A stretch of DNA of 64,000 bases from Schizochytrium sp. TIO01 (Eukaryota > Sar > Bigyra > Thraustochytrida > Thraustochytriidae): assembly GCA_004764695.1 (NCBI GenBank), contig SMSO01000014.1:1687148-1751147 (forward strand). Reading direction: 5' to 3'. Below are positions 1 to 64,000 of the stretch, in pieces (positions within the stretch are counted from its first letter, which is position 1; every line of letters begins with the position of its first letter). The notes beneath the pieces are model-generated. The model was given only the letters and a program-made list of their open reading frames with translations. It was not told the DNA's origin and did no database searches. A program made the translations under genes and the position numbers.

Positions 1-1195
1 GTTGAGGCAAAGACTTCAAGTCTAGGGCATGTTTAGATTGTGCATTAAGTCTAGCGTCAAAGCTTGCGTCAGCTCTCGACGACACAGCAGAAGCTGCGCT
101 TACCGCAGACCCCATCCTTCTTAAGAAATCCAAAAGCTGCGTTAAGCGCTCTGCAAGCTATATACGTGACAACACCTGACGATGAGCTTTAGCGTATCGA
201 TAGCATGCAATCCACCAGCGTTTGATGTTGTTTGACAAATGCTATCTGGATCTCTGTTTTGATTGTGGAATGATTACTCACTCTGTCTCACATACCAACG
301 TTTTTCCGCAGGAGCATCTACATTTTGAACTTGATCCTTTCCCCACTTCATTACTTTCATAATCACGATTATTTCTCTATTATTTCTCGAAGGTAGGTTC
401 TGTACTATAACAAAGTTCCTCTGCGCACGTATAATCAAGATGGCTTACTTAAATAGTATGTTTCTTTTCTTTCTCTTTTATACTAATCTCAATGCCGATT
501 GTAGGTTTAGGTCATATTTGAAAAAGGTATTTTGTTCTAGACGTAATTGGCTATATTCCATAGTTTTCAACTTTTGGCCGAATTAAGTATTTTTTTAGGC
601 TGAAACATTTTGAAACTAGAGCTACAGAAAGGTCCCTCCCTGTTGCTCACACCCTCAATATTTTCCTTACTCATTCCGCAACTGCTTCCATAAAGTTCAA
701 CATCTAAATGAGTCGCGCCCATTATATTATTCTATGATATAACTCCTTCGGAGTCGCCCTCAGAGATACGTGCGTCCGCGTCGAGAAATGTCGTAACGGA
801 TACCTCTTGTGGCGAAAAAGTGCTAAATCAGGGACCAAACGAGAGTGTCCTTAATATCAATTGGGAATAGTAGAGGAGGCTTAGTGAGTGAGTAACCAAC
901 ATCTTGTGTATAGAACTAGACCATACTTGTTTCGCTCTTGCCTTCATATGAACTCAACTTGGGTGGCTCAACACAAACTAATTTGCTTATCGTAGATAAC
1001 CCCCTTCTAGGAAACTAGATTTTTTATTTTTTCAATAGCATGGTACCCTAGTATTTATGTTTCAAATCCAAAAGCCGACGAAGTCGGCAAAGCAGAGAAA
1101 AAAATCTTTTTGGGTGGGGGGCGAGAGCATAGTTCTTCCCCTTAGAGAGAAGGCGAGATAGATTTAAAATTATGTACTTGAATAGTATATCTTCA
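1..1195. other. Intergenic, no gene seen
   Basis: This AT-rich stretch lies downstream of the minus-strand monooxygenase gene. The reading frames in it are short and show no recognisable domain. The first ~150 bases of it next to the gene must hold that gene's 3' UTR, but I see no distinct polyadenylation signal that I would call. No tRNA or repeat was found. Confidence 0.6.
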
Positions 1196-2806
1196 TTACG
1201 GGATAAACGTATTTCTGTAGGTATCATCTTGCGCAGGAAACGCTGGGCGGATTTCACCAATATGATCGTAGATCTTGCGATCACCGTCGAAGCGTGATTT
1301 AAGCTCGTCATAATCAGGGAAACTCGCTTGTTTAGCCAGATCCAGCAGGTACTCCCACTGGTCCGCAAGTACATGAGCAGCGGCCTCAGGGATTTCACCA
1401 GCAGCAACACGCGCATCAGTAGCCAGCATGGTTGCCTTACGAGCTTCCGCGTCAGGAACACACTCAGGGTTGCTCACCATGTGAGCACACCAGCGCGCCT
1501 GGACATCGAAAAACGGGAACGGGACAATGGGCTGGTTAAGACCCACAAAAAACAACATAGGGTTGTCGATATGCATAAGATCTTTGTACAATGAGCGAAC
1601 CCTTTTATTGTTTGCAGTTAGCTCTGGCACGCCCTCAGGAAGAAAAGGGTAGTCAAACTGGTATCCTGTACAGAAGATAACGGTATCGGCTTCGATGGGT
1701 TCACCTCGCTCAAAATGTACACGGCGCGAGTTTGGCTCGAGAGATGTGAGCCGTGGGCGCCAACGGACTTCACGAGTGTCGGGCACACGATAGCAAGTTT
1801 CTCCTTCAGCTTCTAGCTCAACAATCTTGCCTGTCTTGTCACGAACCTTTGCGTCTTTGGGGCATTCGTCATCACAAATATGGACTTCCGCGGCAATGCC
1901 ATCCAGCTCACGGCCAATATCGGTTCCAGAGCTCTGGGCTCCAACAACTACTACGACCTGGTCACGGAAGGTTTCAGGGCGACGGTAGTCTTTGGAGTGA
2001 ATACAATTGCCTTTCCATAGGTCCAATTCAGCGGCCAGGCGTCCGGGAATGAGGGGCTTGTTGAAGTGGCCATTGCAGACTAGAACAGAGTCAAAGATCT
2101 CAGTTTCGGCTGCTGCAGTATTCTTACCATGGGTCACTTCAAACTTGCCCTCATCTAGGATCTTAATATCCTGCACAGGAGCATTAAACTGGATATACTT
2201 GTGTAAGCCTTTCGCGTCGGCAAATGAGTGCAAGTAATTCTCCATATCCTTGCTTCTCACAAACGAAGAAATGCCTTCGGGAAATGGAAATCCAGGGAAG
2301 GCCATCAACCTTGTCGGTAGGTTGGTGCGCAGTCCATCGTAAATCTGCGAGTCTGGTTTGTTAAGAGACCATGTGCCCCCAACCTCAGAGTGGCCCTCTA
2401 GCACCTTCACGCTAACACCTGCTTTTGAGAGCGCTTCTGCACATGCCTGCAATCATCCAAATTTTCCAATATTATCAAGATTTTTCAGCACCGTCAGTTA
2501 CCTCTTCATTTGATTTAATCAACAATATTAGCAACAACAATCGCATGTTTCTTCTCTCACGCGTACGTAGTGCGTGTGTTATGATGTGTTTCTCTGGATT
2601 CTTTCTACCGTCCTATGTTTCGAGATAGAGATCGCGTGTTGTGCAAAATTTCACACGCCATCGCCCATGGATGACCGCAAAGCCTCGCACAAAAAGTAAA
2701 ATTATTGCAAAAGACTTGTTCTCGTCTTGAATACATCACTTACCAATCCTGAGGCGCCTGCGCCGACTACGCACGCCCGTGCCATTTTGCTCGTCGCCGA
2801 TTGCAT
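1196..2806 (-). CDS. Flavin-containing monooxygenase (FMO-like), two exons
   Basis: This is an FAD- and NADPH-dependent monooxygenase of the FMO/YUCCA type, which would oxygenate a soft nucleophile (N or S) or a related small substrate. The true start is upstream of the single long frame: exon 1 (2806 to 2744) encodes 21 residues ending in the FAD-binding GAGASGL, and exon 2 (2446 to 1196) continues in phase 0 with ACAEALSKAG. The protein is then 437 residues, usual for plant and fungal FMOs. Visible motifs are the GxGxSG Rossmann turn at about residue 15, EVGGTW, the FMO signature as WKGNCIHSKDYR (Trp in place of the usual Phe), a second NADPH-binding turn VVGAQSSG, and FCTGY. A second ATG in exon 1 at residue 8 is an alternative start. 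The substrate cannot be told from sequence. Family assignment is firm. Confidence 0.94.
2447..2743 (-). other. Spliceosomal intron (297 nt, phase 0)
   Basis: On the minus strand the donor reads TTG|GTAAGT and the acceptor TTGCAG|GCATGT. Removing it joins the start of the FAD-binding motif to the rest of the monooxygenase without a shift. It is the only intron in the window I can support. The other genes are open throughout, so introns are rare in this genome segment. Confidence 0.88.
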
Positions 2807-5800
2807 GGTTGCGAAGATCTATCTACTTTTCTTTTCTTCTAAAGGCAGAGCTTTCTTTGTTTTTGCTTTAAGTTTTGTAGTGGAGCTCCCAAGTGGCAAA
2901 CAAAACTTGTTCAACTCAGTCTCTTGATGATAACTGAGGCACTTCCGAGGATTATGCTCGTCTCTTAACTGGCTTCAACTCGCTCCTGGCCGATGGCTGC
3001 CTACGAGTAGGCTCGCGCCGGCAGAAGTTTGTTTATGCACAAGTCGATGTCGAGAACGACTTGACTCTCGAGATTGGGTTTTGCTCGGAGACACGCTCGC
3101 AGTGAGGTATTATGTTTTGCGTGAACACTCAACGCCCAAAGCAAAGCGATTTGCCGTCCCTTCTGCGTCGCTTGCTTGCTTAAAGCAGTAGAAGCGAAGG
3201 TGGAAGAAGCCGCGTCCGTAGAGGTGTGGACTCTCTGAGGATCGTGAGAAGGTTGTGTTGGGAACACTTTAAGGCGATGTGTTGATTTGTGGCAAGAATT
3301 CAATATTTACTTTTATTGGGAGTATGGAGCAATGCTCAGACTCATCTACATGCTGTTTTGAAGAACCAGGGCAGGAATAAATTTGCAATAGCAGTGCTTA
3401 CGGTGGTACTTTTTTGAAGGATACAAATAGGACTTGCAAAACCGTGCGTACTTCATCGGGTCGGAGTAAATATAGATAACGTATCAACAACAACAGAGAA
3501 ACTCCTCAAGCTGCTGCGAGGAGAAAAAATCTTGAGTGAAGTTCGCGTTGGCTGCTGGAGCCTCTGCCTGTGTCCCGGATTCGTGCAACTGCGACAAACA
3601 TTGCTGAAAGATCTTAGTGACTGGGATGTTGTTGTTTATGTGCTAGTGCAAGAGCTGCAATGATTTCATTCTTCCTCAATCAAGGGAGAAAATACTCGCG
3701 GTGCATCTAGTTGGGCAATCTGGCGACACGCTCGCTCAGTTCGATCTCCGAACAATTGTAGACACAGTTGGCGTTTACAAATGAACGATGAACATAGTCC
3801 TAAGGGCCAACATGTTCTCTGGGCGTATGCGAACAGCCGATATTCATGAACTAGGAGCCAGATACACTACTTCTAAGGAAGGCAATAGGTTTTCCACAGA
3901 TCGCGCGATCTTCTAATTTGAGCGATCCTGATGGGTTCGAGACCATTGCTCACAGTTGAGACGATGCTGGCTCGCTATGGATTGAAAATCGAAACGCAAA
4001 AGAAAACTCCGTGCAGCCAGTCCGAGGCCACGCTCCTCGACGGTGAACGGCAACTGTTCCTCCAGGCGACTCCATGGCTTTTTAGCACAAGTTTTATGTA
4101 GCTTGCTGGTCTATAATGCTTATCTAAGAAGCGAATTATAACTTTGATATTTTCACCTGAATGACATTGTTGACTTCTCTCTTCATATTATTACGGAAAG
4201 AACCGGGCGCTACCCAGATTTTCAGATACTTCGCTCGTGGAGTTGCATTGTCAAAGACTTTCTAGACCCTCTGCATGAGCCAAGTCCGCTCTAGATACTC
4301 AGCCTGGAAGTTGCAGAATCATATCTGATTTATTCGCCACCTCCATGAGACTTCTCGGCACTTGTGGTGGCATAATTAAAGTGTGTGAACTAAGAAAAGA
4401 AAGAAAGTTAGATCACTCGCACAATCGCTCTTCTTTGGCGTTTGGTCACATCTGCAGATTTGGTTGCTACGAAGGTGAATTGTTTTATAGCTTCTTAGGA
4501 AAGAAGGAAGGGTTTCTTGCAACAGCCCGGGTTTAAGCTTATTCAAGAACCTCGGATGAATGCTTTCATGCATGAGTACTTTCATTTTCCGTTCTCTTTT
4601 CTTTTCGTTGATTGAGTTTTAATAAAATTAACTTTAATTAATTGCACTTTCAATTCGGACACCCCTGGCGTGAGTGTGAACCGCGAGGAGATCAATGATG
4701 TAGGACAACAAGGGCCTCTGACTGAAAGCAGAAACATTGCCCCCGGACATTTGTCAGCGGCATAGATGGCGAACGGAGGCGCAGAGCGCAAGTGCCGTTC
4801 GAATGCTTGAGCCGGTTAAATAAAAATAAGTCACACGTGATTTTCATAGACGCCTACAGGAGTTATGACTCTAATATTATTAGCCCGCTGCTGTAAAAGT
4901 TCTTTCAGGAAAGACCTGTGGACAACCTTGGTTCAACCCGAGAAGGCGGTCACTTGGCTCGCATGATGCTTGGACCGACCCATCGATCCCGAAATTGCTA
5001 GGTCAAGACTTTCTAACTTGCCAATGCAGGCCATTTTGCTCGTGCACTGTTCAAGCGAGCGAGGTATTGTTATTTTTGTTATTTTTGCGATGATTATTGG
5101 TAATTTTTTACTTTGTTTTTTCCTTTATAACATACCTACGTACATATTGTTTTTGAATAACTTTGAAAGAAAAGAAAAGAATTCATTCAGAAGGTATCGA
5201 AAGCACGCGACGGCCAACTCACAAAATTTGGTTGCAAGTGTTGAGAGGCAGTATGACGACTTGAACACATAGGACTATCTATATTCTCTATCCAGACTTC
5301 ATCAGAAATGTTGGACCCCTTCGTCAATTGCACACGACAATTGATCTGCTCCACATGTTGTGCTTTTACTAGAATTAGGAGGTACCTAGGTACTTATTTA
5401 CTATTTAATGCTCCAACAATTTCATCTGACTCGAACCTTCACTGCGAAAGCATTACCAGTATTGTTTTCCAAATCTTTGTGGATTCGCAATGTGTATTCT
5501 ACAGTCTCCCTTCTATACTCCAAAGGCAAATTCTTTACTGTCCCATAAAAACTAAGCTTTCGCAGACCTTTTATTGTAGTAGTAGTAGTTCTCCACACGA
5601 TGTATGATGTCGCACGTCCTTTTGTGCTGTTCTACATGTAGTCTTAATCGCCCAAGAGAGGCTACTCTATCAGTAATCAGACTAGCTAGCATTTAGGTAG
5701 GGGTGCGCAAAGAGTGTGTACTATCTCGAGGACTGGGTGTGTCCCTCAAGGGGGAACCCGCATATGATTGGCTGGTTGGTCATGGTCTCTTGAAGATGGA

Positions 5801-5933
5801 TGATGAATAAACGAGTTAGCGATTGAAGGAATCGATCGATCAATCACTCGTCGATCGATTCTTCGGTCGCAAGTCACGGTGAGGGCCGTGCGAGGTTGCG
5901 AGGGATCGAGAGGCTACCTAATTATTCTGGAAC
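2807..5933. other. Intergenic region between divergent genes
   Basis: This 3.1-kb region separates the divergently transcribed monooxygenase and URB1 genes and should hold both promoters. Reading frames here, including a 100-codon one at 3001-3303 (-), have no recognisable domain and look like chance. Near the URB1 start there is a run of ATCGATCGAT-like sequence around 5830-5860. I see no tRNA: a B-box-like string near 3934-3944 has no pairing T stem. Confidence 0.55.
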
Positions 5934-8900
5934 ATGAAGCGCAATGGAAAGCGACAAGCTCCTGGCGAAGCCCCTGGTCGGGTGGCTGAGGAGCACAAGA
6001 CTGAAGAGGTTGAGGTTGATGGAGCTCAAGAAGCTGCGGACTTTGTGACTGCGCTCAACGATGATGACACTCAAGTGGTGTACGATGGCCTCTTAAGGTT
6101 TGTGCAAGCTTCTCGAGGCGTACAGGCGGAGGATACTAAAAGTGCTGTCAATCAGTACTTAAATTTGTCTCCAGAGTCTTCGGAAATCTTCCAGTGGTGG
6201 GAGGACATCAGAACAGGTCGAGCGAAACCCCAAAAGGGATCCGAAGGTAGCTTCACAGCGGCACTTTTGGATGCACTTGCAACGATTCTATTCATGGCCC
6301 ACCCTGAGAAATTTGCGGCATCAAGAACGAGTCTCGTGCAGAATCTTCTGCACCTCACAAACGTCCTCAATAGCTTCTTGGCCTCCATTCGTGATCAAAA
6401 GCTTTTGAGATGTTTCCTAAAGCTCCTTGTGGCAATGGTAAACAATGGACCAGGGGTGGCAAGAGAGCTCTATGCCCGTATTCCTTTTGAGGAGCAAAAC
6501 ATGCTGCGTCTTGCTGACAAAGGAGACATTGGCACCGGAAAAGGTAAAACACGCGATGGAAAAACTCGCTATGGATCCACGCGCCACCGATTCCTTCAAC
6601 TCACAGCCGCACTCCTGCAGCATGGTGATGTTACGTTAAAAAAGAAGATTCTTGATCCCAAGGGAGTTGCCATGGCTGCCTTACGGCGTGTTAAGGAAGA
6701 CCCCAATGAAATGCTGGCATACTTTTTTGACGTTCTCAATGAATTTGTTCTTCAAGACCCTGCAATTGGCCGCAAAACTAAAATCAACCTCTTTGCTCAG
6801 CCCATCGTGTTGGAGACGATGTTGCTTCCGCTGTATCAATCTGATGACGCTAGTATCCGTGAAATCGTGCACAAATTCCTCAAGGCTGCTTTTGTTACCC
6901 CAGAGACAAGCATCTTCCCCTCTAAATCGGACCTACCTAGCGAAGATGCCGTTCGGGTTGAGGACTCTGCATTCTACAAACGCGTCGAGGAACAACTTGG
7001 CAGGCGCAATCGCACTATATCCTTTATTGCCCGTAATTTGAATGTGGTCGATGACAAGCTTCAACGTGAACTTGTCTTGGAGCTTCTTCAACTTGATGAT
7101 ACCCTCATGCAAGCTTTTCTCAACTCAACCTGGGGTAAATTGTCTCTTGACCCTCGTCCATCCTTTAACTGGGTCAGGAATATCGTCTTTGTGCGAAACC
7201 TTTTGGCCTTTACACCACCGCGTTTGCAATCTGTCGTACCCAATTTGGCGGCAGTTAAAGTTGATCAGCTGAGCGATGCGGTACTCTCCTGCGCCCTGCC
7301 CGGTGCTCATGCTCTTCCCAAGCCGCTCCTCAGCAAAGGCGTGCAACACTTCAGTAGTCTCGTTGTGATTAATTCTCTTGACCTCCTTAGCCAACTTCTC
7401 GAACGTCTCCATGCAGTGTACAGCGATGCTGCCACACTTCCGAACGTGAACATGGAGCAACTTCAGGAAACGGTTGCTCTCAAACTTGTTCAGCGTATTC
7501 CTGATGTCAACGTGATCCTGCACCTTACGATTGGCACTAGCATGGAAGACACAAAGCAAAAGGATACTCACACCTGGCAACCCAAAGAAGCGGACTGGGT
7601 ACGACTTAAGGCCGCTCGAGCCCTTGTTTGGTACGGCAAAGTTGCTCCTCAACTTCTGTTAGGTAAACTATCTGTCGAAAAATTGATTCCCATTTACTCA
7701 GAGGATCCGTCAAGTGTGTCTTTGGCTGCTCATGTATCCATCGCCAAAATGTTGGAAGCCGTGGGCACGTCTACAGTGGCGTGGACCAAAGCCGAGGCGA
7801 TTTTTCGTGTCTGGCAGCTTCGTCCGTTCTGTCTACACCATACCGCTGCAATCGACTCTGTCCTCGAGGCTATCTTTACAAGCGTAGTGTCGACGTCGTC
7901 ATTTACGTCCAGCCGTGGAACTACTGAGCGGGCACATGCAAACGCATGGGCTAGGGCGACTTACACTCGCGATGATGCCAACTATGTCGCCTCAGTCATA
8001 ACTGCAACTGTTGCAAAGAAGCCCTTTCCAAGTTGTGATGATGTTCTTCGAGTTGCTTTTGAGCAAATTGAGGCTCGATCGACTCCCAAGGAAGCACAAG
8101 TCGTACTTCACCGCGTTATAATGGAACTCATCCATTCTATGGCTGACCTTTCCACCTTTGTTCCTGTCCTTGCAGAGATTGGTCTTGTCCAGAAACTTTC
8201 TTCGGGTAAATCAATCATGAACTACATCAACCTTGTGCTAGGAACTAGCCTTGAAGACACAATTGCCATGGAAGGCTCTATTCCGGCTCATTTTGTTTTA
8301 GAGGCCTTAAATTGGGATCTCCACGCAGCTACAGGAAAGCCCTCTTCTATTCCTCCAATGCGCGTGGCTCGTAGCATTATTGGCCAGGCCCTACAATCTG
8401 GCTTTGATGCCAAAGGTAAACGCACAGAACTTTTTTCTGATGAACAGGTCGGTGTTGTTCGAACTGAGCTCTTCAAGATAATTGAAGATCTTTCAACATC
8501 AGAGGTGTGGCAAATTGCCTTGCTCGTTTCTCGTGCTTTAGGCACCTTTTTAAAGGGAGCAACATCACACCAAGCAAGCGCGAACCCTGCCGTAGGTCTT
8601 TGTATGGACCTTCTGGATATGTGTGTAGAGCAGGATCCTGAATGCATTGTAGAAAGCCTTAGTGGGCACTCTCAGCTACGAGATATGAAATCCCTACCTG
8701 CAGATGTGCAGTTGCGTGTAGCTCAACTATTTGATGTTGCACGATCCGCAAAGTCTCTCTTTACTGCCTTCATCGGAACCTTTACTAATTGGGTGGGGAT
8801 GTTTGTAGCAAACCCCACTGAGGATGTCGCTGCTTGCTTGTTGTTGAGTAGAAACTGTTTTGTCAATGAGCATGTGAAAGATCCATCGTCGGAACTTCTA

Positions 8901-11900
8901 GACCAGATTGCTTCTGTACACGTGGACTCTGATAACGAGCAGCCCTTAGCCCGGGCACTCGTCCTGTACGCTCTCACACATGGACCGGCTGATGCGCGTA
9001 CTCTCTCTCGCTTGTTAGCTACTGCGGCAAACGAACCAGAAGAAGATGTCGATAGTGCATTCGCTGCCTGTTGCGAAGGTATTGTCCTAAAACATACACT
9101 GTCCCCGCGTGAGTGCTTCGCTGGAAACTTTCTTAACCAACCGCAAACTATTGAGGCTCTCTCGGTACTGTGGACTAAACCTAGTGCTGCCCGTATTCAC
9201 GCTTTGAATCTTCTTGCGGGTCAACCTGGAATTGCCGAAGCTGCCTTGCAATATATCGCCGAGGCAAAGGACGTAAGCCCCTACGCAGAGTTTCTGGCAT
9301 TTTGTCCGCGCAGTATTCTGGATAAATATAGCTCACCAGGACTGTGGAAACGTCTTCTCTCTCACAAATTTAAACTTTCTGGCGACTTGCATTCAATTCA
9401 GTCTTTGCTAGTGGCACAAACCTTGGCACCTGGCATTTCATCTAAACTTGCAATTGAAATCTTCACGCGCTGTCTTGAAGGCAACCCAACATTGGAGGTC
9501 TTTCAACTGATTGCAAACTTGCTCATCGCTTCTGATACACCTACCATATCATTGTTTGATCGTTTTGCTGGTCGGATTGCCGGTGAGTGTTTTCTTATGG
9601 CTATTGAAGCATCATCTGCAGATGTTGTATCCTCAGCCCTTGAAGTCGTGCACCAAATTGCACAGGCAGCACAAGGTCGTGCGCAAGGTCGTGTGGATGC
9701 AGGTCTTCTGACCCAGCTTTTTGAGAAGGAACAGGTCCATGCGGGTGCCGCAAAAGCAGCGTTGGCGTTGCTTGACTCAGGTCTTGCCTTTGCTGCAGAG
9801 CATCAGGTTAGCAGTCTGCTTTCTAGGAGCGATCTCCACGGAACGCCCAGTTTAGAACGTTTGTGGCTTGCCTATTCCAAACGTCTCCCCAACGTAGCAT
9901 GCGCTTCATCACATTTCAACAAACTCGTCCAGTCCTATACAGGTACAATGTCTGAGGCGGATTGTATTAGGCGTTACCTTATCCAGCTCTATGAAGAGGA
10001 GCGCGCTGGATCGTTGAAGTCCATGGCATTTGCAATAGGTGAAAAGGCATCATCATTCACAGGTTCTCTAGAGGTAAGCTGTGATCAATCAGTAGATGTG
10101 AATGACCCCGTTGTATTACGGTCGTTTGTGCTTGGGCAATTTGAGTGGATTTTCTCAGAACTTGATTTCTCACTCTCAGAGTCATCCAAATTCCCCATTT
10201 TCCGTGCCTTGAAGCCAGCAGATGAGTTACCTTTTACCATGAAACTTGCGAAAACTGCTGCTACATTATATGTGGAAGAGACCAGCGCCGAGGAGGTAGA
10301 AGAAACTTCTGTAAAACGCAACCGGGCCACGTCTGGGCGTCAAACTGAACGCGCCAAGAAGCGCGTCAAAACCGGAAACAAAGGATACGAGGAGCTTTTC
10401 TCTAGTGATGACGACAGCAGCTCTGATGAAGGGGATAGCGAGAACGAGAACAACGACGAACTCATGGAAGAAGACGAAGATGAGGGTCAAGAGTCCGAGG
10501 AAGAGATGGACTTGAAATCAACGAAGGCGAACGTTTTACAACAAGAGCTCGAAAGTCTGGCCCAGCAGGAAAAGTTTTCTGAGGCACTTGATCCGAGTTA
10601 TGCGATGAATCTACTTGACCTCTATTTCACTTCCCATGCTATTCTCGCAGACTTGCCACCCCTTACAGAGGAAATTCTAGCGGAGCAAACCGAAAAGGAA
10701 AACATGGAGGAGCACGAAGACGAAGATGCTCCCGAGCATAATGATAGAGACGAGGAAGGAGGCGAGGAGGGAAAAGAGGAAGAAGATGGCGAGGAAGCGC
10801 CCCCTGCAGACGACCAGGAGAAGCTTGGGGACAAGTTGACAAATGTTTTTTCAGCGAGAAAGGTTCTGGATTCCAAAATGATATCTTATTGCATCTGGGC
10901 CTTGAGCTCACTATGTGTCGAGGTTCGTCGCAAAGCAGCTACCTGCTTACAGAGGTTTGGACAACTTGTATTGCTGGATCGTCTTTTCCGTGACAAGTTA
11001 CAAGTCCTCTTAGTGCTTCGCTTTGTTCGCAATGCTCTGGTCGATGGTCCAGAAACCCGCATTTCAGGAATTCATTGCAATTTCTTGTGCCAAGCCCTCG
11101 AGATTGTTACAAAACCATCCCACACCTTATTTAAGGTCACTTATCGCTTCCTCCTGCGTCAACCTGCTCTTCGGCTAGATGACGTGCCCATGTTTTACCA
11201 GACTTTCTCCAGTGGAACCCCTACGTACCGAGGTGATCGTTTGTGGCTTATCCGGACAGTCGAACAAGGTACCCGAACATGGTTTGACGTTGATGTTCTT
11301 GTAAAGAGACACGCCCTTGGTCTTTTTATGTCCTTCATCGCTTCCCCGATGGGTGACGCGTACATGTACAAGCAGGTCCTCGATGTACTTGTCAAGGTAA
11401 CTCGGTCAGGTTCTACTGCAGTACGTCAGCTTCTCAAGGTTGGAGGTTTGACGTGGACTCTTGAAATGCTGGCTCAGGTCTCTGTCCGTCCTGAGATTTC
11501 ACCGGTGTCTGTAGTTGACCTCTGTGAAATTCTATTTCATTCTGCTCAAGCAACAGTTTCTCGTGTGAATCAGTTAAATCTCACTCGGGCCGAAAACAAA
11601 GATGAAGTTCTAGTAGGTATGGTTGATGCCGAGTTGATGGGCGCAGCAGTCTGGCTTTTGCAAATAGCGCCAGGCCTGCTTAAGGATTTCAAGCATGAGC
11701 GCAAGCTTGCCTTTCGCCATATTCTTAATGCTCTGGTAATGTGGAGCGGTGTTGAGGGTGGCTTGGATGCGATGGAATCAGAGTCGAGCTCTACAGCACA
11801 GGTACTGGAGATGCAGCACGGAATGCTTCAACTGCCGTGGGGTGACCTTGCTACCTTCATTGCTGAGTATGGTGATTTGATCACAGGAAATGTGCCATTT

Positions 11901-12263
11901 ACTGTAGGAGTGCTCCTTATTATCCTTCGTAACCGTTCCTCATTGATCAAACATGAGAATACTGCTGCTGCTATGCCTGTGCTTCTGCGATGGATGCTGG
12001 ATGTCTTGTTGCATGTTCAGCCTGACATCTCTGCTCATTATGCTTGGATTCTTTCCAAGTGTGTCTTAGCCCTTGCAAACTGGTTTGGTACTTTTAGTGA
12101 GGTTTACCCAACTTTTGTCAAACCGAATTCTGAGTTGGAAGCGCGCTTTCATGCGCTTTGGGTGATGGACTATTTTCAAGATTCTGCGCAGAATGTATCC
12201 GTACAGCACGCTATCCGTGAAAACATGCTTCAAGCAAGGCTTACACTTGCAGAGTATATTTAA
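5934..12263 (+). CDS. URB1: URB1/Npa1 nucleolar pre-ribosome factor
   Basis: This 2109-residue protein is a homologue of URB1 (yeast Urb1/Npa1, human NOL254). The family acts in the nucleolus in early pre-60S particles, with the Dbp6-Npa2-Rsa3 group, to help fold 25S/28S rRNA. The length matches the family (yeast about 1760, human about 2270). The N-terminal ~400 residues carry the Npa1 helical repeats, including LPLYQSDDASIREIVHKF followed by VTPETSIF. A strongly acidic Ser/Glu/Asp section lies at about 1484-1530 and again at about 1590-1627. The conserved C-terminal domain follows from about 1645, with LRFVRNALVDG, the stretch around YRFLLRQPALRLDDVPMFY, and RLWLIRTVEQGTRTW. There are no membrane segments. 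The gene is one open frame starting at the first ATG; it converges on IRE1. Confidence 0.92.
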   Translation: MKRNGKRQAPGEAPGRVAEEHKTEEVEVDGAQEAADFVTALNDDDTQVVYDGLLRFVQASRGVQAEDTKSAVNQYLNLSPESSEIFQWWEDIRTGRAKPQKGSEGSFTAALLDALATILFMAHPEKFAASRTSLVQNLLHLTNVLNSFLASIRDQKLLRCFLKLLVAMVNNGPGVARELYARIPFEEQNMLRLADKGDIGTGKGKTRDGKTRYGSTRHRFLQLTAALLQHGDVTLKKKILDPKGVAMAALRRVKEDPNEMLAYFFDVLNEFVLQDPAIGRKTKINLFAQPIVLETMLLPLYQSDDASIREIVHKFLKAAFVTPETSIFPSKSDLPSEDAVRVEDSAFYKRVEEQLGRRNRTISFIARNLNVVDDKLQRELVLELLQLDDTLMQAFLNSTWGKLSLDPRPSFNWVRNIVFVRNLLAFTPPRLQSVVPNLAAVKVDQLSDAVLSCALPGAHALPKPLLSKGVQHFSSLVVINSLDLLSQLLERLHAVYSDAATLPNVNMEQLQETVALKLVQRIPDVNVILHLTIGTSMEDTKQKDTHTWQPKEADWVRLKAARALVWYGKVAPQLLLGKLSVEKLIPIYSEDPSSVSLAAHVSIAKMLEAVGTSTVAWTKAEAIFRVWQLRPFCLHHTAAIDSVLEAIFTSVVSTSSFTSSRGTTERAHANAWARATYTRDDANYVASVITATVAKKPFPSCDDVLRVAFEQIEARSTPKEAQVVLHRVIMELIHSMADLSTFVPVLAEIGLVQKLSSGKSIMNYINLVLGTSLEDTIAMEGSIPAHFVLEALNWDLHAATGKPSSIPPMRVARSIIGQALQSGFDAKGKRTELFSDEQVGVVRTELFKIIEDLSTSEVWQIALLVSRALGTFLKGATSHQASANPAVGLCMDLLDMCVEQDPECIVESLSGHSQLRDMKSLPADVQLRVAQLFDVARSAKSLFTAFIGTFTNWVGMFVANPTEDVAACLLLSRNCFVNEHVKDPSSELLDQIASVHVDSDNEQPLARALVLYALTHGPADARTLSRLLATAANEPEEDVDSAFAACCEGIVLKHTLSPRECFAGNFLNQPQTIEALSVLWTKPSAARIHALNLLAGQPGIAEAALQYIAEAKDVSPYAEFLAFCPRSILDKYSSPGLWKRLLSHKFKLSGDLHSIQSLLVAQTLAPGISSKLAIEIFTRCLEGNPTLEVFQLIANLLIASDTPTISLFDRFAGRIAGECFLMAIEASSADVVSSALEVVHQIAQAAQGRAQGRVDAGLLTQLFEKEQVHAGAAKAALALLDSGLAFAAEHQVSSLLSRSDLHGTPSLERLWLAYSKRLPNVACASSHFNKLVQSYTGTMSEADCIRRYLIQLYEEERAGSLKSMAFAIGEKASSFTGSLEVSCDQSVDVNDPVVLRSFVLGQFEWIFSELDFSLSESSKFPIFRALKPADELPFTMKLAKTAATLYVEETSAEEVEETSVKRNRATSGRQTERAKKRVKTGNKGYEELFSSDDDSSSDEGDSENENNDELMEEDEDEGQESEEEMDLKSTKANVLQQELESLAQQEKFSEALDPSYAMNLLDLYFTSHAILADLPPLTEEILAEQTEKENMEEHEDEDAPEHNDRDEEGGEEGKEEEDGEEAPPADDQEKLGDKLTNVFSARKVLDSKMISYCIWALSSLCVEVRRKAATCLQRFGQLVLLDRLFRDKLQVLLVLRFVRNALVDGPETRISGIHCNFLCQALEIVTKPSHTLFKVTYRFLLRQPALRLDDVPMFYQTFSSGTPTYRGDRLWLIRTVEQGTRTWFDVDVLVKRHALGLFMSFIASPMGDAYMYKQVLDVLVKVTRSGSTAVRQLLKVGGLTWTLEMLAQVSVRPEISPVSVVDLCEILFHSAQATVSRVNQLNLTRAENKDEVLVGMVDAELMGAAVWLLQIAPGLLKDFKHERKLAFRHILNALVMWSGVEGGLDAMESESSSTAQVLEMQHGMLQLPWGDLATFIAEYGDLITGNVPFTVGVLLIILRNRSSLIKHENTAAAMPVLLRWMLDVLLHVQPDISAHYAWILSKCVLALANWFGTFSEVYPTFVKPNSELEARFHALWVMDYFQDSAQNVSVQHAIRENMLQARLTLAEYI

Positions 12264-12822
12264 GAAGTCAAATAAACATCAAGATCACAAGAGGAGCTAG
12301 GATCTCTGAATAGCGATCACATTCGAAATAGTAATATCCTTAGTCATTGAAATTCAAAAAAGAAATTAGAGCAAAATAGTCGATCTATCCATCAAACAAC
12401 ACTTATCTTAACTTTATGATATCTTTACTGTCATTCGTACGGCCATGTGTCTCTATTCTATGGAAAATAAGCTCAGTTCAAAACTATAATAAAAAGGCAG
12501 GATTTATTGTATCAAGTACTTCTTGCTCCAAGTATCTCGAATCAACATTAAAGTTTCGTTGGTTTCCCCAGCATAAGCATAGTCGCATTTTTTTCTCCCA
12601 ACCCAATCAGCATAGCAGCAGGAGAAGGATTTTGACGGGGAGTAACCTTTTCGTGATATGTCACTTGAAGCGTAGAATTCTGTTGATCTAATCCATATGA
12701 CGCGAAAACTGACCAAAGGGAAATGAGCAGAGAATTAATAATATGATTGTGTATGTTTGCTTGTATTATCTGATAGTTTATAAAATAAGACGAACTTTCG
12801 AAAGCAACTTGTAGTCGGTTTT
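12264..12822. other. Convergent intergenic spacer
   Basis: This AT-rich 559-bp spacer lies between the converging 3' ends of URB1 and IRE1 and must hold both 3' UTRs. No gene or repeat is evident. Short A-rich stretches such as AATAAA at 12269-12274 could serve as polyadenylation signals for the plus-strand gene, but this is only a sequence match. Confidence 0.5.
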
Positions 12823-15800
12823 TTACGAAAGATCAAGTTTCGGCCGCAACTCATCATTGCCATGAGCATAAAAGCAACGATCGCCCATGCGGCAATGCTC
12901 CCCCATCGAGTTTTCCCAATTCTTGCATAAAACAGTTTTATAATGTGGGTCAAGCTTCGGATCACCAGAATAGCGAGATTTTTTCTTGCTAGATTTTCTT
13001 CCCGAGGGAGGTTGTGGTGGAGTGCTCGAGCCACCCAGCGAGGCTGTGTGAGGAGATGAAGATAAGGGAGGCTTCGATGTTCCTCCACCTCGCCAATTGT
13101 CACTTGGGGTTCGAATTCCAGTACCAAAGGGTGATACCCCAGCAGTAGCCTTGTTTGGAGAAGATGACAGACGAACTGGAGAGGCCGAGCGCATGGGCGA
13201 GCTTTCCCTTCCTCCGGGTTGGGCTGTTCGTTCGCGATTGAATAAATGAGCTGGTGCAATTTGTGGCGGAGCAATACTAGCTTCACTGCTGGTTAATGGT
13301 GCATGAAGCGCCTGGTGTATTCCAGATGGTGCCTCTGAAGTAGTATTTGCGAACGCTTCAAATCCGGGTGGTGGCTGGACAGAAGGACGGAGCACCGAAT
13401 GATTTTGCCCTAAAGTTAGATGAGACGTTGCACCGAGAGCGGGTGATGGTGCGCGGAGAGGTTCGAGCATTGGTGACGAGGTTGTCGATGAAAGAGATTG
13501 GGATGCTTTGTTACTCTGTGAAGCAAGTGGAGGCAAACCTTCTTGGTCTAAGGAATCCATCACGCATTGCGATCGTACCTTAAAAGGGCGAGAATCCTCT
13601 AACATATCTTGGGACAAGCTCTGCGTCTTCTTCTGTGGTGAGGATGTTCCATGCGACATACTCGATGAAGAACTGACAGTACTATTGATTGACTGTTGCG
13701 ATTTCAGATGATCCTTCACTTCAGTACTTGAACTGCGCATAGTAAATGCCTTGGCTTCTTCTGCTCGGGACGCAGCTTCAGGCCCATGTTTTGCAACCGT
13801 GAAAGCACCAAGGATTTCCGCAAACTCAGGTTCGTGCGCACAATGCTCAAGTACTAGGCGGTGACAGACTATAAGTAAACGAGGGAAGCGGTTAGATCCA
13901 ATGAACTCATCCAAGAACCGCTCAGGTAAAGGAGACAAGAGATCTCGAACTTTCGGGCTTGATTCACGAATGTGAGAATACTTGTTCCGCATATAACGTA
14001 GTAGGTCTCGTAAAGAGTGCGTCGTGTAGTAACGACGCTTACTTTCCACAACATCGGTCCGGAGGTCCGGATGCAAACGCTGCAACCATCCTTGCGAACC
14101 GAAAACCTCTTTTGCTTGTTCCTCAAACTTTTCATGTAATGTAGACTCGGGAACGGAAAACGGTCGGGGTTCTCCGCTAACACGATCCTCAATACGGTCC
14201 AACTCGAGACGATCACTCACATGCTTCAAGAAGTCCATTTTCCGTGCAGCACTCCAAAGCAAAGGATGTTCCATACATTCCTCAATATTTGGACGTGATT
14301 GTGGGTTGTGGCGAACCATTTGGCCAATAAGATCCTGGGCCTCGGGATAATTGCGGATGCGATCGAGATTGACTGGATTGTTTTCCATTATATTCTTTTC
14401 GCGTTCGAATGCATCTCCAAAAGGATGAAACCCGTTGCTTACTACGTAAAAAAAGACACATCCCATAGAGAAAACGTCCACCTTGCGGCCACATCGGATA
14501 GCGACATCGCGTTCCAGCTCTGTTGCACCTTTGCTTCGCAGTGAGGACAAAAGTTCCGGAGCACGCCACCCAACTGTCCCAGATCCATGCATGCTTGTAC
14601 CACCATAGATTGAACTTGTAGTCCCAGAAAACTTGCGACCGAGACCCATATCAGAAAGTTTTGCCTCATAGAACTCTCCTAGACCTGCGAGATAAGAACT
14701 TCCACCACTTGAAGTACTACGAGTAAGTTCTGTAGACGGCTCTGCACCACCAGATGGGTTAATGGGATCCCACACACCATCTTCTACTTCTCTTTTGGCT
14801 TCCGAGATATTGCGTGTCTCGATGACTAAGATATTCTGTGGTTTGATATCACAATGCACAATACAGAGGGTGTGGAGGTGTTTGGTTGCATCGGCGAGAG
14901 ACTGTAGGAAGGTGATTGTAGATTCAGGGAGACGGACATTCTTCTTGGCACTCTTGTTCACAAGCTCTCTGCGGCCGCGATTCAGATCCTTTAGATGAGA
15001 TACGGCCGTCTCCAAGGTATAATCACACAGTTCAAGCGCCAAGTAAATGAACTCGCGAGTCTCTTCCTGCGTGAAGTAACGAACAACATTCGAGTGGCCA
15101 TCCGAGCGAATCAATAGGTCAATTTCCTTCTTTGCCAGCTTGAACTGACTAGCCACGACCTTTTTCACAGCAACTGGGCGGTCCCTGAGCTTGCCCTTCA
15201 GCACCGTAGTACCATGGCAGCCACGACCCAAGACAGAAGTACTGTGCACAGTAATCTGTCCGACGCGCTCTGTTTCAGTAATAGGGTCGTATTCTACCTC
15301 TAGTTCATTGCCGCCTCGTCTCTTATATTTGTTAGAGCGCCAAAAGAACCCTGCAGTGAGGAAAATGACCAGGAGAATTAACGCCATGATAACGGCTTGT
15401 AGGTTGCGAATTTGACCTCCATCCTGCGGTCCAGGTGAAAAGTTTGAGAAGGGAATTGAGGATGCATCAAAGTGTTCGTTATCAAATGGGCTTGGAAGTT
15501 GCTCTTCAGCCTCCGGCCCAGGAAGTCCATGAGAAGGTAAATGAGCTGGAAGACCCGGCCACCGGGTTTGGGGTTGTTTTCGACGCCTTGAGCCAGGGTC
15601 ATCAAGTTCCGAGGCAGAGCCATCATCGAGCAAAAGGTGCTGGTTTGTCACATGGTATGGGCCTTGCAACGGGAAATCTTGATCTATATGTGTACATTGC
15701 TCTTGATCCGCAGGGACGCCAACTCCATAATTGCGACGGAAGTCAATATCTTCAGGAAAAACCTCCGAGCTACAGCGAATATCGCGTCCTGGCCTATTCG

Positions 15801-17022
15801 TCGTGGCATAAACTTGAACGTGACCATTCTTGAACTTGATACGCTGGAGATAGATTGGTTTTGCATCTGGGAGGTTTCCAATCACTTGTTGACCTTCATT
15901 GGCTAAAGACATCTCGGAGACAAAACGCCAGTTTTTTTCATTGGAACGGCTCACGCCAAAGACAGCTGTAACAGGAACACCTTCCCAAGTGGCCCGTCCT
16001 GCAACGGCTGTGTCGATTTCCAATGTATTGGAATCAAGACGAGGCACATTTCGATCACGTGACAGGAATTGGCCATAGGTAAAGTTCCATACCTCAAGAC
16101 CAGACGCTGCATTGAAAGCACGAACATGATAGTCCACACGACCTATCGTAATGGGGCTAGAATCTGGAAAAGGCAGTTCCTTCTTACCAAACTCTGGTGG
16201 AGGTTGGTTTGATCCAACATCTTCCCATCGCCCATTGAGCAAAGAGCCTGTGTCCGATGTGAACACTCGCAAACGGCGGCCCGTGTTGGGGTCTAGCTCA
16301 AAGTACGAGGTCTTGCGCTGACCAACGACACGGATTTCATCTTCTTCATCCCCAAGAGTATCTGTCAAAGGACAGCTGTTTACGAGATCCGGAATCGATA
16401 GATGATGCAGAGACAAATCTGCTTCTTCTGAGAATAAGTACAAGAGGCCATCATCACCAGGAACAACACCTCCTTTAAATGAGGGAGCTTGGAACGACTT
16501 AATAGTAGGTCCTCCCACCTCATCTGAGCTCCAAAGTTTTTCGCCATCTTCCACGCGTACACCATGGATACTTCCATCCACAGTACCAAGAATCATTACC
16601 TCTGGCGATTCAGGAGTTCCAAACACAACCACATTGGAGGATGATTCGTCGTCGTCGTTGTTTCCTCCATCTACAGAAGACCTTCGGTCCTGTCTATGAG
16701 CTGCCATCATGCTATTCCTGAGCTCCACAAAGTTATCTCGATCATCTATTTGGCCGAAACGAGGTTCATCATCGTCCACAATATCTACATCATCTATAGA
16801 GATATCTTGGCGTATTGTTGTAGGCCTCTCACTTGATGAGGTAGCACTAGCGCGCGAGGATCTTCCTCTCGCAGCAGCAGCAGCAGCAGCAGCAGCTTGC
16901 CGTCTTTGTCCTGGAGTGGCCTGAATGAGTGAGGTTTGTGTGTCAGCAATGGCCAAAAAGACCAGAAACAACCATACCCGCACAACGATGTCGCTTCGCA
17001 TTTTCAGTCGCCCTTTACGCAC
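12823..17022 (-). CDS. IRE1: IRE1 ER-stress sensor kinase/RNase with C-terminal CCCH zinc finger
   Basis: IRE1 senses unfolded protein in the ER lumen and, after oligomerising, cleaves RNA on the cytosolic side. The 1399 residues read in order: a signal peptide (hydrophobic core about 12-28); a poly-Ala run; a lumenal PQQ-like domain (VMILGTVDGSIHGVRVEDG); one membrane helix at about 543-561; a kinase domain with VAVKK (Lys620), HCDIKPQN (His723-Asn730) and SDMG (Asp791); and a KEN RNase domain with Tyr999, Arg1012, Asn1013 and His1017, which align with human Tyr892, Arg905, Asn906 and His910. Canonical IRE1 ends here. This one runs on for about 270 low-complexity Ser/Pro-rich residues into a CCCH finger: Cys1366-x10-Cys1377-x5-Cys1383-x3-His1387, preceded by YKTVL and followed by GNDELR as in TTP-type fingers. 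The kinase has Cys for Arg in HRD and about 40 extra residues before DMG. The frame is continuous, so the finger is part of the same ORF. Confidence 0.96.
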   Translation of the reverse strand: MRKGRLKMRSDIVVRVWLFLVFLAIADTQTSLIQATPGQRRQAAAAAAAAARGRSSRASATSSSERPTTIRQDISIDDVDIVDDDEPRFGQIDDRDNFVELRNSMMAAHRQDRRSSVDGGNNDDDESSSNVVVFGTPESPEVMILGTVDGSIHGVRVEDGEKLWSSDEVGGPTIKSFQAPSFKGGVVPGDDGLLYLFSEEADLSLHHLSIPDLVNSCPLTDTLGDEEDEIRVVGQRKTSYFELDPNTGRRLRVFTSDTGSLLNGRWEDVGSNQPPPEFGKKELPFPDSSPITIGRVDYHVRAFNAASGLEVWNFTYGQFLSRDRNVPRLDSNTLEIDTAVAGRATWEGVPVTAVFGVSRSNEKNWRFVSEMSLANEGQQVIGNLPDAKPIYLQRIKFKNGHVQVYATTNRPGRDIRCSSEVFPEDIDFRRNYGVGVPADQEQCTHIDQDFPLQGPYHVTNQHLLLDDGSASELDDPGSRRRKQPQTRWPGLPAHLPSHGLPGPEAEEQLPSPFDNEHFDASSIPFSNFSPGPQDGGQIRNLQAVIMALILLVIFLTAGFFWRSNKYKRRGGNELEVEYDPITETERVGQITVHSTSVLGRGCHGTTVLKGKLRDRPVAVKKVVASQFKLAKKEIDLLIRSDGHSNVVRYFTQEETREFIYLALELCDYTLETAVSHLKDLNRGRRELVNKSAKKNVRLPESTITFLQSLADATKHLHTLCIVHCDIKPQNILVIETRNISEAKREVEDGVWDPINPSGGAEPSTELTRSTSSGGSSYLAGLGEFYEAKLSDMGLGRKFSGTTSSIYGGTSMHGSGTVGWRAPELLSSLRSKGATELERDVAIRCGRKVDVFSMGCVFFYVVSNGFHPFGDAFEREKNIMENNPVNLDRIRNYPEAQDLIGQMVRHNPQSRPNIEECMEHPLLWSAARKMDFLKHVSDRLELDRIEDRVSGEPRPFSVPESTLHEKFEEQAKEVFGSQGWLQRLHPDLRTDVVESKRRYYTTHSLRDLLRYMRNKYSHIRESSPKVRDLLSPLPERFLDEFIGSNRFPRLLIVCHRLVLEHCAHEPEFAEILGAFTVAKHGPEAASRAEEAKAFTMRSSSTEVKDHLKSQQSINSTVSSSSSMSHGTSSPQKKTQSLSQDMLEDSRPFKVRSQCVMDSLDQEGLPPLASQSNKASQSLSSTTSSPMLEPLRAPSPALGATSHLTLGQNHSVLRPSVQPPPGFEAFANTTSEAPSGIHQALHAPLTSSEASIAPPQIAPAHLFNRERTAQPGGRESSPMRSASPVRLSSSPNKATAGVSPFGTGIRTPSDNWRGGGTSKPPLSSSPHTASLGGSSTPPQPPSGRKSSKKKSRYSGDPKLDPHYKTVLCKNWENSMGEHCRMGDRCFYAHGNDELRPKLDLS
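16871..16896 (-). repeat. (GCA)n microsatellite coding poly-Ala in IRE1
   Basis: A run of about eight GCA/GCT-type triplets just after the signal peptide of IRE1 is read as Ala on the minus strand. In frame expansion or contraction would change the length of the alanine run at the start of the lumenal region. Confidence 0.9.
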
Positions 17023-20008
17023 AATATTGTATACTCAACTTTCGGGGCAACTTCAGTGGATTAAGTTTATTTTAGGGCAAACCTCTCTCAAAAGAAGTGC
17101 GCGACTTGAGAATGAACAACCCCTTCAGTTTTGTCCTCTCGATCAAATCTACGAGGCAAAATTTGACCTAGGCTGGAGTTTCCGGCCTTTGTATGTATGA
17201 CAGGACAAATCGCGATACGAGGTTCTCTTAAGCAAGACTGACACAGACACAGTCACAAACGCAAGAGAAATCACAAGTGCACGAAGCGCGTCTTCGCCGC
17301 GTCTTGTACAGTTGAAAAGCTCAAGAAACGAGCTTAAGATCAAACTGAAATGGACAAGTGAAAAAGTAGAAACCGATGTAATGCTACACAAAATACAGCT
17401 CCAGCCAGAATCAGGCGTCGTGACCTCAAGGGCCGGTTTCGAGGGCGCGCAGGAGCGCCGCCGCCACAAGGTCCACACCACGACCGCCGCAGCTCTCTAT
17501 GGCTTCGGACGGACGGGATTGGGAATTGCCTCCAGAAGAAACCAACTCCTGAGATGAATAAATAAACAAAAAGTGAAAGAAAAGAAGGGAAAAAGAAAAG
17601 AGAAAAGAAAGAAAATGAGTGAATTCCAGAATTCATCAAACATCATCAAACAATGATCAATGCAATCGTACGAGCTCAAAAAATCAAACTATATGAGTCG
17701 CGGGAATATCTGCAGGGGTTTTCCCAAGCATGCAAGGTTCTGGCACGGTTGGATGTCTATTCGGATTCCCTGGTCTTGAGCTTACGCACCTCAATTTTCT
17801 CTCATGTGTGCAAAAATTGGAGAAGATCTGTTATTATTATTATTAAAATGTTATACATGAAATTGCAATCGTGATTGCAACGAAGTTTACGACCCATTGC
17901 AAACCAAAGATATCTTGCCGACGAAGAGTGGCTATCGACTTAGACGCGACGATGGGCACAATGGAGCAAGTATACCGTGGTGGCCGGTATTGGTCTTAAG
18001 TTATAGTGTGTCTATCGCGAGCAGAATTCACACGCTCGACCACCGCTTAAGGTCAAAGAAATGCAAATAAACTCTCGTGTGGGCTGGCAAGGCTTCTTCG
18101 TCGAGCAAACGATCCAAGTTGATGAAGGCGTCCAGCCTCACGTCAAAACAGCATTCTTCTGCAAACTCCACTGCAGCTGGCACCTGCCTAGACATCCAGA
18201 CGAAACGAAAGCTAAGCAGGTATGTATGTACCAACCAACCTAAGTACCTCTAAACCCTCGTTCTTCGTAATTGTTGAGCCCTCAAACTCATCATTCTTCA
18301 GAATATCACATACAGCCACGTCGTGCGCTGTTCATGTTCACAGATGGGCTTCTTCAAGAGCCCTGAGTTCATGTTTCGGTTTTACGAGAGAGGCATCTCA
18401 GGGCAAGAAGCACCCTGCAGCCAGCGGAGATGAACGTTTGCAGAAGCAACTCGTCCACAGCACACGTTCGCAGGTATTCCATGCCATCTGTCGTTAATTG
18501 GAGTCACAAGCCAGAAGCTAGCTAGCTCCACCAGCATCTTCCCCAGCTCAAGAAGTAATTTCGGAATGCAGAGCATTTTTGGTTGGAAACCGACCATCAT
18601 GATAGTACATAGCTACGCTCCTTCATAACCACTAGCTCTAGAGATACATACATCATCGGCAGATACTTACACACTTACATTCTTGCTTACTAACCTGCAA
18701 TACTTACACTTACTTACCTACTTAGCAAGAACGAGCTTCGACTTCTTGCAAAGCGAAAAGGCGAATGAATTGCATTTGGAAACTCGTCATGAACGCTTTT
18801 GCCACATCCCGAGGACCTCGAAGCCTTGCACCATCACATATCGCTTCTTCTCCCGGCACCACTGGGTACCTACCTACCTATAGCTAGCTAGCTAGCTACC
18901 TTCGAGACACTCGCGCAGTCAGTCTTCATTCAGAGCGCTTCCACAAAGACTTCTTGAGCGAGGTTTTTATCACCTACACATCCCAAAACCTGAAAGAAAT
19001 AATCGGGCAAAAGGAAAAAGTGATTACTGAGCGATCAATCACATTATGATTTGGTAGCGGAGCCTTTTCTAAAGAGAAGTCAAAAGCATAAGTTATATCG
19101 TACTTCGTCCGTATACCGATCGCATTACATTTCAACTTTAAGGACAACAGCAGATTAAAAGAAGAAAATTAGTGGCGAGGGAACGGGGGGAACCCTCGTG
19201 TTGCGATGCCTACGAAAGGCATATACTGTTTACTCTACTGGTGACAGAGGCGTGTTACATGAGGAGTAGGGTACCCCTATTGAATACGGTAGGAGTGGCG
19301 TGTTGGCTACGTCATTAGACCGTCTTAGATAGATGCTGCTTGCTTCTGTGGAGAAGAAAACGAAGCTCGAAGAAGCGAGCCCGGACTGATCCGTCAGGCT
19401 GAATAAGTCGTCGAAAGATCGAGCTGCACAGCTTCGTCGCCTCTGATTGATCTGCTGTAGAAGGTCTCAGCCGTATTGTATCACGTCTCGCTTTCGAGCA
19501 AGGAATGTGCGAACGAACTAACTTTTTTAGTGTCAATCGGGAATTTTTCTAAAGCTAGCCCTTACTAGAGAGCAGGTACCTACCTACCTAACTACTATCG
19601 TTAGTTACGTGGCACGGCGCACGGAGCAAGAGATTGGCATGAAAGGGCCGTTGGGCCTCTAAATAGGCCATATAGTGTAATCCGGTAAAGCGCTAAGAGG
19701 TCTAGGTGTTGCGAGCCCAATCTGAATGCCGGGCCTGGGCTCCCAAAGTTGATTGTAGAAGGCTGAGGGAAGAGCCTGCATACTCAAAAATAAACCTTCA
19801 TGCGACTGACCTGAGCTAGCTATCTAGGGTTGAGAAGCTTATCGTCGTAAAGAAGTGAAACTTTCACAAGGTCACAGCTCTCCAGACCTTGGATAGGGAC
19901 GAGACACGAGCCTGCTAAGGAACAGGCTGAAGACGTGTGGTGAAGTTTTGGGACTCGCTCAAAATACCCTTTCAGCGAGGCCTAGAGCTCGCAACACAGG
20001 AGCCCGAG
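17023..20008. other. Intergenic region between divergent IRE1 and tectonic genes
   Basis: This 3-kb region should hold the promoters of two divergent genes. I see no supportable gene. It contains a purine-rich run (GAAA-type) at about 17570-17615, a short ATT run near 17829-17845, TACC and AGCT tetranucleotide runs at about 18867-18898, and another TACC run near 19577-19590. No RNA gene was recognised. Confidence 0.55.
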
Positions 20009-22268
20009 ATGGCAGGTAAAACAAAGAAACTTTCACTAACAAGGTCATGGTCACTAGCCCAATTGCTTGCTGTAGCTTGTGCTTTTGTGGTACATCCAGT
20101 GCATGCCATTGACTTTAAATATGGGAAACAAATACAACATGAACAACCAACACTCTGCTGGCACAGGAAATGTGGAAGTGGATGTAACATGGTCTTCAGT
20201 GCCGCTGTTGTCAGAGTCAACAACTTCATATGTGCCCCTTCCCTCAGGCTGCGAATGCCTTGATTTGGCTCAAACAAACAAGACATGTACGGCGTTCCAG
20301 TGTCATGAAACATGTAACTTGAACATTGGTCAGTGTGATGAGTTCTGCTGCAGTGATCCAGATTGTACCTCAGACGACATCGCCCGGTTTCAATCTGTAG
20401 GAGAATGTTTACCTGATGGTAGTTCCACAGATTCAACCCTGTGCACAGATACAACATCACTTGATCAAGTCAACGAGAAATACAATTTATATGTAGAGTC
20501 AGATGACCGAGCACTGAATGGCTTCCTTTGTGTTTCTGTTGTGAATAATCCTATTGAAGGTGAGTATTTCAACCCTCAGACAAGCCTTGTAAACAACTAT
20601 GCCGTGCTAGACTCATCCGATTATACACCAGACTATTCGTTTGCAATTAGCGAGGCATCTGATGCCGAGTCTGGTGAGTCTGCGTACTTGCCAGGTGATA
20701 ATATTATTGCTGCATGGGGCTCAGAGTCTTTACGTGCGATTTGGGGAGGTTTGCTCAGCTTGCCGACGGCAGGGCCAGATGGAACATGCATAGACAACAA
20801 TTACGTCGAGTACGGCACAGATGTTCAGGTGAATGACTGCACCCAAGTAATTATTGACCTTGCAGCCACTTGTCAAGAAGAGTATGGCCCGCTTTCTGCC
20901 ACTCTCTTTGGCGAGCTCCTCCACATAGGCCTTATCCCTTCTGCAACCGTCAGCACGCCTTCATCAAACTGGCAAAAAGTTACTGTTGAAAATCTTTACA
21001 GTAAGTCCTTGAGTAATGGAGCCATTACATCGTTGCAGGAAGCAACATCTGCACCAACTGTATCTCCGACAGCAGCACCCACGCTAGCGACTGGTTCACC
21101 TACTGTAACAACGACTGGTTCTCCAACTTCAGTGAACTCAACAGGTACTCCTACAGATGCACCTACCCCTCAACCAACTGCTGCCCGGCGCCAGCTCCAG
21201 GTTGCTACTGTTCCTACAACAACTTGGGATGCTAGTACACAAACTTGTCAAAATGCTGTGGTGGGCGTAGAGTATACAATTGAGCACAATTCAATCGGTG
21301 AGATCAGTGATTTTCAAGTAGATTTGACATTAGCGAATATCCCATTAGGAGCTTTGGATAGTGTTGCTGTCACTCAAAGCTACCACGTCAACTTTATCAA
21401 TACGGAATCAAACAGCGTCTCCACTGCACCAGAGCGTGTTGTGTCAGGGAACCCTGGCTATATTAAAGGTCTTCCTGTTCAAGCAGGTAGCATCACAACA
21501 CAGGATTCTGGCACCGACGATGAAAAAACAGCGATTGCTTATCTGCCAGATGGGCTAGCCATTATGAGTGCTGCAGGCTCTCGAGGCGACTGTTTTGACC
21601 TAACTGGGTCTTCTAATAAGTGGTACGACGTTATTAGCAACACTTCGGTCATGGAAACACCAGTCTTATTCGGTGTCGACGCAGTATCAACGTGTACAGT
21701 GTCTCTCACCTACAGTGACTTTCAGGATATGACATCGTGGTGTGTAGATCGCCGTAGCGCGCCAATTTTCACCATGGGTGCTGATCGTATTGGGATCTAT
21801 GGAAATGCCAATCCTTGGAGTGCGTGGGAATGGGTTACTTTACACAGGGAAACGTCCCAGCTTTCATCTACTGCGCAGTCTTCTGTTCCAGGAACGTTGA
21901 CCTGTGCGAACATGATCGACCGCGTCAGCATTGAAATCCTTTGGACAAATTCAGGAGAACTAGGAAACCCTCAACCAATGATTCTCACGGCGCGCGCATA
22001 TGTGGACCAGTCAGATTGGCAATGGCGAAAGACTGCCAACAGCAATGCCACGCAGAAATTTACTATTCAGCACACGGTAACCTTTGTGGAGCATAAGCTC
22101 TCTGCAGAAGACCGCTTTGCTTACAAGCCAGAGGTGCCCCCAATCATTCCTGCGATCCCTGCAGATGTATTTTACCCCTTCGATATTGTGTCTGCGGCTC
22201 CCCGTCAAAACCAATTTACATTGGCGGCAGTCTTGCTTTTTGTCTTTGCTTTTGCCCAGGTTTTTTAA
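20009..22268 (+). CDS. TCTN: Tectonic family ciliary transition-zone protein, apparent +1 frameshift
   Basis: Tectonics are secretory-route proteins of the ciliary transition zone (MKS/B9 complex). Family features are a Cys-rich stretch (CECLDL, then IGQCDEFCCSDPDC), NNPIEGEYFNPQT, the hallmark SGNPGYIKGLPVQAG near 21446-21490, and DVFYPF near the C-terminus. A Thr/Pro-rich linker at about 21040-21185 splits the Cys-rich part from the rest. The long frame alone lacks an ATG and a signal peptide. A good signal peptide (MAGKTKKLSLTRSWSLAQ, then a hydrophobic core ending VHA) begins at ATG 20009 in another frame. One surplus base between about 20100 and 20160, for example in GGG at 20123-20125, would join the two into about 752 residues. 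The protein ends in a bare hydrophobic tail with small residues before it (SAAPRQ), like a GPI-attachment signal. Which tectonic paralogue it matches is not resolved. Confidence 0.88.
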
Positions 22269-22541
22269 ACATGATATTGAATTTTTAAACCCCCCTTGTT
22301 TCGTCACAACTAGTCCTTGCTAGCCTTAATTTATTTCTTTTGCGAATGCCAGCAGGAAGTCTTCAAAGGGATATAACTCCAAGTCGAGTCAGATGCAAGA
22401 GTATTGAATCTAAAATAAAATAGGAATCAGGCAGAAATCCAAAAGATCATTTACTAATTGGAAGAATGAATCTATCTAAACTCAACAAGTGAAATGTAGG
22501 GTCAAAACTAGATGCCAACTATCCAGGCAAGAAATGATTAG

Positions 22542-23453
22542 TTACATAAAGTACGTGGGCAGGGACGTCATCATCTGGTCGGGATCACCAGCTTGCTCGC
22601 GGAATATCTTAAACTCACGCTGCAGGTTCTCATCCAGGCTGAGAATTGCGGCAATATTACCACATCGATAGCAGTAGTTAGGGGCACTCCAGACAGTAAC
22701 AAGAATGCTACCAAATTTGTAGTCAAAACCGCTTTGCTGCAGCTGGTGAGCGCGCGCAACAAGTTCAAGGGAGTTGATGTGGTTAAATTGCTTAGTGGGA
22801 GCCTCGCCAAATAGGAAACCAGCGCCACGAGGACTTACGCACCAACCATCAATGTCTTCTGGGTCAGACCACATAAGGTCGCAGAAGGGACCGCGCTGGG
22901 GAATCTCCTGAAGTCGATCCAGAGTTCGGATTTGGTCAATTGTGCGAAGTTCAGGGCTGAGACCACCATGCGTAGCAAGCACACGCCCATCAACGAGGGC
23001 GGCAAGGCAAAGGTAGTCGAATACTTCTACAGAGTATTTCCATGCGTTTGCGTGACCGTATTTACGAATACATTCATCATAGAATCCATAAACTTGCGTG
23101 ATCTGACGAGATTCATGGTTTCCGCGCAACAAGTATACGTGTTTGGGATATCTTGCCTTGAGACAAAGCAATAGCTGGAATGTTTCGACAGAGTGGTGAC
23201 CACGATCTACGTAGTCACCGAGGAAGATGTACTGGGTGTTTGGCACATCCCCGCCAGTACGAAAAAGCTCCAGCACATCGAAAAATTGACCGTGAACATC
23301 ACCACAAATAGTCACGGGGGCGGAGACGGCCACCACGTTACTCTCTTCAAGGAGGATGCCCTTCACCACCTCGCAGATTTTACGGAGAACATTCTCCTCA
23401 AGGAACTCGCCCTTCATCACCTTCTCTAATGCTTCTTCGATAAGGCCTCCCAT
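22542..23453 (-). CDS. Ser/Thr protein phosphatase catalytic subunit, PP4/PP6 type (PP2A family)
   Basis: This 303-residue protein is a complete PPP-family catalytic subunit that removes phosphate from Ser/Thr with a two-metal centre. All signature motifs are present: GDVHG at 51-55, GDYVDRG at 79-85, RGNHE at 110-114, HGG at 162-164, the second metal histidine in RAHQ at 236, and the YRCGN loop shared by PP2A, PP4 and PP6. Features such as [21 protein letters not shown] and FNHINSLEL lean toward PP6/Sit4, while the stretch [15 protein letters not shown] leans toward PP4, so I leave the subtype open. The length is right for the family. The C-terminus reads TYFM rather than the usual YFL, so the leucine that is normally carboxymethylated is replaced by Met. 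The gene converges on the tectonic gene with a 273-bp gap. Confidence 0.96.
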
Positions 23454-24546
23454 TGTTAATACTTGATGGACGTCTAGATGGACGAAACTACTTCAACGCA
23501 GGGAAAAAAGACCAGAAGAACAAAAACAAAACAAAAAAGAAACAATGTCTGACGTGTAATCCCAGGTGATCAAGCTGTTGGATTCTGTTGGATCAAAATC
23601 CCTTTGATCTCAGTTTCCGTAGCGTCAGTTGAACCACTCGGTGTCTACCAGAGCAGAGCTCAATCAGGAGTGGGTATGAGTTATAGTTCGTCGAGATGAC
23701 TTTTGACTTTGAGAATCCTGACTCAAGGCGTCAAGATCTCCCACCTTCAGATTAAAAATTATGCCAAGAACGACTGCCACAGCTAAACACAATGTCTCCA
23801 GATTAATCTGACAAATTGGCAAACCACAACTGCGCACAATCGAAGGCTCAAGGCAGATATTGACCAAGACGACGACGAAGACGTAGGCAAATTGCTTGAT
23901 GAGCAAACTAATCTGTTGCCACACGAGTAGCTGGTCACTGCCTGCTCGAATTCACCGAGGAGCGTAGGGCTGGTCGGGGTCTGCGGAGACCTCGTCGAAG
24001 CGAGCGCAGGGTCAAAGCTTGGCTCGGCTCGGCTCTGCGACACAGCAATCGTCCTCAGGAGGACAATGAAGGCCGAATGAGTGAAGGAATGAGCGCAAAG
24101 AGTCCTAGCTTATTCCCAAGACAGCTACTAACCAGAGCCAACTACTGCCCTTCCTAGTGTTGCAAAATAATTAATTAAATAGAAAGCGAGAACCTATGTA
24201 CTAGCAGTTAGTAGCATCTACTATGAGAGTAGATAGATAGATACCTTAGAGAAAAAGCATGAGGCAGAAGAAGTACATTCCCCTGAAGCTATAAGCACAA
24301 GTACAAAGAGGAATTACAATTCACTATATCTAAATAATTCAATGTAAATGTAGAGATATACTTCACTTGTGCTGAGACGCTCGGCACTTGGCAGAATGCA
24401 GGAGGACTCGGTGTAATGCGGGATAGGAAATGGTGAAGGTTGGCAGGAAAGGAGTAGTAGAGATGGTGTCGTAAGTATCTTGATTTTTATTTCTTGTGAC
24501 ATTGGTCCTTGAAAGGAGAAGAAGAAGAAGTATAGGCGTTAGTGCG
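23454..24546. other. Intergenic, no gene seen
   Basis: This 1.1-kb region lies between the starts of the phosphatase gene and the 3' end of PIGN, both on the minus strand, and should hold the phosphatase promoter and PIGN 3' UTR. It contains a short AGAT run near 24230-24243. Frames here show no recognisable domain. Confidence 0.55.
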
Positions 24547-27469
24547 TTAATTGGACTTGGTGGCGGAAGGCAAAGTCATAGAAATTCCACGTAAGAACAC
24601 CGATGCGAGCGCAAAGAGGAGAGGAATGAAAATCAATTGGCAATTGACAAAACCGAATTGGGAAATTGAATTACCGATCTCTAGCCAAGACCCCTCGTCC
24701 CGCACCCAGAAGAATAGATGCACAGCAAGCAAATCGCAAAGAGTAAGAACTAAGAAGAAAAGACGATGTGGTGAGACCCCGGACACACCAGCAGCACGAC
24801 GTTCTGCTGATATAATGGTCACAAGAGATGTGACCAGAGTATATGGCACGAGGAGTTTAAAAATCAGAAGGCTTCCCATAAGAAACGGTGAAAACACTGT
24901 CGTAAAACGAAACGAGGAGCTAATCTGAAATGAACTCATGGAAGCAATGTTGCCAGTTCCAAAAAATGCAATGTGAACGAAACAAAGAAACATGAATGCG
25001 CTACGGATGTCATCAATAGAGACACTGGCCTCAAATTCTGGTGTAGAATGCTCAGCGCCACCGCTCTTGGGCTCGGGCCCTCCTCTCTTCATCTTGAAGG
25101 CATAAAACATAGCTCGTTCTAGAACGAGCCACTGCATAAGGGTGAAACCTAATGCAACATAAAAGAGGACTTCAAAGTTAACACTCAACAAACAATAAGG
25201 TGTGGCAAGGCCAGCAAATATCGAAAGGTAACGCTTGTAAGGGGTGGTGGACGAATACACAACGAGAATTGGAGAGACAACAAAAGCAGCCCACGTAAGC
25301 ACCTGATTGATCAATGGTAACCCCTCCTTAGCACGTAGGCTCATGTCAGTTGTAAGCGACAAAACTGTTGCCAAGAGAATTAGCCCAAGCTGCGCTTTAC
25401 GTTGACTTGTAATTCCGTCAAGATCACTTTTGAAGAAAACAAATAAAAGGCCACTCATCAGAATCCCCCCAGCAAGGAGTAATACAGGTTGGTCATTCAG
25501 ATCGAGAGGAATTAAGGTGCAGGCCCCAAGTAACGCACAGCTCCCAAACCATGACGCCCGAATAGAGCGTCCTGATTTAGCTTTAAGCTGTCCTGTATGT
25601 GACTCATAACGAATGACATCAGCGTTCCACAGGGACGGAACAGTGCAAGGCCAGCATGCTAAAGCCAAGAAGAGAATGACGTAAATATTGCGGTATGTGT
25701 AACCATAGACAATGATCTGCGTGCCCGCTACATAAGTGAGAAGCATAATCACTGAGCGCTGGCGCTGTTGAACTGCACTTCGCCATGTTTTCCAGACCTC
25801 AGTACGGCGTGTGATGAGGGCCCAGAATAAACCAGCAAAGAGGAGATAAACATGATACATAAGAGGACTTTCTTCAATCACCTGCATTGCGAGGAGAACT
25901 GCACAAACAATGGTTACAATAACTGAGGCAGGGGTCCAAGCTGGGTCGTTTCCAGCATCATGAATTGTAAGCTCCCCTGCGAGTAAGAAAATCCAACCAA
26001 AGTAGCCTGCAACAATGACGCTTGCAAGATAAGGTCGATCATACACCTGGTAATACCGGAGTGCTTCAATCGATTTTTTCATGGAAATGCGTCCAAACTC
26101 GCCAGCCGCACTAAAGTTTGCAGAAAGCAAACTTTGTTCTGCTGCATGAAGAGCAGCTCGCGACGCGTCTGTCTCGGGAGAGGGTCTAAAAAATAGCTGA
26201 CGCGATCGGCGCATTGCCTCCTTGTATTCTACTTGGATAAGAAGCTGTTGAGCGTTGCGAACAAGCGCTTCGGCAGAATATTTTCCTGGATTCAAATATG
26301 CTTCTGGGAGACGTCCTACAGAGTTTACAGGAACTGGAACACCAATTAGTGACGCTAATAAAGGCGCAACATCTGCTTGCTCAACATCGTGGCGTGCAAG
26401 ATGGGCAAGGCCCCAGTTTCGAGAGAACTCTTCTTCTTTTTTAGCAGAAAATCCCGTGTTAATATCGTTTCGAGGATCGGAATCTCTGGTTTGGTGTTCT
26501 GGCTTGCGGATACCTGCCCCCCATGCAACTAAGGGAGTCCGAGTATTCGTGGGATGTCCATCTCCATGAGCGCCCTGGTCACCCATTCCATGGTCAGAAG
26601 TAAAAATGTACGCTGTGCCGTTGTCCTTAAAGTAATCTTCAAAGAGAGAATGAATTGCTCGAACACCCTTATCAACAAGGGCCATATTCTGATAATATTC
26701 AGGAGCGTGCGGGCGATGCGCGTGGCCATTAGAGTCAAGTCCAAGCAAGTGAAGGAAGAATATGACGCGGTCTTGATGCACTAGAGCGTGCAATGTGGCG
26801 TTTGTCTCAGATTCTTGGAGTAGTTCTGAAGCCTTGTTGAATACCCATGTGTCGAGCATCGTAAGGTCTTTTGCGGCAAAATCTTCCTCTTCAGGAGAGT
26901 AAAACCAATCTGATACATGTTCATGATGTTTAGCAAACATTCGGGTAATGTCTGGACTGCCCCAGAGCCAGGTACGGCGGCTCTGATTAAACACATGGTC
27001 AAAATCTACAGGATTATCTTGCCAACCTCGTGTTACAGCGCTGACATCTTCATAAAAGCCTGCAATCACAGCGACGTGGCCAGGGCGTGACTCTGTGGGC
27101 ACTCGTGTGTGCGAGATACCCCAGCGCCCCTTCGTTTCCACCAATTTCACGAAGAAATGATGTCTTGGCGGTAGGCCAGGTCACTGCATCTGCCTCATAA
27201 TGTGCTTCTCGTGCATTTGCTTTGCCTCGCGCCCTATCTGCATCATGAAATCTAACGTCTCTTCCCATAAATCTAAAGCAAGTATCTGCTCGAAGGCCAT
27301 CTGCAACAAAGAGAACGAGTCTTTTTGCCGGCGGTCGGGCGTCTTCTTCGGGCACCCTTACAGCCGGAATGCCTTCATCGATGGGCGATCTAAAGTAGAT
27401 GTCAAAGATACTGAAGAAGTAGCTCACATGAAACACAAAGCACGTCAAAAGCAGCACATTTCGTTTCAT
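24547..27469 (-). CDS. PIGN: GPI ethanolamine phosphate transferase 1 (PIG-N/Mcd4), one-base frameshift
   Basis: This ER multi-pass enzyme adds ethanolamine phosphate to the first mannose of GPI anchors. The start chosen, 27469, gives MKRNVLLL and an N-terminal membrane helix followed by SIFDIYFRSPI, the family's opening. Catalytic-domain motifs of the alkaline phosphatase superfamily are LFVADGLRAD (metal Asp57), WGISHTRVPTESRPGHVA with the nucleophile Thr, GFYEDVSAV, WLWGSPDI and IFTSDHGMGDQGAHGDG. More than ten membrane helices follow. Two frames are needed: the first (27469 to about 27142) ends at FLREI, and the second resumes at VETKGRW. Dropping one base in the pair at 27141-27142 joins them exactly into 973 residues (human PIGN 931, yeast 919). 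The remaining ~860 codons are open, so the gene looks functional and the extra base may be an assembly error. Confidence 0.95.
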
Positions 27470-30400
27470 CTTACCCGCCTCTCCTCCTCTTTGGCATCTC
27501 CACCCGTGCTTCAATCGTCAATGCGCATCTAGTCTTCATCTCCAATTGCGCCAAACTTTTCCCAATCTCATATTCGTCCCGCCAACTCTGCTAGAAGTCC
27601 TACCGCCCCTTAAGTGCTCTCTACCAGATGACAAACAGCACAAAAGGAATGCAAAAGAGAATCTCCTCTCCAATAACGAACCACGTGTATCTAATCCAAA
27701 TATTATCAGACTCATATGTTCTTAAAGTTCTTAGTGATACAATCCAGAATATCCTAGAGTTGCATATGGCAGTAAAAAGTCGGTTGGCCAATCAATCACC
27801 TTAATTGACGACATGTGGTCAGTAATAATATATGGTGGTAAGAGCGCCGTAAGGTGGTTGGTGTGCACACGAACGGCTTTTAAGAAAAGCGCCAGCACTA
27901 TAGGGATATATAGCCGTCCAGTAGGACTAAATTGAGCGTACTTTGGAAATTACTAAAGAGAGAGAAAGAGAACTCCTTTTTAACGTATGCTGATGAAACT
28001 ACCTTTTCTAGCTAGTATAAACAATAGCCTGAGTAGGCCTAGTTGAAGATGAAAATGTATATCAATATATTTCTTTCAAACAAAGTGAAGAAAGAATGAA
28101 CGAAAAGAGGAGAAAAAAGAAAGACAATTTGGAGTCGAATCGCAACGACATAAAAGAAAGAAAGAGAGGAAATAAGAAGGAAAAAGAGATTTAGATCGAC
28201 CGACTTTAGAGCAATTCCCAAATGGAATTCATCCTACTCCGCATTGCGATGGAGCGCTCCTTCGCGGCGCGATGCGGATTGCCTGCTGGTCGCAGCACAT
28301 GAGCCGACGTCGGCCGGCCCCACTGTGCATGCGTCCTAGGCTTGTTAACTGAGGGCCCGTCAAGCGCACTCCTCGTCGACGTCGACGCTGGAGGCAGCGG
28401 AATCGACTTTTGGCCAGTTTTGTCTTCGAGTTGGTGTCGTTGCTTTATCTCTTATTAAAATGCTCACAGTCCATCTGAACTGCACAGGGTTTTAGAGATG
28501 ACCTCATGGCGATCACTCGAGTGGCAGAGGAGGCGAGAAGTCGTGTCGTTCCTACAAATAGCGTGACGTATTTCTTTAGTGACTTAGAAGAGGCGAGGGT
28601 GCTATATGTTTGCGGGCCCGGTTGTTGTGTTCGTTGCGTTGAGGGGTTGATCTCCGGAAGGTATCGTCGCTTTCGCAAGAGCGGCCTCCGGGGACCTCCG
28701 CTGTGTTGTAATTTTTTGTTGTTGTTAATATGTTGTTTTATGTTGCAAGCTGGACGTGGTGTTGATGAGAGACTGGCAATAAAAATATGGCGATGGCGAT
28801 GGTGACGGAGGCAGCGTGACGCCACAAATGGCGGTAAACGCAGGAATCATCTTATACCGACAGGTAGCCGCGTGCACCTGTAGGGATGACCTGCAAAGAT
28901 TAACCATCTTTTATTTTGGTTTTTTAATTTGCTGCTACTATCCTCCTCCCTTTTCATATATTAGCTTTCTAAATATTGTATGGCAAGTTTCTGGGAACGC
29001 ATGGTTGGTGTCCAAAGGGACAGCTGGGGGCGTATTGCATTCGAAAGGGCTGGTGTCGTGTTGAATATAATACATCCATATAGATGCAGACAGCACAACT
29101 CCTCGGAAGTATGTGTTGCTGAAGGTACATGTTCAGTTTGTAATAATGTTTTGGGGGATCTGAGAAAAAGTTGCGTTGGCGCACCAGCCCGCGCATATGC
29201 CTTTTGACCAGCAATGCATGCATTTTACCACAGGTTGTTTTGTTTAAACGTTTGTCATCACCCACCGGGGTTACAAATGTTCTACTTGCATCTCGAATGG
29301 AGTTGTTAATTGGGTATCATAGAGTGTGAAATGAATTCCGCTTATGATTATTATAGTATCGATCTGTACCTTAATTTATGCGCCATCCGTCATCATTGTT
29401 ATCGCCCGATGTCACAAATTGTGGTCTTCAAACATCTAACCCCCAGCTACATGTTGTCGTAAATTCCCCGTATTATCCCCTCGTTTGTTAAGCCTATATT
29501 GGCGCTACCGTGTAAATGTGAAAAAATGGAATGTGATACGCGCTGGTTTGCGTGGAATGCCTACCGATCCATTGACCTATATGTTTTTGCGTTTGCATAC
29601 ACAAGCAATCTCTGCAAGGTACCTCAGCGTTTATCGGATGAGTTGATATGCTCAAGGTAGTCAAGATTACACCTTTCTCCTCCTGCTGCGGCAGGGCAAG
29701 CATGTTGATGTTCATGCCGGGGATTGGTAGTTCGGTGCAGTAGTTGAAAAACTTCTCTAAACAAGAATTCACAAAATGGTACGCAGACTCAGATTACATC
29801 GAACCCGGTCGTTAATTCGCATGTTGTGTTGCTACGTTTACCCTGTACTTCAAGTTTTATCCAGTTTCAGTTTAGACTCATCTTCACAGGTTGCTAGATA
29901 TACCAGGTGAGCCAAAATGTTTTATGGCGTAATTCACATGTCAAAAGAATGGGATGCAGACATTTAATCTTCACACACCGCATGCTTCAAGGTGAAAATA
30001 ATTTGCTAGCAATGCATATTTCAAACTTTCTGGACGTGAACAGGCTTGATTCCTCGAAAACCAAACCACAGGTTCAGAATGCGAGTCGGACATGTTTTTA
30101 CATCCGTCATCGTCCAGGTAGCGTTAGAATATGTCCTTGTTCGATACTGACCGTTCAGCAGGGCACAAAACACTCAAGATTGCCAGAGATCAATGCCGAT
30201 CACACTTTGCATAACCACGCCTATACAGTTCACTCCTCTACCTTGTGAGTCATTTGTGAATCATTTACGTAGTTGACTCAGACTTACCTTGCTTGAGTCG
30301 TATTTCGTTAAATTTCATAGGAAAGATAATCATGTACGCCGCATTTGCGCTACAGAGTCGGGGAGTTTTAAACAGTATGCGTTTGAAACTTTGTCTCTGC

Positions 30401-30697
30401 ATCTTACAACAAACTGTGTTTAGCAACACGAGGAAGTGCGTGTTTCAGGTCGAGATTATCTTTGCTTCTAGCAATGTGATCTCTGAGGGCCATTCAACAC
30501 GAACCTGCGTACGACCCCTGGTTGTGCAGGACTTCCGTTTCTTTTCCCCTTCAATAGATCAACGGTCAAGCCTCGAAGTCCCAATGTTTCTTGTTTGCCA
30601 TCCTCTAAGAAATAGCTTACTGTAATTTTAGTAATTAGTTCGAGATTTTCTTCATTTCTTTATGCTTGTACGAATATTTTAATTTCTAGATTGCTCG
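27470..30697. other. Intergenic, no supportable gene
   Basis: This 3.2-kb region runs from the PIGN start to the 3' end of the amidohydrolase-like gene. Reading frames of 60-126 codons occur on both strands but none carries a domain I recognise. Composition is uneven: about 28240-28900 is clearly richer in G+C than its AT-rich flanks and contains most of the longer frames. I could not find a tRNA or other RNA gene. Confidence 0.5.
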
Positions 30698-32008
30698 CTA
30701 ATGTTTGTTCTTTCTATCGAGGTAAAGATGCCGAGCGTTGTTAGCAAGGACATCAGCATGTTTTTGTGGCGGTATTTCATGATACACAAGGTTCTTCGCT
30801 GTATTCCAAAATGTTTCTAAACTAACCGCTGCCCCATCGAATGGATATCCCGAGCCAAAAAGAAGTCTTTCTGGCCCAAAAATCTTCACTGAATTTCGGA
30901 AGATCTCTTGCCAGTCTTCAGTTAGCTGATCAACCGTTGCTGGCCTTTTGTAGCTGTATCCAAGACCCGTGGAAAGAGCACCAAGTCGACTGAATTTCAA
31001 GTGTGTGTTGTTATTTGCCGCGATAGCTCGTAGACCTCTCATATAACCTCGACATTTTTGTAAGGGTCGTGGACATTTATAAGGAGCGCCAGCCTGAGTT
31101 ACTACAAATGTAGCTAATGGAACCATCTCTGCCACTTCCGCAATGTCTTCTAGGTCCATGTGACTATGAGGGACAATCTCTATAACTGTGTTATAGACCG
31201 CAGCAAGTCGAGCAAGTTCAATCATTCCATTGAGCTCCACCCGATTGCGGCCGTCGTTGAATATCGTCCAGCGAAACGAAGAAACACGGCGATTCTGGGC
31301 AAGAAATTCTGCATGCACGGGCCGCATTGCACGTGGAATGTACTGTTGTCCAATAAAGGCCGCAACAGCATAGCTTGAGGCATGATTTGAACGTTGAAAT
31401 TGATGTAACCTCTGATGACTTAGCCATTTAGCTTCGACCTGTGCAACAGTACTAATGCTGTTTTGGCCTTGGGGCGCAAACAGACTAGTTGACTCAGTCC
31501 ACATTGCCCCGGTAACGTTGAGTCGATGTGACAGAGATGCGTATTGAAATCCTTCTAAAGGTTCTACAAGAACCTCCGGGGTTGCATCGGCGTGAAGTTG
31601 CACTAGCAAGCTCCTGGGAAAGCCAAATAAAGCGATGAGCTGAGCTCTTACATGCGTATGTGGAATCCATTGAAGTAATGAGCTTACAACAGAACCTCGG
31701 CGGGGGACATGTGCGAAGTTGTGAAGATGTACTTCTGCATCAAAGAGCTCCACAAGGGGTGCTCGCTCTTCACCATCAACTGAACATATTTCGTCTTCTT
31801 CGAATTGAAAAATCTGATTCTGTATCAGGTATCGCTGCAAGTGCGTTGCGAAGTCCCATCCGAAAACTGCGATGCTAAGAACTGAAGCAGCAGCTAGAGT
31901 TGCTGCGAACCAGAATGAGGCCCACTTCATCGTGTAGCGACTGAAAACCGACTTCCAAGCCTTCTTTACTAAAGGTGTGAGGGAACAGACTCTATTTTGC
32001 GGTAGCAC
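30698..32008 (-). CDS. Membrane-anchored amidohydrolase-2-like protein, probable pseudoenzyme
   Basis: The 436-residue protein has one N-terminal membrane helix at about 29-50 with basic residues before it (signal anchor), then a TIM-barrel domain like the amidohydrolase-2 / COG3618 predicted metal-dependent hydrolases. Family landmarks are LFDAEVHLH at 88-96, a strand ending TFVVTQAGAPY, THLKFSRLGAL at 335-344, and IFGPERLLFGSGYPFDGA at 376-393. At the positions where the family normally has metal ligands, several differ: DxHxH reads D90-A-E92-V-H94, the DHxG-type histidine is Gln305, and the GSDxP aspartate is Gly387. I infer that it has lost the usual hydrolytic chemistry. An internal Met at 27 would start just before the helix and is an alternative start. 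The upstream gene is divergent. Biological role unknown. Confidence 0.8.
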   Translation of the reverse strand: MLPQNRVCSLTPLVKKAWKSVFSRYTMKWASFWFAATLAAASVLSIAVFGWDFATHLQRYLIQNQIFQFEEDEICSVDGEERAPLVELFDAEVHLHNFAHVPRRGSVVSSLLQWIPHTHVRAQLIALFGFPRSLLVQLHADATPEVLVEPLEGFQYASLSHRLNVTGAMWTESTSLFAPQGQNSISTVAQVEAKWLSHQRLHQFQRSNHASSYAVAAFIGQQYIPRAMRPVHAEFLAQNRRVSSFRWTIFNDGRNRVELNGMIELARLAAVYNTVIEIVPHSHMDLEDIAEVAEMVPLATFVVTQAGAPYKCPRPLQKCRGYMRGLRAIAANNNTHLKFSRLGALSTGLGYSYKRPATVDQLTEDWQEIFRNSVKIFGPERLLFGSGYPFDGAAVSLETFWNTAKNLVYHEIPPQKHADVLANNARHLYLDRKNKH

Positions 32009-32744
32009 GTGACGCCAACGTCAGAACATTGCTTTCAGCTGCCTTTCCCTCGTTTTCTACAGTCTGCGAGCTGAGCTTTTGTAGCGTTTTGTTTACCCAA
32101 CGATTCATGCTTCCGTTGAGCACTAAGTCAACCATGACAAGCTGACAATATGTTAATTTTTTTTAATGACATTAAAATTTAAAATTGCAGAATAGAAGTA
32201 ACGAGCCTTGCAAGTCAAGAGAACAACAACTTAAAAGTGCCTTTACACGTGCTTAATTTGGTCAGTTTATTTATTCATTTGATACTGTGTTTTGTTTACT
32301 GTGTCATTAGTTAGACCCGATTTGCAAAGCACCTCAGACTTTACTGCTGCATTTGCGCTGTTTAGCAACAGTACAGAGGAGTAATAAAAGGTAGCCAATA
32401 ACATTAAAATGTTACTATGCTTTCGATCAGGTTGGTGTTTCTTTTGCAAGTTTCTCAAAGCCATTAAACTCTCTTTTCTTACCGCAAACGTCTTGTGTGC
32501 TTAGTGTCTGACTAAAACAAGAAAATTGATCACATTTTTGACAGAAGGAGGTACCAGTAGATAATATTAGTAGTACCCTAACAAAGGCAAATTAAGGACG
32601 CAAGTGGTTTTCAACACCTATTACCACTCAGCTAGGTTATAATAGGCCTCCGAGGACTTCATCAAGAAACCTCGTACGTAACAAAAAAGCAAACCTCAAA
32701 GAAGCCCAAGTCTTTGGCTGATATTTCGGACTTTGCTGTGAGTC
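32009..32744. other. Divergent intergenic (shared promoter region)
   Basis: This AT-rich 736-bp gap separates the divergent starts of the amidohydrolase-like and rhodanese genes and probably serves as promoter for both. No gene, RNA gene or long repeat is visible. Confidence 0.55.
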
Positions 32745-33959
32745 ATGGCATCTCCAAACCCCAACACGCCTTTGGTGTTGCTTTACTATTGCTATGTCAA
32801 GGTTGAGGATCCTGAAAAGCTTGCAAAGCAACAGGAAAATTTGTGTGAGCGACTAGATCTCAAGGGACGCGTGCGAGTGGCTGGAGAAGGTTTGAACGGG
32901 ACCCTGGCAGGAGACCCTGCAGCTTTAGATGCATACAAGCAGGAGACAGAGAATGTTTTGGGGTGTTTTGATATTGATTGGAAAACATCCCCTGTTGCAA
33001 TTCAGGAGGTATCGTCAAATGACGATGGCGAGGATACCAAGGGGGTCTTTCCTGATCTCCTCATCAAGGTTGTGGACAATCTTGTAGGGGCAAGTGGTAC
33101 TCGCATGGGCCAGAATGACTACGCAATAGACCGCACAGGCGTTCATCTAAGTCCATCAGAATTTCATGCAACTATTGCAGAGACGAAACCCGAGGATCTA
33201 GTCTTGATTGATGTTCGCAACCAATACGAGTATGAGGTTGGTCATTTCAAGGGTGCAGTAAACCCATCCACGCGCAAATTCAGTGACTTTGAAGATTGGT
33301 TTAAAAGTCAAGGCGTTTCGCTTGTTCAAGGTAAGCAAAAGGTCCTTATGTATTGTACGGGGGGTATTCGTTGTGAGACTGCAAGTATGATGGTAAGGGA
33401 GGTCCTTAATCAACATGGTAAAACCCAGCTGCAAGTTGATGCATCTGACAATGAAGAGGTTTTGGCACAAGAAGTCAAAAAGACCGATGCCCTTCCTGCT
33501 GTATATCAACTGAAAGGCGGTATTCATCGGTACCTAGAGGCCTACCCGGAGGGTTTTTTTGGGGGTCGAAACTTTGTTTTTGATGGGCGTGTCCTCCAAC
33601 CCACCATGCACGGTGCACCTGTGGGCAAATGTACTTACTGTGAATGTACGTGGGATAGTCACTCAGATGATCGCCGCTGCCAAAAATGTCGAATGTTGGT
33701 ATTAGTTTGTGATGATTGCGCATCTCATCCTGGTGGAATGTGGTGTGCGCACCACGAGCTACTGGACCCGCGCAAGACATCACAAGAGGCTCTTGGAAAA
33801 CGTCGCAGGGCACTAGAAGAACGTTTAGCCTCACTTATGGGACGGACACAGTCTCGTCAGCGCCGTAAGGTGCGGTCGCAAATCGAGGAGTTAGATGAGG
33901 CAAAGCGTCGATTAAGCCAAAAGGCAGAAATCGGTTTAGAAACAGTGAACTCAACCTAA
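32745..33959 (+). CDS. Rhodanese-domain protein, TrhO/TSTD2 family
   Basis: The 404-residue protein matches the bacterial TrhO (YceA/UPF0176) and animal TSTD2 family. TrhO hydroxylates uridine-34 of some tRNAs; the eukaryotic members are less studied, so the substrate here is inferred only. The N-terminal domain (about 10-110) has LVLLYYCYVKVEDPEKL and GRVRVAGEGLNGTLAG, the family signature. The rhodanese domain (about 135-260) has VLIDVRNQYEYEVGHFKGA and the catalytic loop CTGGIR with Cys204, followed by CE as in TrhO, and ends with LKGGIHRYLE. The C-terminal part is Cys-rich (pairs from Cys296, including CQKC and CDDC), probably a zinc site as in TSTD2, then a basic helical tail. The frame starts at the first ATG. 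Its stop codon lies inside the 3' end of the convergent gene. Confidence 0.92.
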   Translation: MASPNPNTPLVLLYYCYVKVEDPEKLAKQQENLCERLDLKGRVRVAGEGLNGTLAGDPAALDAYKQETENVLGCFDIDWKTSPVAIQEVSSNDDGEDTKGVFPDLLIKVVDNLVGASGTRMGQNDYAIDRTGVHLSPSEFHATIAETKPEDLVLIDVRNQYEYEVGHFKGAVNPSTRKFSDFEDWFKSQGVSLVQGKQKVLMYCTGGIRCETASMMVREVLNQHGKTQLQVDASDNEEVLAQEVKKTDALPAVYQLKGGIHRYLEAYPEGFFGGRNFVFDGRVLQPTMHGAPVGKCTYCECTWDSHSDDRRCQKCRMLVLVCDDCASHPGGMWCAHHELLDPRKTSQEALGKRRRALEERLASLMGRTQSRQRRKVRSQIEELDEAKRRLSQKAEIGLETVNST

Positions 33960-36440
33960 CGTTTTTAACAGTTCTTCTTCTTCCAAGCCGATTTCCTCCA
34001 GACGAGACTTAAGCTTTGCAATTTTCTGCTCCAAAGCTTGACATTCTACATCAGTAGTAGTTGGATCAAATGTAAAAGTGGCAGCGTGGCTGCATTCTGC
34101 AACTGTTTGTGTCTCAATCGCTCTTGACACGATTGCGTTTGGGATTGGGGATGTTCCACACTCAACCAAATCCGCTGGAGTTGTTTTGCAGTGGTCACTG
34201 TGATTGCCCTCCACAGAGCTCTCAATCTCAACTTCGAGGTGATCGTAGAATGCGTCAGTTCCTGTTTCACGCTGCTCTTGTGACGGAAAGGCTGGAGATG
34301 ATGCAATATCTGCAAATTCGACCTTGTTTGTTTCAGTTGCCGCATCATTCACATCTACGGCAGTAACATTGATAAGTGGTAAAGTGGATGCTTCTACTTT
34401 ATTACCTTCTGAAGATTCCTTTTGGCCCAAAGATATACGTAACGAACAATTTAATTCTGCGTCTTCAAGTGAATCCTGCTCATTAAGTCTCGACTGCTCA
34501 TTATTGCTCCTTAATGCACAATTGTAATCTGCGTTCAAATTGATGTCAGTTTCGTTGTTTTCTTCGTCGCTGCTGAGAGTAAGTTCGTCGTTTTCACGAT
34601 GTGGCTGTGGTTGAATTGTCTCTTTTATAATCTGCTCTGTTGGTGGGGTCTTTGCATCTTGTTCCATTTCTGGGCTTGAACATTCTTGGCCAAGAGATTG
34701 GGTAGACTCATTCTCTAATTTTCCACTTATAGGACTTTTCTCCTCCGAAACTTTCACTTCCTCCAGTTGTTCATCCTGTTGCTGATGAAATTGTTGTTCT
34801 TGTTGATTATGATGTATTCCCTCTAAAGTGTCTTTGTCACCAAGTTGTTCACCCTGTTGCTGATGTAGTTGTTGTTGCATTTCCTCCAAAGAATTTTCAT
34901 CCCCAAGTTGTCCATCCTGTTGCTGATGAAATTGTTGTTCTTGTTGATTATGAGGTATTCCCTCCAAAGCATTTTCGTCACCAAGTTGTTCATCCTGTTG
35001 CTGATGTAATTGCTGTTCTTGTTGATTATGATGTTTTCCCTTCAAAGTGTTTTCGTCCCCAAGTTGTTCATCCTGTTGCTGATGTAATTGTTGTTGTTTC
35101 CCCTCCAAGGAGTCTCCATCCTCAAGCTGTCCATCCTGTTGCTGATGTAGTTGTTGTATGTGCTCTCTTGGATCAACTGAATCTGACTCACTGGAAACAT
35201 TTGGACAGACCAGTATATCAGATTGGCCACTTTCTATATGGGATAAAGCAGGGGACTGTTCACTGTTGCTGATATGAACAAAAGAACCTACCGCGGGCTC
35301 AACTGTTTCCAAGGATATTGAATTTTGCTGTTCCACCACCTTGTCTATCGAAGAGTCCCGCATTCCTGGACTATTATCTGGTTGCTGCATTTGGTGATCT
35401 GGTGTTGCAGTAAAATCATTGCCAAGGTCCAGAGGAGTCAAGAGACGTGGTGGCGGTACTTGGCGAGTATGAACCTGAATAAATTCATGAGTATACTTTT
35501 CGTAAGATGACGGCGGGGCAGAATCATAGTTGTTGGCATGCGTGATAGTTTGCTGAAATTGAGTAACCCGATGACTACGGGAGAATGCTGGCGCTGGCAG
35601 CGATGGTGGCGATGGTGGTGGAGAGGGAGGGGGTGTGTGTGAGCTCGACTTTGTTGTGAATAGAGGTGGTGGTGGAGGAGGTGGTGGTGGTGCATCAAAA
35701 CTTTGGTCAAGAAATTGAAGTCCTTCCAGTTCAACAGAAGACTCAGAATAAGCCATACTTCCAGAAGTTCGTCGTGAACTGTTGGATATAAAACTTGAGG
35801 CAAGAGCCAAATCATCCTCACTTTCGCTCAAGTTGTCATCCTCTAAGAAGTTCTTACGTGCAGGAGGAGGACTTGAACGTCTGCTCTGTCCAAGCGGTGG
35901 CAGAGATTTCTCACTTCCTGGCGACTGCACCCAAGAGGCAGCCATACCAAATTTGTTACTCACATTATCTTGTGACTGAGGTTTGGGGTCTTCGAAGAGG
36001 TCTTTGTGTCTCGCCAAGATTTCATCGGCACGACGATTTAACTCCTGAACGTCAAAGATTTCATCAACCCCATCCATTTCAAAATCATTGCCATCATTCA
36101 AAACCTGAGATTCTTCGTCGATTAGAGTATCTCGTTGTAATAAACTGTTTGCTCTGTGGTCATCAAATTTGGGCAAATTTGGTGTTGCTTGAGAGGCTGA
36201 GGAAGGTCGATCGTTACTTTCTTCTTCACGATTTTTCCACCAAAAAAGTTTACTATTGTCTGTCTGGGCTCGTCTTTGCTCTGGGCTTCTCGGCGGAGCT
36301 CTTCGAAACCTTTCAATAAATGTAGCAATTGTACTTCCATTCTTCGAAGACTTATCTGAGCCGTTTGTGTCGTCGGGATCCTTCGCGCTGTCGCTGTTTC
36401 TATCGACCGCAACGGTGATGTTCTTTGCACGATGTCTCAT
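33951..36440 (-). CDS. Hypothetical Gln-rich tandem-repeat protein with poly-Pro and coiled-coil end
   Basis: I do not recognise a family for this 829-residue protein. It is polar throughout, with no signal peptide or membrane helix. A Pro-rich part at about 249-290 has nine prolines in a row followed by PPPSPPPSPP, of the kind bound by profilin or SH3/WW domains. At about 427-562 there are six tandem copies of a Gln-rich unit (core LHQQQDEQLGDEN). The last ~35 residues (ECQALEQKIAKLKSRLEE...) form a heptad-rich helix, likely a short coiled coil. The long uninterrupted frame, sensible codon use and sharp C-terminal helix support a real gene. The minus-strand TGA at 33951-33953 lies within the last codons of the convergent rhodanese gene. 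It could be a scaffold or cytoskeletal adaptor, but this is a guess. Confidence 0.75.
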   Translation of the reverse strand: MRHRAKNITVAVDRNSDSAKDPDDTNGSDKSSKNGSTIATFIERFRRAPPRSPEQRRAQTDNSKLFWWKNREEESNDRPSSASQATPNLPKFDDHRANSLLQRDTLIDEESQVLNDGNDFEMDGVDEIFDVQELNRRADEILARHKDLFEDPKPQSQDNVSNKFGMAASWVQSPGSEKSLPPLGQSRRSSPPPARKNFLEDDNLSESEDDLALASSFISNSSRRTSGSMAYSESSVELEGLQFLDQSFDAPPPPPPPPPLFTTKSSSHTPPPSPPPSPPSLPAPAFSRSHRVTQFQQTITHANNYDSAPPSSYEKYTHEFIQVHTRQVPPPRLLTPLDLGNDFTATPDHQMQQPDNSPGMRDSSIDKVVEQQNSISLETVEPAVGSFVHISNSEQSPALSHIESGQSDILVCPNVSSESDSVDPREHIQQLHQQQDGQLEDGDSLEGKQQQLHQQQDEQLGDENTLKGKHHNQQEQQLHQQQDEQLGDENALEGIPHNQQEQQFHQQQDGQLGDENSLEEMQQQLHQQQGEQLGDKDTLEGIHHNQQEQQFHQQQDEQLEEVKVSEEKSPISGKLENESTQSLGQECSSPEMEQDAKTPPTEQIIKETIQPQPHRENDELTLSSDEENNETDINLNADYNCALRSNNEQSRLNEQDSLEDAELNCSLRISLGQKESSEGNKVEASTLPLINVTAVDVNDAATETNKVEFADIASSPAFPSQEQRETGTDAFYDHLEVEIESSVEGNHSDHCKTTPADLVECGTSPIPNAIVSRAIETQTVAECSHAATFTFDPTTTDVECQALEQKIAKLKSRLEEIGLEEEELLKTLG
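34758..35160 (-). repeat. Six tandem coding repeats of 63 or 78 bp
   Basis: Within the Gln-rich protein, six consecutive units share the core LHQQQDxQLxDxxxLE. Units are about 21 or 26 residues long; the longer ones add an HNQQE-type segment. The order of complete units appears to be 21, 26, 26, 21, 26, with a last degenerate unit. The units are close in DNA as well as protein, indicating recent unequal exchange or slippage. Confidence 0.88.
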
Positions 36441-37267
36441 CTGTCTGTTCGTTATTCACTTATTATTCCAATCTTACCACGTTGCAGGGGCTCCCTGTAG
36501 TCCTGCAACGCGAGTCAAGTCTCTTGGACGTCTCAGAGGGTTAAGAGGTGCAACGGGTTTTGTTCGCATCCTGTCCTTTTGTTTCTTTATTCACTTTTTC
36601 TTTTAGAAGACAGTCTAGTTATCAATGACCTTCAGCTGGTCTTTTAGCAAACTCATTGTCAAAGCCCACATCACAGGGTACAAGAGGGACAGCATGAGTA
36701 ACCTCCTATGAGGTTAATGAATCGTGCAAAAGAAGGAGTTCCTCTTCAGAATATAAGCTGTTACTGTGATCAGCAGCTTGCCCAATTCTATATAGCGAGA
36801 TCACATCTGAGATTAGGAACAGCAATATCATCAAAATGCTTTCTGTCATGATGGTATTAAAAAATAAAAAAAAAAAAAAAAAGGTGTCTGTGGAGAACCA
36901 TAAATGCCTTATATTTGGACGATTGTCATGGGATTTTATAATTTGGAAATCAGTACGTGAAAATCGTTTTTGTCCTAAGAAAAGAAAACTATTCGAACAA
37001 GAAGAAACCCAAGAAACTGCTGAGCTGTAACCAGTACCATGTTTTCTTCAAGAGAATTCGAGATTATCTGCTCTCTCCTTTGAAACAGAAAGAACATCGA
37101 TACGTGCAGCCGCAGCATTTGATCGTCCATTCCTGTATTTCTTTATATTTTTTATTAGTCCACCGGATGAGTGGATGCAATTACATACTACCTTAGGTGC
37201 CAGCTTACTGCCGCCGGACTTGAGTAAAATGAATTTGAAGTCTACATTAACCCTCTTCTGATCAATC
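36441..37267. other. Divergent intergenic
   Basis: This 827-bp region separates the divergent repeat-protein and AlkB-like genes. It holds an uninterrupted A run of about 18 near 36865-36882 and is otherwise AT-rich. No gene is supported. Promoters of both genes should be here. Confidence 0.55.
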
Positions 37268-38065
37268 ATGATGGGTCTCACAAGTACAGACCAGCCTGCA
37301 GTGGTGCGGTTCCGCGAGGGTAGCCCCACACGGCCTCTCTGGATAGTGCTTCCTGGCTACCTTGTATGTGACACCGTGGAGTCCATGCTGGCCTCCGTGG
37401 CATCTCGGGTCAAAGATGCTCGTGAAACACCTTCTGGCCAGAGACTTGCCGAGGCGCATAAAGCAGTTGGTCTTGATATGCAACCCGTAGATCAACCCGT
37501 TTGCACAATTGAGTCTCTAGTGGAGTTGGCGCATCAAGCATTTCAAGATGCCCTTGACGCGTGCATAAAAGCTGCAAAAGACCAAGGTCTCAGTGTTGAG
37601 GATGGCACCTTAGATCTTGCAGGTCTCGATCGTGACCGACCGTTTCTGACTGCTCTAGGGTGGTTGTATGGGCCTCAAAGCAGTATGGTGGCACACCACG
37701 ATACACCAACGTTTCCTGGTTCAAAGGACGAGTGGCTAGTTTCCTTCAACGCCGGCTTGACGATGAATTTTGAGGCCGACGGTGAGCCGCTTCCACTAGC
37801 CAGTGGTGATGTGGTAGTCATGGACACGCTCGCTGTTAAACATGGAGTACTTGGCATTTTGCCTGGAACCGCTCCTGCAGAATGCAGTCTGCAGGATGCA
37901 CGACTAGGGCTTTTGCTTTGGAGTTCGTATAATCCGGACCCCAAAGCAAGGGCTACTTTGGCAGCAGATGAGGGAGCCGCTGCCGAGGGATTGTCTAATC
38001 TCTTTCCCGATAGCAGCGATGATGATGATGATGATGATGATGAAGGCAACAACAACGACGAGTGA
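37268..38065 (+). CDS. AlkB-like 2-oxoglutarate/Fe(II) oxygenase
   Basis: The 265-residue protein has the AlkB-type double-stranded beta-helix arrangement. The Fe(II) ligands are visible as His143-x-Asp145 and His192, with Arg212 for 2-oxoglutarate. The order of motifs matches AlkB: LYGPQSSMVAHHD (AlkB LYxPGxxMxxHxD), WLVSFNAGLTMNFE (the strand with SLG in AlkB), LASGDVVVMDTLAVKHGV, and ARLGLLLWSS (AlkB RxNLTFR). AlkB-family enzymes remove methyl groups from DNA or RNA bases; the substrate here is unknown. It is somewhat distant from the classical ALKBH groups and could be another 2OG oxygenase. The C-terminus ends in an acidic tail with eight aspartates encoded by a (GAT)n run, then GNNNDE. 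Start at 37268 gives MM; 37271 is equally possible. Confidence 0.76.
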   Translation: MMGLTSTDQPAVVRFREGSPTRPLWIVLPGYLVCDTVESMLASVASRVKDARETPSGQRLAEAHKAVGLDMQPVDQPVCTIESLVELAHQAFQDALDACIKAAKDQGLSVEDGTLDLAGLDRDRPFLTALGWLYGPQSSMVAHHDTPTFPGSKDEWLVSFNAGLTMNFEADGEPLPLASGDVVVMDTLAVKHGVLGILPGTAPAECSLQDARLGLLLWSSYNPDPKARATLAADEGAAAEGLSNLFPDSSDDDDDDDDEGNNNDE

Positions 38066-38188
38066 TGCACCTTATTTACATTTGTCCTTGTTGATTAAGC
38101 GATGCGGGATAGCAGCGAAAAGGACAATCATGACGAAGACAAGTGATGCACCTTTGTTGCATCTATCCTTGTTAAGTACGGCGATTCG
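38009..38188 (+). repeat. Imperfect tandem duplication of the 3' end of the AlkB-like gene
   Basis: The segment starting GATAGCAGCGATGATG at 38009 and running past the stop to about 38107 recurs from 38108 to about 38188: GATAGCAGCGA, then GACGAAGACAAGTGATGCACC, then a TTGT...TCCTTGTT stretch. The second copy lacks the (GAT)n expansion. It keeps the in-frame TGATGCACC that forms the stop in copy one. This looks like a tandem duplication covering the last codons and start of the 3' UTR. Confidence 0.85.
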
Positions 38189-38864
38189 TATTATTTTCCA
38201 GTTTCTTCAAGCTAGTAATCTAAGCAGTAGATTTGTTGGAAGGTCGTGAATCTAATACCAGTACGAATACGATTTGCTAACTTCTTTGGAATTGTTTACA
38301 CACTTGAAACCATGTTTCGAAGAATTGATAGGTAACAGAGTCGTATAATGATGTACAATATCATAGATAAAAGCATTGGATAATCAGAAGTGTAATAATT
38401 AAGATCTATAAAAACTTGTTTTCGGTGCAGAGCATGTTCGGGTATGCTTGAGATGGTGGAAGCATACACTTGCGATTTAAAATACTTTGTAGATCCTGAC
38501 CATAGGCAGCATAAGTTAGATGTATATTAAAAAAATGATTGTTTAGAAGTCGATATATTATTTAGTTATGCTCAACAAAGGGAGTAGAGTAGTAGGGTAC
38601 GAAAAATAACAAAAGCAGCAAGAATGAGCAACAGAACGCATGTTCAGCGGTTGTGCATTTACTCTAATAACTTTCGCTATATGAAGGTTTGTGTGCAGAT
38701 GGGTTAAAGAACGGAAGGCAGAAGACGGGGCTCAATTTGCGGAAAGATGTGCAATAGCAGATAATTTGGATGAATCAGATGGCCATAGACATTCCGAATA
38801 GGAAACTATTCACCAAGTCACTGAGACCCATAGTTGTTTGTTCATACTGAAATCCAAGATACAC
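38189..38864. other. Convergent intergenic
   Basis: This AT-rich spacer lies between the converging 3' ends of the AlkB-like gene and the SEC14-domain gene. No gene or strong repeat is seen. Confidence 0.5.
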
Positions 38865-40970
38865 TTAGAGATCAGTCTTGACATGAGGAAATTCGTCGGT
38901 GTTCTTGCCACCATACTCCTTGTAAAGAACTTCATCGTCGATGTGCTCAAGCATCGCAGCAGTACCAGGGTGAGGGAAGAGTTGAATCTTCGCCAAAACA
39001 ACAGGGTCAAGAAACTGTTTGCAGAGTTTCCAGGCACTGTGGACAACTGAAGGCATGTTTACAAGAAAGATAGGACCGACTTGCTCGGGAAAGTGAACCT
39101 CAACTTCCTTTGAGAAAGCCTTGAGGAGCGAGATAGAGCGCAAGGCGTGGACAAACTTAACACCCTTCATGTCAGCGATAAAGAGCATCTTCCACTGAAC
39201 GTTGCCGGCTGCTGCACCCTTGCGGAATTCAAGGATAATGTTGGCCATCTCATAGATATAGCAGTCCAGCCAGTCGCGAACAGTCATAGACTTGGCAAGA
39301 TCCGAGCCTAGTGAGTTAATAAATTCACCAATACGCTCGATAATAATGGGCATGCCGTTCTTGGACCAACCCATGCAGCGACGAACACGCAGTTTACGGT
39401 ATGCCTCGAGCTTGGCAGGCGGCTTCATAATAATTTCATGAAGCTTGATCTGCTGGCGCCATACAAGGGTGCTCAGTAGACGTTCACTTGCAAGGTTCTT
39501 GTCATACTTATCAGCTTGGAGAAAGCGGAGAATACTAAAGTCGTCAGGAACCGGATACGGAAGACGGCGATCAAGACCTTGGAAGGTGCCAAGCTTTTGC
39601 AAGAAGTCCTTGCGGAACTCCTTGAAAACAAGCACTTGCTCAGGGCTCATTTCTTTGTAGTGTAAGCACGACTCAAGGGGGATGTTTTGGCCGCCAAAGT
39701 GGTTGAGCCAGATCTTGTGAGAGATACCATATTCAGGGCAGACTGGGCCATCCTCATCTTCTCCGTGTTGCTGCTTGTAGCTTGCAGCAGAAGGGGAATG
39801 CGGCTGCGAGCTGACGCGGTCACCGGTTGTCACAGACATAGAGCGGCGTGTCTTCAGATTAGATTGGTGGTGATCATCTAGCTTAAGTTGGTTATGCCCA
39901 ACGTGAGTGACACCCTCATGTGCATGGTTCTCCTCCGGCGTGTGAAGCGTAACAGATTTACTCAGCTTTGACAGCTTGGAATCATCAGTTTGGCGAGGCA
40001 TATAGATGGATGTGAGCTTGTGCTTGGAGTGGTTTACATCGAATTTATCTCCCTTGGAAGACTCCTCGCCAGAGGCTTGGACTCTTACAAAGGAAATGAC
40101 TGTGTAAAGGATTCCCAATAGAACCCAGAAAAGGACCATAGCGAGCGCCAGCTGAGTATACCTTTCCGTGATATGCAACTTTGGCGTATCCGAGTCAGCA
40201 TTAAAATGAAAGATGGCAACTAACAATCCGGTCGCGAGGCAACCGAGACCAGATGCGAGGAGCTGGTTAAATACTGCACGTTCATTTGCGAGTTGGTGCG
40301 TGAGAGAAAGTTGACCCTTGGCTAATTCATGCATGGTTGCTCGAAGCGAGGCAACCTCTTCCTTCCAGGTCGCCTCTTGGCGCGTAGCTTGCTTCTCTAC
40401 AAGAGTCTCAAGGCGAACAATGCGATCCTCTTGCTGCTGCTGGGCGATTGAAATTTGATGTTGCCTTTGTTGGATGACTTCTTGCTGCGAGGAGATACTC
40501 GAGTGATTTGCGCGGCGACGCGAGCGAGGGGACATCAATCCACTAGATCCGTAATTGGTGGGGGAAGAGAAACCCTCTGGGGATGCTGTCGTAGAGCGTA
40601 CAGAGAGATGCCCCTGGCTGTTATCTGCGTCAGGGTCAGGAAAGTTTGTCGATGTGGTTGAGTATCCCGAGACAGAATCATCAGATCTGTTGGACTTTGA
40701 TTTGCCACCAATACTTCTACGAATTGATTTGAAGAAAAATGGGCGCCCTGACCGCGACGATTTCCTGCTCGATGTGCTTTCTTTCGAATACATAGTGAGG
40801 CTGTCTGCTTCTGTGCTACGGGTGCTGTGGTTATTTTCAAAACCAAAGTCACGGTCACTCAGCACGCGATGGCCTCTCTCCGAGCTCACGCATAGGCTCT
40901 CCGAGGACAATGACGCGATACCCCTTGTCATGCCAGGCTCGGACCTGACTTCCACTTGTGCGAGCTCCAT
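38865..40970 (-). CDS. SEC14-like CRAL-TRIO protein with two membrane helices
   Basis: The 701-residue protein has a CRAL-TRIO (SEC14) lipid-binding domain in its C-terminal third. The CRAL-TRIO N-terminal helices are at about 465-515 (PDDFSILRFLQADKYDKNLA, LVWRQQ). The lipid domain is at about 530-690 with GMPIIIERIG, MLFIADMKGV, HFPEQVGPIFLVNMPSV and KIQLFPHPG. SEC14 proteins carry phosphatidylinositol, phosphatidylcholine or other hydrophobic ligands. Unusually, the N-terminal half has Ser-rich low complexity (about 1-160), a Gln-rich coiled coil (about 165-235) and two hydrophobic helices at about 235-255 and 273-295. These would place both ends in the cytosol if inserted as a hairpin. 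The frame is uninterrupted and starts at the first ATG. Family assignment is firm; ligand and membrane are not known. Confidence 0.94.
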   Translation of the reverse strand: MELAQVEVRSEPGMTRGIASLSSESLCVSSERGHRVLSDRDFGFENNHSTRSTEADSLTMYSKESTSSRKSSRSGRPFFFKSIRRSIGGKSKSNRSDDSVSGYSTTSTNFPDPDADNSQGHLSVRSTTASPEGFSSPTNYGSSGLMSPRSRRRANHSSISSQQEVIQQRQHQISIAQQQQEDRIVRLETLVEKQATRQEATWKEEVASLRATMHELAKGQLSLTHQLANERAVFNQLLASGLGCLATGLLVAIFHFNADSDTPKLHITERYTQLALAMVLFWVLLGILYTVISFVRVQASGEESSKGDKFDVNHSKHKLTSIYMPRQTDDSKLSKLSKSVTLHTPEENHAHEGVTHVGHNQLKLDDHHQSNLKTRRSMSVTTGDRVSSQPHSPSAASYKQQHGEDEDGPVCPEYGISHKIWLNHFGGQNIPLESCLHYKEMSPEQVLVFKEFRKDFLQKLGTFQGLDRRLPYPVPDDFSILRFLQADKYDKNLASERLLSTLVWRQQIKLHEIIMKPPAKLEAYRKLRVRRCMGWSKNGMPIIIERIGEFINSLGSDLAKSMTVRDWLDCYIYEMANIILEFRKGAAAGNVQWKMLFIADMKGVKFVHALRSISLLKAFSKEVEVHFPEQVGPIFLVNMPSVVHSAWKLCKQFLDPVVLAKIQLFPHPGTAAMLEHIDDEVLYKEYGGKNTDEFPHVKTDL

Positions 40971-42505
40971 TTGTCACACGCTATAAGTATACAACAACAC
41001 TAATTTTAGTTTTTGCCAAAGACCAGAAAGTGATCTATCGAAGAAACTCTCTAATGTCACAATCGCCTTTACGGATCTGAGGTCGATATGTTCGTGCTAG
41101 TATATCGATGGTCCTCTCTCTGCGTCTGCGCAGCTCCTCCTCGTACTATATATATAGTTCCTAATGCTCTCTTGAGGTAAATAGTTGTTTTGTAATTGGC
41201 CAGCTATAAATGACGCAGCAAAACCCACACAAAAACAAGAGCAGAAAGCAAAACAGGAAGGGGCACAGGAATCGGAAGTGCAGTGCGGAGATTCAATCTG
41301 GTCGATTTGCTATCCCTTTGCTTTCGTGCGATCCGATTTGGCGTCAGTTGTTATGAGGCTGCTTGGCGGCTCTTGAACTCTTTCCTTATTTATTCGAGTT
41401 GTTTTGCGTCGTTTGTTTTAAAATTTGAAGAGAAAAATTGCTCGCCGCGCGTCCGAGTCAAGGCAAGAAAGCGAGCGAAAGCCCCCAAGCTGCTGCTTCG
41501 CTATTGCGCTCTGGCGCACCGATCAGGCTGGCAGATGGGTGGTGCTAGATCCCCGTGTCTGCGTCAGCTTAGGCAATAGGTGGCAGCCGAAGAGCGTAGA
41601 TCAAACTCCCTGATGAGTTAGTCAAATAATGCAAACGCTAGCCGTCTCGCCTTTCGAAGATGATGGCGGTCAAGACGGAGCTGAGGAGAAAGCCGAAGTA
41701 GAGAAGAAAGGAGCTCTACGCAGGCGATCTGTGCGGCCTCCGTGCGGTCGTTTGAGGTTTCCCTGTCAGCTGGGCGGCCTGGCAGCCGGGTTCGCTGCCC
41801 GCTTCGAAGACTCGCTGGTTGGCGTCAGGAATGGATCGCGAGTTTGATTTTTGTTTCTTTGTTTCTTTGTCTGTCTGACTTTCTGTTTGTTTCTTTCTTT
41901 GTTTATTTCTTTCCTTTTCTTTTCTTTTCGCAATCACACCTTCCAAAATCAACAATTCATTTCATCTCCCTTTCTCTACTATCATCCACACTACCTGACC
42001 ACATTTTAAAAATTAAAATAATTTGTTTAATTAATTAAAAATAAAGTACGAAAAAACAAAAACAAAAACTAATTTTAGTAGTACAGCAGCATCCATAACT
42101 TATCCCAATCGCAAGTGACGATGGAGAACTAACCATCACAGGCAGAGCGAGGTTCTAAGGGCCTCCGCTTCGAACCATGAGCAGATAAAGTAGAAAGGAA
42201 GGAGGACGCGTACAATGGCACTGTTAATTCGTTGTTGACGACGAATGCACCTTCACATTACTACTGCCTATTCTTGAGAGGGGCTCCCTCTTGCTTTTCT
42301 TCTTTCCTCCTGGACTGCTGCCTTTGCTTCCTCTTCGCCTTTTTCTTCGGAAACCATTTACAAAACGCAGTATATTCTGTCTCCTATCGATGACTATTTC
42401 TACTCTAGTCATTAAAACAAAAACAAAGAATAGAATCACAGTCGGTAATAAAAGATGTCACCTTCTTCTCCTTTTTCCGTCTCTTTTTCCTTCCCTTGGT
42501 TAACA

Positions 42506-42530
42506 ATAAAATAAAATAAAATAAAATAAA
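42506..42530 (+). repeat. (AAAAT)n microsatellite
   Basis: About five perfect copies of a five-base AAAAT/ATAAA unit. Confidence 0.9.
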
Positions 42531-43260
42531 CTTTAAAAAGAAACAAAAAAACTGATCGATCGAGCCCTTCAACAATTTTCAGTCAAGCTCCGCTCCTCGT
42601 TTCCTTTTATCAGCAATGCGCTGACCCCAAATGCAGGAAGACAGCTAGCTATCTATGTATCAAGCTCGCCACCGAAGCTGGCAGGCGAGAGAGAGACTGC
42701 CTACTGCCTACTGCAGATGAAAGGACGAAAGGATCGGCCAAAGTCCTTTCTTTCCTACGTTGGTGATAATTGTGTCCACCAGAGCAGGAAAGGAAACCGC
42801 GGGGGTTTGGCCATGCGCGCTTTCTTGTATTCGCCCACGCCCGGTTCTCACTCGCACGAAAACCTCAATTTTAAAAATAAAAAAAAGCTCTAAGGCTGCT
42901 TAATAAGCGCCTACCTACCAGTTTCAAGAGTGTTTCCATAACAAAACAAAAAAAGGTTGATTGCTTTAGTTTTCTTCTAACTTTACTTATAGGCTATATA
43001 CAGTAGGCAGTAATTACAGTTTGCCAAACACTGCATAACCAATTGATGAGACGATCGACGATGAACGAAGAGCGTGATGAAATTGCGTATACTTTATTTA
43101 TTCTTGAAATTTGCATAAGTCAGCTATCACCAATGTAGACAAATACAACCCAAGCCGGGGCTGGCTCGCTCACAGTCTACATCTTAACGAAGGAAGGCCG
43201 ATAAAGACGCTCGTGCTGCGATAATGATGATCGTGACGATGATGCCCAAGACTGATAAAT

Positions 43261-43301
43261 AGTTAGTTAGTTATTTAGTTAGTTATTTAGTTAGTTAGTT
43301 G
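43261..43301 (+). repeat. (AGTT)n / AGTTATTT compound repeat
   Basis: AGTT units interrupted twice by ATTT in a regular pattern, giving a higher-order 12-base period. Confidence 0.88.
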
Positions 43302-45430
43302 TAGGTCTAGGCAGTGGGGTTTCTTTCTTCTATTAAAAAAATAATAATGATGTAAAAGAAGTTGACTATTTTTACTTTTCGTACTAAAAAATAGTGAAGT
43401 GCTGCATAAATGAATGAGTGAGCGAACAAAATCAACCATCCAGAGTGAGTGAGTGCGTGCGTGCGTGGGCGCAATCTATGCATTGACGCATTCGTCCGCC
43501 AGGCTGTTGATAAATTTGATGGACTCGTTAATCAGGTCACTCATCGTTATTGAAGTCGTGGCCACCGTCGGTCGAGATTGAGATCGTTTCACAAGGAAAC
43601 AAAGAAAGAATAAATCAATTAATCAATTAATCGCGCATTCGGTATAACCCATCCTCCGCAAAACTGTTGAAAATGCCAATGCATCGATTGATGAATCCTT
43701 TCCAAGCACCAAACCCTCCAGAGCAAGAAAACCCCTCAACAAGTCAACTTTCGCAACGAAACCAGCCCGAACGAAGGAGATACAACCTCAACTTGAAGAG
43801 GCCTCAAGAGCGCGGAAACGCCTAGAGCGACAGCCTAAACGAGACTCGCAATGCAGTTCTGGCAGAGTAAAGTATGGTATGTATGTATGTCTGTATATAT
43901 CATATGTACGTGTTCCTTCTAAAACCCCTAAAGATTTGAGCGATGTGATGATGAAGGAGTTCTTTGGAATTAATTAATTCTCCCAGATTATGAAGAACCT
44001 GGCTCACCCCTACGGTTCATCTCGAGTGCCCAACTTGAAAAGCGATCGTTGCCTGAAAAGGCTAAACCGAAGCGTTCATACTTCGATCTTCAACCGCTGG
44101 CGACGGCACTTTCCCGTGCGTGCATTCCCTCAATTTTCATCTTGCGTTGAAGGCGCCCTTATCATGCACGTACTACGATAGCTCTTCATACGCCGAATTG
44201 GAGTGAAAAGAAAAGAATCTGAGAAGGTCCTCGAAAGAGGCCCATCCATAACTATTCGGCGTTCTACAGAGACTTACTCTGCGCCAAACACTTTGATACG
44301 AGTATAGCGCGGCCCCACGTTCTCCATATTCCCTGGCCTCCCTCAGATACGAGATTAAGGTGAGGGAGACTTCGCTATGGTGTGCTTGTAGTGACTTGAC
44401 TCTCCCGTTCTCCGCGAGTAAGACGGGAAAGAACTTGGTTAGGCACGACTTTTCAGTTCATCTTCGAACCTTCAAAGAAAAGAAGGCCACCAAACGCACG
44501 CACTCATAACATGCACTCAGCGGTCTCTACATGTCCAGCACTCGCTTCGGCCTCCGTGTGCGGAGACTTCGTAGAGCCACAAAGCAACAACGAGCTGCTC
44601 ATGAATGGATGTATGTATGTATGTATGTATGCGTGCCCATTTATATCAAATATCGAGAGACATGTATCAACCCACTCGCGAATACATCGTGAAAGAACTC
44701 TTTTCTATAGCTAGTTAACCATAAAAACAAAGTATTTGAGGATTGCAAAATGTAATGCAGAGTAGAGAAAACCAGTTGAAGACTGTCTCATTAGAATCCA
44801 CCCCAAGTAATACCTAGAACAGGAGACTGCAATTCCTCGCGTGGGTTAAGTCTTCTGATGAATAAATGCGGAGTACCTTTCGATTCTGCCATGCACGCTT
44901 CAAAGCGGCGGCCTTTCGGGCTCCTCGGAGAAAAACGAGCAGTGAGAGGACCTGATAACTAATAAATGGTAATATAATCTGGATGCCACAATTTTACCAT
45001 GTTTCCCTTTGCGATTAAGAGGTTAGTAAGAAAAGGAAAGAAGAAAAAAAGAGCAAAAGAACACTGACTGATATTCATCTTTCGTTGATTTCCAATGAAT
45101 ACATACATCAATCGATCTATTTTCAACAGCCCTAGCTCTAGAACGGCAGAAGATTTCCACTGCAGTGCTTGCCAAAGCTGCTGCACTAAATCTTCCTTGG
45201 CTACCCGCCAGGGCTGCTTCGAGGCACTGCTGACGGAGCGTTGAGTTCAATCTGTAACGAACGAATCAAGCCACCGTCGTGAATTGTAATTGTGATCCTG
45301 CATGAACAGACGGAGAAAAGAAAGAAACACAGCCATCGTTGATAACAACAAACACAAAAACATACCGCTTTTATAACCACATTCAATTGGAGAAGACCGA
45401 CCTCAGTTGAAAGTTTTTAGTTTTAAAAAT

Positions 45431-45456
45431 AAATAATAATAATAATAATAATAATA
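45431..45456 (+). repeat. (AAT)n microsatellite
   Basis: About eight AAT/ATA triplets in a row within an A-rich stretch. Confidence 0.88.
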
Positions 45457-45612
45457 AAAATTAAAATGATCTCCTGTCGAAAACGAGAAACTATCGACTC
45501 CAATCGTGCCTAGTTGCGACTACCGAACTGCTACCAGCTCTCTCTGCCTACCACACTAATCATCTCCAGCATCTCACCCATAATAACACCATAATTTTCT
45601 TTTCTGTAAGTG

Positions 45613-45653
45613 GAAAAGAAAGAAAGAAAGAAAAAAGAAAGAAAGAAAGAGAG
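45613..45653 (+). repeat. (GAAA)n microsatellite
   Basis: A purine-only run of GAAA units interrupted once by extra A bases; directly followed by a GC-rich patch with CTCAG repeats at about 45668-45685. Confidence 0.88.
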
Positions 45654-45826
45654 ACTCCTTCGTTTGCTCAGCTCAGCTCAGCTCGCTCGGCGCGGCACCT
45701 CGGCTCAGCGGCGGCTCGGGCCTCGTGACGGCAGCGGCGACGCTCTCTCTGTCTCTCTGTCTGTCTTTCTGAGGCCCTGGCAGGCGGCCTGAGGCCTTCG
45801 TCGTCTCCAGCGGCCTTCTGCAACAC

Positions 45827-45861
45827 AGGCAGGCGAGCAGGCGAGCAGGCGAGCAGGCGAG
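45827..45861 (+). repeat. (GCAGGCGA)n octanucleotide minisatellite
   Basis: About four tandem copies of an eight-base unit within a GC-rich patch. It makes long overlapping frames on the minus strand that I regard as chance. Confidence 0.85.
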
Positions 45862-46136
45862 AGGTCAAAGAACGCGGCGATGCTGCTACTCACTTTGGGT
45901 TAATTAAGTAAAAAGGCGAAGTGAACCAATCAATGAAGCATTAAGTATCAATAGATTTAAGTGGCGCGTTCTAATATTGCAGCGTGGCGTTCTCTTTTTC
46001 CTTTCTTTTTCTCTTTTCTTTTCGTTTCTCTTTTCTCAAAGGCAGGCACTGAAACGGCGTTCCGTTTAAGGCGTTCTCTGAACAGAACGATGCGCAAGCA
46101 GGCGAAGATGACGAAGGAAGGCTTCAATGGCAGCGC

Positions 46137-46229
46137 ATTCATTTTCATTCATTCATTCATTCATTCATTCATTCATTCATTCATTCATTCATTCATTCAT
46201 TCATTCATTCATTCATTCATTCACTCATT
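46137..46229 (+). repeat. (ATTC)n tetranucleotide microsatellite, about 20 copies
   Basis: This is the longest microsatellite in the window, nearly perfect for roughly 80 bases. Because four is not a multiple of three it encodes a repeating FIHS peptide in an open frame, which I do not regard as a gene. Confidence 0.95.
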
Positions 46230-46513
46230 TGGTGACTTTGGGTTGAACTCGGTTGTTTCATCGGAGTCAGTCACGCTCGTCTGCGAGGAGCTAGCTAGCT
46301 AGCTAGCTGTAAATAACAAGGTCTGCCTGAGTCCGCTGAGCCGCGCGGTTCTCGTTCATGGACCCTGCGAAACCGGCGTACTCTGCTTGTTTCCTGCTTT
46401 TGCTAACTAGGGAGCTTGGGATTCGCTCAATCATCCATTCATTGATGTTAGTTAGTTCATTGGTTCATTGACTTCGCCAACTCAGCATATTACTACTCAG
46501 AGTTTGGATGGCT

Positions 46514-46514
46514 C

Positions 46515-46545
<31 letters not shown>

Positions 46546-46546
46546 G
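46514..46546 (+). repeat. (CTGT)n microsatellite
   Basis: About eight CTGT units, followed shortly by GTGA units at about 46554-46568 and GTCA units at about 46643-46660. Confidence 0.92.
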
Positions 46547-46952
46547 ATTGACAGTGAGTGAGTGAGTCGAGAACTGAGCTGTTTAGTTACTAATGGTTAG
46601 GAAGAAGTTCTGCTGCATACGACTGATGCGCGAACAGTTTAGGTCAGTCAGTCAGTCAGTATGCAGAACCAGTCCACTCCAATCCACTCCAATCCCTTTG
46701 GAGGCTGCCGATGGATTGAAAGGAAAGACCATGTGGCGGAGGAGGAGTTGGAGGCTACTCGAGGTATGCGCTTGCGGCAGACACGAGAGCCTTTCTCTGG
46801 AGCGGAGCGAGAGGAGTCTGCGTTTGGCTTCTTCGACCTCAGATGTACATACAAAAGAAGGGAGGAATAAGATAGAATAAACTTCATTTTTTAGATACCG
46901 AAGTGAAAAGAAGTGAACTAACATCGATCGCGGAAGGCATCATTGTTCTCTC

Positions 46953-46999
46953 CACTCACTCACTCACTCACTCACTCACTCACTCACTCACTCACTCAC
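46953..46999 (+). repeat. (CACT)n microsatellite, about 12 copies
   Basis: About twelve near-perfect ACTC/CACT units with one interruption at the 3' end. Confidence 0.93.
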
Positions 47000-47284
47000 G
47001 CACTCGCATACTTGACAATTAGATTTATGAAAGAACTCTGTAGGTCATCAATGTGGCGGTTCTTCGGGTTCTTCTTTGTCATTTTATGATAGAAGAGCTG
47101 CGCGTGGCGTGAGGTAGCGAGCGCTTGGGACCTTTTGCTCGGTGGAGGGCCAACAAGTACGCTCTTGCTCTGCATGATCGATCTTGGCTCGGGCAGCTCT
47201 GCAGAGGTTGCTCACTCGTTTAGAGGTGTTGCGAAGTTGAACTTCTTCGAACGGGGCAGAGATTAGTCGGTGATGTTTTTTTTA

Positions 47285-47305
47285 AATTATTATTATTATT
47301 ATTAA
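47285..47305 (+). repeat. (ATT)n microsatellite
   Basis: Six or seven ATT triplets in an AT-rich stretch. Confidence 0.85.
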
Positions 47306-48150
47306 ATAACTCATATTAATGAATAATAGTAACAACAATAAATTGTTATAATACTATGAAAAAGCAAAATAGACAGCATCGAAGGATAAAAGTCGATCAC
47401 ATGAAAGCACAACAGTGTATTTTAGCTCGGTCATTGAGCAGAATGTCTGCCATGAGCTAATAATATATCTTAATGTACTTAATGTAACGTGAAGCACCAT
47501 TTCCGATGTGGAAAGTGGCGGCCATCATGCCAATGAATCGCACGGAGACAGAAATTGGCGCAGGCAGCAGAATTGGGAACGTTTTCTTTCTCCTGATCAT
47601 CTCATAAGTTTTATTTTATTGTTTTTCAACACATATCCCTTACGTGGATATATTATAATTATCTTGTTAAAAATAAGAGGAGTGCCACCATGGTATCATG
47701 AAAACCATGGTTTCATTGAATTAGGTACGTACTGTTCATCATTGATTGCGCGGCGAGTTCTTCGTGAACCAGTCTGTAGCTAGGCATCTGATGCCAGGCG
47801 AGGCCATCTTAGCAAACGTCCGCCGCGCGTCGCCTCCGGTCTTCTGCTTTGACTCCCTGCTGTCAGACACGAATATTTGCATTGCCACAGCGATCTCTGA
47901 AGACAGGTCGATACATGGATAGATTGACCATCAATCAAGAAATAAGGAGGACATAAAGAGATTTTCCACAGGAAAGAAACATATTCATCCATTCATTCGT
48001 TCATTTGAGGAAACAACCATTGAAGCATGGTCGTATAAACTAGAGACAACAGCAGCATCAAAAGCAGTACTCCTTCTTTTGAACTCCCTCCACAGAGGCG
48101 GGAATGGAGCAAAGCTTTCTGGCTCTGGTCCAACACGGTCTACTTTGATT

Positions 48151-48176
48151 GAAGAAGAAGAAGAAGAAGAAGAAGA
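48151..48176 (+). repeat. (GAA)n microsatellite
   Basis: Eight to nine perfect GAA triplets, a purine-only tract of the kind that can form triplex DNA. Confidence 0.9.
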
Positions 48177-48350
48177 AAAAGTCCGCGCCAGTCTACTTTA
48201 CAGAAAGAAGGAAACGGTGATAGTGGGTTACCCTGATTGATTTTCCCTTTTATCTTCCTTTATCTTCTTGTTCTTCTTCTTTCTCTGAAGAAAGCGAGAA
48301 ATGAAAGAGTCCATGCCAGAACAAAGAACAAACAGCCTCTTTCTTAAAAG

Positions 48351-48402
48351 TCTTTCTTTCTTTCTTTCTTTCTTTCTTCAAAGATGATTAGATTAATCAA
48401 TA

Positions 48403-48437
<35 letters not shown>

Positions 48438-48438
48438 C
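48351..48438. repeat. (TTTC)n ... (GAAA)n inverted repeat
   Basis: A TTTC run at 48351-48378 and a complementary GAAA run at 48402-48437 face each other across about 23 bases that include a GATTAATC palindrome. The arms could pair over roughly 28 bp. Confidence 0.9.
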
Positions 48439-49734
48439 TCAGGAATTATGCCGCGACGCCACCGCACGGACCCACGCACGATGCAATACTGTTCGCAATT
48501 AACTGCTCTCGAGCCTGAGGGAACGTTGTCAGACAGCTCACGAGGCGTGAGACACGCCTGCATACAATCAAATCGATCTAGATCAAAGCAAAAGCAGAGA
48601 GAGGCTGCTCGGGGTGTGTCTTGCTGAGGAGGACACAATAGTGACCAACACCATGCCAAAGAGGCTGACCCCACCAGAACTGGTGTATGCGCTCAAAGTT
48701 CTCGAGCAAAGTACCTCAGTATGTAAGTAAGTGAAGTGATGAAACGAGAGCTCTTGAGGCCAAAGAAAGAAGAGGTAGCGAGCGTCAAAGGACTCACGTG
48801 GTACCATGGCACTCTGAGTGGGACTGCAATTTGTCCGCTGAGTTGCGTACAATTGGTCAAGTACCGGAAAACCTTCTTGCGGCGGAATGCTGCTGCTGGT
48901 TCTATAAAAGCAAGCATTGAGGAGGACTTTTGGGAAAGGACTTTTCATTCTATGAAAGATAAAGAAGCGACGACGTTTATTTTCTATTCAAAGAAAAAGA
49001 AATGACTGTTCGAACAAACTTTTTCTTTCTTCTTTCTTCTTTCTTCTTTTTTTCTTCCTATTGCGCTCCCTTCCTTCCTGCCGTGTTGACGCAATACAAA
49101 AGAGGCGAGAACTTGGGAATGATGGAATGGGTCCTCCTTGCAATTCAATTCAATCCAAGCCATCAACCAGCGCGTCCACGGTTTATCAACGAAGCCTCGA
49201 GTGCAGAGAAGAAGCGAGGCGAGCGATGCATCTGGGCACCGCCTTGGGGCGCCTAGACAGCCGGTCCAGGCTTGTATCTCATGGGCCATCATCAGCTATT
49301 ATGATGATCGGGTTTGTGTGTCAAACGTCGTGTGATTCCAACCTTGAGTTAGGCAGCAATGCAAATTTCACTCGCTCACAGTGTCGCAGCACAATGACAG
49401 GCATCGATCACATTATATCCAATCAGCAACGGGGTTGGACACTGCTCTGATCTGCTCGCCCGAGCCGTTCGTCAGATCACTGAATGCAGCAGTTTTGTTT
49501 CCATCGCACCCTCCAGCGCGATTTATGTTCTAGGTCGGGTGATGCATGCGCTTCAAGTCAAGAAAGTCTACGCAAAGGGTGATTTGCTGCCGCTGGAGAC
49601 TATGCTCATGGATGTGTCCAACGTCAAGGTAAGGTCGCTGATTACGCGAAGATATGTCTTGCAGATCAGGGCGGCTTCGAGAGGTGCACAGATCATGAAT
49701 CCACAAATGCACGACAAGGGCGCACGAGAGGCAT

Positions 49735-49825
49735 GCATGGCATGGCGTGGCGTGGCGTGGCATTTGCTTTGCTTTGCTTTGCTTTGCTTTGCTTTGCTTT
49801 GCTTTGCTTTGCTTTGCTTTGCTTT
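49735..49825 (+). repeat. Compound pentanucleotide array ending in (GCTTT)12
   Basis: Units of five bases pass from CATGG/CGTGG into GCTTT. The second part, 49766-49825, is twelve perfect copies. On the minus strand it reads as a KQSKA-type peptide repeat in an open frame, which I take as chance. Confidence 0.93.
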
Positions 49826-51597
49826 GACTTCGTTCGACTGGGCGTGTGCCGCGGATTCTCGCAAGAGCACGTCTGATAGAACGCACTGACTTCGAGTTGA
49901 ACCTGCAGCTGGTCCAAGGAATCTCTGCGCAGCTGCCACGGCAAGAAATCGAGCACAGCGCAGAGTGGTTCGAGCTGGCCGCACCGCAGGAGCCAGCAGC
50001 CCGAAGGCCGAGTCAGTCTTCGCATCACTGCGAAAAACGTGCTGTCTAGCGAGAGCAACGAAGGTGTGCAGTCGATTCTTTCAAAGCCATGCATCATCGA
50101 TCGCACATTTTACGAAGGACTTGCTTGCATCGGCACGCGCCAGTTTACGAAGAACTTCGATGCCATAAACTGGGCTCGTGGACGTCTACCACGAGCAGGT
50201 TCGCGGCCTCCACGCGGTGCGGCTCGCGAGGGTCCTGACGGCTCGCCGCGGCTGGAGCTCGCCCGTGTGCGCCTGCCGAGGCGGTCGCTCGCTCGATCGT
50301 AGGATTGCTGGTTGGGTCCGGCTCGCGCGGGCGTGGGAGTAGCGCACGCCGTCATGACCATAATTGCTGGCGCGTGCAAAGACTTCGAGTACAGTCAGCG
50401 AGCAAGGCGTGGGTAGGCTACTTGATGCCGCCACAGGCCATGCACCTCGCCACCTGGTGCTCGTCTCGTGAAGCTCGAAGAAGCTCGAAGAAGCCCCAGC
50501 CTGCATGGATGCCGGCACATGAATAGATTGTTCGTCTTCGTTTTCGACGTTGCAAGCATCAATAGCGAGCCTCCATCTTTGCACTCCCTTAGTCCCAATT
50601 TTACTCATGAAAGATGTGGTCTTAGCATTAGAAGTAGACCGTTGCTAGGAATCCAGCGCTTTAGATGTTTGGGTTTCTTTCTCTGTGTTGTTCGCAATTC
50701 TGGGTGAAAGACACTCTGAGAAAGAAGGTCGTGTGATGACAAGTTTCTTCAGATAGATAAGAGAAAGAGGGATTTATAAGGGTGCAAGCTCACAGGCTTC
50801 CTTTGAGCGCGTAAGATCCACTCTATGGTGGCACGCTTTCAACTTAGGCACAACATACTTTGCAGAGTCAAGTACTGTTGTATCTTTTTATTGATTCATT
50901 GATTTATTTGTTCTTCATTTATTTTCAATTACCTTTTCAATTACTTTTAATTAATGCCAACAAGGATTTAAAAAAATAATGAAGTGTGCACATTTTTATT
51001 ATAGGTGTTGATCAATTATCAATTTTTTGAGCTCTCTGAGTTTTCTTTCAAACTTTGGAAGTTGCTCCAAGCAGTGCACACTTCGATCGACGCACAGTAC
51101 TTTAATCCGGGACCTGCGTTCATCCCTTTTTCGGGGCCATAAATATAATATAAGCAGGGAAATTTGAGTACCATGTGGTACCGCAGCGTGCTGGGGGTGC
51201 GCGGTGAGTTAAATGGGAACCCGCTAGCAAGGCGGACACAGGTGGAGGAGATGCGTTACGGCGGGCGGATGGTTGATGAGCGCAGAAACTCGTAGGGATC
51301 AGATAGAGGAAATCATAGGCAGAGGAAGGACCAGGCACCTGCTGTGGCGTGGGTTGAAGAAGTTGGGAGGTGCGGAAACGGCACGTAAACGGTGATGGCC
51401 CAGCTTCCGCCACAGTAATCGAAGTGAGACGCACTCGAATTGAAGTTGTCTAAAGCTGGCACGCGGTCAATTAAATGGTTGGAATTGTAACGATAGCATT
51501 CGAAGCGATTTGACCGAAATCAATTCAACAAGTCAATTTATGATCTTCCTTCTATTGAGGTTCAACTTGCTGTCCACTACTATATTCTCATTCTCGT

Positions 51598-51656
51598 TAT
51601 TATTATTTTTATTATTATTATTATTATTATTTTATTATTATTTTATTATTTTATTA
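51598..51656 (+). repeat. (ATT)n microsatellite, interrupted
   Basis: About 59 bases of ATT and ATTTT units within a longer T-rich stretch. Confidence 0.88.
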
Positions 51657-54600
51657 AAGACTGTTTTTAACTTTATAAGATTGTTTTTATTTATGGATTT
51701 ATTATTTCTTGATGGAGAGAAGAAAAAGCTACTCAATGTATTTACTGCAGATTGGTGCTTTTTTCTTTTCTTTTCTTTTCGAAAGAAGAAGAAAACTTCG
51801 AAAATGAGAAGAAAAGCTTTTCGTTTTGAAATAAAAATAAAAGTTAATCGAAATCGAAAACATAAGTCGCTTGTAAGTCGTGCATTGCAAGATGTCTGAG
51901 CAGGTTTTCACCTTCAACGATAATCCTGCAAGGCCAGTGTAGATCTCATGATGCGCACTCAGGCTCGCGATCTCTTTGGCATCCCTCGTTCCAAAGAAAG
52001 GAACTTCTGCGCGCCCTTCACGAACGGAAGAGTATGAACGAACTCAGACCATCACGAGATCCTCCAGAACCATCCCGCGAGGCGCTTTGCTCCAGATGAC
52101 ATCGACCTTGGTGCTCGTGTTGCTGACGAAAGGCAGACGCAGGGTCGCGTACCTCGAAAAGCCCACGCGAAGCTACTCCGAGCCCGAGCCTGACCGCCTG
52201 CCTGCCTGCCCCGGAAAGGGCATCGACGCAAGCAGGCCTTTCTCTGTGAAGGACGACTTCTGTCGTGTAATGGATTCCGCGCATCCATTACAATCTTCGC
52301 AATCTCTTGAGAGCGGATAAATAAATGTAATACAGCGCCTAGATGCTTACGATTCTGCAAAAGCGCTGCGCAGTCTTACGGGCGTACCGCTCGTTTTGCC
52401 AATGCAGTCTCAGCAGGCTGGCCAGGCAGATGTTGGCGGGGCTGCCGTGGCCGCGCAGGGCAAGGAGTCCACTCTCGCGCCTGTTCTCAGGTGATGGGCC
52501 AAGCTTGCAAAATTGATTGTAATGGTACGAGACACAAGCTCCCGGCACAGCCAGCACCCCAGAATATTGACCGCCACACTTAAGCCTCGATTTGGCGTCG
52601 TCGCCAGCTGGGAAACGTAGATTTGGGAGAGCTCCACGAAGATGGCCTGGGAAGGTGGCGTGGATGGCCATGGCCGCCATGGTCCGGGAGCAAAACAAAG
52701 TTCTGCGAACCTGCTCATACTACGTCCAAAGTATGGGCCTTTTCTCTTTTCCTTTTTACACTGTTGGACCCACATTTTAATCAACTTATTTAAATAGCAG
52801 CGGCCGTGGAGATTGGTGGATCCCGTTGGGAATCATCGCTAAGCCGCCTAACTTATATGCACTCGATTTGGCGCTGCCATGAGCGCAATGGTCTTAACTA
52901 TAGAGTTGACGGTGGTCTTTATCCGCGCTGGATCCACATGCAACCCATTGTTCTTAGTAAAAAATTATATTTAATTAAAACAAAAACCTTAACAAAAAAA
53001 AAGATATATGAAAATCATCAGAAAAATCTTAAAAGTATAGCGGCCACTGTATAGTATTCACAAACCGGTTCACGTACAACTTTTAGCTACCATTCAATGA
53101 GGATGAAATATCAATTTCATCTCAAAAATATCAAACTTAGTTTTAAATGTTGTCTGAGACTAATTAATGCTCTCGGTCTTGTTTGTGATGATAATAATAT
53201 AATTCATGATGAATATGTAACATTGGTTTGCGTTATGACACCCTATGAAAATGATAACGTCACGAGAGAAATAATACTTACTAGTTTCAAGTGGATATTG
53301 TCAGTTCGTTTTCAGGAATACTTTCGTGATCTAAACTAGAAATGCTTAAATGACAATTTTGATACGTCATCGCGCATTTGAAAAACAAAAATAAAAACAT
53401 AAAAAAGGTAATCATATGCTAATTCGTACGATGTTGATCAGCTGTACTACTCGTAGGCCAGGGACCGCGTCAAGCATGGAATAGTCAGCACAGTTTCACT
53501 GAGTCTCTCTGACGTCTTGGAGAAGATTTTTCAAGTTGCCGAGATTCTGATAACTCGCTATAAATTGTTTACATACTAAAATTGTCTAGGTAAATCATGA
53601 TGGTCCAAATGCTTGTTTCTTCATAAAAGGTAATTTGCGCTGAGAGTCGTGTCCTGGCATCGCTTATCAAATGATTCTTAGTTTCAGTCAGTAGAATTAC
53701 AATACTACCTCCTAGTACAACAGCATAAACCATGACTCATTTTTATATTTCATCAATACATCTTTAGGGCAAGTAACCCTCTGGCAGAGGAGAGTAGGAA
53801 GTGAATTGGCGCTGAAGATAAACATTATCGCTAGCTTGCTCTTCTCGTACGAGCTCTAAGGTCTACCACTACATACTTGTCTTTGAGTCTCATCCATCTT
53901 CTGCTTGTATTTCTTTGCTTTAAAAGATTAAAAAGGTTCTAAAGTAATAATCTTACCTGTTTTGCAAATGAAGATCAAATCTGAGGTTTTCAATAGCAGC
54001 TTAGTCTCCGGCGAGAACCTTCGACAAAAGTGAGATGAAAACCCTCAATTGTATCATCTCAAGACAATGGGTACTGTTCTTGAGAAGTACCCTGGAGTCC
54101 AACCTGCATTGAAGGATGAAGTTGAACTTACCTAGTTTTGTTCAAAAAATTTACGGTCTAGCGTAGTATGGCATTGCTCCGAACCCGCGAGGGTGCTGTT
54201 CCGAACCTTTTAGGAGGTTTCTTTCTTCCTCTAAAGAAACCAGAAGAAAACATAAATGTAGAACTTCAAGGAATCTTGAACCCTCGCGCCGGCGAAAGCA
54301 GGCGCCATCAACGACGATCCCAGATCCTCTAGTGCTTCCGTAAGCCCAGAGACATATAATTTGCGACGACTTCGGGAGGCAAACAACACGTTTGACTACA
54401 ACCTGATTAGTAGGTGAATCAAAACACCCAGAAAGCTTCCCTTGGTCTTTGCCTGCGATGGTGGCATTCCGAGAGCGAAGAAATCCCTGACACTTATCGC
54501 GGAAAGAGCGAATGAAACACCAGCGTTATTTATTTCCCTTGGGGGTTAATTAATTTTGGGGTGAGGCTAAATAAAGGCAGAACTCTGCCGAGGAGGCCAA

Positions 54601-56808
54601 GCGAAGGCACTTAAGTTTCCCCACTCGCGAATTTTCTTTTGCGACCGTGCCTCCAGCACATTCGTCGAAGCTCGTCCCAGACCGCCCGCGCCTGGTGCTT
54701 AGCAAACCCAAGCAACAACTAGCTCAGAAGGATTGTTTGTTTGATACAGCAGCCGGGAAATCAATCCCGCGAGGCGACCAGACTGCAGGAGCCGAGGAGG
54801 CAGGGAGCATACGCCAACAGAAGAGCTGCCTGGATGGTCAGCTATGCATGGGTCACGAATTACATATGGCCGACCATTGGAATAAGGATGGCTAGGAGAG
54901 GAAACTTCGCCATCTGCGCACAACTCCACTCGCTCACTCAAAAGGGCACGAACCACAGCGTTTCACTAAACTTTTGGCGATTGAATATCTTGCTTTGCAG
55001 TCGTGCCGCGCAATCTGTTCTTGGGATGGCCAAACTTGAGAAAACTAAACTAAAAACGAGTTGTTTCATTTTTAACAAACATGAGGGTTCAGCTAATCAT
55101 ATTGATCATTTCAATTGTAAGTTGTAATTGTTTTTATTCAGAATTTCATTTTTATTCAGAATTATTCTTACCTTTGTTGTAAAAACAAAAAACAATAAAA
55201 CAATAAACATATATACATTAAAATATTCATATTAAAAAAATGGGAGCAGTGCTTCTTCTTTCTTTTTGGTCCTCTTCACCTAACAGTAATAAATACAACT
55301 TTACTTCCGCAAAGGAGAGCTCGCCTCGGGAGGCCTCGTCGCTGGAATGCTTCTCCAACGCCGTCCGTGTTTTGCGGAGGAGATGAACGAGCGAGTTCTG
55401 AGCGAGACTAAGATCTTGTTTTCTTTGACTCTTTCTTTGACTCTTTCTTTTTTCCCTCAGGTTGTTCCTGCATTACCTTTTTTCGTTTTGCGATTTGTAA
55501 AAACAGTCGATAAGCGCGGCAATAAGCAAGCAGTAGGCCGACCTTAGCAGAACGTAGCAATGAAGCCTCCGCCAGTTTCCAAGTGACTTGGAAAGCGCGA
55601 AGGCTCAGCGACCACAGAAGAACTGCCGCAGCTCATTCATGTGGCGCAAGCTCGGGCTGATTGCATTTCTGGAAACTGGCGAGAAGGCGATGATGTCGGC
55701 GAGCAGCGCGATCTCTCCAAGATTGGCAGAGCTCCTCTCTCCGGCTGAAGAAGCTGCGAGGTCTCAGCGATAGATGTGCCTGCCAATGATTAAGCGGGTG
55801 GTGACGGCCAAGTTGAGAACTCGCGGTTCGTTGAGGATCGCAGTCTGTCTTCGTGGAGTGCGTTTTGTTTGGCCTCGAGGGCGAAGCAATGGACCAAAGA
55901 CGTATAGACAGACGGCCAGGATGACTGACCTTTAGATGGTTTGGGAGAGCCCCAACAAAGACGATGGCTCCCGCGTAAAGCAATCGCTCGCTGCCTTAGA
56001 AGAAGAAGCCTTTGGCTGGTCTGTGAAATACGAAGCAAGATCGTGGCAAAAGGCCGTTCGGCAGAAGTGACTGACCGTGATGAAGCGACGTTAAAGTAGG
56101 GTCATGACCATGCTGAGCAGAAAGGCAACGAGGAATGCCAATCGATCAGGCTGTGAATCCATAAGTTCATTCGCCTGCAGGCTCTCGAGAGCTGGCGATG
56201 ATGCTGATGCTCGACACGGGCAATGTGCGGAATTGGATATTGACTAGCTTGATGCCTGCCATGGAAATTTAATTACGAAGGGAAGACAATGCCGGCAGTG
56301 AAGTTGAGAAACACGCAACGAATTGCTCAGCGATGTTCGACTTTGCTACGATTGCGTTTGATGAGGAATAGCGTGTGCCTCGCTGTAGCTACTGAGAATC
56401 GTGGATGCTCTTGCTGTAGTGTAGTTCGATGCACTTGCTGAGATCAATCAGTGATGCTAAACGAGTGCGAAGCTTCACGCTCGCCATGAGCTGCCTGCGA
56501 TCGACAGGTTTACGAAGAGATCACAATCGAACCCACATTCGCCGCCAGCCACCTCGCTTTGCAAGAAGACTAAGACCAAACTCCAACTTTGCAGCAAGCT
56601 TAACCAAAGACGGCCCTTCATGTCAACGCGAACCTCACCACAAGTGAGTGGAAAGCGAAGAAGCTGCGCGGTAAAACGAAGTCTGCCGGGAACGCAAATA
56701 GCACTCGCTACAACCGCAAAAGCATCGCAACGTTGTTCGCCTGTACGTGGGTGAGTTTGCATTTATTTAGGAGACGTCAAGCCAAGTCAGCGAACAGCGT
56801 CTCATATA

Positions 56809-56836
56809 TTCATTCATTCATTCATTCATTCATTCA
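56809..56836 (+). repeat. (ATTC)n microsatellite
   Basis: Six to seven copies of the same ATTC unit seen in the long array at 46.1-46.2 kb. Confidence 0.9.
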
Positions 56837-57047
56837 CATACGTGATCCCAGAGACGGCAATGAATGCGGGAGGGAAGGTTGCCGCTCATTGTAAAGTGAT
56901 GCTGAGAAGGTCCGTGCACTCACTGACTCACGTTCTTCAGCGCAGGGACTCAAGGGGTGTGTCTTGACTGATGGACGAAGAATCTCTTTTTTCTTTTCTC
57001 TTAGTCACCCTTCAAGTTTTTGTATTAGTTTGAAAGGGTTTAGCTTC

Positions 57048-57082
57048 TCTTTTTTTTTTTTTTTTTTCTTTTTTTTTTTTTT
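57048..57082 (+). repeat. Poly-T tract
   Basis: Two T runs of about 17 and 14 bases separated by a single C. No target-site duplication or upstream element was recognised that would mark it as the tail of a retroposed copy. Confidence 0.9.
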
Positions 57083-60054
57083 AAATTTAACAATAGTAAG
57101 TAATTATGTGTAAATTTAGATCTTTATTTTTATTAGTCATGTTAAAAAAAGAAAAAAAAAGTATGCTTTTTGTAAAAATGGTTGAGGGACCACAGCGTGA
57201 ATGAGATGAATATAGGAAATTAGGGAGGTCTTGCGAAGAAGCTCGAGCTCTAGGGAGACTTTTATTTATAACTTCGCTGTAGATAGATAGATAGATACCT
57301 ACCACCATAGCTTACTCAAAGCATCAGCTACATTATACTATTTAGAAGTTACAATTTATTATTCTACTTAGATTGGAAATAAAAGTTTCTTGCGTTCTTT
57401 CTTTAAATATGATTTTAGAACGCGTCGCTTCCGCAGAATTCTTTGTTGTTCACATGTATGAGACTGATTGATTGCTTGATCCCACGCAGACTGGGAACTC
57501 ACCCATGCCAAAATTAATACACATTCCATGGCCTGAGGGCTTTAGGTACTTGAGCCCCCGTATTTGAAGGGCCTGCCAGCGTTTTTTATTGTTTATTTTA
57601 TATAGGTGAGAGAAGACGTCAAAGCGCCGAAATTCCCGCAAGCTCTTAAAACAACGTCCGTCAAGCAATCTCTTGTCTTGCAAACGCCAAGGGCAAGATG
57701 CCGTTGTATACTTAAACGAATGTCAAGCAGTGCATATGCATGCTTGGTTGATTGTTCTTGGATATGGCTGCCTCGCCGATAACGTTGTGCTATCAATATC
57801 AACTTGAAGTTTGCACGGATAAGCAGAAATGGCGTGATCCAGTGACCCAGAGGAACTGGCTGAGTGGCTAAAGTCGATGGTACACAGATTCTCTTGGGCG
57901 AAAGTGATTATTCCAAGGTAGGCTCTAGCTTCAAAAGAGCACATTTGAGGCTTTCGAAAACTATTATGAAAGGCCAAAGTCGAATGAAGGTATACAGGAA
58001 ATCAATCACCTTACATTGGCTAGGTTCATAGAGTCTTCTTCTCTTCTTCAATTAAGCCAATGAGAGCAAACCAATGAGCACGTGAGATTTTGATGAAAAG
58101 CCGTTGAGACATGGAAACGCTTCCCTGGGTTATTCAACGTCGAAGTACATTTTCACACAGACCATGTTGATTATACATTTTGCACGCTTTGCCTTGCCGA
58201 TCATCTAAACTGGTAAAAAGAATCGACCTGGCATACAAATAATGATACGCAACGATCCAAAGCAAGTGCTACTAGACCTTCCATTGAGGCATGGAAGTTC
58301 TTTTCCATAAAATACAGCGATCGCTGAGTTGCTGGCACTTTAGAGACTGCTCTGAGAGAGAGAGACTGATGCGTTTCAATGAAAGATCACCATCGAAGTA
58401 ATATGGGATGGCTCTTGATCCCTCTCGTCTCCCAGACATCGAGGCGACTCGCGAACGCCACAGGCTTGATTATCATCGAACGCTGTCTATGAGTTTCCTT
58501 CAATGCAATCATTGCTCGATCAGGGCAAGCAAGCTGATACTACTGCTCCTGTGATATTCGCAACTGAAGGACGGTATGTTTATTTGGATGAGATAACCAA
58601 AAGCCCGTTGACGTCGATCTGCAGCGCGGAGGGTAGGCGATCCCTTGAGACATCGTTTAGTTGAGGGTTCCAGTGAAACAAGCGTTGCGGTGGTCACAAA
58701 GAACCACAGAGCGGAAATGTTCTAAGTTTCTTCCCTCCTAGTTTTTTCTTTGCGTCTTTTTGATCTTATTGAACTTCATTCTTCATATTTCATCTCGATG
58801 GCTATAGTGGTAAGTCATCGTGGAGATTTGATCATGGATCAGTAGCGTTTGCTACAACGAATTGAGAGTTCCTAGCTCACGCAGCTCGGGACTGAAGAAC
58901 GGAAGTGCAGTGCAGGAACAGCACGCTCAAGTCATTTAAGTACCGAAAGGTAGATCCGTAGCTAGGAGTCTCACAAATAGCAGCATGAGCGAGATAAAGC
59001 TGTCAGCAGCAATGCTCCGCGCATGGTCCGATTCAGACGCACATGCGCATGTTGTTATTCGTTTCGATATTCAGCTTTCTCCTAGCTTAGCTACTATACC
59101 TAGGCCATATGTTAATTCTCTAAAGTTAGTCATGTATATCCTGGTTTTACTTTGTTTTAAGTGTTGTTTTGTTTTTGCTCTGTTTTGCATTTTCAACTTA
59201 AAGAAGAGGATAACGTTTGACAGTACGTATGCAACCATGTTCCCGATGGTTTTTCTTTTTTGAAGAGAAGAACCTGGCATTTCGAACTTTTTATTTTGTG
59301 GACGAAGAACCATGACAAATGAAATGCTAAGATGAGAACATACTCTAAGATTCCCCTTGCTACTAGAGACCTTAAGGATTGTGCTTCTGCGCTATGTGTT
59401 TATGGCTACACATCAGGGTCGCGGTTTATCATTTTGACAACAGATCCAATACCTTCTCAATTCACATTTGCAACGGTATGACACAAGCTCGCATAAAGTT
59501 TAACATGGTACTTTGGGTTCTAAAATCTATAACCCAGTAGCAATCATGATATCAAATCATATGGCACATCGTATTATGTGATAGGTTACACATACGCACG
59601 AACACTGTCTATCGTTGGTGCAGAGACAATGCTGTATGCACGTTGAGGAACGAACACATTGACGCCGGCTTATTCAAGTTCTTAGCGTACACTTCATTTA
59701 AGATTCAGGGTCACTTGAAGCTTATTACTCTCTTTGTGTATATGTCTTTTTCTGCTTATAATATCAACCTCTACTCCCAGTAGCCAATAGCCTCAGTGTT
59801 TTCGAACAAATGGTAAATAGAGTCCACCGAAGGCCAATAAGTCGTGCTATACGAGACCTATACAAAGTTAATAGAAGGAAATGAAAAACTGAAGACACCC
59901 GACTAGACAATTTGATAAAAATTATGTATTTCAAACACAGCACTTTCAAAAATAACAATATACAAACTCATTAAAATCGATTTACAAATGTCACATAACA
60001 GCTTCAGAAATTGCAGTTTATATTTGGTCAAACGATCAGACCAAGTGTTCGACT

Positions 60055-60195
60055 TTATTTTTGAGAGTCTTCTATTTGCTCTCCCGCTTCAACGTCTTGA
60101 ACTCCTTGTACATCTTCTCCTTCGTGTGCTTTTTGCGTTCCGTGTGATTTTTCACCTACTCTTGTTTGTGCTTCTTGTTGTTGTTGTAGTTGTTG

Positions 60196-60226
<31 letters not shown>

Positions 60227-63200
60227 TGTAGTTGTTGTAGTTGTTGTAGTTGCTGCTGCTGCTGCAATTGCAATTGTTGCTGCTGAGGCATCTGAAATGG
60301 AACTTGGAAGCCTGACACATTGGTCGTTTGGTGTTCTTGATTCGCAACAATAATCACAGCATCTCCAGAGATGGAAATCATGTTATATACAGACTTGAGA
60401 GCCTTCACTGTTGATTGTCGAGGAGTAATCTTATATGACAGCAGTGCATTGCCTTGAAGAGCTGCGACATGAGCACGCGCAATAGCTTGAGCTTCGTTTA
60501 GAAATTGTTGAAAAAACTTCCCTAACCCTCCGCCTTCACGTACTGCCCATGACTCACGAATGAAATGCAAGTTGATGCGACCTAGGTAGCGCACAATTGT
60601 GTGCCCTGGAACGAATGGTAGAGGTGACAGATGGATGATTGGTGTATTGACCACAAAGCTGGTGTTCGACGGCTGGCCGTAGCGATCACCTAACTGAGAG
60701 TCGTGCATAGCTCCACCCAAATTGTTCATAGATGGGTGACCATGCAAACTTAGGTCTAGAGAGTCCTTTCGTTGCAGTTCGTTTGGTTCCAGAAGTGAGA
60801 GATCTCGACTGCTACTTCGGTACTGCCTTGTCAAAGAACTTCCCCGCGTATGCCGAATTTGTGTACTTAGCTCCGTTGAGTTCCTTCGCAAATGTTGAGC
60901 TCCCTCGTCTTCAGGAATTCTACTACTCAGGGCTGCAGGTGCCAACAAAGGCGTAGAAATCGGTGAAGCCGCGATGCTATCGGTGGGAACACTTGACATC
61001 AAAACAGGAGAGGATGACCTTGGTGATGCTGACGGTCCATGTTGACGACCATGGCTACTACTATCAGACATTCCAAGGTGCGAAAGTGCCATATGGCGGC
61101 GAATATGCAGATGTGGCAGGGAAGGCAAAGTCATATGCAGATGGCGCTTGATGTTTGGTAAGTGGAATCGAGATAGTAACGGAGATGCACGTCGCCGCTC
61201 AATAACCGAAGGAACGTTGTTGAGCAGTTCTAAGTCAGCATCGGCACGTGGATTTGGCGGTAATGGTCCGAGAGTGGTACCTTCTTCCAAAAGATATGTA
61301 CTGTGGTCCTTATTTGCCCATATCTCGCGTTCCACCATCTGCAATTGCAAATCTTCATCATGTGTTTCAGCCAAAGGATGCATAAATCGAGAATTGATAG
61401 GATCCAGATTCAAGCGATCCAGCAAATCCAAGGCACGTGGTGTTGGTGCTGCCATAACTTCCCCACCAACAGCACCTGTTACAGAATCTCCCAGCTCAAA
61501 ACCTGCGTCATCACCGCCTCCTTCTTCCGAGATCTCGCGTTGCACATGCATCATGCGAGATTGGAGTAATTTAATGACAGTGTTTTCTACAGTAATAGGC
61601 ACTACAGAAGACAGACCAGCCACAGCTGGTTCGAATTTCCATGCATCGAAAAATGGAGAAATACCCTGGTCTAGCAGAGAGAGTTTGGGCATGTCAGCGC
61701 GATGGACAACTGCAGTCAACATGACTTCCACAGTATATTCGCTTGGGATCGAAAGATCACAACGTATGCCACATACCTCACACGGCACCATGGCCATGAC
61801 TTTAATTGCAAGCATGCCATAGAGTTCATGAAACAGCTCAGAAAACTGTTTATTCAGTCGAGTCAGGCGAGCCTCGTTCATTTGTTTGCGAACAATCATG
61901 GTTACCATGTGAGGTTTTCGGACAGATTGATAGCGACCTGTACCACCAGCAATGCCAGAGCTTACCCCGCCTTGAGGCAAGCAATCAGTATTGCAAAGGG
62001 ACATACCAGGAGGCGGAAGTTTGTCGAGTACCACAGCCATGACATCCTCATCTGCTTCGTCGTCAACCTCAATAACAAAAGTGTTGCGAGTGCTTCGCAT
62101 TTCCTCTAACATTGCCTCAGCCTTGTCTACGTCCATGTCACTATCCTCACTTGATGACGATGAAGATGATGAAGACGAGGATGAAGACCAGGACTCCGCA
62201 CCCCTACCCTCGTCGTCAGAGTCGCTTAGCAAAGGGACGGGATCATTTACTGCATCCAAGTGTTGGCCTGCCCATGTCCAAGACAGTGAAGAGGATGATG
62301 TTGACCCAGAGGATGAAGATGATGACGAGGATGACGAGGAAGACGAATCCGACTCTGAGGAGCTCGAGCGAGTTCCACGAGAAAGAACTGACTGCGGGGG
62401 TGCGGTAGATGCTACCGAAGACTCAATTGAAGAGGTTCGAGATCGCGAGCCAGAGTCTAACCCAGAATTGGAACCTTGGGACCAGTCGCTTTGACCATCT
62501 TCCCCTCGTGTACGATCGCGAGACTGTTTGCGTCGCCGGGATCGACGTTTCTTTCGAAACGACTTGCTCCCGCGCCGTCCGAGAATGCCACGTCCTTTGC
62601 CTGAACGTGTCTTTGCCTTAGGCGAGCTCATGAGCGTGTCAGAACCACGTTGACTTGAACGTCGCTTGACTGTTTTAGTATATTCTTCAGCATCTTCGCT
62701 CATATCCCCCATGTCGTCAGCCTCGTCATCACCGCGATAGTCAACCTCACGAGACTGCAAGCTTCCACGTTTAATGAGATTGCGAGCTTCCTTCTCTGCA
62801 CGCGCCTGGGCGGTGCGACGTTGGAGTTTAGCAATGAGGCCTTTGCCAGCGCCTGAGCTTCCCGCAGAACGGTCTTTTCGAGATGACTTGGTTCCGAGAG
62901 CACTACCTCCACCCCCCTGGTGACGGGAGGTTCCATCTCTATTTTCATCGTAATCGTGCCCAAAGCTAGCAGTTACATTTGATGAAGACCGTGAAGCTTC
63001 TCCATTTCGCTTGGCCCTTGAGAAAGGAGCAAACATATTTTTCGCAGTTTGAGCAAAGCTGGAAGTCTCGAGTTCTTGAGATGCACCTTTTCCAGAAGTA
63101 GAAATGTCCGTAGCACTATCATGGGCTTTTGTTGAGGATGAGTCCGTTGTCGCCTGGCTATGTTTGGGCTCGAGACCATGCTTAATTGCTTCCGCACTCT

Positions 63201-64000
63201 TCGCAGCTACAGACTCAAGCGAGTGTAGCAGAGATGCAGGTCCTGTCATTTGGTGTCGAGATGGGCCAGATGCTGTATTCGCAGACTTGCCTTGATAAAG
63301 CCTGGGCGGGGGAGTTTGCGCATGGATATCTGAGATAGGATGTTTATTCCCAGCTCCATTTGCTACAGAGTGACTTTCAGACCCTTTGAGGTTTGTAGAC
63401 ACGGTTGCAATATGAGAATCAGAGTTATACCTGTGTCGAACCCCTCTTTCTTTGACCAAAGGGCTTGCGTTAGAAACGACAGATTGCTTAGAAGTAGATG
63501 GTCGGTTCAGGTCTCGCGTTTTAGCACGTAAGCGTCGCCACACGGAAATTTGTTGGGGTGGGCCTGCGCGGCTTCCTCGATCATTGTGGTCGTCATCTCG
63601 GTCCCCGTCATCAAGATCGACATCTCGCGTCATTTCAACATCATGCGTGCGCCGCCGAAGAATTGCTCCATCTTCACTGTCGCCGTGATCACCATGCTCG
63701 TCACCAACAATTAATTCAGTCCAATTGCGACCATCGGCTGGCTGGTCGCCTGGTACTTCTTGCAACGAAGGAGTGGGAATTGGTGTCGGGACAGGCGTAG
63801 CGACTGGAGTCACAGGTGCTGATGACTCACTTATGTTGAGCCCTATTGATCCATGCTGGCTCGAGTTCTCTTCGCCCCCCATAGTGTTTGCGCCATTTTT
63901 TCGACGAGCAAGTCTTGCGAAAACAGCAACTGGGTTTCGAGTTTTATTCACACTACGAGCTGAACCGCGACGAGATGAATGAGATCGCTTGAAAATATCA
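60055..64000 (-). CDS. C2CD5: C2CD5-like protein (5' end beyond the window)
   Basis: The frame stays open to the right edge with no ATG near 63951 (a GTG codon), so the start lies beyond 64000; about 1314 codons are seen. The C-terminal half matches C2CD5 (CDP138), an animal protein of insulin-stimulated vesicle traffic. FVIEVDDEADEDV followed by LPPPGMSLCNTDCLP corresponds to the C2CD5 part with VPPPSGFYSCNTEIMP, and the part from RLTRLNKQFSELFHELY to MVPCEVCGIRCDLSIP matches its next block. Near the C-terminus, TIVRYLGRINLHFIRESW, GGLGKFFQQFLNEA, ARAHVAALQGNALLSY and MISISGDAVII are typical. The N-terminal C2 domain is not in the part seen; it may lie upstream or be absent. The visible N-terminal half is Ser/Arg-rich and disordered, with a Ser run near 62140-62370 and poly-Gln near the C-terminus. 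Confidence 0.88.
60174..60286 (-). repeat. CAG/CAA tract coding poly-Gln with Leu interruptions
   Basis: On the minus strand the tract encodes about 37 residues, nearly all Gln with regularly placed Leu, at the C-terminal side of the C2CD5-like protein. The longest pure Gln run is about 13 residues. Confidence 0.93.
62140..62370 (-). repeat. Serine-coding low-complexity tract
   Basis: TCA/TCG/AGC-type codons give two long Ser runs (about 13 and 12 residues) separated by an acidic stretch with LLSDSDDEGRG. Codon choice within the runs is mixed, so it is not a simple triplet microsatellite. Confidence 0.82.

Follow-up and report, generated by a model that had tools for sequence, protein, structure and literature searches.

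Gene structure and domain organization

The window, a 64,000-nt stretch of Schizochytrium sp. TIO01 DNA, contained an uninterrupted minus-strand ORF (12823-17022), as stated by an earlier sequence-only reading. The ATG at 17001 is likely the start codon, giving a protein of 1392 aa, designated as IRE1-CCCH. Residues were counted from this ATG; residue n of the earlier reading is residue n-7 here. The features are listed in Table 1.

Table 1. Features of the IRE1-CCCH gene in the window.
Feature	Position	Strand	Residues	Remarks
IRE1-CCCH gene	12823..17001	-		single open frame, 1392 aa from the likely start; ATG 17001, TAA 12823-12825
Signal peptide (probable)	16936..17001	-	about 1-22	hydrophobic run VWLFLVFLAIA, by eye
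Lumenal part	15397..16935	-	about 23-535	
Transmembrane helix	15340..15396	-	536-554	hydrophobic run, by eye
Protein kinase domain	14245..15249	-	about 585-919	
KEN/RNase domain (PF06479)	13816..14238	-	922-1062	
RNase interface residues	within 13816..14238	-	Asp923, His927, Tyr1008	
Ser/Pro-rich linker	12943..13815	-	1063-1353	291 aa; probably disordered, from composition
PPPGF motif	13360..13374	-	1210-1214	possible GYF-domain ligand, speculative
Basic patch RKSSKKKSR	12973..12999	-	1335-1343	N-terminal to the finger
Single CCCH finger	12841..12942	-	1354-1387	YKT lead-in and GNDELRP tail

PDB searches showed that about residues 130-325 of the lumenal part matched PERK/IRE1 lumenal domains, with seven of the nine matches being PERK, IRE1 or IRE2; these matches were weak (E 6.3e-4 to 0.047). 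The kinase domain, located directly N-terminal to the KEN domain, kept the VAVK lysine and had a top PDB match named IRE1 (E 2e-70). Alignment with yeast IRE1 showed that the four catalytic residues of the RNase were all present (Tyr992, Arg1005, Asn1006, and His1010), in agreement with the earlier reading; their yeast counterparts are Tyr1043, Arg1056, Asn1057, and His1061. The frame remained open past the RNase domain and ran through the linker into the finger without a stop, and the zinc ligands of the finger were confirmed as Cys1359, Cys1370, Cys1376, and His1380. Judged by its lumenal, kinase and RNase similarity, the protein is the IRE1 orthologue of a thraustochytrid-like protist, and it was the sole KEN/RNase match in its own 64 Mb genome.

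Comparison with known IRE1 and KEN proteins

IRE1-CCCH shared the lumenal domain, the transmembrane helix, the kinase and the KEN RNase with its Tyr/Arg/Asn/His active site with IRE1 (ERN1/Ire1p) of yeast, human and plants, but it differed in having the 291-aa linker and the CCCH finger, HCD in place of HRD, and DMG in place of DFG. To our knowledge, the IRE1s described from these organisms have little or nothing C-terminal to the KEN domain. The kinase-KEN RNase arrangement was also common to RNase L, a soluble protein with ankyrin repeats, whereas IRE1-CCCH had a lumenal part and a transmembrane helix; no ankyrin repeats were among the 12 Pfam families listed for it (E up to 10).

The sequence-only reading knew of no description of this architecture, a claim weakened by the KEN entry in Table 1 of Anantharaman et al. 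2013 (PMC3710099), which reads 'Fused to S/T/Y-Kinase, along with ankyrin repeats, CCCH in some'. This survey table hints at an earlier sighting of a kinase-KEN plus CCCH fusion, with KEN and CCCH in one protein as here; the entry as excerpted carries no species, domain order or lumenal/transmembrane part, and may or may not represent the same architecture. In the excerpts of PMC4061530, retrieved for KEN domain and CCCH together, CCCH appeared only in a reference title. Among the matches listed from the open-access PMC literature, no title dealt with IRE1 of labyrinthulomycetes or thraustochytrids.

Searches of viral and bacterial/archaeal contig collections with the whole protein found no relatives, a result that says nothing on eukaryotes, and a three-sequence KEN alignment had no match in the viral contigs. 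The same alignment had one match of 27% identity in the bacterial/archaeal contigs (Sansalvadorimonas verongulae), which lay over kinase-equivalent residues and not over the RNase. The NCBIfam search gave 10 weak matches, mostly kinases, none of them near the cut-off.

Sequence analysis of the CCCH finger

The finger had the spacing C-x10-C-x5-C-x3-H, which fits the general CCCH definition C-x4-15-C-x4-6-C-x3-H (quoted in an excerpt of PMC2478707), though it scored below the Pfam zf-CCCH cut-off (13.7 bits; cut-off 20.5). The UNK-type CCCH profile likewise scored under its cut-off (20.0 bits; cut-off 31.1), and the finger was not among the 22 matches of a PF00642 search of its own genome. A phmmer search of the PDB revealed similarity to 9y10 (1.9e-10), 6nzl (6.9e-9), 1rgo (TIS11d, 1.4e-8), and 1m9o (TTP, 1.3e-7), the best four of 16 listed; at the level of sequence, this similarity is not due to chance. 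The finger was 48% identical to the first finger of a tandem TTP-like protein encoded in this genome.

The earlier reading called the finger TTP-type, a label that suited its sequence similarity as a whole and portions of its lead-in and tail: the YKT lead-in, the C-x5-C-x3-H second half and the AHG-x-x-ELR tail were common to TTP/ZFP36 and TIS11d. The lead-in HYKTVL kept YKT and Leu of the TTP/ZFP36 consensus (R/K)YKTEL, with His in the first place and Val for Glu. The label did not hold in other respects: TTP/ZFP36 has two tandem fingers of the form C-x8-C-x5-C-x3-H, whereas IRE1-CCCH has a single finger, x10 in place of x8, and Met at one of the two aromatic positions, where the nearest genomic relatives have Tyr/Phe, and the finger is tethered to the membrane on an RNase. 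The x10 spacing and the Met could weaken or change RNA binding. A single-sequence structure model of the finger had low confidence (mean pLDDT 51.3, pTM 0.26). In what follows, we infer that the finger binds RNA, which RNA it would bind and how it would alter cleavage.

RNase interface and search for splice substrates

According to the excerpted text of Li et al. 2021 (PMC8104961), RIDD-type (S. pombe-like) IRE1s have Asp/Glu and Lys/Arg at the equivalents of S. cerevisiae (Sc) 992 and 1059, and S. cerevisiae-like IRE1s have Asp/Glu at 988, Lys/Arg at 992 and mostly Tyr at 1059. In IRE1-CCCH, the RIDD-type pair as defined there was absent, with His927 in place of Asp/Glu and Tyr1008 in place of Lys/Arg. 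Asp923 and Tyr1008 agreed with the S. cerevisiae-like class as excerpted, but His927 stood instead of Lys/Arg, a departure from its strict pattern. By this residue comparison, the interface Asp923/His927/Tyr1008 appears nearer to the S. cerevisiae pattern than to the RIDD type, which suggests that the RNase is selective and not promiscuous. An interface of this kind speaks against broad decay and slightly in favour of the finger serving to dock particular mRNAs.

The genome contained 41 bZIP matches, comprising 26 of PF00170 (11 over the cut-off) and 15 of PF07716 (all over the cut-off). They corresponded to 25 distinct loci, all of which were scanned with about 1.5 kb on either side, introns being ignored. 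Two stricter pair scans of these regions detected no XBP1-like double hairpin. The loosest pair scan gave six candidates, which were rejected as chance (mean 2.45 and maximum 8 in 20 simulated sets). An RNAfold-based scan of the gene strand at the 25 loci detected none, as did the same scan of five simulated sets. The positive control, human XBP1, was detected in both the pair scan and the RNAfold-based scan. The alternative proposed in the sequence-only reading, that the finger holds a splicing target, agreed slightly better with the interface, but no canonical hairpin pair was detected at these loci. A match to an RNA ligase of the T4-Rnl1 type was present in the genome, so ligation after cleavage would be possible; RtcB had no matches in the genome.

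Possible role of the tail

The best explanation, put forward tentatively, is an IRE1 with a flexible tail and an RNA-binding-type finger that docks one or more particular mRNAs at the clustered RNase. As in other members of the family, the lumenal domain would sense unfolded protein and the kinase/RNase would cluster. The finger, on a tether of about 290 residues, would dock on particular mRNAs at the ER surface and so concentrate them locally around the clustered RNase. In yeast, an element in the 3' UTR of HAC1 mRNA directs this mRNA to Ire1 clusters, and the tail may be a built-in counterpart of this delivery. The basic patch ahead of the finger supports docking, and because the interface residues suggest a selective RNase, docking of a single substrate or a small number of them is favoured over broad decay. 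Points against this explanation are the lack of a canonical XBP1-like double hairpin near the 25 bZIP loci, His927 in the interface, and the x10 spacing and Met of the finger. A doubtful extension is that the protist lineage built a substrate receptor into IRE1: the tethered finger would recognise a short RNA element carried by one mRNA or a small number of them and pass these on to the selective RNase, so that neither a canonical XBP1/HAC1 double hairpin nor a separate pathway for tethering mRNA would be needed.

What makes IRE1 choose one splice target or many targets for decay is under active study, and in yeasts and human the choice has been explained by the alignment of the dimer and the state of oligomerisation (excerpts of PMC8104961 and PMC8674358). 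The finger might help to choose which messages IRE1 cuts. With a natural IRE1 that carries a finger of the RNA-binding type, target choice could be tested by deleting a single small domain, and such a protein would demonstrate that an added reader, and not the RNase alone, can determine which substrates are chosen.

Selective decay, in which the finger would recruit AU-rich mRNAs at the ER to an RNase of the decay type, was the function preferred in the sequence-only reading and is unlikely. The TTP-like sequence of the finger argues for it, as does the absence of a canonical splice hairpin pair near the 25 bZIP loci, as expected for a decay-only IRE1. However, a lone finger that has altered spacing and lacks one of the aromatic residues corresponds poorly to a tandem UAUU reader, judged by the general residue roles in such CCCH fingers. 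The RIDD-type interface was borne by 175 of the 230 IRE1s compared by Li et al. 2021 (PMC8104961, as excerpted), but His927 and Tyr1008 stand here where Asp/Glu and Lys/Arg would be expected, which left the preferred function unsupported.

Less likely still is a role of the tail through protein contacts or localisation, in which the linker (PPPGF) and the finger would recruit translation-repression/decay factors or help clustering and would not choose RNA. GYF2 is bound by the PPPPG motifs of TTP, and the genome had 10 GYF-domain matches. The exact PPPGF string was rare in shuffled linkers (a fraction of 0.00045 of 20,000; 0.04 for the general PPG-hydrophobic form), but a motif of five residues, chosen after the sequence had been viewed and lying in a linker rich in proline, is a weak indication.

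Coding evidence for the linker

Introns are known in the genome (one upstream of the FMO ORF, seen by eye), and an in-frame intron may therefore lie inside the linker, which held two donor-like sites, one of them good (AAG|GTACGA). The codon score over the linker was +0.086 in the IRE1 frame versus -0.074 and -0.105 in the other same-strand frames; one antisense frame tied at +0.086. In the last third of the linker, this antisense frame scored +0.169 versus +0.048 for the IRE1 frame, the latter just under the 5% point, +0.054, obtained from 80 coding windows. A query of the genome with the linker plus finger matched only itself and the tandem TTP-like gene, the latter via the finger alone.

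These sites and scores would suit a finger that plays no part in the functional IRE1, whether it belongs to an alternative transcript, is removed by a splice that escaped detection or extends the C terminus neutrally, but this is the least likely of the explanations, since all 330 codons after the RNase were free of stops while the other frames across the linker held 8 and 12 (same strand) and 7, 11, and 19 (antisense), only 2 of 20,000 sequences simulated with a first-order Markov model of the linker composition kept an open frame, and the four zinc ligands and flanking motifs were intact. The convergent neighbour ends at 12263 and leaves 559 bases between it and IRE1-CCCH, so there is little room for a separate same-strand gene.

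IRE1 frame and domain organization

The frame on the minus strand was open throughout, and its product began with a signal-like hydrophobic stretch. The kinase and RNase domains were followed by a linker and a single CCCH finger, so that the IRE1 frame does run past the RNase into the finger, as the sequence-only reading had it. The top PDB matches of the kinase and RNase bear the name IRE1 (2rio, E 2e-70; 4u6r, E 7.6e-58), the yeast and human proteins respectively. PERK, IRE2 and IRE1 chains made up seven of the nine PDB matches of the lumenal part, all weak (E 6.3e-4 to 0.047). Profile search of the 64 Mb TIO01 genome with PF06479 gave one match, this protein. Alignment confirmed that the four catalytic RNase residues were all present, each kept relative to both compared IRE1s. 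The kinase carried HCD for HRD and DMG for DFG and retained the catalytic Asp, the Asn and the VAVK Lys despite these changes; its regulation may depart from that of other IRE1s.

Features of the window and of the TIO01 genome (C4 to C34, contigs; L037 and L069, loci)
Feature	Location	Strand	Observation
IRE1-CCCH frame	window 12823-17022	minus	first ATG at 17001; 1392 residues
Protein kinase			Pfam E 4.9e-30
HCD, DMG motifs	window 14833-14856, 14638-14655	minus	
2-5A/KEN RNase	residues 922-1062	minus	Pfam E 5e-24
Linker	residues 1063-1353	minus	291 residues
CCCH finger	residues 1354-1387	minus	C-x10-C-x5-C-x3-H
NPA1/URB1-like gene	window 5934-12263		convergent with IRE1-CCCH; 559 bases between stop codons
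Tectonic-domain protein	window 20103-22268	plus	
829-aa ORF	window 33951-36440	minus	zero Pfam matches at E 0.001
Stretch without ATG ORF of at least 200 aa	window 40971-60054		about 19 kb; short tandem repeats near 49.8 kb
Tandem TTP-like protein	C34:4162568-4162792		
CCCH genes	C31:8854341, C33:155626		near-twins
T4-Rnl1-type RNA ligase (L069)	C4:200125-200715		inside 995-aa frame
bZIP (L037)	C31:3581132-3581287		501-aa frame
bZIP matches	C7:339032, C7:345294; C11:4847, C11:11146		equal scores and frame lengths
Multi-ACP frame	C4:611495-614707		2172 aa

Coding status of the linker

The linker was rich in Ser (58 of 290 residues counted) and Pro (33 of 290). Over it, the IRE1 frame had no stops, the other same-strand frames had 8 and 12, and the antisense frames 7, 11 and 19; when 20,000 sequences were simulated from a first-order Markov model of the linker, 2 remained open. 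The codon score was +0.086 in the IRE1 frame and -0.074 and -0.105 in the two other same-strand frames, relative to reference windows judged on the same 11 ORFs used for training (in frame, mean +0.148, n=80; off frame, -0.104, n=160). One antisense frame likewise scored +0.086, with +0.169 in the last third, where the IRE1 frame reached no more than +0.048, against a 5% point of +0.054 for coding windows; this tie and the low last-third score count against the linker being coding. Because the genome contains introns (a stop-rich GTAAGT...TTGCAG stretch, read by eye, lies upstream of the FMO ORF) and two sequences in the linker resemble donor sites (GTRNG[TA]), the linker may contain an in-frame intron, though nothing requires one.

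CCCH finger

The finger had been called TTP-type. In phmmer searches against the PDB it matched 9y10 (1.9e-10), 6nzl (6.9e-9), TIS11d (1.4e-8) and TTP (1.3e-7), and this similarity upheld the assignment in part; its spacing differs from that of TTP, while fitting the broader definition of CCCH fingers given in PMC2478707. Its Pfam score was 13.7 bits, under the cut-off of 20.5, and it was not among the 22 matches of the PF00642 search of the genome. The closest relative in the genome was the first finger of the tandem TTP-like protein (48% identity, E 2.1e-6). The six other places matched by the finger represented five distinct fingers, all with x8 spacing. Two residues past the second Cys, all five had Tyr or Phe, whereas IRE1-CCCH had Met; at the second aromatic position they had Phe and IRE1-CCCH had Tyr. 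In TIS11d, both aromatic positions stack on RNA bases. The aromatic after the second Cys was also missing from a YKT-led finger of x7 spacing at loci L002/L003, which lay outside these matches. The single-sequence AlphaFold model of the finger had low confidence (mean pLDDT 51.3) and says nothing for or against.

Proposed function and alternatives

KEN-CCCH proteins are already on record as one line of Table 1 in PMC3710099 (Anantharaman et al., 2013), "Fused to S/T/Y-Kinase, along with ankyrin repeats, CCCH in some"; in the main text CCCH appears once, with neither species nor domain order stated. The architecture may therefore not be wholly undescribed. An IRE1 that has a lumenal and a TM part and a CCCH finger at its end was absent from the open-access PMC matches listed.

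We infer RNA binding by the finger, its targets and its effect: in the best-supported reading, IRE1 would carry its own RNA-docking finger on a flexible tether, which would pick one or few mRNAs at the ER membrane. A rival is selective IRE1-dependent mRNA decay (RIDD) through the finger. Substrate promiscuity of IRE1 has been tied to interface residues, and in PMC8104961 (Li et al., 2021) 175 of 230 IRE1s, with Asp/Glu at yeast 992 and Lys/Arg at 1059, were S. pombe-like and RIDD-enabled, and 33, with Asp/Glu at 988, Lys/Arg at 992 and mostly Tyr at 1059, S. cerevisiae-like. IRE1-CCCH had Asp923, His927 and Tyr1008 at the equivalents of 988, 992 and 1059, so that it lacks the S. pombe-like pair and matches the S. 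cerevisiae-like pattern at two of three positions, His replacing Lys/Arg; this class call hangs on three residues in a three-sequence alignment over great evolutionary distance. A tail that recruits proteins is a second rival, favored by PPPGF in the linker and 10 GYF-domain matches in the genome. A finger that is neutral, or expressed separately from IRE1, is a third rival, to be set beside the stop-free frame joining it to the RNase.

Search for substrates and ligases

RtcB had no match in the genome, and T4-Rnl1-type RNA ligase had one (L069). A P-loop motif was visible by eye in the ligase frame, which perhaps encodes a tRNA-splicing ligase. A scan of the surroundings of 25 distinct bZIP loci turned up no XBP1-like hairpin pairs with 7-nt C-N-G-N-N-G-N loops beyond chance expectation, although it picked up its positive control, XBP1. 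Because the scan spanned about 1.5 kb on either side of each locus and the family search ignores introns, an IRE1 substrate may have been overlooked. One of these bZIPs (L037) had a TM-like hydrophobic stretch C-terminal to the zipper and is a candidate ER-anchored stress transcription factor. The bZIP twins on C7 and C11 suggest a duplicated or haplotypic stretch.

Other features

Ten of the 27 acyl-carrier-protein matches sat in the single multi-ACP frame, an arrangement reminiscent of thraustochytrid PUFA synthase and in line with a labyrinthulomycete. The ORF-poor stretch may be a gene desert or rich in introns. Since the Tectonic-domain protein belongs to a ciliary family, it is consistent with a flagellated life stage.
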